Notes under the pieces: model-generated
What the model saw: the letters and a program-made list of their open reading frames with translations, nothing else
Databases searched by the model: none
What the model was told of the DNA's origin: nothing
Program-made: the position numbers and the translations under genes
From: Asterochloris sp. CNOR1
Taxonomy: Eukaryota; Chlorophyta; Trebouxiophyceae; Trebouxiales; Trebouxiaceae
DNA: 64,000 nucleotides
Direction: 5' to 3'
NCBI GenBank assembly: GCA_963969365.1
Contig: OZ017747.1
Coordinates: 3,162,001 to 3,226,000, forward strand
Shown here: positions 1-64,000 of the stretch, piece after piece
Numbering within the stretch: position 1 is the first letter of the stretch
Layout of the letters: every line of letters begins with the position of its first letter

Positions 1-18
1 ATCAGAGGTGAGCTGGTT

Positions 19-1108
19 TCAGTCACTCCAGCGCAGCACAGCACGGATGCGCTGCACAATGCACCCTGCTGCTGCCGCAGGTCTCAAACAGGTGTGCTGT
101 GCAGGAACAGCAGAGCGACAGTTCTCACCACATTGGCCAGCATGCTTGTGATGTCATCCATCGGGGTGGCAGGAACCACCAGGGCATGGTGGGCCTCCTC
201 AATCAGGCTGTCTGCATGCTGCCCAATCGTGGTGGTGGACTCGTCATCGCTGGCTGCGTCCAGGAGGGAGTGCTCCAGGGGCGCGTGCTGCTGCCTGAGC
301 AGGGAAAGGAATGTGTGGGCTCAATGCCAGCCCTGCCTTTAGAGGTAGTGCACTGACGACCAGCTTTTGGGCAGCAGTGGGCTGCACGGACAACAGCGGG
401 TCCAGTTGGTCCGCTGCCTCCCCGCAGCTGCAAGTTGGTGCAGCAAATGCGATTGTGAACAGCTCCTGGAAAGGTCAGTGAGCTCGAGGCGCCTCACTCA
501 GCCATCATGGGGAAGAGCTGCTCCAGCTGCTCCCTCAGCACGTCTGGCTGCACATCCACCATGGCGACCCCAGTCTCCACCTCCGCAAGGAACCAGTCTG
601 CATCGTCGCCAGGGCCGGCATCAGCTTCTGCGGCAGCAGCTGCCTCTGCCTGCAGCAGCACAGAAGGCCGGCATGGATGGAGGTCAGGCAACAGCAGGGG
701 ACGGGCTTGCTGAGCTCCGCCAAGCAGATCAACCCGGTCACTGCATGTCTGCAGGTATGAGACAGCGCCTGCACCTGACAAGGCAATGCTGCTGTCAGCT
801 CAACCTCCTTCAGCAGCGCAGGCATCCACAGCACCAGGGCAGCCTGCTTCAGCATGGCTGCGTGGCAGACTAGACCAGTGACAAAGCATGCGACCCCTGC
901 CAGTGTCCAGCAGGACCTCCAGACCTTGTGTGTACGCCAGATAGGGTCACCACATCAGCATTTTAAAGTCCGCGCACTTCACCTTTGCCTCCTTGCTCAG
1001 CACGCTCCTCTGCCCAGGTCCCTGATAGCGAGCATTGGCCTGAGAGGCACCAGCAGCTGCAGCGCCTGCTGAACCTCCCAGAGTCAACCGAGCAAGTTGC
1101 CTGATCAT
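19..1108 (-). CDS. Unrecognised small membrane protein (five exons)
   Basis: I do not recognise this family. Five exons join in phase: 983-1108, 775-924, 498-649, 129-294 and 19-51, giving about 208 residues and a TGA stop. The first exon begins MIRQLARLTLGG and is rich in Arg, Ala and Gly without acidic residues, which resembles an organelle presequence. Exon two carries a hydrophobic stretch (LAGVACFVTGLVC) that could span a membrane. The rest is acidic and helical in character, with ADWFLAEVETG and HSLLDAASDDES. Donors are gtgaag, gtgcag, gtgagg and gtgaga; the exon-two acceptor is pyrimidine-poor and is the weakest join. The gene is divergent from the next one. Mitochondrial or plastid targeting is inference only. 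Confidence 0.45.
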
Positions 1109-1473
1109 GTTGTCAAGGTGTGAATATCTGGAGGATTTTCGGGAGCTGGCCTTTTTTCCTCTGAAGATCAATTACTAATAGGCTAGGTCACAGATTGGGG
1201 ACTATTGAACTGCTGGGCTCTGCGATGCTCCAGTTTAGCCCCTCCCCTCCCACCAGGCCGGAGGGCAGGGGCTCATGCTACAGGTCAGGCTCCGGACATT
1301 CAACTAGCAGACTGCCAACACTGAAGTGCACCAACAGAGTTTGTGCTGCAGTCCAAGGACACTGGATGCCCCATATGGCATCATTTTGCAGGGGCAAGGT
1401 TAGCTGGCCGGGCTAGCTGCATCGGGCACATGCGCTCACATCATCTCACGCTCACTTGATTCATATTGTGCAG
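1109..1473. promoter_or_regulatory. Divergent intergenic region
   Basis: This stretch lies between the start of the small minus-strand gene and the first identified exon of the plus-strand NPLNPxY-motif gene. It should hold both promoters and probably the missing first exon of the plus-strand gene. I see no clear TATA box or other motif. Confidence 0.3.
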
Positions 1474-4400
1474 GCGGAGTGGACTCTGGTCTTGGCAAGT
1501 CATCCGCAGCATTTACAAATTCAATGCCAGTGAGTCCAATGCTGTCAGCAGTGCTGGCTGCAAGGGGCCTGCAGTTTGCAAATGCATGCTGAGCTCCTCG
1601 GCACCTGCAGGCGCCCTTGGTGAAGACTTTCAGCGATGCGGGCATGCATGTGGCGCCTCAGTTCAGGCACACCTGGAACCGCCCGAACCTCAACCTTGAG
1701 ACCAGGGACATTCCAGGCAGGCTGCCGGCCGCGTACCTGCAGTCCTGCTGCCTGTGCTGTGTGCCAAGCAGGCACAGCAATTCTCAGCGTGCTTGCAGCC
1801 TGTCTGCTGTTGACACATAGGCGCCACAGGTGTCGACCTTGTATTTTCATGCTGCAGGGGCGACGCCCCGTGTTGCGCACATTCATAAGCACCCGCGAGG
1901 CACCAACCCCCTCAATCCACAGTGTGAGGCCCTGGAGCCGTGCTGTTGACCTGAGCCTTTCATGCTGCACACCACAACCTTGTCACCCTGCCGCTGCCTG
2001 CAGATCAGCTGCCCCATGAGGGCTTTCAGATGCCCTGCGGCACCCCACGCAGCTTTGTCCGCAATACTCTAGACATCGAGGACATCCCTGGCGCACAGGT
2101 TGGGTACCTGTCACCCCAGGCAGCCTGCTGCACCAAGACAGCTCACTGTCAGCCATTGAGGATGACATCCAGCTGCTGGCATTGGTGCAGGCCACCTGTC
2201 TGCCCTGTCACCTGCTCAGGCTGCTGCATGGCATGCTGGTTGCAGCAGCCATGCAGATCTGTGCGCTGGTCACACTGTGACACCCAGATGCCTGCAGCCC
2301 ACAGGCCCCAGCTCGCTGCGGAGGGAGCACGACTTTATTCTGGACTGCTCGGATGTGGAGGGGGCACAGCCGCACTGGCAGCCGCAGTGGAGGAGGGAGC
2401 AGTTGCAGGGGTCCAAGCCGCGGCCAGCCTCTGCCCCCACGCAGCGCAGCAATGACATCAGGGCGGTGCAGCAGCGCATCCAAAGGTGAGTGCTGCAGCG
2501 GGCCCTCCTCAGCAGCAGCACATCTTGCAGATGATGCACCTTGCAGCCAACTTGTCTGTCCACGTCTGCCTGCAGCAGGCCTTTGTTGTGTGGAAAGTGA
2601 TGTCCTTTGCCGGAGGTTGCTGCCACTCCATGTTGGTCTGCTGCAGGGCAAAGCTCTGCTCGACAACGCAGGCTGTCCTGAGCTGTGGGCCGTCAAGCTT
2701 GTGAGGGGATGCCCTCCATGCATGCCAAGACATGCCCTTTGTGCCGACTGGCAGCTGCACAGCTCATCATAAAATTCAGTGCAGGGTGCAGGCTTACATT
2801 CAGTTTCAGACCGCAGACCCGCATGGTGGCGTCCCCATGCTCCCACAGCAGCAAGCCCTGCCCTCAGAGCCGCTATCACCATGGCAGGTGCTGCCATCAA
2901 ACCCACTACCTGTTTGTGCAGGGTGACAAATTTCATTGAGGACATTGACAAGGTGCACAGGGATCCCACCACCACAGCCCAGCGGCATCAGGCGCAGCGC
3001 AAAGCTGCAGACGCACAGCAGCGCCGGGGGGAGGAGGCACGCACGCTGCTGCGGGCTGCGGCAGCTGCAGCTGCAGATCTGGGGGCGGTGGAGGTGGCGT
3101 GGCTGGCCTTCAAGAAGGCTGATAGGGAGGGCTGTGGCAAACTCAAGGCCAGCGAGTTTGCTCAGGTGGGCTGCAGGCGGGCATGCTGAGAGTGGGGAGG
3201 TCGGCTTGGGCTGGGAGGGGTTGCTGGCTGGGCCCCCAAAGAAGTGCAGGCCCAAAGTGAGAGTCAGCAAGTTTGCATGTTTATGCTGGCTGGTCACATT
3301 AAGGAAGGGCACTTTGGCTGAGGCTTGGTGCCCTCAGGGTGGGGCATGTCTGCTAGGGCCAGCAAGGGCATGGTCAGGTACCATTGGTATCAATGAGCCT
3401 GGGCAGCTGCAGTCTTACTTACATGCAGCAGGCTTTCTCTCACAACCACATGCACCCCTTCAAACCCTGAGCCCAGTGTGCTTGCCATGCAGGCGCTGCA
3501 GAGCAGCCCCGGCCTGCAGCTCACCAGCGCAGACATCCTCAAGGCGTCCAATGGGCTGGCTGACAGCAGTGGCCTGCTGGACTACCGCCCAGTCACACGC
3601 CACATGCTGCACGCGCAGCTGCTGCGCGATTCGGGGGCTGCCAGGTACCAGGACGGCAGCGGCGCTAGCATGGGCGGGGTGAGTGGGGCAGTGCGGCCAC
3701 AGTCCGCTGCTCCCAGAACTGGCCACCAGAGACCTGGCAGTGGCAAACCAATGTCGGCTCAGCCAGGCAGTGCTGCAACGAGCAAGCCCCCGTTGCCCCC
3801 GCCGGCAGAGCCTGTCAGCAGGGCTGGGACATCTGAGCCTTGGTTCAACCCTGAGCAACAGTCAGACCATGCAATCAGCTCGGGACAGGAGACTGCAGCC
3901 CCTGCAGCAGCACGTGGGCCCGTTGCAGATGCCTGGGATGGGGAGGCAGGGCCCCAGGGGCGCAGCAGGCCCACTGAGAAGGCAGGGCATGCAGCCCAGC
4001 CTGAACTTATGCCCAGGGACCAGCAGGGACAGGGCAGTCCTCTGGACGAGCCTCGTCAAGAGTATCAGCCTCTTGCCAAGCCTCAAAGCAGCAAAGGGAA
4101 AGTAGACACCTGCCCCCATACTGCGCATGCTGGGCTGCGGCAGCGGGAGAAGCACAAGGCTCCTAACTGGTTTGCCAAGGGGCTGGGCCTGCAGGAGGAG
4201 CTGTGGATGGGGAGGCTGAGCGCCACTACTAGGCCATCGGGCAGCAAGGGTGTGCGTGGCTGCCCCTGGACTGCTGGCCTGCCAAACAGATCCTGGGTAA
4301 GTGTTGCCACTGGACAGCCCTGTGCGTGCAGTACATGCACATGACAGCAGTGCAGTCCAGGAGATCCTCCATGGACTGCTTGGCATGCAAGGGCGTTGCA

Positions 4401-4614
4401 GGCAGCGCAGCACACACTGTCTGGACTGCCCAAAGCAAAGCAGGCTCCCATAACTAGAGCGCTATGCCGCTGCCTGCTCAGCTGGTTGGTGAAAACCCAG
4501 CTGGATTTGCTTTTGCAGGGAGCTGAGAAAGAGCAGCCAGCTGCTATGCGCTTGGCTGGCAGGCCTTCATCGGCTGCGCCACATCAAACGTCAGTGGCCT
4601 TCTCAGTCAGGTGA
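1474..4614 (+). CDS. NPLNPxY / DIxGAxP-motif protein with EF-hand-like segment
   Basis: Nine exons join in phase: 1474-1529, 1611-1716, 1858-1923, 2004-2098, 2298-2485, 2922-3165, 3493-4296 and 4519-4614, plus an unlocated first exon upstream. The N-terminal half has a recurring signature: RDIPGATPR, TNPLNPQYQLP, RNTLDIEDIPGAQP and DCSDVEGAQP. Motifs of this TNPLxPxY / DIxGAxP type occur in uncharacterised EF-hand-associated proteins of protists and flagellated algae (recollection, not a search). Exon 2922-3165 encodes a charged coiled region followed by AFKKADREGCGKLKASEF, a weak EF-hand-like loop. The last 270 residues are low-complexity, Pro/Gln/Ser-rich. The intron after 1716 must start with GC (ccag^gcaggc) to keep the repeat intact. 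A cytoskeletal or axonemal role is possible but unproven. Confidence 0.6.
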
Positions 4615-5690
4615 CATTCTTGATGTCATGTGTCACCTGCTGAGGTTGTGTCCAACTGCTGGGTGGCAGCTCAAAACCCTTGCTCGCTGTGTGCAGGGAC
4701 TCTCCTCTTGCCAGGAGGGAAAAACAAAGCCTGCTGGCTGACATGATTACCATCAAGGCTCTGCGTTGACAGATGGCATGTAACATCAGATTCAGAGTGC
4801 CTCTGATGGTGGCTGTTGTCAGCAACATCTCTTCTATGTCACATGGTATTGCAGCAGGACATGCACCTGATGCGGGATGAATGTTTATGCCAAGCACAAG
4901 CTGCTGGAATGAATACAGGAGATCGACACAAAATGATTTCAGAGTGCCAGGCCATGTCCCAGCAATGTCCTGCTGAGAGGGCTGACTTCATCTGCTGGGC
5001 AGCTCCTCTGAGTTTCGCTGCCCAGCTGCATCCTGCTCCCTTTTCTCTGCCATGCTAACCAAGCCTGCAGTGCCTGCCATAATTGCCACTGTGGCTCCCT
5101 GGAGGCAGACACAGGACGGAGTCAGCACACCCTTGCCCTGCACAGCACAGGCACAGAGCAGCAGCCAGGAAGCATATAGACCTGAGCAATGACACGTCCT
5201 CGCATCATCATCTGTGAGAGCTGCTGATTGCCCTGCAAAGGAGGAACAGAGGAGGTGATCCTGCCGCACCTCCATGACAAGAAATGCAGAGCGATACAAA
5301 ACATTCAAGTGAGCAGACTACACACCTGTCTGAAAGCTATCAAGCCTGCACAGAGAACAGCTGCTGTGGTCCCTGCACCTGCAGGCATTCAGGAAGCGGG
5401 ACATCAGTCCTAGTTTGCTTGGCTGGCAGGCCCCCTTTCTCATTCAGGTGCTTGGGCTCACCTACAAGGACCCATGGGCTACGTTGCCTGCGGGGTTCCA
5501 CATAGTCGTCCATCTGCAGATGTGGACGTCTATGTGCAGAAACTCGAGTGCCTGACTCTAGAGACCCCAGCAGCTGACCATATCAACATGGATTGCGGTC
5601 CAACACCGGGCTTTTCGGTGTGTAATGAGATGGTCCGGAGCTCTGGCTCACTTCAACTGAATTCCTGAGAAGGGGGTGGGCTGGGAAGTC
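4615..5690. other. Intergenic region before kinase 1
   Basis: About one kilobase with no convincing exon chain. It should contain the 3' UTR of the upstream gene and the promoter and 5' UTR of kinase 1. A short open stretch at 5513-5668 follows a ctgcag, but no partner exon in phase was found. Confidence 0.35.
4779..4783 (+). terminator. Candidate TGTAA polyadenylation signal
   Basis: TGTAA, the usual green-algal poly(A) signal, lies 165 bases after the TGA stop of the preceding gene. One pentamer alone is weak evidence. Confidence 0.35.
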
Positions 5691-8600
5691 ATGGGCTGCG
5701 CAGGCTCCAAGGAAGCTGTTCAGGTGGAACCAACATTTTGGGTAGCATGGCTGTGTTGTGTAGATAAGAGTTTGCGCACAAAATGATCATGCTTTCCGTT
5801 CATGCATCAGCAAGGCATTGCCTGTGCCTGGGAGCAGCAATGAGTGGAGCTGCGGCTGGGTAGCGATTGACCGCTGCCTGTCTGTCTGATTGCAGCCGCA
5901 GTCAAGGGCAGACGGACACAAGAGTGAACGCCATGACCTGGACTCTGCCAATGAGGCGCACGTGCAAGACAAGCAGTCTGGGAAGCAGACCGCTGATGGC
6001 AGACAGGCGCAGTCCAGGGTGGATGCGTCATCTGCCAGTGAGCACAGGAATTGGCCCCTTCCTCGGTGCATCCTCAGCAAGCACTCACAGTCACCCAAGT
6101 TCCATGATTGCTGCACATCAGCACCTGTTGCGGTGCTTGGTCGCGCTCCAGCTCCCTCTGGCCATCTCACAGCAAGGCAGGCACGCTGCCCCACCTTTGC
6201 TGCAGGTCCCCAGGCTATAGCAGTGACGCCCGCGTCAGCACAGGCCCAGGCTGCCCCAGTTCCCACAGCTGCGCAGTTGCCGCCGCCCAGACAGCACCCA
6301 GGCTTCCAGGAGCCAGCTAATGAGCAAGAGCGCCTGGAGACATTGCACTCACTGCAGATTTTGGACACGGAGCCTGAGGCGCGCTTTGACGACATCACGC
6401 GCATCGTGAAGGCGGTCTTCAAAGTGCAGTATGCTGCCATCACGCTGGTGGACAAGGATAGGCTCTGGTGGGGCTCAGCAGGGGCCTGCTGCCTGTCTGT
6501 GGCTGGGCTGGCTGCATGTATGTGGCACGAGGAGGCCAGGGGGCAAGGGCAGACCCTGGCTGCCTGTGTGTCGCAGGGCCAGTTGGATGTGTGTCGGTGG
6601 CTCGGCAAGCTGGGCTGGTTGATGATGCCCAGCTGTCTGGAGGGTCAAGGGTGGCATGCTCTGCTTACGGCAGTAGTCAGTCCTTGCCAGAGCAGGCTGC
6701 AAGGCTCCCCCTCTGCTAGTGGTGTGTGACTGGCATACCAGGCAGACAAGTATCTGGCGGCGCGCAGGCCAGCATGTCAACCACAAGGGCGCCTCCAGTG
6801 AGCATGAATGTCTGGCTTCTGCAGGTACAAGTCCATCATTGGCTTGGATATCAAGGAGATGAGCAGGTCAGACGGGTTCTGTGCGGCCGCCATCCAGCAC
6901 GATAAGCTGGAGGTGCTGGTGGTGGAGGATGCGCTTCTAGATGCCAGGTGAGTGCCCCTGGTGTCTCCTGCTTGGCTGCTGGGATTCACCTGTCTGTCCA
7001 CGCACCAGCAGTGCACATCAGCTGTGGAGGGACATTGCCCCCAGTGTGAGGTCTCATGCTGGTATGCCATGCACGTTGCAACAGATGTCCCCTGGCAGCG
7101 CTGCTTGGCAGGGTTTTGACAGCTGCCTTCGCCACAGGCAGCAGCACACGCATCAGCAAGATCTCCCGGCAGCCCTGCTGAGCAGTGGGTTCAGCTGCTT
7201 TTGTGAGGCAGGCAGGATCATGTGTGCTGCGGCAGGCAGACTGCACGCTTGCAGCAGGCCACTGGCTGCCTGTGCTGCGCCAGAATGCAAAGCTACCAGG
7301 CATAAGATCCAGATCGAAAGCGATGCTGACTGCCTGCTGTGCTGCTGTGCAGGTTCCGTGAAATTCCTGCAGTCACAAACGCAGGTATCCGTTTCTACTG
7401 CGGCGCACCCCTGGTGACTTCCAATGGCCACAAGATCGGCACACTGTGAGCGCAGCACACCCAGAGTTGTATGCTATGTCATTTACCTTAGCACATGACA
7501 CCACTTGCTGCCCTCAGCTTCCTCATCAGCTCTGCAGCCCTGGCGCCCATGCCGCTTCTGGTGCGACATCTGTGCCCCAGCTAGGCCAGCAGGGTGGAGG
7601 CAACGCTCTGGGTGCAGTAGTGAAGCTCTGACTGGTGCAGCACGGAGTTGGTTGGGCTCTCATGACCGTAGCCCAGATGTGCCTGCTGCCAGGGCTGCAA
7701 GCATGTGCTGGCTCAGCTCCCACCGTGGGTCTGCAACTCTAAGCCGTCATCTGCCAGGAGCTGCAGGCCAGGGCAGCTCACGCAGCCATGCCACCGGGTG
7801 CTGCAGGCATGTCCTGGCTTAATGCAAATGGTGAGGGTTTGCTCAAGCAATCATGCTGCTGGGTGCTGCAGGTGCGTGCTGGACCCAACGCCCCAGAAGG
7901 TGGATGCAATGCACCTGGCCATGCTGGGCAATTTCGCTAGCATGGTCGTCAAGGAGATTGAGCGTGACCGTGTGAAGCGTGTCACCAGCGATGCTGTGAG
8001 CCAGGCCAACAACTCGCTCAAGCAGGTCTGCAGCAGGCTTAGCAGCTCTTGTCCACTGTCCAGCTGCTCTGGTGCCGCCTGATGGCTGGCTTGCTTGGAA
8101 CCGTTGCATGCTGTCAGACAGCCCAGCAACATGCTCTGAGCAGGCCTGGCAGCTAGTGCCTTTATGTTGCGCCCTATGGTCTGGCTGCGCTGGGTGTGTC
8201 CCATGCCCTGCTTGCCAGGAGCAAGGCAAGGCCGTCAATTAGGCCAGAGAGTTGTGCAGCAGGCTCAGCAACCCTCCTCAAAGCCATCTTAGCATGGAAG
8301 GATGCCCTGCTTGGCACTGAACCCCGCTAGCTTGGCCTGCCAGACCTGTGGCTAAGGCCTGAGACACGCTCACTGCTCATGCACAGGGGGGGAGGCCGTG
8401 CTTTAGATGTAGCCATCATCATTGGATGTAGCCATCATCATCTCACCTCATGGCCTCAGAGTTGCGTCAGCTGCAACCAGATGCCCCGTTGGAACCACAT
8501 CCACCTGGGCATGGAAGGTCACCTGCTGTGTAGCAGTGAGTCAAGGCAAAGTGCAGCACAGCGAAGACTCTCGGGCTTGCAGGAGGTGTTTGCTGAGGTT

Positions 8601-11600
8601 GAAGAGCAGCACTGATGGGCCCCCCCCTCCTGTGCAGGCACTGGACAGTGTACGAGACAGCGTCATGCTGGTGGACACCTCCATTGCTGAGGCGGCCAGG
8701 TGGACGCTGCAGTTTGCCAACGAGAACTGGGTGCGGATGACCGGTGAGTTTGGGGCACGGGTGGGTGCAACAGCAGGTGGTGTGGGAGCTGCCAGTCTGC
8801 TCAGCTAGGGCTCCCGACAAAATCGAGGTGCAGATGACAGGTGAGCGTGGGGCACTGAGCTCGGGGCACATGCAGCATGAGGGTGTTGGCGGCTGCAGCC
8901 TGCTCAGCCCGCCTGAGGGCTCTCAGCGAGGATTGGGTGCAGATGACAGGTGACCCTGGGGCATCTGCAGCAACAGATCGTGCTGGGGGCTGCAGGCTGG
9001 TCAGGCCTGGTGAGTTGCAAGAACCGATGACCAGGTGCAGATGACATGTGAGCCTTCGCGATCTGCAGCAGGGGTTTGTCGGGGGATTGCAACCTTATCT
9101 ACTCAGCCAGGGCTCCTAAGCGGACTGGGTGACAGATGAGCTTGGGGCACATGCAGCAGCAGAGTGTGCTTGCAGCTGCAGCCTGCTCAGCCTTGCTGAG
9201 CCCCCTGGTCTTGTCTTGGGGCAGGACAGCACCACCATACACTGCACACTGGGCGCCCAACATTGGGTGGGGTATGGCTATGTACCATTTGCGAGGCAGA
9301 CACGCAGGAACCCAGCAGCATGGTAGCGCTGCACGGTGGCCCCTATCATAGAGCCTGATGCTTCTGCACGTCTCAGATCCTGGCCTGTCTCCCTGCAGGG
9401 TTGTCAAGGGAGGTTGCCGGCCTGCTTCTGTTCAACATCTTCACGTTGGACCCCTCCGTCAAGCCGGTGAGCTCAGTTCCTCAGTTGCTGCTGACCATCC
9501 GAGCTCAACAAGGCTGCTGTCCGCACTGAGGCCTGATTGACAGGCAGTAGCATGTATGAGCTTCAGACGTCAGGCTGCTCGTCCGTGATGCAGGAGACTT
9601 TGGTGGAGGTGCACCAGAGTGCACAGCAGAAGCGGCAGGACTTTGCTGTGCCTGTGACGTTCAAAGGAGCCCAGCGGACACTGCTGTTCAGGTGGTCTGC
9701 TGCACCTGACTGCTTGCAAATGTCACGATGTGGATTGCCTTGTGCATACAATCGTTTTGCCCAGTTTTGAAGCGCCCCACTTTTGAATGCAGCAGTGTCA
9801 TGCCTCATGAAACAGGGCCTGTGTGCACAAGGCTGCTAACCAGCTACCTGTCTTGTGTAGGATGGCCTCATCAGACCTGACAGCCGGGAATGCTCCCAAC
9901 ATCCCGTCCTTTGTGCAGCTGCTAGGCCAGAAAAACCAGAATCTGTGGTTTGTCGTCGTGCAGCCTGACAAGCTGCTGATGCCTCACACCTCCATTCCGC
10001 CCACTGGGTCCAATCAGTGAGCCCTGCCACATGCGCCTGCCCTGATGGTCACCCTGGCAGATGCCTTTTACGCCTGCCTGCCACATGCGTCTAGCCTCAT
10101 GGTGCACCCGGCAAGTTCCACCTATGCCAGACCCACCAGTTCCAGCAAGGAGGCTGCCTTTCACCCCCTGCAGGGCCAGGACTCTGGGTGCTATCCCGGT
10201 GCAGCTGGCAGGGCCCGTGAATGAGGAGCCCTTTAGCGATGTGCAGCTGGGGCCCCTTCTGGGCAAGGGGGCCTTTGGCAAGGTGCAAATTGACCCTCTG
10301 GCTTCATAATCCGCTGCAGCATGTTGATGGTGGCCGAGCACAAATCCCTTTAGAATTTTACGGTCTACCGCCATAAGGAATGCCTGTTGAGCACGCCTCA
10401 TTGGGTGCTGGGCCCCATACCTGTCTCGTGTGGCTCTGCCTGCCGCCAGCATAGTGTGGCAGCTCCTGTCTCAACGGCGCTGACTGTGCTGCAGGTATAC
10501 AGAGCCATCTGGAATAGGACGACTGTGGCCTGCAAGGTGAGCTGCTTGACCTGCTGCATATGTCTGAGCTGTCAGGTGGCACACTGCAGCCTGTTCCCTG
10601 CCTGCCAAGGTGCGCTGAGGCCCCAAGCAGCTCTGCTGATGCTAATCTCCATCTGGAGTGCATCAGGCCACCTCTCCTCTGATCTCCTCTGCTGACGCCC
10701 TGCTGTTGATGCAGATTGTGGAGACGACAGTCAAGGGTAGCAGCAAAAAGATGGACAGCATGGGGCAGCTCATAGAGGCTGTGCTGGGACAGGACTTGGC
10801 GCACCCCAACGTCGTCCAGACCTACAAGCATACCACCCGAGTTGCCCCGCAGGTGTGCCTTGCTGGCTGGCTGCGGCTGCCTCGTGGTTCTTGCATGCTT
10901 CCTGCTGAGTGTGGCGGTGGGGTTCCCCAAGGGTTGCTCCTGCACCTGCACAGGAGGCTTGCCGTCCAGGGGCCATGTCGACCCGGCCTCTCACGCAGCT
11001 GTAGTGACGCTGTGCAGGATGATGCGCGGCTGGCTGCTTTCCGGCAGCAGTGTGGAATGAATGTGCAAGACTGCCAGGAGCCCCGAGTTATGGAGACCTG
11101 GTACGGTGCTGGAGCCCCTGCTGGGTCACTGCAGCCCACTGCTGAATGCCAGCCCTGGGAGCAGAGCCATAGTCCGCTGATCTGTTGCACTTGTCCTGAG
11201 GAGACCTGCAGTTCCTGCCTGTCATTCCCCACAATGTACGTCTGCTCTGCAGGCTGGTCCTCGAGTACTGTCATAAAGGCTGCTTGCTGGTGAGCCAAGG
11301 CACAAGCACATCTCCAGCACTGCTTGATCCTGGCTTGATGTTTGTGCCGCCCTGCTGTGCAACATGGTCGTCACCTGGGTCCATTGCTGACACTCACACA
11401 GCCTGCACCTTGGGCACCCCCTGCAGGATGCCGTGGACAGGGGCTGGCTGAGGACAGAGCGGTCCATCGTGCATGGCACGCCCGACATGGACGCCATCTG
11501 GTCCACCGCCCGCGAGATTGCTGCTGGCATGGCTTACCTGCACAGCCTGGACATCTTGCACGGGGTATGTGCCTGAGCTGCCAACTGATGCAGCTACATG

Positions 11601-12701
11601 CAGAGCAAGCTTCACGCTTGCTCATGTTTCCCCAGTCTGCACCTTGCTGGAGCCCAGCAGCAGAGCCGGAGCCTTGCTCTGGTCTGCGCAGGATCTCACA
11701 GGCGGCAATGTGCTGCTGGGAGCCAATGACAAGGACAGACGGGGGTTCATCGCCAAGGTGGGTGCTGCTGTAGCCCTGCACTTGGAGGGCAAAGGCAGCA
11801 CATGCCCGGCAGTCACTTGATGCGAGAGTGGGCGCAATGCCTGTGGCCCTCTGGTTGCCAATGCTCCTGTTCTGCCTGCAGGTGTCAGATTTTGGCCTCA
11901 GCAGGGTTGCTGCGGATGACATTAATACCAAAACCTATGGCACTGTCACTCACATGCCTCCTGGTGCGCTCATCTGTGTTGCTGCTTTGAACGTGCTGCC
12001 AGTGCATGTGCTTGATGCTGCCTGTGCAAAGGCAGTGGCAGCATGCTGCTGCCATCATGCAGTGTATGGCTCAACATGAATTCACACTCTAGTCCACTCC
12101 AGTCCAGTCTTCCAACTGCAGAGCTGCTGAGAGAAGGACTGCTCACCAAGAGCGCCGACATCTTTGCATTTGCCGTTCTCATGTATGAGATGTATGTTGG
12201 CGAGAGGTGCGGATTGCTTGTCTGGCCCGTGTGCAGGGTCAGCTCTGCCCTGGGGTCTGTTTGACGTGTGCAGTTGGCCCTGGGTCAGAACTCCATTGCC
12301 GCCAGGCTGCATGTCTGCAAGCTCATGCAGGGCGTGGGCAGGACTGCGGCAACCTGTCATCCTACATAAAGTCGGTATCGCCAATGAGCAGCTGAAACTG
12401 CCTGAGGGCACGCCTGAGATGTATCAGGTATAGGCTGTAATCACTGGCAGGTGCACAGGAGGCCCTGCCACCAAGACGTGCCGTAGCCACCAGGCTGCAG
12501 CATTCTGGCTGTACATGACTATGGCATCACTCAGCACTGTCATAGCTGCCCCAATGGTGGCAGCATCCAGCAGCACCCTGCTTGCCCCTGCAGGCTCTTT
12601 TTCAGGACTGCATCACTTCAGATCACAAGCTGCGACCGACCTTCCAGGATGTACTTGACCGCATTGATGACCTGCTGGACGCAGCAGAAGCCTCAAAGTA
12701 G
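5691..12701 (+). CDS. GAF-PAS protein kinase 1 (TKL-like, N-terminal MGC start)
   Basis: Twenty-one exons join in phase to about 739 residues. The start was chosen because it encodes MGCAGSKEAVQ, a Gly2/Cys3/Ser6 pattern typical of N-myristoylated, palmitoylated kinases. Order: low-complexity linker; GAF domain (exons 6206-8025) with LHSLQILDTEPEARFDDI, ITLVDKDRLWY and RFYCGAPLVTSNGHKIG, very like bacterial GAF modules; a PAS-like region (8638-10016) with LQFANENWVRMTG; kinase domain (10174-12701). Kinase motifs: glycine loop LLGKGAFGKV, lysine in TVACK, hinge LVLEYCHKG, catalytic loop LHGDLTGGN, metal-binding VSDFGLSR, MPPELL, and KSADIFAFAVLMYEMYVGER. The catalytic loop has HGD instead of HRD. 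Probably a membrane-tethered sensor kinase; the ligand is unknown. Its closest relative is the next gene downstream. Confidence 0.88.
7796..7885 (+). repeat. Tandem copy of an acceptor junction in a kinase 1 intron
   Basis: The true acceptor (gggtgctgcag before exon 7872) is preceded 65 bases upstream by a near copy, gggtgctgcaggcatgtcct, at 7796. The copy is in the intron and could act as a decoy 3' splice site. Confidence 0.6.
8720..9195 (+). repeat. Intronic array of exon-end/donor copies in kinase 1
   Basis: The end of exon 8638-8743 and its donor (gtgcggatgaccg^gtgagt) recur four more times in the following intron, near 8828, 8935, 9034 and 9126, at a period of roughly 92-107 bases. Copies read gtgcagatgacag^gtgagc or close variants. 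Each unit also carries ggggca and ctgctcag blocks. The PAS-like reading frame does not continue through the units. Confidence 0.75.
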
Positions 12702-13285
12702 TGCTTCACACAGCCTGATATCTGATGCACGCATGTGGCTGCTTTCCCTGGAAAGCAAAAGTCATCACTGCTGCAGTACAGCGCTGCATGGGCATGCAGC
12801 CCTGCATATCTCCAGTATGAGGTGACGTCTGACCGGATGGCGGCGGCACGGGTTCAGCAAGTCCTGCCGTGACAACCCAGTATGAACTGCCGTGGCCCCA
12901 TGATGCGAATTCCATTGGTGATGCACACGCCCTTGCGTGCTAACATCTCAGGTGCTGATGTCAATGTTTAACTCTGACCTGCCATGCCATCGATGACATC
13001 ATCGCATCCCGTCGATAGAGCTGCACGTTGATGGGCCAAGCCCCATCTTTGGAGAGTGACTACACTGACCAGGACGTTAGCTGGCATGCAAGCCTCTGAT
13101 CATTGTTCACCGCCTCTTTCATTACCTTTGCCTCCCACCACATAACGCCATTGCTTGCCCTGCAGGGGCTGCACAGCTAGCAAGCTCCGAACACAGGTGT
13201 GAAAGTGGTGCTTTGGTGACAAGAAAGCACATTTTGTTTGGCGGGCAGGGGAGCACAGACCTCTCACCAGCCTGATCCTGTGCAG
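12702..13285. other. Spacer between the two tandem kinases
   Basis: Contains the 3' UTR of kinase 1, the promoter of kinase 2 and its unlocated first exon. Two Met-Gly starts fit: 12788-12814 (MGMQPCISP, phase 0 into the next exon) and 13030 (MGQAPSLE, needing a poor acceptor). Neither is decisive. Confidence 0.4.
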
Positions 13286-16200
13286 GGATTTGAGGCTCAC
13301 AATGGAAAGCAGCCAGAGGCTGCAGCCCAGTGCAAGTCAGCTCCAGGGGCAGCCGTGCAAGGAGAGAAAGTGCGTGCTGTATGCAGCTGCCTCAGTCCAA
13401 CAGACATGCACAAGCTTGGGCTGGAGCAGGAGCCTCCTGCAGATGGGGCTGAGCTGCGCCCGTCCAGGTCCAGCTACCAGGGAGCGCGACTCCCATGGAA
13501 TGAGAGGGACAGGTGTGAAAGTGGCTGCTATCTGTATACCGCCTATTGCTAATTAAGCACAACTTGCTGACAGGAGCGTTGCCTGCCCTGCAGGCTCAGC
13601 CACCTCCGCTCCTTTGATCTGCTGGACACCAAAGCAGGTGTGGTATTATCTTCTGCAAGCTGAGCGTGAACCTCTCTTGGGGCTGCAGCGCAATGCCAGA
13701 GCCTGGCCCCCTGCACTAAGCGGAGCCTCACCTGTGGAGTGTGGATGAGCAGCTGCAGGCTGTACCTGCCGAGTGGTCTGCGTCCGCGGTGTGGTGCCAT
13801 CGTCATGCTGAGCAGCGGGCTGCCGTGCCTGCAGAGGGGTGCTTCGACGACATCACCCAGTTGCTGTGCAGCATCTTCCACGCGCCCATAGCCCTGGTGT
13901 CCCTGGTAGATAAGGAGCGGCAGTGGTTCAAGTCAGTGCAGGGGCTGGAGGCCCGTGAGACTGACAGGAGAAGCTCCTTCTGCGCCTGGACGCTGCTGCC
14001 AGTGAACCCCGAGGTGCTGGTGGTGGAGGATGCGCTGGAGGATGGCAGGTGACTGGCCGCTGAAGATGACTGGGTGCTGCCTGGGGCGCCTCCGGGGTGC
14101 AGGGCACTGCACCAGCTCTGTTGCTGCCTGAGGTGCTGTGGCAGGTGACAGGCCTCTGTGCTGGGCAGAGCCTGCTTTGTTAGGGACCATGCTGGCTGCT
14201 GTGCCTGACCGACACAGCCGCTTAGGCAGTGCAAAAGGGGCCTTTCACCCTCACTGGTTGCCTGGCGTGCCTGTGCAGGTTTAAGAACAATCCACTGGTG
14301 GAGGGGCCGCCATACATCAGGTGCGGCCACCTTCTGCATGACCTTCCACGAGACTTGGCACGTGGCATGACGCCCATGTATGTGCGGAGGACTCAAAACG
14401 CATGGCCACCTGCAGGTTTTATGCTGGTGCCCCCCTCGTTGCTTCCAATGGTCTCCGGCTGGGCTCCCTGTGAGTCTGCCACATACAATTAGTGCTCCTC
14501 CTCAACAGGGTCCTCCTGCCAGGTGGTCCAACACGCATGCTGCTGTGCTGGCTGCAGGTGCATCATTGACAAAGTCCCCAGGCAGCTCAGTGCCGAAAGC
14601 TGCGCTCTGCTGTGCAATTTTGCGGAGATGGTTGTGAGGGAGATTGAGAGGGACAAGGTGCGACCCGTACTGCACGCTGCCTGCCACTCACTGGACGACT
14701 TCCATCTCACTCACTGCAATGGCGCTAGTGTTTCACCCGCTGCTTGCAGGTGCCAGCTCCTGTGCAGCCTGAGGTGACTGTTCTGCCCAGTGGGAATTCT
14801 GTCAGTGGAGGATCCATCAGGGGCACCAATGCCTCCAAGGAGGGGGTGTTCTGCTGTGACACCTCTGACCCCAAGTGGAGGATCCTGTTCATGAATGATG
14901 CAGCGGCGCTCATGGCAGGTGCGCGGTCCTCCCCTTGCGGGACCTGTCAGCAAACCAACGCAGTCCTCTTTGTTGGCACCTCTAGATGATGAGGGCTTTG
15001 CAGACCAGCCGGCTCACACAACATGTGCAGGGCAAAGCGCACGTGCCCAAAGATAGGTGCCCTGCTTTCCGAGCAGGCTCATCAGCGCTCTGCAGCTCTG
15101 CGGCTGGCAAGGCAAACCCAGACCTGCCGCTGATTGACTCAGCTGAGTGCTGACGACTCACCGCCCTGCAGGCATTGGTCGAAAGCAGGCGATGGGCATG
15201 GGGGTGTGGGAGCTGTTCCAGACGCCTGGCAGGGAGCAGGCTGAGTCTGCGGCTGCCTGGACCCTGACAGCCCAGAAGGGAGTGGACTTCTCACTCACCG
15301 CTGTCAGCACCAAGGCGGCATCACCAGAGCAGGTCGCGCTTGTGTTCAGGTGGGCAGCTGCAGAGGGGAGGCAGCACGCTTCCAACCAACAGCACGCAAG
15401 ACAGCTTGTTGCGCTTGCTCAGTTGTCACTGTGCTGCCTCACACCAGGGAACAGCAGAGAGGACGTCCGACATCCCCCCTAGCCTGCAATGTGCTTCTAG
15501 GCAGACAATAGTGGACAGCAGCAGCCTTGGCAATGAGCTGTGCTGCAGCCAAGCATTTGCGACAGTGTGTGGCACCATTTTGGGCAGTGCCCCGTGCCGT
15601 GCAGGCCCGCCACCAGTGACAACTTTGACCAGCACATGCCCCAGATTGGCATCCCCGGTTTTGTGCAGTCTGCACGCGCAGAGAACACCCAGATCTACTT
15701 TGCCTTCATCAAGAAGCGGCCCAAGCAGGTGCACGCGATGGAGGAGAGGCCCTTTGGCGCTGATCGGTGAGTCCTCACTGCATAGAGAGTCGCTCCGCCT
15801 TCCCTTCACAAGCAGGTGCAGGCGCTGGTGGGGGGCACCCCTTGACCCTGGGCAGGTACTGTGAGACAGGCCCAGCAGATTGCAAGCATAGCATGGCGCT
15901 TGCCTGTCTCATGTGCTCGCCACGCCTATCAATCCTGAGCTATATATTCCTGAGCATGTGCATCCATCCCTGGATTAAGTGGCAGCGGCAGGCATGAGCA
16001 AGACCAGGCCCTGAAGAGCGGCTGCTGACCCAGGTCACATTGCTTGCAGAGGCCACACAGCCCGTGAGTAAAAGCAGGCTGTCAAGAGGTGTTGCATCAG
16101 CACACACCTTTGTTGCGCTCCAAGCTCACGCTGTGGGTGGTGAAGCTGGGCTGTGCCATGCAGAGTGATGCTGCCGCGGCGCTCGCCCTTCTCGGACGTG

Positions 16201-19200
16201 AAGCTGGGTCCCTTCATCGGCAAGGGCTCCTTCAGCAGGGTGTTCCGGGCAACCTACCAGGAGGCAGTCTGTGCCGTCAAGGTGCGCGCTCAGATGCTGC
16301 TCACAGTAAAGAAGCTTGTCAGGACCTGCGCTCTTGAAACGTGGCCTTCAATGCAAGCCCACCAGTGAGGGAAGCTTGTCAGCACGTGCACCCATGGTGT
16401 CAGTGCTTCAGCCTTGGACTCTCTGTCAGCTGAGGCAGGGGACACACTACCACAGCCAGCGCCCTGAACCCGGGGTTCAGTGCGGTCCTGAGGCTCAGAT
16501 GTAGACTGTCTAGACCCCGCAGAAGACAGCAGGCACAGGCAGGTGCACTGCCGCAGCCTGTCTGTCCCTGCAGAGAGGCGCAATTGCAGCCTGCTTGCCA
16601 CTGCAGGTCATTGAGATGACAGGGAAGGAGATTATGGATGAGGTGGGGCAGCTGCTGGAGGCCACTGCTGGCATGGATCTAGCGCACCCAAACGTCATGC
16701 AGACTTACAAGTATGGCACGCAGGAGGCCATGGTGAGCAGAGCTGCAGTGCTAGGCGGCAGGTGGTGCGTCGCTTCAAGGCTGGCACGACCTGGGCTGCA
16801 GCAGGCGGTGTGGCAAAGGCAGCTGGCATGGTCAGGGTTGCACTGCCACGAACAGGCGCGAATGACGTGAGCAAGCTGGCACCATCAAGGCTGCACCTTC
16901 AGGCAGCAGGCACGGCATCGGCAGGCTGGCATGGCCAGGGCTGCCGTGCCGTGCAGCAGGCGGCGAGGTGGCTGCACGCTACGTGACCAGGGCAGGACCC
17001 ACAAGGGCAGGGAGTCACATCTTACTTATGGGGGACACACTGCTGTGGGATGGGTTGCATTGTGCTGCTCACCAGACCAACCCTCTTCAGCTGTGAGACT
17101 GCACCCGCACCTGCCAGCGGGAACAAGACAGACATGGGTGCCGCCATGGCCAGGTCAGCCCTTGGCTTCCAGCCGTGGGCCTGACCATCGCAGCCAAGAG
17201 CAGCGATGCCGTGCCTCTGTAGGTTGCCCAAGAGCATGACGATGAGAGCTTCATGACGGATGAGGAGGCAGCTCAGTCCAGGGCTGGTGGCGGCACACCT
17301 CTGGGCCCAAAGCCCTTGGAAACATGGTAAGCAGCTCACTTGCTGCAGGCGCAATCTGCAGTGTGGCACCAGTGAAGTGCCACCCATGCAGCTGCAATCC
17401 CTGCCAGTCACAGGCGGCTGTGGGGAAGTGGGGTCCTGTGTCCCAACACGGTGGTGCACCTGCTGCAGGCTGGTCCTTGAGTTCTGCAACAAGGGGTCCC
17501 TGCAGGTCAGGCCTGCCTCCCTGAGCAGCTCTGAAGCTGTTCAAGCTGATGCATTGCGAGAATTGAGGCAGCATGTGCCTACTGGGTGCATGACAAAGTG
17601 CCATGGGGCACAGCATCCTGTAATGCCTCTGCTGACCCTCTGTCGATGCCCTGCATGTGGTCGACTTCAATGCAGGACTGCATCGATCGGGGTTTCTTTG
17701 TGAAGACCCTCAGGGAGGTCTCCTCCGAGCAGCAGCCGGGCCTCTGGGCCGTTCTGACCACTGCCTGGGAGGTTGCGGGCGCCATGTCCTACCTGCACAG
17801 CCTGGATTTGGTGCATGGAGACCTCATAGGTGGGTCGCTCTGCAGCCGTCCTGCCATGCTGCGTGCTCTGTGTTGCGAATTGTGGTCAGCCCGCCATCAG
17901 CGCCAGCCGCAGCATTGCTGGGGCTCAGCTGGTCGCGCTGAACACTGTGCAGGCTCAGGCAGCGCCAGGTCAAGCTGCATGCTGGCTGTTGCTAGACAGC
18001 GCCGCATGCTGTCCCATGCATCAGCAGCTAGCCTTGAGATGCCTGCCCTGCCGTCGTGCAGGCAACAATATTTTGTTGTGTAGCTCTACGAAGGATGCCC
18101 GGGGCTTCACTGTCAAGGTGGGTGCAGCCTGCGAGCTTGCGCCAGGCTGCTGGCTGCTGCATATACTGCTTCGTGTGTGTGTGCAGCGCTTGTCCACTTT
18201 GCCAAGCCCTGCATCTCCCCACGTTGCAGATTGCAGATTTTGGCCTCTCCAGGACACTCATAAAGTCGCAACAGACACAGACATATGGGACAGTCACACA
18301 CATGCCTCCTGGTGAGCTCAGTGCTGCTGATCCTCAGCTGGGGTTTTCAGCTGCATGCAGTTGGCAACCACGGGCTCACCGCCAGCACAGCCCATGCAGC
18401 GATGCAGCTGAGCTCTGCATGAGCACCAAGACCTGTCTGCCAACCGTTGGTCTCTGTCTGAGGACCAACATCAAGTGTGCCTGCCAGTGAGTCTCTCCTC
18501 ATCAAAGAATTCTTCAACAAAAATGAGTGCCCCTTCTGCCTGCCTACAGAACTTCTGGCAGAGGGCCTTATGAGCAAAGCTGTGGATGTCTATGCTTATG
18601 GGGTGCTGCTCTGGGAGCTGTTTGTTGGTGACAGGTGGGTGCAGCGCAGTTGTTAAAGGACACAAATACAGTTTGTACAGGCCAGGTGACAGCAGGCATG
18701 TGCCAGCATGTTTGCCCAGACAGGTGCACAGCTGGACTTGGCCGCACTGCTTCTGACTTGCAACGCCAGGCAGCCTGGGCAGCCAGCTGCCGGTGATGTC
18801 TGCACCCGAGACCTGGTTATTCATGGCTTTGCGTGTCCTGAAGCGGAGACCATCTACATCTGCTGTGAGCAATTCACAGCAGTCCCTCACCATGCATATT
18901 CAGCTTCAGCCGTCTGCATGCAGACCCTGGGCTGGCCTGAGGCAGATGCAGATCATCCAGAATGTCTCAGTGGACAAGGTGGCTCTTGAGTGGCCAGCAG
19001 GTACCCCTGCCCAGTACAAGGTGAGACAACCGTGAGCACAGGGAGCCAGTGCAGGCCTGCCTGACGCGCTTCTGTGTGTGGTGGGTGCATGTGCGGGCAG
19101 GCAGCCTGTGCACGGTGCGTGCTGCTGGGCTGACAGCCTTCGCAAGTGGACAACTGCAAACTGCCCTCCCTCTGGGTGCAGGCCCTGGCAGAGCGCTGTA

Positions 19201-19399
19201 TGAGCAAGGACAGACAGTTGCGTCCCACATTTGATGACATCCAGGTGCGAGGAGGGGGTTCCTGTTCTGCCTGCTGCGCCTATACAGGTTCACATAGGGT
19301 ATACCTGCTGCGCCTATACGGTGACCCTGAAGCTCAGGGCCGAGTGTCACTCCTTCCCGGACTGTGCAGGATGAGCTTGATGAGCTTCAATCAGTATGA
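13286..19399 (+). CDS. GAF-PAS protein kinase 2 (tandem paralogue, first exon not fixed)
   Basis: Twenty exons from 13286 join in phase to about 713 residues plus a missing N-terminal exon. GAF domain 13594-14657: RLSHLRSFDLLDTKAEG, IALVSLVDKERQWFKSVQG, SSFCAWTLLPVNPEVLVVED, RFYAGAPLVASNGLRLGSL. This is the best preserved GAF of the three paralogues and matches the bacterial style closely. PAS-like region 14750-15766 with WRILFMNDAAALMAGIG and VWELF. Kinase domain 16164-19399: PFIGKGSFSRVFRATYQ, lysine in AVCAVK, LVLEFCNKGSLQ, VHGDLIGNNILL, IADFGLSR, GTVTHMPPELLAEGLMSKA. HGD replaces HRD here too. Unlike kinase 1, no intron separates the glycine loop from the lysine exon. Same orientation as kinase 1, so a tandem duplication. 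Confidence 0.87.
16724..16990 (+). repeat. Degenerate twofold repeat in a kinase 2 intron
   Basis: Following the exon ending at 16732 (gccatg^gtgagc), the intron holds two diverged units sharing ggctggcatgg, cagggttgc/cagggctgcc and gcagcaggcggc. A second gtgagc sits near 16869. It resembles the other junction arrays but is more decayed. Confidence 0.45.
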
Positions 19400-20710
19400 T
19401 AGCCATCTGGCAGCCTCGCCAGTGCGGTGCCACCCTGAAATAAAGTTACAAGAGCCATGTCTCTGGCGCTTTGTGTCCTTCAGCAGCATCTCTGGTGCTC
19501 TGCCGCTGAGCAGCATGCAGTAAACCCGCTGACGAGGCCCTGTCATGATGGGTCATGGACGCAGAGAGTGCAGGCTACAGCTTAATTAAACTACATGCTG
19601 CTCTCAGGCACATATAATACAAACTCTATGCGTCTTCTGCAAACTTCAATCCATTCAGTCAAACATGTGTTGGTGAAGACAACTTCGTCTAAGTGCAAGC
19701 ATGCTACCTAAGAAGAGGCAGTGCGGGGTGGCTCCCAGAATCAGAAGCGGTTGTCCAACAGTTGATGAGTTCCTTAAGGGCAGAATTGCACAGGCTGAAA
19801 CCCATTGCGCGCAGAAAGGATGGTTGATGTATGGCCCAGCATAGGCCATACTGTGCAATGCAAGCATGCTGCTCAAGATCGACAGCATAACCCTCTGCCA
19901 ATGTCATTTGGCTCCAGTCTGATGGTCAGTGTGGCAAGCTTGGCTCTTGCCCATGACACTCTTGTGTGTGAGCAATGTGTGGCTGCGATACTTGTGTGAA
20001 GATGTGTGGAGGGGCTGCCGCTGTACGTATAGTCCACTCTCATTTTGCCTCAACAACGTGGGGACAAGGTGCCTGCAGGGTACAGAAGACGCCTGTAACA
20101 GCTTGCCACTGTCTGTCATGCACAGTTTTGGGTAGCCATCACATAGTGCACAATGTGCTCCAGCAGTGCTGCAGAGCAAGCAGGGACAGGCTGCAGACCG
20201 CCAGGGCTGGCCCAGGCAGCGGCAGAAGCAGAGCATCTGCATCGTCAGCCACTGTAAGCGGCGCAAGTGCCAGTGCAGCCTCCTTGACAAGTCCTGATGA
20301 CATAGGACAGCTAGCCTGCTGTGCACCAAGGTCTCCTGACCAACTGCTGCCCACCATGCAGCGTCTGACAGCCCACCCTGCACTTCCAGTTTGCAGCACA
20401 CAAGCGCTGCTAGCAATCTTGCTCTGCAGCAGCAATTTGTCACCTGCTGCTGCACCACTGGTAGCGCATTTCAGCAAAACAGGCACAACGCACGTGTTCA
20501 ATCCGCTTCGGGCCCTGTCAGAATGTATTGCAGGCTGCCAGCGTCCTCTTCGTGTTCAACAGCTCAAGGTTGCGGCCAGCATTTGCACAGAGCACAGCAC
20601 CTGCATATGCGGCACCTGCGGCCTGCTTTCACCCTATTCGAGCAGATAGGCCCCACCGCCTCAATGCGACACAGCTCTGGCCACCACTGACAGCTGCACC
20701 TTGCGCAGCC
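19400..20710. other. Convergent intergenic region
   Basis: Lies between the stop of kinase 2 and the modelled 3' end of the minus-strand bZIP gene. Minus-strand stretches at 20154-20310 and 20530-20620 are open and Ala/Leu-rich and could be extra 3' exons of the bZIP gene, but I could not join them in phase. Nothing else is recognised. Confidence 0.35.
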
Positions 20711-23700
20711 TCAGCAGCTCGGGGGTGCAGGGCAACCGCCTCCCCGCACCATGTGCAGCAGGAGAAGCCAGTCACCCTTCAGCAGTTGGAGCATGCAGAC
20801 CAACCCCACTGCAGCAAGCAACGTCATCAACTGCTGCACTGCGCTCAACATCTGCAGGTCGAAGGTTGCAGGTCAAGAGCCTACTTCCTGCCGCACCTCC
20901 CCCAGCACCTGCGCGTCACCCTTCAGCCATCTGGTGGAGGCACCAGCACCTCTTATCGCATGATGCAGGCCCCACCTCAGCACAGCAGCCGGCACCCAAT
21001 GGCTGCTGCACCATGCGCAGCATCTGCAGCTCCTGCAGCAGGCGCGCCCGATCCTGGATCATGGCCTGCCAGTGCTGGCGCAGCTGGCCCAGCCGGGCCT
21101 CTGCCGCCGCCTGGCGCTCCTGCTCATGCCGCAGACTGCCCAGCAGCTGCTCGTTCTCCCTCTGCAGGCGATCCATCTGCAGCAGGCAGGCAGGCCTCAG
21201 ACATTCTTGGAAGGCCTTGCACCGACGCATCCGCAGACATCCCTTTACATGCGGTCCATCTGCACCGGCAGCCAAGCCCCAAAGTGAGTGCACCATGCAG
21301 GCCTTGCATCCGTGCTGCTCCTCTGTTCTCTGCAGATGTCGTCTGCAGCAGGCATGCAGGTGGGCCTCTGGATCAATGAGTCTAAAGGATCCTGCTGCAG
21401 GCGGTCCATCTGCAGCAAGCGGCCGCAGACAGAGGGCTGACATGTGGGCTTGCAAGCTTGGGCTGCACGAGAGCCATCTGCACCAATCAGTCACACACAG
21501 GGTGGGAACAGGCTGCTTTTGCAGGGATTTACATGGCTGCAGCCACATGAAGGGAGAACACAAAGTACTATATGTATAAGTATGTTAGCAGGGGCCGGCA
21601 GAACCCAAGAGGGGCTCTGGCTGGACAAGGGGTTCCAGCTCCAGCGCAGCGCCTCATCACAAGAAGAAGAGGCATGGCGACTGGCCAAGAGTGCTTGTGA
21701 AAAGCAACAGGGGCTCTGTAGCAATGCATCTGCTGAGCAGATCTACCTGCAGACTTGCAGTCCAGGGCAGGGGGCTGTCCCACTGCCATTTCTGCAATTT
21801 GCAGGCTCTGCATGTCTACAGCAACCCACCTTGCCGTTCATGACCTGCATCTGCTCAGCTTTGGCGGCCCTCACCCTGCGTGCGCTCTCCCTGTTGGCAA
21901 TGCGTCTGCGAATCTTCCTGCGCTCCTGCACACGTGGGTACAGACCTCAGACCGGGCTGTGATCGTCTGGGAGACTGGTCTGGAGGGCGGGCTGTACCTC
22001 TTGAAGAGGCCGGCAGGAAGAGTGGGCCTCTTGCACGTTCTCAGACAGCAGCAGCAGGCTGATGGCGCAGTGTGGGGTGCTGCTCTGCTGTTGGCAATGC
22101 TGCACACCGGTCTCCCTGCACAGAAGGCTGCTGACGAGAGAGCAACCTGTTGCTGAGAGCAAGGGGTCTTGGTGTCAGCAGCAGCGGCTGGCTCAGGCAC
22201 AGGGTGCAGCGTGCGCGTCAGGTGGCCACCTCTGTGGGTAGTGCAGTGTCTCCTGGGTCTGCTGTGAATGCACAAAGGTTTGTTTGAATTTATCACACCG
22301 TGCAAGGGGTGCAGATACAGGCTACTCATCTGCTGTGGCAACCCCAGAGGAGGAGGGACTCGCAAGGCACTAAGCACCTGGCGTGCTGCATGTATTGCAG
22401 CTGCTTACCTGCGCGGGCAGTGCAGGGTCCTCAGGGTCCCCTGTGAAGGCAATGGGGCGCCCCGTCTTCTTCTTGTCTGCCTGCAAGCACAGTGTTTTGG
22501 CTGAGTTTCCCCCTGACAAGATGCATGGGATGACAGCACCTTCCTGAGCACAGCTGGTCCTTGGCACTCGCATCCTGCAGCCCTCATGTTTGCACAGCGC
22601 ACAGGCAGCAAATCAGAGCAGTACAGCTGGAGGCAAATTGGAGGCAATGGCTGCCTGGGCTTTTGCAGCGGCAAGCACTGTGGCCTGCAGGTCTAGGGAT
22701 AGCTCAAAGTCCCAGACCAAGGCAAGCAGGCTGACCTGGCCCCCTTCATGCCAGCGCAAATTGCACAGCAAGCACAGAAGCAGTCAAGAGACGCTTGCAG
22801 CACCATGTTGACCTGGCCCTTCTGCTGGCTACAGCCGTCTGAGCGCAAAGCGTCAGGACAGCACCATGCAGGCAAGGTCAAGCGAAGCGCGCTGACCCGG
22901 CCCCTGCGGCTGCCGGTGCTTCTCGCATAGAGCATGCAGGTCAAGCTCACAGCACCATGCTGACCTGGGCCCTGCTGCTGGCAATGGCGACCTGAGCGAC
23001 GCTGCGTGTGAGGCGCCCTGCCCGAGGCGCGGGCGCCTCACCCCCATGACTGCTGCCATCCATCTCAAAGTCGGGGTCTGAGCTGTCTCCCGCCGCACCT
23101 GCAGGTGTTCAAGACACTCCCTGCCCGTGCAAACTTGGTGCCTCCCACACTACGCACCCTGGGGCGACCCTGCACGTGCTGCACCTGCTGGGACTTGGCC
23201 AAGTGTCTGCCAGTCACAGTCCTGGCTTGCCGGGTAGGCCCCTGTGCTGCACCTCAGCAACAGTTCTGGAGGCCCTGGGGTTGCATGTAGATGATGCTGC
23301 CCGAATGTGTCACGACTGCCCTGTGGTGCAAAATGCCCTCCATTGCTGGAAGGCAACGTGGAAACCGACGGAGCCCACCTGCAGGGCAGCAGAACCCAGG
23401 TGTGCCTCCATGCTCATGCAGACTGGCCCCCTGTGCTGGGAGGCAAAGTGTGGGCATTGGTGCAGCCAACCTACATCTGTTTGCTCAAAACACGCTGCCT
23501 GTGATTGCTTGGAAGCACAGGGTGGGCACGGGTGCAGTCCACCTGCGTCTGCTACACTCCTGGCCCCGGCGCGGGAGTTGTCAGAGTCCTCCTGCTCAGC
23601 CCAGGCCTCCGCAGTGGCGGCTGCATCGCCCCCCCGGGCCGAGCCAGCTGCATGACAGGGCCAGCACAAGTGACAAGCATGTGCATGCACACCACTGGCT

Positions 23701-26031
23701 GCCAGACAGCAGGGCCATGCACCAGAGTGTCAGGACAAGGTGAGTTCAGGCCCAGCCTTGCAATGCAGATGCTCTGTGTCTTGATGGCCCAGGAGTGCTC
23801 CCTGGGCCGGTGCTGTGCTGGCAGGAGGCTGAACAGAATGCCTGGCACTGCTCCCCCTGATGCCTCCCACAGGGCGACACTGGAACAAGCAGAAGCACTT
23901 GTGGGCGCAGATGGCACCTTCAGCCTCGCCCTGCTGTGCACAGAAAGGCCAGGACAAGTGACAAGCGGTCAGGAGACTCAGGCAGAGCGCACCTTCATTC
24001 TTCATGCCAACCCTGCCATCGAGTGGCAGCAGCACATTGCTCTGCATCGTGTGGGGGCTGCATGGTCCTGCGCACTTGGAGTGGCATGGCACCTGCAGGC
24101 AGGACAGCATTGGCAGGTGGGTTGGCTCTGCCGAAGCAGGAGCTTACAGTACAGCAGCTCACTACAGCGCTGAGGACAGTGCCTGCTTACCTGACAATTG
24201 AGCACTACAAGATGTACATCACAGTCACGGCGCAAGACAACGCCAAGGGCACACACCGCCTGTGATGCATGACTGACAGTATCCAGTGCTGCAGCAACCA
24301 GCCTCTGGCCCACCAAGTGATAGCAAATGCATGCCCACTTGGTCAGACTGGGTAGTCGGCTGCTGGGCCAACAGATCAGCCCTGACATCGAGACTTATTA
24401 TGTTACAGCCTGCTACTCAGTGGGAAGCCATGGGCCCGCACCCCAGGCAGCCCCAGTCAGGCAGCATGCCAGGAACCAAGTACCTTGCATAGAGCAGGGA
24501 CGCAGACGTCCCGTGCCTCGACATGGTCTGCGGCTGGCGGGGAGCAGCATGCCATCTGACAGTGCCCCAGCAAAGCGCATCCCACCTGGAGGCAATCCGT
24601 GCACATCATGCCCTCTGCCAGCGTGCCTGACAGCCCCAGGACAGCACTCCCCTGGTCAGGGAATCCGCTCAGCTGCTGCTGCAGCAGGATGCCCGGCGGG
24701 GCATTGATCGGCGTGCAGGGCTCCAGCAGCTCAGACTCGGTCCAGGCGGGGAGGGTACCCATGCCAGCTGCACAGCAGGGGAGAGGATGATGTGGAAGGT
24801 GCATTGCACGGCACATGGACGAGACATGCAATTGCCCTCAACACTCTGCTGGGGGCCGCCTGTGTGGCTCTGCAGATGCGACATGGAGGTACCCCACTTC
24901 AAATGTCCGGAAGTTGTTTAGGCAGCAGCAATCTGCAGAGCAGTCCAGCAGGCCGGCAGCAGCTGTCCTCAGAATGGTGGCACTCACGCTGCATCGCCTT
25001 GTGCTGATGATGGTGTGGTGCGAGGTTGCAGGACTGCTAAGCATGGGACTCTCTCACCTGGGGCCAGTGGTGCTGGCGCAAGGCAGCCAGTCTCAGTCTA
25101 GATCTAATGGGGCCATCAGCACCTCTCAACAGACCAGGAGTGCCCTTCTGGGTGAGTCAGGCACACCCCCCACGCACCAGCAGGAGACATGAAATTTGAC
25201 AGGCTGCCTGGGCGGGCAGCCCCTGTCCTGATGGTGGGCAGACTGGTGCCATTAAAGGAGGTGGGTACCGCCAGTGACTCCAGAGAGGGCAGATCGATGC
25301 TCCCGACAGCTGCAGGCTCCTGCAGAGCAGCAACCATGCTGGGCACTACAGAGGTAGCAGGTCAGTGCTCCTATGCAGCAGCAGTCGTCTTCAGGGCAGG
25401 CAGAGGGCTCAGCTGAGCACTGCTCGAGCATGCCAGGTCAACACTCCCCATGGCAGCACTCTTCTGCAGGATGCAGTGAAGCCTGCTGCCGTAGGCACAG
25501 CACATGGCCTGCACAAGTCATCCAGGGTTCTGTGCCAGGCCCAGGCCTGCACAGCAAGGCATGCAGCAGCTAAAAGCATGCAGCACAAAAGGGTGACAAG
25601 GATGACAGCTGGCATGATGTCGGAGGACTCCAGGAGTGGAGTGTTGGCTGAGAGCTGGTGGCTGAGCCTTGGGGCGCAGGTGATGATGCGGGGTGTGCAA
25701 TGACGGCAGGCACCTGGCACCCGTGGCAGGCAATCGAAGCTGCGCATGCCCCTGGCTTTCACGCCTACACAGCTCTGGAGGGCGATGCTGTGGCCGGCGC
25801 GTCTTTGAGACCAGAGCACACCTGGGAGAAACATGGCAGAAAGCCCAGTGGCACCGTAGTCCCCAGCAGGGTGCTGGTGTAGGTGCAGGCAGCCAACTCG
25901 TCCTGGGGGCCGCTGCTGTGCCCACCGCTCAGGGCAGCGTGGGCCTGGCACTGCCCAGGCAAGCCAGCAGGTGTACACCCCGCACCTGACCCCAGCTCAC
26001 TGCCGCCCGAGGCTGCAGCGTCAAGGCTCAT
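20711..26031 (-). CDS. bZIP transcription factor
   Basis: The core is firm: exon 21830-21925 encodes ERRKIRRRIANRESARRV, with the invariant Asn and Arg of the bZIP basic region, and joins in phase to 20976-21176, which continues as a coiled coil (MDRLQRENEQLLGSLRHEQ). Upstream, in-phase exons 22409-22480 (KKTGRPIAFTGDPEDP), 22965 or 22992-23098 (DSSDPDFEMDG) and 23543-23647 (AWAEQEDSDNS) give an acidic region, plausibly activating. Exon 24586-24767 and a possible first exon 25822-26031 (MSLDAAASGGSELGSG) look like further N-terminal parts; the joins between them are not resolved. The candidate last exon 20711-20851 is hydrophobic (LMTLLAAVGLVCMLQLL), which would fit a membrane-tethered bZIP of the plant bZIP28 kind, but this is uncertain. 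Nuclear DNA-binding dimer; targets unknown. Confidence 0.72.
21176..21490 (-). repeat. Array of acceptor copies upstream of the zipper exon
   Basis: The zipper exon starts at 21176 with gcag^atggatcgcctgcag. Near copies of this acceptor plus exon start occur upstream in the same intron at 21259, 21409 and 21477 (for example gcag^atggaccgcctgcag). Only the 21176 copy opens into the long coiled-coil frame. Confidence 0.65.
22720..22992 (-). repeat. Array of donor copies in a bZIP intron
   Basis: The donor region gggcccag^gtcagcatgg at 22965 is followed by three diverged copies near 22890, 22812 and 22736 at a period of about 75-78 bases. This leaves some doubt whether the exon ends at 22965 or 22992; both keep phase. 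Confidence 0.55.
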
Positions 26032-26544
26032 CTTGTGGCTGAGCACCGACCTGGGTGGCAACGGCAGGCAGACAGCGTCAGGACGGGGGGATGTGGCCGC
26101 TTGCAAGGCAGTACGCTCTTTCAGAGCACTGCTTCTGTTGGCCAAATCGCATGGGCAGGGCTTGTATGCTGGCAACACAGGGTGGAGGAGGAGGCATCAC
26201 ATATGAACTGCAGGCTGCCGGGTGGGAGCAGGGCAAAAGTGCACATGCTTCAGGTGTCAAACTGATGGGGGCCATACAATGATGTACCTGTACCCTGGGC
26301 ATGCAAGTGCGCCGCATATCACAGGGCATCATCTCTTCAATACAGGTCAGCAGCAGTACAGTCATTGCAGGGCCGCTCCTGAAGATGCAAGATGGGGCCC
26401 ACCTGCGTGCCGGGTCCACAGCGCGCCTTCGCAATGGCGGCTGACAATTCCAAACAAAATCTCCGAGACGGCTTGAAGTTTGACCATGAATTCAAGGTAA
26501 TCTGAAATGGTGGGCATGCATCATTCATTCAAGCTAACATGTGC
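26032..26544. other. Intergenic region between bZIP and PEX5
   Basis: About 510 bases between two genes transcribed leftwards. It should hold the PEX5 3' UTR and the bZIP promoter. No clear signal seen. Confidence 0.35.
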
Positions 26545-29500
26545 TCAAGACACAAAATGTCTTCTGAAAGCTTCAAGGTCATGGTGGTCTGCGCTGTCAG
26601 CAAGGCCAAACTCCCCTGTGGCGGTGCAAGCAATGGCTAGCCTGTCCCATGTGCTCTGCTGATTGGGCTGCAGCGTTAGGGCTTTGACATAGCTCCTCAT
26701 GGCGCCCATGGAGTCACCTGCAGTGGTCACCTGCCGAGTCAATGCAGGCTGTTGTAGGACACAGCCTTGGTGCATGACAGCACATAAGCTTGACTGGCAA
26801 TGTGCTCTCTGATGAGAGGCTGATCTGTGTCATGGTGGTTCATACCTGAAGCGCCAATGGCACATCCCAGGCCGACCCAGGCAGTGGCATGCTCTGGCTG
26901 AGCGTTGACAGCTGCTGAGAAGCAGCGCTCAGCCTCACTGTGTTTGCCCATCTTCAGGAGGACGTGGCCCAACTGCGCCAGCATGGGAGCATCCTGCACA
27001 GCATGCCTTTTCCAGGCCATCAGCAGTGTGCAGCACTGCACGCCTTGGCAGAGTGCATCTCTCCTGGCGATGAAAGTGGTGATGGCAAAACAGCGCGCCT
27101 GATGCAGTCCATGAGCTCATGAGGTGATCAGGTCAGTGTGCTCATCGAAAGCGCCGACAAGCAAGCTCGTAAAGGTTGGAAGCAAGCACTTGAAGGTAGT
27201 CACCATCGACAGGCGCACTGCAGCAGCAAAGGCGTCCGCTGCGCTGTCATGCTTGTCCTGCAGCATCCTGAGCATGCCCAGCATGCACAGAACGTCTGTA
27301 TCATCCTTCATCAGGGCATGAAGGGCCTGCACGCAACACACTTGACTTAGACAGTCTGCAACACTTCAGAATGCCAGCGGTGGCATAGTGCAGTTGAGCT
27401 CAAGCGACACACGTGATCTTGAAGAATGAAGGGTTGTCCCAAAGCGCCAGCAGGCCTCTCTATTGGTAAGTGCACGGGACAGCTGCCTGTGAATGCACGG
27501 ACACACCGGGAGGCCTCTGCCTCGCCAAAGGGATCCAGGCAGCGTCAAAAATTTGCCACGCGGAGCTTGTTCTGCAAGCACAGCATGTGCAGGCAGGCAC
27601 GCAGTCCTTCAGAGCAACAGCTCGACCCGCCTCAAGGTGTCCTAGTGCCTACTGTCACATCAATCCCTGCACATGCAGCATGCGGGAGTAGGCAAGCAGA
27701 CAGAAACTGTCAGCTGGGGCCTACCTCCAGGCGCGCATCCAGTGCTCGCCCGCTCCCCGGGGCATCGATGTTGTTTTCCAGTAGGGCAGTGAGCTGCTCG
27801 ATGGCCTCAATGGCATCTGCCTTGCGCCCTGCAGCAGCAGCTGCCTGGACGAGCAGCCACAGGGTCTGCTCATCACTGGGCTGCAGCCGGGCGGCGCGCT
27901 GCAGCGGCGGCACTGCCAGGGTGTGGCGCTCGGCCTGCAGCCTGCAGCGTCCCAGCTGCGCCCACACGCCTGCGTGGGAGGGGGCAATCTGCAGGGAGGA
28001 CAGGAGTGTGAGGGCTTGTTTGTGGCAGAGAGGGTTGCCCTGTGCCTCCTGGTTAGCCAGCACATGAAGCGGTGCAGCCAGCTTGCACCATTGAGAGCTG
28101 CCTCTGACAGCTCACAAGCGTCGACCTTCTGGCAGACAGAGCTCGCTTACCCTGGCAGCAGCCTCAGTGGCCAGGCAGGCCTCTGCCAGCTGCCCCTGCG
28201 CTGCCAGGCGCCTGCCCTCTTGCAGAGGTGCTGCGTGGCTGGTGAATGGGTTACCGACTGCAGGCGTCAGCCTCATGTCTCGCTCCAGCACATCAAGGTC
28301 CACTGCAAGCAGAGCGCCTGGCTCAGTGCCGAGGAACTGCCCTGAGCAGTGGGGGAGGCTGATGCTTTGTGCACGACAATAGAGGCGTGCCATGCTGTCA
28401 AGCCAAACTCTGGGACGTGCAGGAAGTGAGCAAATACCTGTGGTGTGTGTGTGTGTGTGGTGAACCGCCTAGCTGCACCATGGCATGACTCTTTGGTGGC
28501 CTGCAACTGCCAACTGTGGCAGTCAGTTCCCCCCTCTGTAGCCACAAAGCCCTTGAGTGGCCCACAGCGTGGGAGACTCACCTGCGCCAGCATTTGCGGT
28601 GGGGTGGGCCATCTCTTCGTTGAACTGCCTGACCCAGGAGGGGGCATGCGGGTCCTCCAGTGGGTCATCGGCCTGAGGCCCTCGCCGCTGCTTCAGCTGC
28701 TCGGGAGTGGGGCCTCGCTGCTGCTCGACCTGAAAGTCATGCGCCCACTGGGCACCCCCTGCTTGCTGGAACTCCTCTGCCCAGGCTGCACCTGGCAGAG
28801 GCTGCTGGGGCCCCTGCTGTGCACGCTGGGCACCGGGCGGCGCCCCAGGCTGCAGGAACTCGGAGACCCAGGGCGCCTGGGGGTGGCCACCTGCCTGTGG
28901 CGGCCTGGCAGTGCCCAGCTGCAGCCTTGCAGGGGTGTCGGCGGCCCGTGACGCCGGGGCATGCGCTGGCCACAAGGGCTCTGCCGCGCCTGGCTGCCGC
29001 TGGCTCTGCTCCAGGGCGAAGTCGTGGGCCCAGTCCGCCTGTGAGTGCGCTGCGGCGCCTGACTGCAGCCTGGCAGAGTTCATCCTGGCAAACTCATCGG
29101 CCCAGGGGTTGGTCACCAGCTCCTGCATGGGGGTCTGCCGGCGCTGGGGATGGGTGGCTGCCTGCTGACGCTGCTGGCCCAGGCTGCCGTCCAGAGCCCA
29201 GTGGGGAGGGGGCACCTGTGGCTGCTGCAGGTGAGCAGCGCTCGGGCCGAACTCTGCAGCCCAGTCTGGCACAGGGCCTACATGCTGGCGCCTGCTGCTG
29301 GGCGGCCGCAGAAACTGCAGGAAAAGGATGGAGTCCTGAGAGGGCTGCTTGTCGAGGTGGCAGGCCAGGGGCCTGACAGAGGCGGGCAGCATCGCTGCTT
29401 ACCTGCTCATACTTCAGCTCATCAGCAGGACTGGTCCCATCCAGCTGCAGCGCGTGTAGTAGAGCATCCACCTGGTGGTGGCGCACGTCTGGCGATGCGT

Positions 29501-29830
29501 CTGCAGCAGGCAACAGCCTCAGGTGAGGGCAACTCGTACAGTGAAGAGGTTGGAGCAGACATCTCCCAACGATCTGAACAGCTCACCAGGCATCGTGTGC
29601 CTGGCAAGCATCTCAGCTCGGGTGCGGACCCGCTGGTTATCCGCAGAGGCTGCGCTGTGCAGGCCTTGCTGTGCGCTGAGCCCAGCCAAGCCTTGATGGA
29701 CCATCTGCTCTCCATGTTTGTTCCTGTGGGTGAGCAAACTGGAGGCCAAGGCACCCAGAGGATTGCCATTGCTGGCAGCCACTCCGTCAGGTGCACAACC
29801 TTGCCCTGCAACGAGATCTCTCAGGCTCAT
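26545..29830 (-). CDS. PEX5: PEX5-type peroxisomal import receptor with altered PTS1 pocket
   Basis: Eight exons (29587-29830, 29403-29500, 28582-29314, 28151-28341, 27725-27988, 27204-27326, 26846-26993, 26545-26717) sum to exactly 657 codons plus stop, a normal PEX5 length. The start MSLRDLVAGQGCAPDG and NPLGALASSLL match plant PEX5, including the conserved cysteine ubiquitinated during recycling. The middle exon has seven WxxxF docking motifs for PEX14/PEX13: WAAEF, WADEF, WAHDF, WVSEF, WAEEF, WAHDF, WVRQF. The C-terminal half aligns repeat by repeat with the TPR domain and ends ADHHDLEAFRRHF. However, asparagines that grip the PTS1 tripeptide in known PEX5 are replaced: AENE became LQAE, TNE became AAAG, WNKLGATxAN became LAQLGHVLLKM, and the last NLGISxxN became GLGCAIGA. 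Cycling cytosol-peroxisome receptor; cargo may be unusual. Confidence 0.88.
28443..28460. repeat. Short TG microsatellite
   Basis: An imperfect run of about eight TG dinucleotides within a PEX5 intron. No function implied. Confidence 0.8.
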
Positions 29831-30027
29831 ACTGCCCTTCGCTCTGATCAGGGCTGGCCTGATGCATGCTTTGGGTCCTGCAGGAAAGCCTGGTTTAGAG
29901 TACCATTGCTGGTCAAATCGATCGTTCGCCCACATGCATAGCAGTCAGAGCATATTGCCCCTTGGAGCATGCCCTCTGGAGCTGCAGTTCAGCGAAACGT
30001 GATGATGTAAACGCTGATTTTTTACAC
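29831..30027. promoter_or_regulatory. Compact bidirectional promoter, PEX5 / giant repeat gene
   Basis: Only 197 bases separate the ATG of PEX5 (minus) from the proposed ATG of the giant gene (plus). Both 5' UTRs and core promoters must fit here unless one gene has an upstream non-coding exon. It contains a T-rich run (gattttttt-like) near 30017. No TATA box is evident. Confidence 0.4.
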
Positions 30028-33000
30028 ATGCAGCGATCTGAAAACCAGGCAAGTCAGGCTGATCCAGGGACGCTTCTTTTTTGGTGTGAGTGACTGGCTG
30101 GCTGGCATGCACGCAGGAGGGTTCTCTGCCTGGGACCCCAGATGAAAGCAGTGATGCAGAGCTGGGTGGTCAGCCAGTGCTGCTGAGGAACATCAGGCCG
30201 CGATATGAGCGGCCAGATGAGCCTGAGGTGGTGCAGCCTCAGAGAAATGTGTCCAGGCAGAACCCCACAGTTGCCAAAGCAGCCAGCAGGGACACAGAAC
30301 AGACTGCTGCCGCTCCCAAGAGGTACACACCTCTACCCAATTGACTGAATGGCCTGCATAGTGTCATGCTTCATCTGCAAGCCTGCATTGCCTGATCTGA
30401 GGTGCTTTGCAGGCCCAGTGCGCACGCAGCCCCTGCTGCTGCGCAAACGCGTTCACGGGCGTCCCGTGTAAAGTCAGAGCGTCCTGGGCAGCGATGGGGG
30501 CAGAGGCTGTCAGGCCTGCCCTGGCGGTGCATTGGCAAGTGGGGCCTCCTGGTGCGTCCTGCAGCACCAGACACCCTGGTCATGCCTGAGGCCGTGAGTG
30601 AATGTGGTGAACTCCTGACGCACGGCATGGATCCAGGGAGGCATGAAGCCCCCATTCTTGCAGCACGCTGTGGCTGGTGCTGGCCCAGAGGACAAGCATG
30701 GAATGCTGCCTCACATTGATGCCTGCTTTGCCCTGTAGGCCCTAGGAGCGCTGCTGGTGCTGGTGATCCATGCCGGACTCATTCTGGCTGCTGCCATGTG
30801 GCTGACATCTTTTCGCAACCACATGGCCACCAGCTCAGACCACCTGGACATCAGCTCGGTCCTGGAAGTGTATGGCAGCCCCAGCACCTCCAACCCTGTC
30901 CAGTTTCTAAAGTCAGGGCAAGTGCTGGCTGCACACTATGCAAGGGCGGCCACACTCACACAGCTTCACAACTAGGTGCTTGGTGCCTTCACTGAACTGC
31001 TTCACGGAGGCGCTATGGTGTGCAGCTGCGTGCCCTCAAAGACTGCGTCACTCAACTGTGCTGGACTGCGCATGAGCCAAAAAGTGCCTCACAACAAGGT
31101 GTCGTGGTGTGCTGGGTTGCAGGCAGGCAGCAGCTCCCGTGGCACACGTGCGCCTGGCCTCCCACTCAGCGAGCAGCGCAGCAACCAGGGAGGGCGATGA
31201 GATCTTGTCTTTCGGCAGGCAAGCCCCAGGATGCTGTTTTGCCTGTTTTGCGCCAGGCTGCGCCACTTGCACTGCTTCCAAGGCACCATGCTGGTGCAAC
31301 CAGCATGCCACCATTTGGCAGCCTGTCTAGAGGAGCCCACAGTCGCTTGAGCAGACGTGCGCCGTTGGAGCTTGGTTGCTCTGTATCTGCCCAAACCGAG
31401 GACGTGCAACCTTGCCGTGCAGCTATGTGGATCGGGCGTTTGTACCCCATGGCCAGTTGCATGCACAGCCTGGTGGTCTGCTCAGCATAGACAGCAAGCA
31501 GCTGGCCCTCGCCCAGCAGGGTGGCAACCTCACCTTCGGATCAGGTGAGCTTAATCCCTATCCTGCATACACATGCATGTGGCATGTGCAGCACCAGTGG
31601 AGGGGTGCTCGCCAGGATTAGCTGACGACTGTGGCCTCAATGCAGTGCAACAATCAGTCAACCTCAGCGTATACGGCCTTCTGACAGTGTATGCTCAGCC
31701 ATTTGCTGAGGCCTCAGCCACACCCTCCTCTGCCCAGACAAGTACCAGAAAGCTTCTGCAGAATGGTGGGTGATACATTCTGCTGTGCTAAATGTGGCTG
31801 TCTGGCCCCAAGGCTCACACAGCACGGTGACTGGCCATGCAGTGAACTCTACAGTTGTGAGCACAACCAGCGCCCTTTCACCCAACTCCTCCGGCCTGGT
31901 GGGGGTGCGCATCCAGGGCAATGGGCTGGACGACACAGTCATGCAGATAGATGCAGGCAGCTCCACGGTGGGCAAAACGCCTTGCTTGGGCTTTTTAAGA
32001 GCTAAGGCACCTCACACAATCACAGCATGTCTCTGATGCTGGCGCGCTGTATCTGCTGCTCAAAAGTAAATCAGACTGCCACTCATATCAAGCAGAACGT
32101 GGAGGCCTGCAAAGTCGACTGACGCACTTGCGACCTAAAGCACTCTTTGGACCCAACCAAATGTCTGCTGCTGCACTCTCAAATGGAAGCACCCTATGAC
32201 CTGCCACTGCAGAACTCAGCAGGTATCCAGCTAGGGCCACCAGCCAACCCAGTCACCCTTTACAGCCTGGAGGGAGGCTCCCAGGTCCTACTGGCGCAGG
32301 GCAACTCCTCCATTCTCAGTGTGACCCCAACCACCACAATTTTATCCGGGACAGGGGTCAGCAACACCTCCATTGTGCTTGGCCCACCCAATGATGCAGG
32401 CGCCTCCATCAGTCTGAATGGAGGTGAGACACTAGCATGACTCGGCCTGTCTGCACTTCCGCAGGGACTGCAACACAACAAAGTTCCTGCTTGCATGGCT
32501 TTGACTAAGCCAGTGACCACAAAGAGAAGGGGAAAGCTGCTGTGCAGGCGCAGCTGGCATTGAGCTGATCTCAGCAACCACAGTGAACATCACTGGCAAC
32601 CTGCGCCTGGGCCTGCCTGGCAACCAGACCTCGGAGGCAGGGAACAGCAGCATCACACAATTTTACGGCAGTGTCTTGTGAGTCAGCATGCTGCATGCGC
32701 CTCTGTTGGCACCTTCTCCACCTGTGTGCCATTCTGAGACCAGATTAACTGCTTGCACTGCAGCTTCCATGGCTCCACCTCCATCACCGGCATCATCCAA
32801 AACCTGATTCCTTTTCGACTTGGAGGCGCAGCCAGCACTGGACAGACCACCAACATGTGAGGCGCTCTGACCTGAGCAGACTTGCTTGCTCTAAGCCCAC
32901 AGACCCACTCTGAGCAGATAAGGCCTGCACCACATCGGCACCCAGCAAGCCCACCTGGCTGGCGCTTTCCGAAAAGGTGTCCTCGTATATCCTGCAGCCT

Positions 33001-36000
33001 GGTCACAGGACCAACACAAAACAACACCATCGCGCTGCCAGACAGCAGCGGAACCGTGGCCGTGGCGGCAGCACAGCCTCTGGCCCTGGCTGACAACGGC
33101 ACGCTCAGCATCAACCCCGCCCTCCTTACTGACGTGGGAGCCATTAAGAGCGGCAGCATTGTCCCAGGTCTGCCATTACTGCAGAGGTTCCTGCTGCTTT
33201 GCTGCCTCCCTGAGAATGGCCTGGAGTTTGTGTCGACAGCCTGCCATGCTGCTTGGATGCTTGTCTGCAGACTGCTGCTATTCGATGCAGGGTTTGGCCC
33301 AATCGACCTTGGCTCCAGCAATCTGACAGCAGGCAGCGCTGACCTTCAGAACACCACAACTGGGCAGCTCACTGTGCTGGGCCCGACTCAGCTGGGCACA
33401 GGGGGTGAGAATGCCTCCCTGCAAGTCACTGCGCCGTCCACCTTCCAGGGACAGGTGCAGCTGCAGGGCACCCTGCATGCCCAGCGCGGCGTGGTGCTGG
33501 GCAGCACCGTCAGCGACAACATGACTGTGGCAGCCTCAGCGTTCTTCCTCAGCCCGCTGCGCGCTCAGGGGAGCCTGACAGTGGCAGGCAATGCCACCAT
33601 AGGCACCGAGCCCGCCAACCTGCTGCTCATCAATGCTACAGTGCTGGCGATCGCCCCCATCACAGCAGCCCAGCTCACAGCAGCCCAGCTCACGGTGCAG
33701 GGCAGCACAGTGCTGGGCACTGCTGGCAGCAACTCAACTCTCGCTGTGGCTTCCCCAGCCACCTTCCAGGGCGCTGTCCAGCTGCAGGAGCAGTTGATTG
33801 CCCACAAGGGAGCAGCGCTGGGCAGCTCAGCAGCGGACAGTCTCCAAGTGGCAGCCTCAGCCACCTTCCTGAGCCCTGTGGTGGCTGACAGCCTATTCAC
33901 AGCTGCTGGCAGCGCCCAGTTGGGCAGCAATGACAGCAGCCTGCTGCAGGTCAATGCCACTCTGGTGGTCACTGGGCCAGCCACAATGGGCCAGCTGACT
34001 GTGCTGGGCAACACAGTGCTGGGAGCTGCCGGCGGCAACGCTTCACTCACGGTGGCTGCACCAGCAGCCTTCCAGTCGGGAGCTCAGATGCAGGGCCCAG
34101 TCACACTGGGCTCCAGCAACAGCTCCCGCAACAGCACCAGCCTCGCAGTCAATGCACCTCTGGTGACCATTGGCGCCAGCAGGAGCGACAGCTTGGTGGT
34201 CAACTCCACCAGCAACTTTAGCTCAATTGTGCTGCTGCAAGACGCGCTAGCAGTCGCGGGGCCTGCAGGCTTCAAAGCGTTGAATGCCTCTGGACTTGCC
34301 ACCTTCTCAGGTGAGGCCAACATGTTTGGGCCTGAGGCTGTCAATCGCTGAGGGTCCTTTGTGGTCCAGCCTGTCTTGCATGCTTATGTTTCAGTGGCAG
34401 TCTTTGGCTGGGGTGCTGTCGTGTTGTCACGTGAAGGTTTCACAGTGGCAGCTGCTTGTAGCGGCCCTGGGTGGCACGCTGGTGGGCCTTGCTGCTGCAG
34501 GTGGCTTGGCAGTGTTTGGAGGTGCTACCGTAGGCACTGGAAGCAACAGCAGTGCAGACTTCACAATCTATACAAGCTCCCAGATTGGCGCAAATGGGAC
34601 AAGCAGCCCCCTTCTCGTCAATTCACCATCCACCTTTGCAGGCACGTCCCCCCATTGATCAGTTTAGGGCAATTCACACTGGACATGGCAGCGGCCTCTC
34701 AGATAACATTTCCATTTGCAGGTGCCATGAGTGTCAAGTCTCCAGCAGTCTTCAGTAGCACAGTAAATTACACCGGCAACGTCACAATTGGCCTGAACAG
34801 CAGCACAATGCTGAATGTGTATAGGTATGTTTGAGTTGCACATGGCAGTCTCCAGACTTGCCGCTTCCAGCTGTAAGCAGATCAACTCTCCTGTTGCCTG
34901 CAGTCAGGTTCACTTCCTGGCTCCTATTGTCACCACTACCATTCAGAATACAGTCATCAACACCACCAGCCTCAGCCTCAGCGGCAACTTGGAGGTGGAC
35001 GGCAGCAGCAGGATAGGCAACGTCAGTACCAGCTCCCTGACAGTGCTGGCAACCTCCAGCTTTCAGGCCCCTGTTGCCATTGGGGCCACCTTAGCGGTGG
35101 GCGGTGCTCTGGCAGCTGAGGCAGCAGCGTCTGTTGCAGGCTTGCTCACAGCTGCAGGGGGCCTCTCTGTGACTGGAGGCAGCACTGCCATTGGAGGCAC
35201 GGGGCTGGCTGTTGCTCCGGCAGCCACCTTCAGCAGCTCCGTGGGGATCAGCGGCACCCTCACAGCACAGGGAAACGTCTCCCTTGGTGTCAGCAGCAGT
35301 AACAGCTTGACTGTGGCTGCAACAGCAGCCCTACAGGCTCCAGTGCTGGCCAGCAGCACGCTGGGAGTTGGGGGTCTGCTCACAGCCTCAGGTGGCCTGA
35401 CTGCAGCAGGCGCCACGCTGATCCAGGGCACCAGCCTGGCTGTCAGCAGCCCAGCAAGCTTCACCAGCACCACCAATGTGTCAGGGAGCTTCATTGCCGC
35501 CAGCAGCGTCTTCCTAGGCTCCACAAGATCAAGCTTGCTCACTGTGAATGCAACCGCTGCATTCACGTCGCCAGTCAGCATGTCTGGTGAGTTCATGAGG
35601 GTCCGCGATCAAGCACTTCCACATGTGCTAGCGCTGGGTCGTCTTGCTTGCCTCCTACCCGTCAGGCACGACGCAGCCTGCAGGCCTGCCATTTCATGCA
35701 GATGCCTTTGTGGCAAACGGGACATCAACTTTTGGAATGGGGCCTGCCAGCGCTGCAGCCTTCACTGTCTACAGCGCTGCCCAAGTGGGCACGCCGGGCA
35801 CCTCCAATGCACTTGTCATCAATGCGCCGACCACTCAGGCCGGGGCACTGGCTGTCTCTGGCTCAGCCACACTCACAGGTGACGGCAGTATTAGCGTTGC
35901 CAGTCTCACCCTGCATACACAACTAGAGACTCACACTTCAACTTTGTACCCGCAGGGACCACCACAATCGGCACTCCTGGCACCACCACTCCTCTGACAG

Positions 36001-39000
36001 TCAATGCCCCAGCTGGCTTCACCAACAGTTTCTCGGCAACAGGCAAGCCCCATAGGCAAGCTCCTGGTGTTACCCTTGCCCTTGTGAGAGCTTGTCAACT
36101 CATCATCGCCCCATTGCTGCAGGCGAAAACATATTTGGAGCGGGCTCGGGCAGCACTTCTGCGTTCACTGTCTATTCTACTGCACAGTTTGGGCAGAATG
36201 GGTCAGCGTATGCCCTGCTCATCTATTCCCCAACCACACTGGCAGGGGCCCTGTCAGCCGCTGGCGCCAGCTCATTTACTGGCGCGGCAAACTTTACAGG
36301 TGAGTATTCAAAGCAGCGTTTATCTCATGTCGCCTGCTTGACTCACTAGGCAAGAGCACATGCTGCAGGCGCTACAACCGTGGGCACAGCAGGCACCACC
36401 ACAGAGTTCAATGTGAACTCGCCCATGACCCTTACCAATACACTGACAGTCACAGGTGCGGAGTGCTCATTCACAGTCTAGGCCAAGTTGGCAAAGGCAT
36501 GTTGAAGCTCAGCAGCTGTGCCTGGTGACCTCTTGAAAGCCACATGCAGGTGCCAGCACCTTTGGCAGTGGCACTGGCAGTAACGCAGTCTTCACTGTGT
36601 ATTCAACGGTCCAGATTGGACAAGCTGGCACTGCCAACGCCCTCCTCATAAATGCACCAACAACCTTCACAGGCAAGTCAGCTGTACCAGTGCCTGTTAG
36701 GCCTGGTGCCATTATCAAAGCCCTTGCTGGTGCGCAAGCTTGGCCAGAGCAGGCAGAGAGCTGCGCTGCCATGCTGCATGCCTGCATCACACTGCCGTGC
36801 AAAGAGGTTGCCGCTGTGCATCGCCTTGGTGGAGATGAACTGAGCTCATGAATTGAGAGGCACCCTTCTCGTGCAGGCACCACCATAATTGGCTCCACAG
36901 GGACAAGCACAGCCCTGACCGTCAATTGCCCCGCCACCGTCACGGCTTCCTTTAATGCCCAGGGCAGCATCACAACAATTGGAAGCAGCAGCGACAGTCT
37001 TCTCACTGTCAACTCTGTTGCAAACTTCACAGCGCCAGTCCTGCTGCAGAGCAGCCTGACAGCCACCAGCCTCAATCTGTCAGGAGGCCTGACTGTCCAG
37101 GGCAACTCTGTGATGGGCGCCAGCAGCACCAACACCCTGCTGATCCTGGCCGCTGCTGCCGCTGGCAGCAATCTGAGTGTGGCTGGACTGCTCACTGCCT
37201 CAGGCAGCCTGAGAGTCAGTGGCACCTCGACCCTGGCAGGTGACCATGCAGCAGAATGCATGATGAACTCAACGGCAGCCAGTCTGGACAAGTTGGCCTA
37301 CAGCATAGTGCCAAGCGTGCTGAGAAATGAAAGTGCCAGTCTGCAGGTGCTGTGAACATCTCCGGTGGGGGCCTCACGGTGTCCACTGGAGGCATGTCAG
37401 TGACAGGAGCCTCCACCATGGCAGGTGCGCAACACTCCTGCTTTCGGCACATGCTTGTGCCCAGTTCGTCTCTGCTCTCAGCAGGCAGACTGCCAAATAT
37501 GACTCGCTAACAGCACGTGCTCATTGCTGACAAGGCAATTGCCAGAGGGGTCCAAGATCCGACTTTTGAAGCTTTGAGCACTATTGCGCTGCCTGCAGGC
37601 AACCTGGTCGTCAGCCAGCAGATGCAGACCCCGACAGTCAATGGCGTTATTCTGCTGCCTGCAGGCACCACAACCATCTCTACAGGGGGCCTCACAGTCT
37701 CCAGCGGGGGCCTGACTGTGCCTTCGGGAGGTGGCGGCACCAGCGTGCAGGCCTTCGCTGCCGCGGGGGCTGCCACCTTTGCCACCACATCAACCTTCAG
37801 TGGGGCAGTCAACATCTTCAGCGGGGGCCTCACAGTCTCAGCAGGAGGCATCTCTGTGCCATCTGGAGGCGGTACCACCAGCGTGCAGGCCCTGTCGGCA
37901 GCAGGGGCGGCCACCTTCGCCAGCTCTGTTAGTGCCGCAGGGGCAGCCACGTTTGCCAGCACTGCAGCCGTCACCGGCACATTCACAGCCCAGGGCAGCA
38001 CTGTCCTGGGCACGAGCAGCAGCAACACCCTGACTGTTAATGCAGCGACGACCCTGCAAGCTGCTGCAACCGTCGCAGGCCTTCTGACCAGCACAGGCGG
38101 CATCACAGCCACAGGTGAGCCCCAAGTAGGCATTGGTGCTTGCTCGCTTCTGCTCCAGAAAGTTTACCCAAGCGCCCAGGTGCATGTGATAAGAGGTATC
38201 CTGAGAGGTGTCTTCTGTGCAGGCAGCAACACCTTTGGCAGCGGGTCGGGCACCACCACCCCGTTCACTGTGTACAGCGCCGCAACCTTTGGCACCAGCG
38301 GCACCACCAACACCCTCACAATCTACTCACCAACCACTCAAGCAGGCTCTCTGACAGCGACAGGCACTGTCTACTTCTCGGGCAGCCTGACAGCCGCTGG
38401 TGAGTTGGTCACACATGGCAGGTCACTCACCGGGGGGCAGCTATGCGGCCTTGCTGCCCAGCCAACCCTCAAGCTGATCTGCCTGCCATGCTGCATACCA
38501 TCCCCTTGCTATGAACCCTTTGTCTTCAATGCTGTGCTGCCATGGTGCAGGACCAACTGTCATTGGCATTGCTGGCACTGTCGTTGGGCTGACCATCAAC
38601 TCGCCGACGCTGCACTCAAGCTCAGTCAGCATCCAAGACAATACAACCATTGGCACCAGCAGCTCAAATTCGCTGACAGTCAATGCTGTCACCAACTTCA
38701 CGGCACCAGTGCAACTGCAGAGCAGCCTGACAGCTGCCAGCCTGACACTTTCGGGGGGGCTCACAGTACAGGGCAGCACTGTGCTGGGCTCCAACAGCAC
38801 CAACACCCTTGTCATGCTGGCAGCTGCTGCCGCCAGCAGCACACTGTCTGTGGCTGGGCTCCTGACGGCGTCAGGAGGCCTGGCAGTAAGTGGCACCACA
38901 GCTTTGGCAGGTGTGAGCATGGGACATGCTTCCAACTCAGCAGCCATGTATTCAGTGTGCCACATGGCAGCAGCTGGCGATGCTGCAAAGGGTGACTGTG

Positions 39001-42000
39001 CCCCTTGTCAACCTGCAGGTGCTGTCACAGTATCGTCAGGGCTGGCAGTGTCAGCAGGTGGCATCACAGTGGCATCCGGCGGCGGCAGCACCAGCATACA
39101 GGCTTTGTCCGTAGCAGGGGCAGCCACCTTTAGCAGCACTGCAGCCATCACTGGCACGCTCACAGCCAATGGAGCCGCAACTGTTGCAGGCCTCCTGACG
39201 AGCACAAGCGGCATCACAGCAACAGGCGAGGTCGCCTGAGACATCACCATGAAGGGGGCCTGCTGGTTCGAAGTCTGGCATGCCATGCATGGCAAAGGTC
39301 TTCAGGCGGCAGGCAATCACCCCCACACATGTCAAGTGCTGCTGCAGGCAGTAACACCTTTGGCAGCGGGTCTGGCACTACCACACCCTTCACAGTGTAC
39401 AGCGCTGCCACCTTCGGCACCAGCGGCACCACCAACACTCTCACAATCTACTCCCCAACCACTCAGGCAGGATCTCTCGCAGTCACAGGGACCGCCCTCT
39501 TCTTGGGCAGCCTGACAGCCACAGGTGTGCAGCGATGCTCAGCGCGCCGGGTTTTGCGAAGTCGAGCAATCAATGTGGGTCTCCTGCATCAACATTGCCT
39601 TAGCCTTTCAGGTTGCCTCATGGGAGTGACTTGGTGGCCTGCCATTCTGCTTGCAATGGTCTGAAACTCAGTGGCATTTTCATGCAGGCGCCACTGTGAT
39701 TGGCAATGCTGGGACCAGCGTAGGACTCACTGTCAACTCGCCGACACTGCACTCAAGCACGCTGAACGTCCAGTCCAACACCACCATTGGCGCCAGCAGC
39801 TCATATCTTCTGACTGTCAATGCCGTCGCCAACTTCACGGCACCAGTGCTGCTGCAGAGCAGCCTGACCGCCAACAGCCTGACACTCTCAGAGGGCCTCA
39901 CAGTGCAAGGCAACACCGTGCTGGGGTCCAGCAGCAGCAACACTCTTGTCGTTCCGGCAGCTGCTGCCGCCAGCAGCACACTGTCCGTGGCTGGGCTGCT
40001 GACAGCGTCAGGAGGCCTGGCAGTGAGTGGAGGACTGACAGTGTCGGCAGGTGGCATCACAGTGTCTTTGGGCGGAGGCAGCACCAGCGTGCAGGTCTTG
40101 TCAGCTGCAGGGGCAGCCACCTTCGGCAGCACAGTGGGCATTACAGGAGCACTGCAAGCAAGTGGCAATATCAACCTGGGCAGTGGCAGCGGCAATACCC
40201 TCAGTGTGGCATCTACCACAGCTCTGCAGGCCCCCCTGACAGCAGGAAGCACTGTGGCCATCGCTGGTTTGGTCACAGCCTCAGGTGGCATGACCGTGAC
40301 AGGTCAGCCTGACCTCGAGGTCCCTCCCATGACAGAGAAAAGCCATCATGAGTTGCATGCATGGGGTTCAGGGCCAGTGTGAACGGCTGCAGCCAAACAG
40401 GAGCCAACCTGGCTTGACCTTGGTTGCCACTGTGTGTCGTTACTCTGGCTGCAGGGAACACCACCATTGGGATCGCAGGCTCTACCCAACCCCTGAGTAT
40501 CAATTCACCCACCACTATTGCGGCAGCGCTCAATGTACAAGCCAACACAGCCATTGGCGCCAGCAGCTCCGATTTGCTGACAGTCAATGGCATCGCCAAC
40601 TTCACAGCGCCAGTGCTGCTGCAGAGCAGCCTGACAGCCACCAGCCTCAATCTGTCAGGAGGCCTGACTGTGCAGGGCAACACAGTGCTGGGCACCAGCA
40701 GCACCAACACCCTTGTCATCCTGGCAGGCGCTGCCGCCAGCAGCACACTGTCCGTGGCTGGGCTGCTGACAGCGTCAGGAGGCCTGGCAGTGTCAGCAGG
40801 TGGCATCACAGTGGCATCCGGCGGCGGCAGCACCAGCATACAGGCTTTGTCCGTAGCAGGGGCAGCCACCTTTAGCAGCACTGCAGCCATCACCGGCACG
40901 CTCACAGCCAATGGAGCCGCAACTGTTGCAGGCCTCCTGACGAGCACGGGCGGCATCACAGCAACAGGCGAGCCTCACCTGAGACATCACCATGAAGTGT
41001 GCCTGCTTGTTCAAAGTCTTGCATGCCCTGCACGGCAAATCTCTTCAGGAGGCAGGCAATCACCCCCACACGTGTCAAGTGCTGCTGCAGGCAGCAACAC
41101 CTTTGGCAGCGGGTCTGGCACCACCACGCCCTTCACAGTGTACAGCGCTGCCACCTTTGGCACCAGCGGCACCACCAACACTCTCACAATTTACTCTCCA
41201 ACCACTCAGGCAGGATCTCTCGCAGTCACAGGGACCGCCCTCTTCTTAGGCAGCCTGACAGCCACAGGTGCGCAGCGATGCTCAGCGTGCCGGGCTCTGC
41301 GGATTGCAAGTCGAGCAAACAATGTGGGTCTCCTGCATCAGCATTGCCTTAGCCTTTCAGGTTGCCTCATGGGAGCAACTTGAAGGCCTGCCATTCTGCT
41401 TGCAATGGTCTAGATTATCAGTGGAACTTCCATGCAGGTGCCACTGTTATTGGCAATGCCGGGACCAGTGTAGGACTCACCGTCAATTCGCCAACGCTGC
41501 TCTCAAGCACGCTGAACGTGCAATCCAACACAACCATTGGCGCCAGCAGCTCCAATTCGTTGACTGTCAATGCCATCGCCAACTTCACGGCACCAGTGCT
41601 GCTGCAGAGCAGCCTGACCGCCAACAGCCTGACGCTGTCAGGGGGCCTCACAGTGCAGGGCAACACCGTGCTGGGGTCCAGCAGCAGCAACACCCTGGCC
41701 ATTGCTGCTGCTACCACGGCAGCCAGCACATTCACAGTCTCTGGTTTGTTCACTGCCAGCAGCGGCCTGTCAGCGACTGGAGCCTCTGCAATATCAGGTG
41801 GGCAAGTCTGCTGCTGCAGTGATGGCAGGTCAGAGCTGGCAGGGTATATCCTGCCTAGCTGCAGGTGAGCTACAAAGCTGTGAGTCTACCTGGTTGCTGT
41901 CTGCAGGCGCTGTCACTATTTCAGCTGGCGGTCTCACAGTCTCAGCCGGAGGCATCACAGTGCCCACTGGTGGCGGCGGCACCAGCCTGCAGGCCCTGTC

Positions 42001-45000
42001 AGCAGTAGGGGCAGCTTCATTCAGCAGCACATGCAGCGTCACAGGAGCAGCCACCTTTGCCAGCACTGTCGGTGTCTCAGGGGCCCTTACAGCACAGGGC
42101 AATGTTCAGCTGGGGTCCAGCAGCAGCACCACCTTCACTGTGGCCTCAGCCACAAGTCTGCAGGCTGCAGTCACAGCTGCAGCGCTAGTGACTGCAACAG
42201 CAGGCCTCACTGCAACAGGTGAGGCCACCACGCCTCTACATCTTTGCAACCTGGCTGAGGCTGTCCTGCCAGAACACCAAACATGAGGTGAGCCACCTTG
42301 TGCTTTGCTCTCTGGGTCCTGCAACTGCCTGGACGTGTTCGCTGCAGGCACCAACACATTTGGCACTGGGTCTGGCAGCAGCAAACCATTCACAGTGTAT
42401 TCTGCGGCCACCATTGGCGCCAGCGGGACAAGCAATGCGCTGACCATCAACTCCCCCACCACCCAGGCTGGGGCCTTGACTGTGTCAGGAGCAGCCGCCA
42501 TCTCCGGTGCAGCGACCCTTACTGGTGAGACGATGACGGTGCTGGGCATGCCTGGCTCAGGGCGTCCCAAGTTCGGCCCAATGGCTTGCTGTGAGGCTTC
42601 ATTTGGCAGCCTTGTGGCCCTGTCTTGCTTTTGGCAGGTGGAGCAGGCTGCCCACAAAGCTCTCGCCTGCTGTCAGTTCAATGTCAGCACCTTCACAGGC
42701 GTCTTTACTTACTGCAGGCGCCACCACAATTGGAGCGGCAGGGACCAGTGTGAACCTGACGGTCAACTCACCAACAACCCACGTGGGCCTGCTGGTGGCC
42801 CAGTCCAACACCACCATTGGCGCCAGCAGCTCAGACCTTCTGACTGTCAATGCCGTTGCCAACTTCACGGCGCCAGTGCTGCTGCAGGGCGGTCTGACAG
42901 CCACCAGCCTGACTCTCTCGGGGGGCCTTACAGTGCAGGGCGATACATTTCTGGGGTCCAGCAGCAGCCAAACCCTAGCAATCGCAGCGGCAACAACTGC
43001 AGCCAGCACGGTGGCAGTCTCTGGGCTGCTGTCTGCCAATGGAGGCCTGTCTGTGTCTGGCTCTTCAGCCATGGCAGGTGACCCACGCTCCGTGTAGATG
43101 TAATCCGCATCATGCTGGGCACTCATCCTGCTGACCTGGCAGCTTGGACTGCAAAGTGTTGGTCCCTCCTGAGTGAGAAGCCATGATGCAGGTGCTGTGA
43201 CCGTCTCCAGTGGGGGCCTCACAATCTCAGCCGGAGGCCTCACAGTACCCACCGGTGGCGGCAGCACCAGCCTGCAGGCGCTCTCTGTGGCGTCGGCCGG
43301 CACATTTGCCAGCACAGTCACCGTCTCAGGGGCAGCCACCTTTGCCAGCACTGCAGCCGTCACCAGTACACTCACAGCTCAGGGCAGCACTGTCCTGGGC
43401 ACAAGCAGCAGCAACACCCTGACCGTCAATGCAGCGACGACCCTGCAGGCTGCTGCAACCGTTGCAGGCCTTCTGACCAGCACAGGCGGCATCACAGCCA
43501 CAGGCAAGCTTGAAAACTCTGGATATGCGTCCAGACACCAGATGTTGACCTGCAGCCTGATGTTAGGAAGGCATTGAAGGAATGTCACAAACAGCTTCCC
43601 TGCAGGGAGCAACATCTTTGGCAGCGGGTCCAGCAGCACCACGCCCTTCACAGTGTACAGCGCTGCCACCTTTGGCACCAGCGGCACCACTAACACTCTC
43701 ACAGTGTATGCACCAACTACTCAAGCAGGCTCCCTCACAGCCACAGGCACTGTCCTCTTGTCAGGCAGCCTGACAGCAACAGGTGAGTGATTGCCTGACC
43801 TCAGCTCGTATGGAGGTTGATGTAGATCCAAGAGCCGTACAAGCATGCATTCTTCATCGTGAAGCTGCACTGACATGAGCCTCCAGTCTTGGGGCACCCT
43901 ACACGCTGCTGTGCTGCCCTGTTGCAGGTGCCACCATCATTGGCACTGCTGGGACAACTACTGGGCTTACCGTCAACGCACCCACACTGCACTCTGGCAC
44001 AGTCAACATCCAAGCCAACACCACCATCGGCGCCAGCAGCTCCAACATGCTGACAGTCAATGGCGTCACCAATTTCACGGCCCCAGTCCTGCTGCAGAGC
44101 AGCCTGACAGCCACCAGCCTCAATCTGTCAGGAGGGCTGACAGTGCAGGGCGACACAGTTTTGGGGTCCAGCAGCACCAACACACTTGTCGTTCTGGCAG
44201 CTGCTGCCGCCAGCAGCACAATGTCTGTGGGTGGTCTGCTGACCGCCTCAGGTGGCCTGGCAGTCAGCGGGACCTCAGCCCTTGCAGGTGACCAAGCAAT
44301 TTTATGGTTCGTGCTGCGCAGAAGGGGCTCTGGCCTGTCTTGTGTGCAGCAGGGGCTTCAGCCTGTCATCATGCGCCTGTGTTTGGCCTGTCAGCTGTGC
44401 AAGCCCATCAGCAGCCTCTGCCTGACCATGCAGGTGCTGTCGCCATCTCATCTGGGCTGATGGTCTCAGCTGGGGGCCTCACAGTCTCAGCGGGAGGACT
44501 CGTAGTGTCATCCGGCGGTGGCAGCACCAGCCTGCAGGCACTCTCGGTGGCAGGGCAGAGCACCTTTGCCGGCACAACCAGCACCACAGGGGCAGCCACT
44601 TTTGCCAGCACTGCAGCCGTCTCCGGGACACTCACAGCTCAGGGCAATGCTGTCCTGGGCACCAGCAGCAGCAACACCCTGACTGTCAACTCCGCAGCGA
44701 CTCTGCAGGCTGCTGTGTCAGCCAATGGCGCTGTGACCGTGGCAGGCGCCTTGACATCCTCAGGCGGCATCACAGCCACAGGTGGGACCCTCCTGGCCCT
44801 GTCTGGAATGCAAGTGCAGCCTGCTCCCACCTGGTACTCCCTGCCACACTGCTGATCTCCCTGCTCTCACACTGCAGGCACGACCATCTTTGGCAGCGGC
44901 TCTGGGAGCACCACTGCTTTCACAGTGTACAGCGCAGCTACCATGGGAGCCAGCGGCACCACAAACGCCCTCACAGTCAATTCTCCCACAATTTTCACAG

Positions 45001-48000
45001 GTCAGCCAGCAGGGTGTTGCATGGCCAGCCCTGAGCGCATGCACACAGGGCTGTGCCACTCCTGCATGGCATCATGCAGCGAAGCGCTCAAGTGCAAATT
45101 GCAACTTGCTGCACTTCTGCTGCTGGCATCCCCATTCGCTCCTGAGTGTGTCGATGACGCTGTGACACTGGTGTGCCGGGCGGCTGCCAGGCCATGCCTT
45201 GGCAAGCACCCTTCACACTGACCTCCAGACTACAATGCACCTGTTTCCTGCAGGCACCACCACCATCGGCTCCCCAGGAGCCGCCACAGCCCTGACCATC
45301 AACTCGCCAACCATTCTGGCCGCAAACGTGACAGCACAGGCCAGCATCATTCTGGGGAACAGCAGCAGCAATCGCCTGGCTGTGGCGGCCACTGCAGCTT
45401 TTGCAGCCCCTGTGTTGCTCACAGCTGCCCTCACAGGCACCACCGCCACGCTGTCTGGCCTGCTCACTGCAAACTCTGGCCTCTCAGTGACTGGCACATC
45501 AACCCTGGCAGGTGAGTGTAATGTCAAGCGTCATCTGCACTGGCTCATGATCTGTAGTGCCTGGCACATGAGGTACATCCCATGCACAGCACAACACACA
45601 GCAGGGCTGGCCACTTGGGCAGGATTGCTTATGAACCCTGCATTTCGCTGCCTGCAGGCGCAGCAACTGTGTCATCAGGGGGCCTCACTGTCTCCAGTGG
45701 GGGCCTGACCGTGCCTTCGGGAGGTGGCAGCACCAGCGTGCAGGCCTTCTCTGCCGTGGGGCCAGCCACCTTTGCCAGCACATCAACCTTCAGTGGGGCA
45801 GTCAACATCTCCAGCGGGGGCCTCACAGTCTCCAGCGGGGGCCTGACTGTGCCTTCGGGAGGTGGCAGCACCAGCGTGCAGGCCTTCTCTGCCGCGGGGG
45901 CAGCCACCTTTGCCAGCACATCAACCTTCAGTGGGGCAGTTTACATCTCCAGCGGGGGCCTCACAGTCTCAGCAGGAGGCATCTCTGTGCCTTCAGGAGG
46001 TGGCAGCACCAGCGTGCAGGCCTTCTCTGCCGCGGAGGCAGCCACCTTTGCCAGCACATCAACCTTTAGTGGGGCAGTCAACATCTCCAGCGGGGGCCTC
46101 ACTGTCTCAGCAGGAGGCCTCTCTGTGCCTTCGGGAGGTGGCAGCACCAGCGTGCAGGCCCTGTCGGCGGCAGGGGCGGCCACCTTCGCCAGCTCTGTCA
46201 GTGCCGCAGGGCCAGCCACACTGAGCAGCACCCTCAGCACTGCAGGGGCAGCCACCTTCAGCAGCTCACTGGGTGTCACAGGGGCAGCCACCCTCAGCGG
46301 GCAGGTCACTGTCTCCTCAGGGCTGCAGATGACGGCTGTCGTGGCAACCCCAAGCAGTTCAACCACTTACATCCCCTCAGGCGCCAGCATGGTAGATGCA
46401 ACAGCCGCCGGAGCAGGTGCCCCTGCATGCTGCCCTGCCGGCTGCACAACCTTGTCTGCCCTGCATGTGGCTGCCGGCTGTGGTGCCAGCCAGCTGGCCG
46501 CGCTCCACCCCCCTGTGAGCTGCAAGGGGAGGGTCAGAAGGGCCTCCTGGAACTGCTGCAGGGAACACCTTCCTGGTGCTGCCTGCCATCGTCACGGGCT
46601 ACCGCATCATCATCATCACAGGCAAGCCTCACTCACCACACCAGCATATGCCTTGGCTGGGCAGACACAGTCTGACACATCCCTGCGCGTGTGGCCCAGC
46701 ACAAATGCATGCTGTGCTGAAGGTCACACCTGTCATGGCCCAACCCCTGGCACTCGCTTCCCCAGCTGGCTGGCTGCAGCGCAGGGACGGACGGCATGCA
46801 GGTGGTGCAGCCGACCTGGGCCCAGAAGGGGCACTCTGCGCAACTGCAGGCACCAACGGGTTCCAGCTGGCCCCTCGACCCAACACCCCGCTCAACAATG
46901 GCTCCGGAAGCAATGCCGCCACCCCTGTTGCAGCCAACAGCTATGTGGAGTGCACAGGGCTGTCCACCACCAACGGCTGGGTCTGCTTCCAATGGAACAG
47001 CACTGGGAGCACCACATTGGGGCCAGCGTCCGACAGCAACAACACTGGCAAGCGTCGACGCCTAGCCAGTGCATCGCCTGATGAAGGTATGTCGTATATT
47101 GCATGTGATGACAGGTGTCAACAGGCAAGGCTCTGCTCATGGCCCAATCCAGGGACAGCAAGAGAAGGCACTGCTGGTGCATGGCGGTAGGGGTGCCCAG
47201 CATCTTCGCGGGCCCTGACTGTTTGGACATACTGATGCTGTTGCAGGTCTGTTGGTGCAGCCTGCGTGCAGCGAGGGGTTTGCGTCGACTTTGCTTGAAT
47301 GTCATATGCAGGCTTTCCACCAGATGAACCCATGGAAAGCAGCACAGACACACAGGAAGCACATAGTCCTTCCCAGGAAGCAGCAGGCAGCCCAGCATCT
47401 CCGGACCCGCCGCCTCTGCCGCTGCCCAATGTTGGAGGCGGCGGTGGCCTGACACAACACATGATGGTATGACAACTCCACGCTCACACTGGCTGTGCTT
47501 ACGCCACTTGAAGCTGTTGCTGAGCTGCTTTGTGTCCCACACCAAAATTGGCACCTGCTGCAGGCCATGCCTAGCACAGACGCTGGCATTGAGGTGCCAT
47601 CTGGCATCAGCTTGTGTGCCATTCTGGCAGGCACTGCCACACGGTCATATCAGCTCAGAATCGTGGGCCCAGCATCCCCAGGCCAGCTGCTGTACGTCAA
47701 AAATAAGGCGCCTCATGCAACACTGGGCCTGGAGGTGTTACCCGGCCAGGTAGGGTGTGATGCAGCCGGCCTGCTGCATGGGAGGGGCAGCAGCTACTGT
47801 GGCCCATCATTGCCACCAGCACATTTCTGGGGCATGGACATGCAGCTGAGTGGAGATCGTGAGTGCAGCCCAAGGCTGATGCATGCCTGCAGGGCGTCAT
47901 GTTCATGTACCTGGCTGACAGCTGGGCGCCCATCCTTTGAGAGCAGGCTGAGCCGCCATGCTCAGCTTGCCACAGGTTGCTGTCAAAGGAAGCATTAGTG

Positions 48001-48130
48001 CATCCCAGGTAGGCGGTGCACACTGTTGTGTCTGCTTTACTGCGGTTGCTGCAACCAGCTGAGTAGGCATCAATTTGCCTTTCTGCAGGTCAGTGTCGCC
48101 ATTCAATTCGATCCAGTAGGCAGATGCTAA
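30028..48130 (+). CDS. Giant type II membrane-anchored beta-solenoid repeat protein
   Basis: About 48 exons join in phase to roughly 3,900 residues. Start: MQRSENQ at 30028-30048, then a GC donor. About 136 cytosolic-looking residues precede one membrane anchor at 30739-30810 (GALLVLVIHAGLILAAAMW). Everything after is Ser/Thr/Gly/Ala/Val-rich with recurring LTVSGGLTV, TLTVNA and FTAPVLLQ strands and many NxS/T sequons, so probably an extracellular, N-glycosylated stacked beta-strand rod. From 35702 nearly all exons are bounded by phase-1 introns and form cassettes (see repeat entries). Near the C-terminus are a dibasic KRRR (about 47050) and a Pro-rich linker, then a compact end: QLRIVGPASPGQLLYVKN and VAVKGSISASQ, stop TAA at 48128. 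A further exon at 48254 is possible. The strand pattern recalls phage and algal-virus fibre proteins, but no homologue is named. Cell-surface or adhesion role is inference. Confidence 0.8.
37599..38114 (+). repeat. C-type exon with two 46-residue units
   Basis: This long exon holds two tandem 138-base units (landmarks gtgccttcggga-like at 37720 and gtgccatctgga at 37858), then the tail shared with the C cassettes (TASTAAVTGTFTAQG-like, LLTSTGGITATG). It is the first C-type exon and precedes the first full A-B-C series. Its start could be 37599 or 37665, both after gcctgcag. Confidence 0.7.
38223..45511 (+). repeat. A-B-C exon cassette array
   Basis: Three exon types repeat in order. A cassettes, exactly 177 bases: 38223-38399, 39348-39524, 41091-41267, 42348-42524, 43606-43782 (also 35702-35878 and 36123-36299); protein begins GSNTFGSGSG and includes FTVYSAA. 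B cassettes, exactly 360 bases: 38551-38910, 41438-41797, 42718-43077, 43928-44287 (36877-37239 is 363); GATVIG, LTVNAVANFTAPV. C cassettes: 41907-42218 and 43192-43503 (312), 39019-39225 (207), 44434-44781 (348); GAVTVSSGGLTV, GGITATG. B and C are fused into single exons at 39688-40302 and 40455-40967. A shortened A (44878-45000) and B (45254-45511) close the series. Every cassette has phase-1 introns on both sides. Confidence 0.85.
39019..41797 (+). repeat. Recent tandem duplication including introns
   Basis: The block from the C segment at 39019 through A (39348-39524) into the next B matches the block from about 40790 through A (41091-41267) into 41438-41797, offset about 1.74 kb. Introns match too: 39226-39347 with 40968-41090 (shared gagacatcaccatgaag) and 39525-39687 with 41268-41437 (shared tcaggttgcctcatggga). 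Intron identity points to a young event. Confidence 0.85.
45713..46150 (+). repeat. Fourfold 138-base coding minisatellite
   Basis: Within exon 45658-46416 the landmark gccttcgggaggtggcagc (third copy gccttcaggagg) recurs at 45713, 45851, 45989 and 46127, an exact 138-base period encoding 46 residues (VPSGGGSTSVQAFSA core). Near-identical copies suggest ongoing expansion or gene conversion and possible length polymorphism. Confidence 0.9.
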
Positions 48131-49753
48131 CACAAACGCCCCTTTGAACGATTTGCTGCATGCACTGGGCCAGCAGGCTGCCATTCAGCCGTCCCTGCTG
48201 CAATTGAGGCAGCCTCCCACCCGCCACCCCCCTCCCCCTCCATCTGACAGCTGCAGATGAAGTCAAGAACATGACACTGCAGCAACTGGGTATGTCAATA
48301 GAAAGCATGACTTAGTGGCAAGCTATCTGGCGGCGTGACTTGATCAGTGATTCTACATTTCCCGGGCAGTAAGTCAGGCCTTTGCTGAGGGATGTCATGA
48401 CGAATATACCGTTACTGCTGTCACTGTGTGTGCCTCATGTACACTGTCTATGGTGGCCTTTGTCATTTCCTGCGGGACGTCATTGTTTCCTATGCCTCCA
48501 GCTGCTGTCACAGGCTGGTGAGGTCCACACAATTCATACCATGATCACTGGTCTTCATGTTTTGGTGAGTACAATGAGCAGGTCTGGGGACACAGAACTT
48601 GGCCCCCAAGCTCTCCTTGCTCATGTTTTTTCTTCTCGTTACATGTTGTCGAACCTGCTATCTATGACCAACTTGATGGGCAAGGACTCTGCGCCACTTG
48701 AGTGTGCCCAACATTTCCCCATGTTGCCGTCATACTCCCAGGTTCTCAGCTCCCAGTCAGAGTCACCACGCACAACAACATGCACTGGTGTTCTTGAACC
48801 TTCTCCAGCTTGGCATTGCCAAGGTCTCCTTCAGATGCCGCACATCATTCTGTGTACAGGAGCCAGTCCCAAGATGGTTCTCACTGCAGTAGGCGCGTGC
48901 TGTGACCACTGCTGGCAGCAGCTGGCACATGTCAGGGGCCGCTTGAGGACCTGATCAGTGGCAGGTAGTTACCCGACCAAAGCAATGATGATGTTGACAT
49001 GCAGGTGTCAGCCTCTCAAGCGGCCTGGCGCTCACCCAACTGTCACTTGCGGACACAGGATTGACTTGCTTGATGGCCCAGCTCCCAGGGTCTGCAGAGT
49101 CAATGAGACGGCGCTCCAGGTCTGCATGGGAGCCTGACCTCCAGTTCTGCCTGCTTGCCACCATATGCACGGCACAGGGTCCATTGGCCCCCCAAGCCCT
49201 TTCCCCTTCCCTGACTCGCCCTCTGGGCCAAAGTCAAAGAGCTGCAGCGCATAAGCATCCTATGTCAGAGATGCCACAAGAAGAGTGCCTTTGCTTCTTC
49301 TGCCACATTGGGGCCACCAGGGGACAAAACAGCCTGTGATACGGAGCCTGCAAAGCTCAGTTTTCTAAGCCATTTGCAGGTCAGTCCAGCTCAGCTTCAC
49401 CAGCATCAAGCCAAATTGGACAGAACCCACAGTAACCTGCTCCAGCAGGTCTACTAGACAGGGCGAAATTAGGTCCAGCGTCACAAAGTTTGAGGTTTTC
49501 CGACTCGACCAGAAGCTTCTGAGTTGATCTGCTCAGCAAGACTACCGCCGGATCTTCAATCACAAGATGACCGCAAAGGTCAGGAGATCCATGCTTCCTT
49601 ACGTCTAGGCCCCACAGACGCAATGCATGCACAGCTGATGGCCCCTGCGTCCACAGATGCAACGCATCGATACAGCTAGTGGCCTCTGCATGGAAACAGC
49701 AACGGCCTCACGTCTACGCCTCACAGATGCAATGCATGCAACACAGCTAGTGC
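48131..49753. other. Region between the giant gene and peroxiredoxin
   Basis: About 1.6 kb. Holds the 3' UTR of the giant gene. Possible extra 3' exons (48254-48293, encoding DEVKNMTLQQLG, and one after 48744) would be in phase if the last intron had a GC donor, but they look like no known domain. The right end is a short direct repeat. Confidence 0.35.
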
Positions 49754-49757
49754 ATGG
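49605..49757. repeat. Threefold direct repeat before peroxiredoxin
   Basis: Three imperfect units contain cacagacgcaatgcatgca, cacagatgcaacgcatcga and cacagatgcaatgcatgca, each followed by an acagct(a/g)(a/g)tg block. They lie just upstream of, and reach, the proposed peroxiredoxin ATG. They could be promoter elements or simple tandem decay. Confidence 0.6.
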
Positions 49758-51923
49758 CTAGCTTCGGTTGCAATCAGTCAGCTCTGGGTTGCAGCATGCC
49801 CCCAGGGGTGCAGCATGGCCCCATCATGAGGCCACACGATGCAATAGCATCCTGGGACCTGCCTGTGCAGGTTGGAGACGCCCTGCCTGATGCCACCCTG
49901 TTTGAGGGAGACCCAAACACAAAAGTCAAGATCAGAGACCTGTTCAAGGGCAAGAAGGGTAAGCCTGGCTGATTTGCAGGCCACTGGAGGCAGCTGCTGC
50001 ATCCTCTGCCCAGGGCCCTGCTGTGCTCAAGCGAGATCCCCACAGCAACATTTAGAGGATAGACTTTCGCAGATTGCCCGATTTGTCATGCACAGTGTTG
50101 AGTCTTTACTTGTGTCTGTAGGCATCCTGTTCGGCGTGCCTGGAGCCTTCACTCCGGGATGCAGCAAGGTGAGGGCGTGTGTGGAGTGGCCGGGGAATCG
50201 CATCTAAGCACCTGCCCGTCATCACAGACCAGATCATCCAGCGACTGTCAGCTTGTCCACCCAGGGAGTGATGCTGCCTTGTGCTGCAAGTCACCACCTG
50301 GCCCAGTGTGTGGAGGCTGACTGCTGCGTAGGCATTCACTTCTGCAGACATAGCTCAGCGCCCTTCCAAAATATTGATAGCTTTTGGATGATGCAGCTGC
50401 TAAATCTTGGCTCCTGTTGCTCATTGCTGCTAGCCTGAACACCGGGGCACTACCTGCCTGTTGTTGTACACCCACCTGCCTTGATGTTGGAGACCCTCTG
50501 TCTCAAAGCCTGCACAAAATCTTGCCTGTCACTGTCTGAAAAGCCCAAGAACCCACAGCTTACAACTCCTGGCCTACACCCCTTTCATTCATCAGATCTG
50601 GCTCTAGCAATTCGCTGCTGCCTGCTGCAGACCCATTTGCCAGGGTATGTGAGCGACAGCGAGAAGTTTAAGAAGCTGGGCGTGGAGGTGGTTGTCTGCG
50701 TGGCTGTGAACGATGCCTTCGTTATGGGTGCCTGGGGCGAGGCCAACCACGCCTCCGGCAAGGTAAGTCGCTGCTGCAAGAGGCTGGTGGAGGCTCTTCT
50801 TATGACTGTTACCCTGGCTGCCTGGGGTGTTGCCAGGCAAACACACGGCATGGTGACCACAGCTGATGGGCTGAACTGCGTCAGGCTGCCAGGCGGAGCT
50901 AATGTTGCGTCAGGGCTCACCTTCCTGATAGCTAGCAGCATGCGCACCATTGGCTGCCAGGTGCAGCGGGCAGTATCAAGGAGCCACCACTGACACTGGG
51001 CTTGGCTGACAAATGCTGACAAAGGGACCATGCACATGGGAGCCGATGTGCATGCTGAGAGATAGCTTGCAGTGACCCTGCCAAGAGGGCTCAGCTCATG
51101 GAGCTTGCTGATGACCCTGCCCAACATTGCAGGTGATCTGTGCCACCTCCCTACAGAAGGCAGATGGCCACCCGCACGCTGCCTGCAAGCTTGTGCTGTG
51201 CCAAGCGACATTCCCTGCCCATGCTGCAGATGAGCCTGCTGGCAGACACTCAGACAGAGCTTGCCTTGTCTCTGCCAAGACAACTTGGGTGAGTGCCATG
51301 AGCTCAGAGATCCTGCCCATTGGTGCAGGTGCGCATGCTGGCAGACACCCAGATGGAGCTGACCAAGGGTCTAGGGCTTACCCTGGACGCTGAGGGCATG
51401 CTGGGCACCAAGCGCTGCAAGCGGTGAGCCTTGCTGCAATGCTGTCAGCGCTTTGCAAAGCAGACACGCAACTTTAGCTTGTTGGCACCGTGCGGTTTTA
51501 ACGGCAAGGCTGTGCCACAGCACCACTGGCAGCTTCACTGGAGACATGTTATGCCAGCACACCTCCACCGGTGGCAGTATCTGGTCAGCTTGCCCGTTTG
51601 AAAGCTTCCTGCATGCAGCACAGCTCTTGCATCGTGCATCTGCCTAACACCAGATTGCTTTCTTGCAACATCCACAAGCAGGCGCGACCCCTCAAATGTG
51701 CAACCTCGGCCTGCAGATTTTCTGCTGTGATTGTTGATAACACCATCAAGTCCCTGAACACGGTGAGGCTCTATAAAGTCGTCACTGCACGACTTGCGGT
51801 TTGTGACACACCCAACAGCATGGCACTGAGTGCCAATGTGTCCCTCTGCAGGAGGCTGATGGCACAGGCCTTACCTGCAGTCTGTCAAACGAGATTGTCA
51901 AGCAGCTGGAGTCTCTAAAATAA
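49754..51923 (+). CDS. Type II peroxiredoxin (PRXII/PRX5 family)
   Basis: Six exons join in phase: 49754-49958, 50122-50168, 50632-50762 (to within a base), 51329-51423, 51717-51762 and 51852-51923 (TAA). It reduces hydrogen peroxide and alkyl hydroperoxides with a thiol cofactor. Evidence: VGDALPDATLFEGDP; VPGAFTPGCSK with the PxxxTxxC active site and peroxidatic cysteine; LPGYVSDSEKFKKLGVEV; VCVAVNDAFVMGAWGE, with the resolving-type cysteine of this subfamily; LTKGLGLTLDAEGMLGTKR; and a short C-terminus. The first exon is open back to an ATG at 49754, giving 35 extra N-terminal residues (MASFGCNQSALG) that could be a weak transit peptide; a shorter cytosolic start is also possible. Converges with kinase 3 on the other strand. 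Confidence 0.9.
51230..51288 (+). pseudogene. Decayed duplicate of a peroxiredoxin exon
   Basis: gcag^atgagcctgctggcaga resembles the true exon start at 51329 (gcag^gtgcgcatgctggcaga), and both continue cac(t/c)cagac/atggagct. The upstream copy has its own donor (cttgg^gtgagt) but is the wrong length and lacks the conserved LTKGLGLTL text, so it is probably skipped. Confidence 0.6.
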
Positions 51924-52369
51924 ATCACAACAATGAGACTGATGCTGCTGGTCTGCACTGCTGTGAAGGTTATGAGGTACATCAGCCGGGGCCTCAAGAG
52001 GCCTATACTCTTCTTCAGGCATGCAGTCTATAATGTTATGGGGGTCTCCATTCCTGAAAAGGGTCTGAAAGATACCATGAGCCGCTTTGTCAGTACTTGG
52101 CATTTCACTCTACTCAGCAACTTTTTGCATGAAATTTGAAGGTTGCATAATAAATTGAGGGGTTTGCCCAAATCAAAAGGAAGGCTAAGGCCTCCTACAA
52201 AAGAGCCTGTCATTCCCTTATGCAGAAGCTAGATAGGCAGTGCCTGCTGAGATACTTCTGGCTGCCAAGGGACATGAATGACTGGCTGGGGAGTCACGTG
52301 CTGCATTTGCTAACTGTGAGACAAGACTGTACACAGATGAGCTGCTGATGGGGATTACCACACCTGCTG
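51924..52369. other. Convergent 3' ends of peroxiredoxin and kinase 3
   Basis: 446 bases between two stop codons. Presumably overlapping or adjacent 3' UTRs. No gene or clear polyadenylation signal recognised. Confidence 0.4.
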
Positions 52370-55300
52370 TTATTGGGCCTGCAGGAGGACTGCAGACAAC
52401 TGATGCTGCTCTGGCAAACAAGAGGGTTTGGCAGAAGCGGTCTGGGAGGGAGGTGCAAGACCTTGTTGTGACCAGTCAAAGGTGACAATCAGGTCCTCCA
52501 CAATGTCACTAATTTTCTCAAACGTTGGACGCTCATTCTTATCTGGGTGCATGCACTGATTTGCAAGCTCCTGCGGCAGGTTGCAGCCTCCAGTCAGCAC
52601 ATGGAATATGGCAGGGGGTTGGAGGCAGGCTGCCTGCAAAGCAAAAGTTTACCTGGAAAGGGGTGGGTGTGCCTTCGGGAAACATTGGTTTTGCATTTAG
52701 GCTGGTGACTTGGTGGATGATCTGCACATGTCTGCAGCCTGCCCAAGGCTTCTCAGCCGTGTACATTTCCCCTGCAGGCCAGACTCAGTCCGCTCATTAG
52801 GTACCACATGTGCAGCAAGCAAGATGCAGGCCACACTTCCTCTGCTGATTGGGTGGCACTGCATGCACCCAGCAGACTGCGGGCCACACCCCAGTCTGCG
52901 CACAGTCAAGGCAACGCGCAGGCCTCGATCAGTGTGCTGCGTGGGTGGTGCTGCATTCATGACGCAGAGTGCAGGCCACACCAAACCTCGGCCTGCTCAT
53001 TGAGTGCCCCATGCGCAGCAAGCCGCGCACAGGCCCCATACAGCCGGGACAGTGGGCGGCATGCCTGGGCAGGAACATGCAGGTGGCTGCACTCACAGAG
53101 GAGCACACCAAAGGCATAGACGTCTGCTGCCTTGGTCAGAATGCCATCCATCAGCAGCTCTGGCGGCATGTGTGTCACAGTCCCTGCACAGGCAGCGGGC
53201 GCAGGTCACTTCCTTCTCCTTCTGCAGCCTGCACACGTGGAATGCCAGCCTCCTGCAATGCATGCAGATTGCCTGGAGGCAGATTGCCTCCGGGGGACGA
53301 ACAGATGTGGGCCCTGCTGTGCCCTGCAGCACGGTCAGAAGTGGGGCCAGACACACAAGGCAGTGTGAGCAGCCTCCCAGGGCTCACACATTGTGGCACT
53401 CACCAAATGTGTCAGTCTCAATGGTCGTCTGAGAGCTCTGAAGCAGCCTGGACAACCCAAAGTCAGCCACCTTGGCCACAAAACCCCGCTGGTCCTTGTC
53501 GCTGGCGGCCAGAAGTACATTGCAGGCCGTCAAGTCCTGTACGGAGGACTCCAAAGCTCAGAGGTTGACAATGTCACAACCTGGGGGCCAGGCTGTGTAG
53601 CACCCCACACCTCTGCAAACTGGGACAGGGACTCACCCCGTGCAAAATGTTCAGGCTGTGCAGATAGTCCATGCCTGACGCAATCTCCCTGCAGCGCAGC
53701 CAGTGTGTCCTCGGTGAGCCAAAGCATGGGCTGCTGTCAAAGTGAGTGAGCAAAGCCTGGCTTGCCTCGCAGTCTGAAGAATCTCCAATATATGAGGTGG
53801 GCCATCTAAGATGTTGCGGCGCCTGCGCAGCCAACCCCTCTCTACTGCCTCCTGCAGCGCAAGTTCTCCGCTCAGCAAGCTGCATGGCGACATGCTTGCA
53901 ACGTGTGTCAGACACTGCATGCTCGACACAGGTAAAGGCAAGGACAGGCAGCGTGAGAAGCGCTGGTACCCAGGACTCAGGAGCCAGCCCGGCTGCCAGC
54001 ACTGACTGACAAATGCTGCAAGCACCCTCCCAATGATGATTGGGTTGAAATGTACAGCTGACCTGAAGAGAGCCTTTCGAGCAGAACTCTAGTACCAGCC
54101 AAACCTCCTGAAGGCGCCCATCCTGCAGTGCACCTGGACTGTGAAGGGTGGGGCTTGAGTCGCCAGCATGGCTCTCATCCCAGGTCAGCAGCGAGCACCC
54201 CAGGGCAGCTGTGCCAGGATGGCTGCGCTCACGGGCTTGGGATCAGCTCAAGGTGTGTTGGCAAAGCAGCTTGTATTGTTAAGTGGAAGGGAGCACAGCA
54301 TTGCAGCTGTGCCATGAGTCTGCCCCCATGGCCTGGGCCCACCTCAATCACGCGATTGGTCCTCTCAAAAGTTTGCACCACATTGGGGTGTGCCAAGTCC
54401 TGCCCCAGCGTGAATTCCACCAGGGTCTTCACGTCCTCAGTCTTGTCTGGGGTCACCGAGGTCTCAACAATCTGCGGACACAAGAGAGCAGAGGCTGGCA
54501 GCGTCGCTTCGAGCGGGGTGGGCAGCTGGCCAGGCAGTCTGCTCTGCCACAGTCTCACAGCGAGCAGACCCCGAATCAGAAGCCAATGTGCTCACCTTGA
54601 CAGCCACAGTGATGTTACGCCAGGTGCCACGGAACACCTGCAGCAGTTGAGAGAAAGACAGGCTCAGTAGGGACGCCGCAAAGTTGTGTGAGACTTCAAG
54701 GACCCCTGATATGTGAGGAGTGGGGTCAGACCATTTTGTGCTGGACCTGCCACACCTGGGCTCTCTGACTTGCAGTCATGGAGATGGGGTGGGTTGCTCT
54801 TTTTCAGAGCAGCAACATCAACAGGGTCAGACCTGCCGTGCGTGCAGGCAGCCACAACGTGTTCAGTGAGCAGCCTTCAGATGCGGCGCCCCTCATACCC
54901 AGGCCCGCAGGCCAACTAGGCAGTGCACAGGCTGCTCGTTCCCTGTACGCTGCACGGCTTCCTTTGTGCCTCTGCAGGAATGCAGGCAGGTAGCCCATCA
55001 GGTCCTCCTGCCAATGCTGGCCATCGCAGGTGTCGAATGGCAAGCCATGGGGTGCTGGTCACAAAAGTGCTGCTGCCAGAGCTTAATGGGCAAGTGCTGC
55101 TGCAGAACAGTCAGCAGGAGCATGGACTGCAATGGCACAGGCTGGGATGCAGCCCTGCCTGGCCATAGCTCCCCCGCCCCAACAGCGGGCCCAGCTTCAC
55201 ATCCGAGAAGGGGTCCCTCTTGGGCAGCATGAGTGCACTGCTGGCGCCGCTGGCATTGCCGGCTGTGCTGGTCCTCCTGGAGGCTGCAGGCAGGGCAGGC

Positions 55301-58300
55301 ACTGGCTGGCGGCCACACTACTGGGAAGCTTGGAGGGGTTGCGAGCAGGCAGGTGCAGGCTGGCTGCAGAGGTTGTCAGCAGGGATCTGGGAGGGACTGC
55401 AAGCAGGGCAGGTGCAGGCTGGATGCCACACTGCTGAAGATGGGCAGCCACGGGCAGCCATGGGGGCTGCCCATCTGGGCAGACACGGCAGCCCCCTTCG
55501 CGGCCAGGGACTCAAGTGTTGCTGCAGCAAGCGGTGCTTCAGACAGATGCCCCCAGAGCGGGCTGGCCGCCACGCTCTGGGGGCAAGAGATGCAGAAAGA
55601 ACTGCATGCAGAGGAGGGGTTCCTGATCAGGACGGCTCCTGAACTGCTACATCAACCATGAAGTGGAGCCCGCCATAGCAGGGTTGCTGGATCTGCCATG
55701 TGGTGTCCACCTTCAGTGGCGCTCCACATGTGTTTTTGGTTTCCTCTGCAGTCACCTGAGGCTTCTATTGAGGCGCGGCTCCCAGGCTGGCTGGGCAACT
55801 TCACGGAGACAAAGAACAGGGAGTGTAGGTGGGAGTCTTGGGGCGCCCCTCCCACAAAGCCAGGGATGTTGATGGTTGGGAAGTGGCTGGCGCCCAGCAG
55901 GTCCTTGTCAGCCTGCCTGCACAGCAAAGCTGACAGCGGCATGAGGCAGCTGCCACCCATCTATCGATGCACTGCAGCGCACAGGGCGCACAGGGCCCAC
56001 AAGGGCCCAACTTGATTGACTGCTGCCAGATGTCATTGCTGGCATTGCTCTGCAGCAGGCCCTGCACTGCTTGTCTGACAGGCAGGATTGCGCAGGCGGA
56101 GGCAAGTGGCAGGGTTGACTGCATTGCACACTGACCACCTCAAAGGCGGGCGGCATGATGATACAGAATCTCCATGATCTCACCTGAAGACAAGCTGCCA
56201 GCTCTTATGCTGCCCCGGCTGCGTGACGGGCACGCTGAAGCCGCAGTTTTCCTGGAGGCTGCGATGCAGCATGTGGACCAGCTCTGCCCTGTCGACCCCC
56301 TGCAGTTGGAATGTGGCCCACAGGGACTGGTTGACGGCTGCCTGGCTGTGCACACCTGCAGGTGCAGTAGGCAACTGCGTCACACATCAGCTGGCCAGCG
56401 TAATTCTTCTCATGCAATCTGGCCAGGCGGTGTAGTCATTTGGGGGTATGAATGTGAACCAGTCCCATCACATGGTGCAAGCCAGGCTGAAACTGGCAAG
56501 AGCAGCTGTGTCACCTGCTTAATGCCCAGCATAAAAGCTATTGCTGAACAAGCCCAGCAGTGGAGGGAGGCAGGGGAAGGCACCAGGCCAGTGCTGTCAA
56601 TGCATATGCTTGGCACCTGTCTTCAGCAGCCAGGGCTCGTTGACCAGCAGGATGGGCCAGTCCTCGCCGGAGCAGTCACACAGCATCAGCGCCTCCTCAA
56701 AGGAAGGCAGATCGCGCACCAGGCCAGGACCGCCCTGTAGGGCATGCACACTGGGTCAGCGTCTTGCGGCAGCTGGCCAGAGGCCACGCCAAACCGGTAC
56801 AGTGCAGCCATGTTGAAGCAGCAGGCCAAACCTGATGGTCGCTCTTGTCTGCCTCCTTCAGCTGCTGGTGGTAGACTTGGTCCCGCTCCAGCTCCCGGAC
56901 CACCAGCTCGGCAAAGTTATTAAGCATTTGGCAGCCCTCAGCATCCATGGTATGGGGCTGCAGGTCACAGATGCACCTGCAGCAGACGTGTAGGGTCAGA
57001 CTCAGGGGGCCCGCCTCTGCAGGTCAAGCTGGTGCCCAGGGGAGAGACATGTGCCACAGGCAGCATCACGAGAGGTGGCCTCCAGACAGAGCTGTGGGCG
57101 CTAGGCAAAACAGCTTGATGGTCACTGGCAGACTTACAGTGTGCCCAGACGGTGCCCTGTTGAGGCAATCAGAGGGGCGCCGGCATAGAACCTGCACACC
57201 TCAAGGGGAGTCAGGCCCATCTGCCCCAGCCAGGTGGATGCTGCCTGTACAGAGGCCATCACTCGAGCCGCAGTGCGGGAGGTTGCAGACGCGGCAGCAG
57301 ACAGGCAAGCAGCAACACGCAGCCAGGCTCCGCACCTCAGGTGAGGCGGGCCAGAAACTACTGGGTTCTGCTGCGTCCGCGCATCCTGCAGAGTGTCCTC
57401 CACAACCAGGATGGTGGGCACCTCAGGCAGCAGTGTCCAACTGCAGCTCAACACAGCAAGTCAGGCACAGCTGCAGACATGGTGGGACACAGCGACTATC
57501 GCCAGAAGTGGGCAGGAGCTGAGGCAAGCAATGTTGCAGCAGCTGTGACGTCAACAGCCCAGAGCTGATCAGAGCAAGTGGTCACAGAAGTGGGTCTCAG
57601 GCGGCGGCCTTCCATGGACTGCTGCAGGGAAGTAGAGACCTGTGCAGCTCCCCACAGCACATTGGCTCCTCCCACCTGCACAGCGTGACACTCCTGTCCA
57701 TGCTGACGGGAGGAAAGCCTTCCTCTGCGGCTGTCAGCAGCTTTTCCTTGTCGATCAGGGTGATCACACACATGGGGACCTGCAGGTCTGGCAGAGGGGC
57801 CAGCTTACTATGGTGGCAGCGTCTGGCTGTGGAGGAGGCTGAACACGTATGGACAAGGCCAGGGGGTTCTTGTCAGGGGTACTTGACCATCTTCATCCTG
57901 CCACTGGCAAGCTGCACCCCCAGCAGTCCTGCAGAACCTCCTGAAGCGAATGCGTTGATTTATATAAATGGCACAATTGTGTCAGGCACTGCTGAGACAA
58001 GGGCTTGGCGTGGGCTAGTTGGCAAAGCTGCCGGGTAAGTCATGAGCAACTGCAGCACAGTGGCTAGCTGCCAGGCATGGAAGTGACTGACCCGAAATAT
58101 GGTGGCCACCAGTTTGGTGATGTCCTGGAACTGGGGGTCTGGCTGCTGGTCCAGAATGTTGAGGGCGTGCAGCGTCTGCACTCGCTGCTCGTCATCAGTG
58201 GGCCTCCTGATCTGCACCCAATCTCCTGCAGCCAGGAGCTGAGAGCGTCAGACCACGTCATGGGGATGTGCTTACCAGATCGCAGCAGACAGCCGCAGGG

Positions 58301-58851
58301 GTGCTTGGAGAGATACATTTCTGCCTTGAGGTACATTTCTGGCTTGTCTGTACGGCCAGGCTGCCTGCTGTCGCAATCTCATTGAGGCTTTAAGGGGCGC
58401 GCATGATGGGAAGAGGAAAGCGCATGCACTCCAGAGCTCATGGCTATTGAAGTCGCCAAAGATGATTGCTGCACGTGAAGGGGAAATAGAACAATGGGTG
58501 CTGGGTGGGGACAGCACACAGCATGATTTCACGTGATTGCTGAAGCTTGCATACACCTTCAGGCACCACCCACGGCTTGCAGCGGCTGTCAGCTGACATA
58601 TCCACGCTGTCTGTGGAGCCAGCAATCTTGGCTACCATCACATCGGGTTTTGCATCTGCTGCCTTGCTGTCTGGCTGCTGCGTTGGTAAGGAAGGGTCAA
58701 TCTGCAGTACATGCAGCAGCCTCACCATCTGCATGTGGAGTGTGCCGCAGATGGGCAAATGAGGCAGCCTGCAAACAATAGCTCCTCTCACCAAACCATG
58801 GTGGGAAACCTGTTGTTCCTTCTTTGCTGGCCGGGAAGGCAGGCAACCCAT
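52370..58851 (-). CDS. GAF-PAS protein kinase 3 (inverted paralogue, N-terminal MGC start)
   Basis: Twenty exons join in phase to 729 residues plus stop. The first exon (58810-58851) encodes MGCLPSRPAKKEQQ, a Gly2/Cys3/Ser6 lipidation pattern like kinase 1. GAF domain 58211-56832: LHALNILDQQPDPQFQDI, VITLIDKEKLL, WTLLPEVPTILVVEDTLQD, FYAGAPLIASTGHRLG; the stretch after DKEKLL is divergent, so the binding pocket may differ. PAS-like region 56734-55756 (WPILLVNEPWLLKTG). Kinase domain 55283-52370: PLLGRGSYGQVFRG, lysine in TVAVK, LVLEFCSKGSLQ, ILHGDLTACNVLL, VADFGLSR, MPPELLMDGILTKA, LLWEMYTAEKPWAG. HGD replaces HRD. Two introns need GC donors (after 55159 and 53766). The intron present after the LVVED block in kinases 1 and 2 is absent here. 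Opposite strand, about 33 kb from kinase 2. Confidence 0.87.
55270..55440 (-). repeat. Array of acceptor copies before the kinase 3 glycine-loop exon
   Basis: The acceptor gccctgcctgcag^cctcc at 55283 is preceded in the intron by two diverged copies near 55340 and 55400 (cagcctgcacctgcc, then a tgcag-like or tcgca core and ccctcc), at about 60-base spacing. Confidence 0.5.
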
Positions 58852-59099
58852 GAGTGGCACCAGATTAGGTTGTGCCTATGTCTGCATGTGCTTGTTCCGA
58901 TGGTCTCAAGCTGCAAAATAGCCTGACAGTGCGTGACACTGATCGCGAGGCTGCCATTGTTGAGGAACAGCGTTTCCCTGAATTTTGCAGGAACATTTGC
59001 AGGAACATCTGCTTTCCCTTATATGGCCAGCAGCCGGAAGAGCCAGGCCTTGCATGCTGGCCAGCTGTGATGGCAGTAGCACTGCAGTGGTTCTGATAC
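58852..59099. promoter_or_regulatory. Divergent promoter region, kinase 3 / SAC3
   Basis: About 250 bases separate the kinase 3 start from the earliest plausible SAC3 start. It includes a direct repeat of gcaggaacat at 58988-59010. No core promoter motif recognised. Confidence 0.35.
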
Positions 59100-62000
59100 A
59101 TGCCGCAGGGGCACAGTAAGGTACTGAGGAGTCCTCAGTTCACATGCTTCTTGGCCTCCCCTCAGATGCCTGTCGCTGCAGACTGCTTTAGGGGGGTGGA
59201 AATCCAAGGGCAGCAAAGGTGCACTTACAGCTGCTTTCAAGGGCAGCAGGCCCCGAAGCTCTACAGCTGCTCAGGTGAGGCCATCATTGTTGCAGCACTA
59301 GACAGCATGTCTGTCAGGCTCCTTCGTTTATGCAGGGCACTCAGAAAGCCCTGGCCACAGTTGACAACACACATATGTTTGGAGGCAGTGGGCAGGCAAG
59401 CAGCATATCCTTCCCAGGCACTTTGGACGTGCACCTGAAATTCCTGGCATTCATGCCCGCTTTGCTTGCTCATGCAGACACCAGGCCAGGGAAGCTTTCA
59501 GACGCCGCAGACCGGCGCCCTGAGGCCTGCCTTTGGTGGTGTCCCTGCCAACCTGGCCGGTGCCTTTGGCCAAAGTAGCTCTGTGCAGGGCCAGCCCCAG
59601 CAGAGTCTGCCCCCGGCACAGCCACAAGCCAGCTTTGGGGCCAAGCTGCAGGGCAACCCCTTTGGAGCGTTGCCACAGGGCAATCCCTTTGGGGTCCAGA
59701 CACAGGGCAGCTCCTTTGTTGACAGCCATGGCAATGCCGGCTGGGGTGGGCAGGGCACCAATGCACCCGGACATCCCTTAGACAGGGCGCAGCAGGGGCA
59801 GGCGCAGCCTGCTGCCTCGGCTGCTCCAGGTGGCTTTGGAACCCAAAACGGCTTTGGCTGGGCAGAGGGCAGCCTGGCAACCACGTCGTGGGGAGCAGGG
59901 CCATCTGGCCCCACCGCTGTTGGGCAGCCAGCCTCCCAGGGCCAGCAGGGAGCTGCTTCGCCATTCGGCCAGGTAGCCTCTTCTGCTTTGATCTGTGCTT
60001 GCCTGGCGGTGGTGCGTCCTTACAACTGCCATAAGCTGCTCTGTGCATGCCTTTCAGCAACCAGACTTTGGGAATGCTATGCTTTGACCAAGGCCTGCCT
60101 GGCAGCAATTAGCTCTAAACACTGCTTTGCCCACCTTGCCAATGCACAGCCTTTGCACCTTCATGCAGGTGCCAGTGGCACCCCAGCAGTTACTCACTGC
60201 AGTGCTGCCCTACCTGCTTACAGGGCCAGGCACTACCATCGCAGCAGCCAGGCGCCAGCAGCACTGGGCTGGCACCCTTCTCAGCACGGCAAGGTCCTGC
60301 AAAGCCAAGGCCAAAGTTTGGCACAGCCCTTGTTAAGGGGAGCCAGCAGCAGGGCAATGGGGGCCAGCAGGTCAATGCTGGAACGGGCTTTGGCGACCAG
60401 CAGCAGGCGTTTGGCGGGGCTGGCGCCTCAGCAGGTGCCTCTGGGCCGCACGGCTTCCAGCTGCCTTTCCTGCAGGCTGGGTTTAACTTCCAGCCCGGTC
60501 CTGGCGCTGGGCAGCAGCCCACAGGCCCCATCTCTGCAGGATCAACTGGCTTGGGAGGCACGCCGCAGACAGGCTCCATGGCCGAACATGCTGGCCCAGC
60601 TGCTGGAGGTGCACAGGTAACGAGTACATTGAGCTGCACAGCCTGCTGCTCCACTGGGCAGCTTGCGTTGGCAGAGCATGCAAAGGGTGAGGTCACAGCC
60701 GCGTCCCCTGCACGGTCACAGTGAGCTGCGCAGGATGCTGTTCTGCCCAGCAGCTCATCTTGGCAGAGCTGACAATTGCCATGCAATGTCACATCAAGTG
60801 CATCGCCTTCATGCCTGCACTGATGTCTACTCCAGCAGGCTGGGTGGCTGCAGGATTTGGACCAGCTGATCAATCGCCAGAAGCTGCGTGATGAGGCAGC
60901 AGCACGGCACGCTCAGATAGCCGGCAGGGCACAGCCACAGCGCGCCAGCATCATGAGCCGCCTTGGGCAGCCGGCAGGTGCAGGCCAAGGGGTGGGAACC
61001 AGCAGCCTCTTTGCTGCCTCTGATGCAAAAGCCAGTCATGGCTTAGATGCTACCACAGGCGGCCAGGGCTTCGGCACCAGTGCCAGCGGCCAGGGCTTGC
61101 GGGCTGCTCCTGGCCATCTGGGCTCTGGAGCTGGGGCTGGCGCTGGTCCCAGCAGCCAGATCTTTGGACCTGTTCCTGGCACCCAAGCGTTTGGCGCTGG
61201 TGGCAGTGCTCAGGGCTTTGGTGCTGCTAGAGGCGGCCAGGCATTTGGTGCCATTGGCGACTGGGGTTCCGGCAGTGGTGCCATTGGCCAGAACAGTGGT
61301 GCTCCTGATGTCGGTCAGAGCTCTGGTGCTGCTGACAGTGGCCAGGGCTCTGGCGCTGGGGGCAGCCGAACCAGTGAAGCCCTGGTGTCAGAGTCAGGCC
61401 AGGGGGCCCCGCTGGTGTTCGGTGGGGCTGGCGGCGTGTCTGCCTCTATTGGCACTCAAAGGGGCAGCATTGGCAGCCAGCCGACCCCTGGGCCTGCCAC
61501 AGATGCGCCCGAGCAGGGCGAGGAGTCCACCAGGCAGACATCCAGGATAGCATTTGGCCTAGGCACAACTAAGGGCAAGCTTCCTAGCCCTGCCCATGCT
61601 GCATTTGCCAACTTGGAGCAAGGTGGGTGCAACTGTCCACGTGCACACAGCCTTGGCAGGCTGCTACCCAGCAATCATCTACAAGTCTGAAGAGCTGGGA
61701 ATCAAGCATAAGCAACTCTTGTCAGCGTGCTTGACCATAAAGCTGCAATCATCAGCCAGCAGCGCTGGCTGCCCCTCCCTGTGAGCCTCTGGTCAGGCTG
61801 ATCCATTAAGGGCTCTGGTTAAGTCCATCAGTCAACAGGATCAGATAGCTGCTGCATTAGGCAGTGAGCTTTGGTTCAGCAACGACCTCAAACCTGCCAC
61901 CATCAAGCAGCTGTCAGGGATTCCTGCACCAAACAGTGAGCAAGGTGGTTCATGCTCATGCCAGGGATTAGCATCTGAGTCAAGGCAGGCTCTCTTGTCT

Positions 62001-64000
62001 TCCTGCACAGCTTGCTTAATTTGCCTGCAGCAGGGTGGGAGGCACAGGCCCTGATGGTTGCCTGGCAGTGGCAGTCGAGAGGTCTTGTGCTCTAATCAAC
62101 AGTGCCTCATGTGACCGCAGAGGAGGTCCACTCCATGCGGTCACCCCTTGCACTGGCAAAGCGGGAGCAGCGCTTCAAGGGCAGCAGCCTGCAGCCCGAG
62201 CCGCAGAGGGAGGCGGGCCCGCGGCCGCGCAGCCCCTCAGCTGGCATGCCGCGCGTCACCTCAACCCCCAAGCTGCTGGATCAGGCTGGGGATGGTGCCG
62301 GTGAGCTGACTCTGCCTGCTGTGCATTTGGTCTGCCTGCAGGTGAGCATGCAGTACTCCCTGGCCCGGCAGGCTGCACGCCACCTGCACCCACAAGCTGC
62401 TTGATCAGGCTGGGGAAGGCCCAGGTGAGCTGAATTGGCCTGCTGTGCATGGGATGGGATTGCAGGTGAGCATGCGCACCTAGCCTCAAGCCCCAGGCTG
62501 CTGCACCAGGCTGGGGATGGCGCAGGTGAGGTGAAGGGGGCTTGGAGGCAGTCATTGGCTTGTGTGCACTTTGCAGGTCCCTATTGCCGTCATTGTGGCT
62601 TGCAGATCAGCCTGCTGTAAACCTTCTCGCTTACGTGCAAGCTGAGTGTCACTATTGTAGTCAGGCTGCCTAGCCATAGCCCTGCTGCAGTCCTGGCATT
62701 TGGGGCGATGGCTACACATGCTAAAGAGCATTCTGGGCCAGGCTATGAGTGCATCAATTGTGGACTGAGACTACTTATACGTGAAAGTGCTGCTGCCGCC
62801 TCACAGACAGGAGGGCTTACATGTGCACTGCCTGCTGCAGATGCTGGTGGGAGGAGGGGCCCCGTTGTGGGCACCTGCAATGATATGTGCCCTGAGGGCT
62901 GGTACCAGGAGGCTGTGGCCAATAACCAGGTGACTGAGTTTGAGAAGACGGACCCCCTGGGCCATGGGAGGAGCCCCAGGGAGCTGGCAGTCAAGGCCTT
63001 CAAGCGCTCGGTGAGCCCTTGCCCATGATCTCATGTTGGCGGTGTGCATCATTTGGTGCACTGCATGAATTCACTGGGTCAGTCGAGGCGCCCAAAGAGG
63101 CTGGCTGTCAATATTTTGCTTGGACGCAATGTGTGCAAAGCAACTTGTTGCTATACTACCTTTGGTCGCAAAGCAATAAGTAAAGCAAGAACGCAACACG
63201 CGCAATTGTGTGCATCCTAATGGTAGGCACAGGACGCAGGCCTTCAAGCGCTAGGCGAGCTTTTGCAACCAGTAGGCCTGTGTTGCCAAGCCCTGACCAG
63301 CAGACAAGCCCCAGGCACCTGACAGGCTAGGCGTTCAAGCTGGGTGAGCCCTGGGCTCCTCTCTGGAATGCAGTTGTATCGCAAGCAGCCCTTGCTGCTG
63401 CAAAAATTAGATTCCTATACCAGAGTAGGATACTAGACAGACAGCAAGAGACTGGTTTCCCCAGATGCTACGCCTTAGCACAGCAGCTGTCACAAGACTG
63501 ATTGAGAGTGACCTTGTGGTGCTGTGCAGACGGCTGAGGACCTGTACCTGCTGGAGGCCCAGCACGGGCTGCCAGCCCTGCTGCAGACCATGGCTCACCT
63601 GCTGTGTTGATCCTGCCCTTGATGCTGTGCAGACGGCTGAGAACCTGTACCTGCCGGAGGACCAGCGCAGGCTGCCAGCCCTGCTGCAGACCATGGCCCA
63701 CCTGCGGACCTACCTGGACCGGCCCTGGGCCCCAGACAAGCTGCTGCGCCTGGGCAACTTCATTTGGAATCGCTACAGGGCCGTCAAGACTGATATCGTG
63801 GTCCAGTTCATGAAGGTAAGCGCCGCTGTGATGTGAGTTGGCTGAGGCTGCTGCATGGGCAGTAACGTCAAGCATACAAAGTATGGCTTGCCTTCAAACT
63901 GTCTGTGACTGCCAAGGGCTGTCAAGGCCACACTGTGGAATCATTCCTGGAGGTAAGCCACGCATGGGCGCTAGAGAACCTGTATCAGCACCTGTGTTGG
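59100..64000 (+). CDS. SAC3/GANP-type mRNA export factor with FG-rich N-terminus (partial)
   Basis: The 3' end runs off the window. Firm exons in phase: 59336-59395, 59478-59972, 60224-60616, 60839-61622, 62121-62300, 62841-63010 and 63633-63815. The start is uncertain; ATG 59100 (MPQGHSK) is one option. The first 560 residues are Gln/Gly-rich with FG dipeptides (NPFGALPQGNPFG, SPFGQ, GQGFG, TQAFGAGG), like the nucleoporin-type N-terminus of animal GANP. Exon 62841-63010 gives GTCNDMCPEGWYQEAV and ELAVKAFKRS, the SAC3 signature. Exon 63633-63815 gives LPALLQTMAHLRTYLDRP and LGNFIWNRYRAVKTDIVVQ, the start of the SAC3 helical domain. Known role: scaffold of TREX-2 at the nuclear pore, coupling transcription to mRNA export. 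One intron has a GC donor (after 59395). Confidence 0.85.
62262..62540 (+). repeat. Intronic array of exon-end/donor copies in SAC3
   Basis: The exon end ggctggggatggtgccg^gtgagc (donor after 62300) recurs with its upstream coding bases at about 62424 (ggctggggaaggcccag^gtgagc) and 62525 (ggctggggatggcgcag^gtgagg). Confidence 0.75.
62985..63350 (+). repeat. Second donor-junction repeat in SAC3
   Basis: The exon end aaggccttcaagcgctcg^gtgagc at 63010 recurs near 63238 as aggccttcaagcgctaggcg and near 63328 as aggcgttcaagctgg^gtgagc. The copies are intronic. Confidence 0.65.
63521..63716 (+). repeat. Duplicated acceptor and exon start in SAC3
   Basis: gctgtgcag^acggctgagga at 63521-63540 begins a partial copy of the exon that truly starts at 63633 (gctgtgcag^acggctgagaa), offset 103 bases. 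The two share about 70 coding bases, but the first copy runs into a stop (ctgtgttga). Confidence 0.8.

Follow-up and report, generated by a model that had tools for sequence, protein, structure and literature searches.

Whether a long array of repeated exons grows because its exons are symmetric, or is symmetric for other reasons, is the question raised by a locus of Asterochloris sp. CNOR1 that lies in a window of 64,000 nucleotides (contig OZ017747.1, positions 3,162,001 to 3,226,000 of the forward strand). Symmetric exons are often taken as the cause of repeat growth, and an earlier note on this DNA had described seven A, four B, and two C exons of exactly repeated lengths, in the order A-B-C and separated by phase-1 introns, as a natural design for generating diversity by exon shuffling or alternative splicing. 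The present analysis suggests instead that such symmetry can arise incidentally, from homology and the constraints of the fold, and the gene serves as a compact test case for exon shuffling through introns versus exon-internal exchange.

The gene was assembled by hand as a provisional model of 45 exons, from which an automatic gene model departs at the first exons, at several boundaries, and at the 3' end (cf. Table 1, window coordinates). The only stop codon in the model is located at its end. The gene is probably nuclear and its product, which carries a single predicted transmembrane segment, would probably be a type II membrane protein. Among the 2,459 residues encoded by the repeat region, just 14 are D, E, K, or R, leaving it almost charge-free. 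The product is probably a cell-surface fibre protein, for which we infer a surface location and an adhesive or wall role.

Table 1. Features of the repeated-exon gene, in window positions.
Feature	Position	Strand	Basis and remarks
Whole gene, provisional 45-exon model	30028-47472	+	hand-assembled; a single ATG-to-stop frame encoding 3,822 residues
Single transmembrane segment, predicted	30739-30813	+	top 19-residue hydropathy 2.48, residues 138-156
Repeat region, 26 exons and 25 introns, all phase 1-1	35702-46416	+	gene model
First A exon of 177 nt, both ends shifted in register	35702-35878	+	copy alignment
A exons, 177 nt	36123-36299, 38223-38399, 39348-39524, 41091-41267, 42348-42524, 43606-43782	+	gene model, copy alignment
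B exons, 360 nt	38551-38910, 41438-41797, 42718-43077, 43928-44287	+	gene model
B-type exon, 363 nt	36877-37239	+	gene model
C exons, 312 nt	41907-42218, 43192-43503	+	gene model
Fused B+C exon, 615 nt, without B/C intron	39688-40302	+	gene model, copy comparison
Fused B+C exon, 513 nt, without B/C intron	40455-40967	+	gene model, copy comparison
Youngest block, copy 1	39038-39950	+	begins near the start of C4, covers A5 and two introns, ends ~260 nt into B5
Youngest block, copy 2	40780-41700	+	begins on the left at the joint of exon 40455-40967
GC-AG intron, example	43504-43605	+	gene model
Other repeat-region GC-AG introns, starts	36043, 36673, 39226, 40968	+	gene model
In-exon, in-frame tandem array, 138 nt (46 codons) x 3.7 copies	45678-46193	+	repeat detection

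Structure models of low confidence (pLDDT 55 and 56) placed strands often about six residues apart, and the peaks of the sequence autocorrelation included 6, 12, and 18 residues. Many of the weak matches that these models gave in fold searches were beta-helices, none of them at E ≤ 0.001. The repeats would probably adopt a beta-solenoid fold, as far as such models indicate, and the repeat region would form a long, nearly uncharged rod on a membrane-anchored extracellular fibre. In the exon that holds the 138-nt array, 51 residues matched LptD_N (PF03968; 30.9 bits against a cut-off of 20.4), which may be a match to repetitive beta sequence. When A, B, and upstream-repeat queries were compared with the 56.4-Mb genome, every reported match fell within the locus itself, and C- and N-terminal queries likewise gave no match outside it. 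The N- and C-terminal parts had no match in Pfam, the best PHROGs hit had an E value of 0.08, and a sequence search of solved structures gave 0.45 or worse; this very large probable surface-protein gene has no convincing family in Pfam or PHROGs. Phage records searched with the B+C exon contained no homologue. A viral or bacterial origin was considered and set aside, since the B profile had no relatives in IMG/VR or genome_contigs in scans keyed on two short conserved peptides; the match to a single IMG/VR contig, at 39% across about 105 residues of a GGLTVSAGG-type repeat, is probably convergent.

The exon boundaries were predicted by a gene model with free intron phase, after which one boundary (B8) was set by homology. 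This procedure recovered the exact lengths that had been reported, i.e., 177 (seven exons), 360 (four), and 312 nt (two), and likewise phase 1 for all 25 introns between 35702 and 46416, with each of the 26 exon lengths divisible by 3. For B8, the free-phase model began at 42688 (390 nt), and the adopted start at 42718 aligns with the other B exons and is the same in a second model. The latter differs in joining B4 and C4 into one 675-nt exon and in giving 354 nt for C7 and 321 nt for B10; here, the boundaries of homologous copies were kept. The B4/C4 intron (108 nt) is open in frame. The other 13 of the 26 exons range from 78 to 759 nt and comprise A-type exons of 123 nt (twice), B-type exons of 87 (twice), 363, and 258 nt, the fused B+C exons of 615 and 513 nt, and C-type exons of 78, 516, 207, 348, and 759 nt. 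As for the A-B-C order, the full run of 177, 360, and 312 nt was found at 41091-42218 and 42348-43503, and only there. The equal length of the first A exon is a coincidence of shifted boundaries, as it has six additional residues at its start and lacks six at its end relative to the other A exons; the second model favours a different acceptor, which makes it 195 nt long.

Neighbouring exons are homologous and their introns share the same phase, as in tandem exon duplication. Because the exons are homologous copies, the agreement of 25 intron phases amounts to about three ancestral intron positions rather than 25 independent observations. All 25 junctions in the repeat region read T/A/S-Gly, and intron phases are mixed elsewhere in the 45-exon model. 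The uniform phase would be inherited from a few ancestral introns, each of which interrupted a Gly codon that follows T, A, or S. Among 15 A pairs, Ks could be estimated for 12, and in these Ka/Ks did not exceed 0.31; it was 0.20 to 0.38 in ten B pairs and 0.31 to 0.50 in three C pairs. These sequence comparisons show most of the copies to be old and show purifying selection between them, so that the equal exon lengths would reflect descent and protein register. The lengths would go back to a common ancestor and be maintained by purifying selection acting on the fold.

The unit of inheritance was approached through correlations of distances between copies, many tests with 4 to 7 copies each and uncorrected p values. 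No common history emerged for whole A and whole B exons of one cassette (r = 0.36, p = 0.20) or for A and C (r = -0.44); one did emerge for C(n) with the following A(n+1) (r = 0.88, p = 0.003). A(n) also shared its history with the first third of B (r = 0.92, p = 0.006), and the same third followed C(n-1) (r = 0.91, p = 0.003). The last third of B did not follow A (r = 0.24, p = 0.20), and the first and last thirds of B were themselves uncorrelated (r = -0.03). Removal of single copies left the correlation between the 5' part of B and A at r 0.85 to 0.97; that between C and A stayed at r 0.89 to 0.95, yet with p up to 0.25, and without copy 7 the last third of B correlated with A at r = 0.69 (p = 0.067). 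The linkage of B to A declines gradually, positions 181-270 of B still giving r = 0.61 (p = 0.01). Mosaicism within B was indicated by 28 of 105 triplets, which are not independent, at permutation p ≤ 0.005. This pattern places breakpoints within the B and C exons, and on these correlations the whole-exon A-B-C cassette was rejected as the duplication unit. For the few copies available, the unit was found not to be whole intron-bounded exons; the inherited block appears to begin midway along C, to take in A, and to end in the early part of B, and its breakpoints fall within exons.

The two copies of the most recently duplicated block are 90% identical, introns included, with ends at 39038/40780 and about 39950/41700, both inside exons, one being the joint of a fused B+C exon. 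Exon 40455-40967 changes from B-like to C-like within 40780-40791, where B and C share an 8-nt match, CTGGCAGT, at 40784-40791. The 60 nt left of the joint at 40791 match B4 at 57 and B9 at 53 positions, while the 60 nt on the right match C4 at all 60. A breakpoint at this 8-nt match appears to have fused two exons without their intron and in frame. A duplication joint replaced our initial candidate, a simple intron deletion, because the two sides of the exon resemble different copies and the youngest block ends at the joint; a simple deletion could still account for this exon.

Taken together, these findings make it likely that this is a gene for a solenoid-rod surface fibre whose array arose by exon-internal exchange between codon-aligned repeats, with a mid-C, A, and early-B unit. 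The array would grow by unequal exchange or duplication between such repeats inside exons B and C, moving mid-C, A, the first part of B, and the two introns between them, rather than an A-B-C cassette or single exons. Such exchanges would connect coding positions that are homologous and thereby preserve both frame and register, whatever the intron phase. We infer a recombination process of which the exact mechanism may be gene conversion or unequal crossing-over, the two being indistinguishable here. Synonymous divergence was lower in the conserved B core (0.38 versus 0.52, p = 0.005), as predicted by exchange there. Codon constraint could be part of the cause of this low divergence.

One competing explanation, in line with the earlier note, is that whole symmetric exons or A-B-C cassettes were copied and dropped through recombination in phase-1 introns, with symmetry driving diversification. 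All 26 exons are indeed symmetric, so omitting one, or copying one with an intron, preserves the frame; the youngest block holds two whole introns, and several older matches between copies cross an intron. However, neither whole A and B nor A and C exons of one cassette share a common history, the breakpoints were mapped within B and C exons, and many of the 60 matches listed (of 120) end a few bases from exon ends, which leaves little intron homology to recombine. We therefore regard intron-mediated shuffling as unlikely. The frame neutrality behind the proposal that symmetric exons are freely copied, dropped, or skipped is supported, while the internal breakpoints and the unlinked A-B and A-C histories do not support symmetry as the enabler of array growth. 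Most copy pairs are old and do not point to present activity. Old exchanges within introns would by now no longer be visible. A loose global intron alignment (67-93% identity) was discarded, as shuffled introns averaged 76% and reached 90%, and was replaced by local matches and per-segment identity with stiffer gap costs.

Alternative splicing, in which cassettes are skipped to give fibres of varied length with the help of GC donors, is about as improbable, or slightly more so. It would be favoured by the frame-neutral exons, by the open frame of the 108-nt intron, and by the enrichment of GC donors in alternatively spliced genes that the available text of PMC2490688 reports. Among predicted splice sites, GC donors begin 5 of the 25 introns of the repeat region and 10 of all 44 in the 45-exon model. 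An actin gene and two beta-tubulin genes from this genome, aligned with equal weight for GT and GC, had none in 25 introns (Fisher p = 0.050 and 0.011, respectively), but the comparison set consists of three housekeeping genes and duplicated introns are not independent. These genes were used because a rough gene finder was too unreliable for this measurement: of the 124 introns that it predicted in neighbouring plus-strand tiles, mostly within unreliable models, 39 had a GC donor, as did 2 of 18 in the one model with Pfam kinase support, which makes GC counts outside the homology-supported repeats doubtful. Furthermore, RAG at +3 to +5 accompanied all five repeat GC donors versus 7 of 20 GT donors, which fits ordinary constitutive GC-AG introns. 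The GC donors are a weak hint at most. A combined scheme, in which fibre length is tuned both in DNA (codon-aligned exchange of exon cores, with exons joined and introns carried along) and in RNA (frame-neutral skipping at GC donors), seems more improbable still; if true, cells or strains would carry fibres of differing length. It is possible, though we would not expect it, that present-day length polymorphism resides mainly in the 138-nt array and less in the exon cassettes: its 3.7 copies lie head to tail, in frame at 46 codons and with 92% matches, and most cassette pairs are more diverged. Such polymorphism is compatible with exon-internal exchange. Finally, the region might not be a working gene at all but a repeat that is decaying or was mis-assembled, as could be suspected of repeats with no convincing known family; this is very improbable given the single open frame across 45 exons, purifying selection between copies, and copies that are not identical and show graded divergence.

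The array, which in the reading preferred here grew by exon-internal exchange, is ordinary in kind, and its history is readable. In kringle-type copy-number arrays of class 1-1 module exons, the module is bounded by introns; our array resembles them in repeating symmetric phase-1 exons in a presumed extracellular protein, whereas its inheritance blocks cut across exons. With bactofilin and other beta-solenoid rods (PF04519), it shares a strand spacing that is often about six residues in the models, and the autocorrelation peaks, and upstream exons 33293-34309 and 34905-35585 gave bactofilin matches of 23.3 and 20.8 bits; unlike true members, these lie below the Pfam cut-off of 27.9, fold matches did not reach E ≤ 0.001, and the tested A, B+C, and 45660-46415 exons gave no match. 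Tandem exon duplication, as far as described in the available text of PMC9013439, where cell-adhesion terms are enriched among genes rich in such exons, likewise places homologous exons side by side, whereas here a multi-exon stretch was copied with breakpoints in exons, and mutually exclusive splicing is no part of the gene model. The closest parallel to the fused exon is the loss of introns when genomic DNA between direct repeats is deleted imprecisely, as outlined in the accessible part of PMC3296678: in both cases, two exons meet at a short direct repeat and the intervening intron is lost imprecisely. The frame was kept at our joint because the repeats are codon-aligned. Unlike in that system, a duplicated block ends at this joint, and the duplication and the fused exon may thus stem from a single event.

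In the gene model with intron phase left free, phase-1 introns were predicted throughout 35702–46416, the repeat region made up of copies of three exon types (A, B and C, of which the exact-length copies have 177, 360 and 312 nt). After one boundary had been placed by homology (the start of B8, the B exon of cassette 8, was set to 42718 instead of the 42688 of the free-phase model), this region comprised 26 exons and 25 introns, and all 26 predicted exons were of the 1-1 class, in line with the phase 1-1 exons that an earlier note had claimed for 35702–45511. The exact-length counts of that note (seven exons of 177, four of 360 and two of 312 nt) were recovered as well; the other 13 of the 26 exons differ from these lengths. 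B and C were joined without an intron in two exons (615 and 513 nt). Furthermore, the first 177-nt exon begins six residues earlier and ends six residues short in comparison with the full-length others, and a second gene model gave it 195 nt, so its equal length is coincidental. The second model also fused B4 with C4 and shifted the starts of C7 and B10; in these places, the boundaries backed by homologous copies were retained. All 25 predicted junctions split a glycine codon, the preceding residue being T (17), A (7) or S (1).

The view that such symmetric exons are designed for shuffling or alternative splicing is correct as to what they permit, but it is unsupported as an account of how the array arose. 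If A-B-C were the unit of copying, distances between A exons should track those between the B and C exons of their own cassettes. They disagreed (A-B r = 0.36, p = 0.20; A-C r = -0.44; B-C r = -0.32; p values in these distance tests are nominal and come from many tests). Distances between C exons correlated with those between the A exons of the next cassette (r = 0.88, p = 0.003), and the first third of B tracked both A of its own cassette (r = 0.92, p = 0.006) and C of the preceding one (r = 0.91, p = 0.003). Agreement with A was weaker for the middle third of B (r = 0.65, p = 0.03), and the last third, with all copies included, correlated with neither A nor the preceding C, nor with the first third. 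In sliding windows, the linkage of B with the preceding C disappeared from about B positions 90–180, and that with A faded (r = 0.61, p = 0.01 at 181–270) and was gone by 241–330; strong linkage of C with the A that follows set in only at about alignment column 136 (five copies). When each of six copies was dropped in turn, r between the 5' part of B and A stayed at 0.85–0.97, and that between C and A at 0.89–0.95, although p rose up to 0.25 with four to five copies. Dropping copy 7 gave r = 0.69 (p = 0.067) for the last third of B, which counts against a clean break. Mosaicism of B was indicated by 28 of 105 triplets at p <= 0.005 and 58 at p <= 0.05, the triplets not being independent.

One junction can be read from the sequence. 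The youngest duplicated block extends from 39038 to about 39950 and is copied at 40780 to about 41700, with identities of 89% and 90% in introns, 98% in the C exon part, 96% in the A exon and 89% in the first 269 nt of B. Its left end coincides with a switch from B-like to C-like sequence in the fused exon 40455–40967; the switch lies within 40780–40791, around a common CTGGCAGT. The 60 nt to the left of 40791 match B4 at 57 positions, B9 at 53 and C4 at 28, whereas over the next 60 nt, on its right, all positions agree with C4 and 10 with B9. In the simplest reading, one and the same exchange, linking a B exon at its end with a C exon at its start, would have produced the duplication and the intron-free exon; the frame is kept at the joint because both sides share one codon register. 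Towards the opposite end of the block, B5 and B7 cease to be alike at about B position 255, beyond which B5 resembles B6 and B7 is closer to B8 than to B5 (informative sites: left, 43/47 with B5; right, 15/20 with B8; permutation p = 0.0002), although B7 and B8 have no more than 20–22 of 30 bases in common in that part.

The majority of copy pairs are old. Ka/Ks was at most 0.31 in 12 of 15 A pairs (Ks being saturated in the other three), 0.20–0.38 over 10 B pairs and 0.31–0.50 over three C pairs; A5 and A7 encode identical residues despite 7 base differences in 177. A and B have kept equal lengths although their synonymous sites have diverged strongly, a pattern that points to a constraint on register at the protein level. 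Synonymous divergence was lowest in the core of B (0.38 versus 0.52, p = 0.005). A 138-nt in-frame tandem array (45678–46193; 46 codons, 3.7 copies, 92%) lies inside one exon and would be the likeliest site of present-day length polymorphism. Another tandem repeat, at 63520–63730, has about two copies of a 103-nt unit (81–92%).

Five of the 25 repeat-region introns have predicted GC donors, all with RAG at +3 to +5, against 7 of the 20 GT donors.

Predicted GC-AG introns of the repeat region
Feature	Window position	Basis
GC-AG intron	36043	predicted splice sites
GC-AG intron	36673	predicted splice sites
GC-AG intron	39226	predicted splice sites
GC-AG intron	40968	predicted splice sites
GC-AG intron	43504	predicted splice sites

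GC-AG introns are given as <1% in model organisms (PMC7072748). In the whole model they were 10 of 44, some beyond the repeats, and an actin gene and two beta-tubulin genes of the same genome had none among their 25 introns (Fisher p = 0.050 for the repeats and 0.011 for the whole model, with a biased set of housekeeping genes and duplicated introns that are not independent). Since a rough gene finder, whose models were mostly unreliable, assigned a GC donor to 39 of the 124 introns that it predicted on neighbouring tiles, GC counts outside the homology-supported repeats are doubtful.

The hand-assembled 45-exon model, least certain in its first exons and 3' end, encodes 3,822 residues in a single frame. 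A single strongly hydrophobic segment lies close to the N-terminus, and since a basic stretch precedes it, the protein is probably of type II membrane topology. About 82% of the 2,459 residues encoded by the repeat region are T, A, S, G, L or V, and only 7 D, 4 E, 1 K and 2 R are charged. Autocorrelation peaked, in descending order, at 283 (A+B+C), 46 (the 138-nt unit), 12, 248, 289, 40 and 18 residues, and was also raised at 6. Two low-confidence structure models (pLDDT 55.3, pTM 0.42; pLDDT 55.6, pTM 0.61) both contained short strands, in many cases spaced by some six residues; a structure search with them gave no match at E 0.001, and many of the weak matches were beta-helix proteins. These features make a beta-solenoid rod a likely, though putative, fold of the repeat region. 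A Bactofilin (Pfam) match in exons upstream of the repeats fell under its cut-off; an LptD_N match in the exon with the 138-nt array exceeded its own and is read as resemblance to repetitive beta sequence. GGLTVSAGG-type repeats akin to C exons were also seen in an ORF of an IMG/VR contig (L012:4881-5558), a likeness that is probably convergent.

In the genome search (E limits: A 0.001, B 10, upstream repeat 1; only best candidates scored), the A, B and upstream-repeat queries gave 11, 10 and 6 listed matches, all within this locus, and the C- and N-terminal queries no reported match outside it. Elsewhere in the window are a predicted protein kinase gene (~8100–12700; Pfam PK_Tyr_Ser-Thr, E 2.9e-31), a possible second kinase-like gene suggested by rough models (~12000–19000) and, immediately downstream of the repeated-exon gene, a peroxiredoxin-like gene (~49750–52000, extent rough; Redoxin, E 1.9e-28). 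W-x-x-x-F motifs (among them WAEEF, WVSEF and WAHDF), read by eye on the minus strand at ~26500–29700, suggest a putative PEX5-like peroxisomal receptor. The assembly, made up of 21 contigs, totals 56,383,464 bases. Its source is a photosynthetic eukaryote, as seen from 31 exon-level matches to the chlorophyll a/b-binding family. Window GC was 0.54–0.64 in 2-kb steps; the Asterochloris glomerata genome is described as 56 Mb, 98% of it at 56–62% GC (PMC6652019).

Imprecise loss of introns between direct repeats has been described (PMC3296678). The gene is a tandem exon-duplication gene, of the same kind as those described under that name (PMC9013439), with probable exchange within exons.
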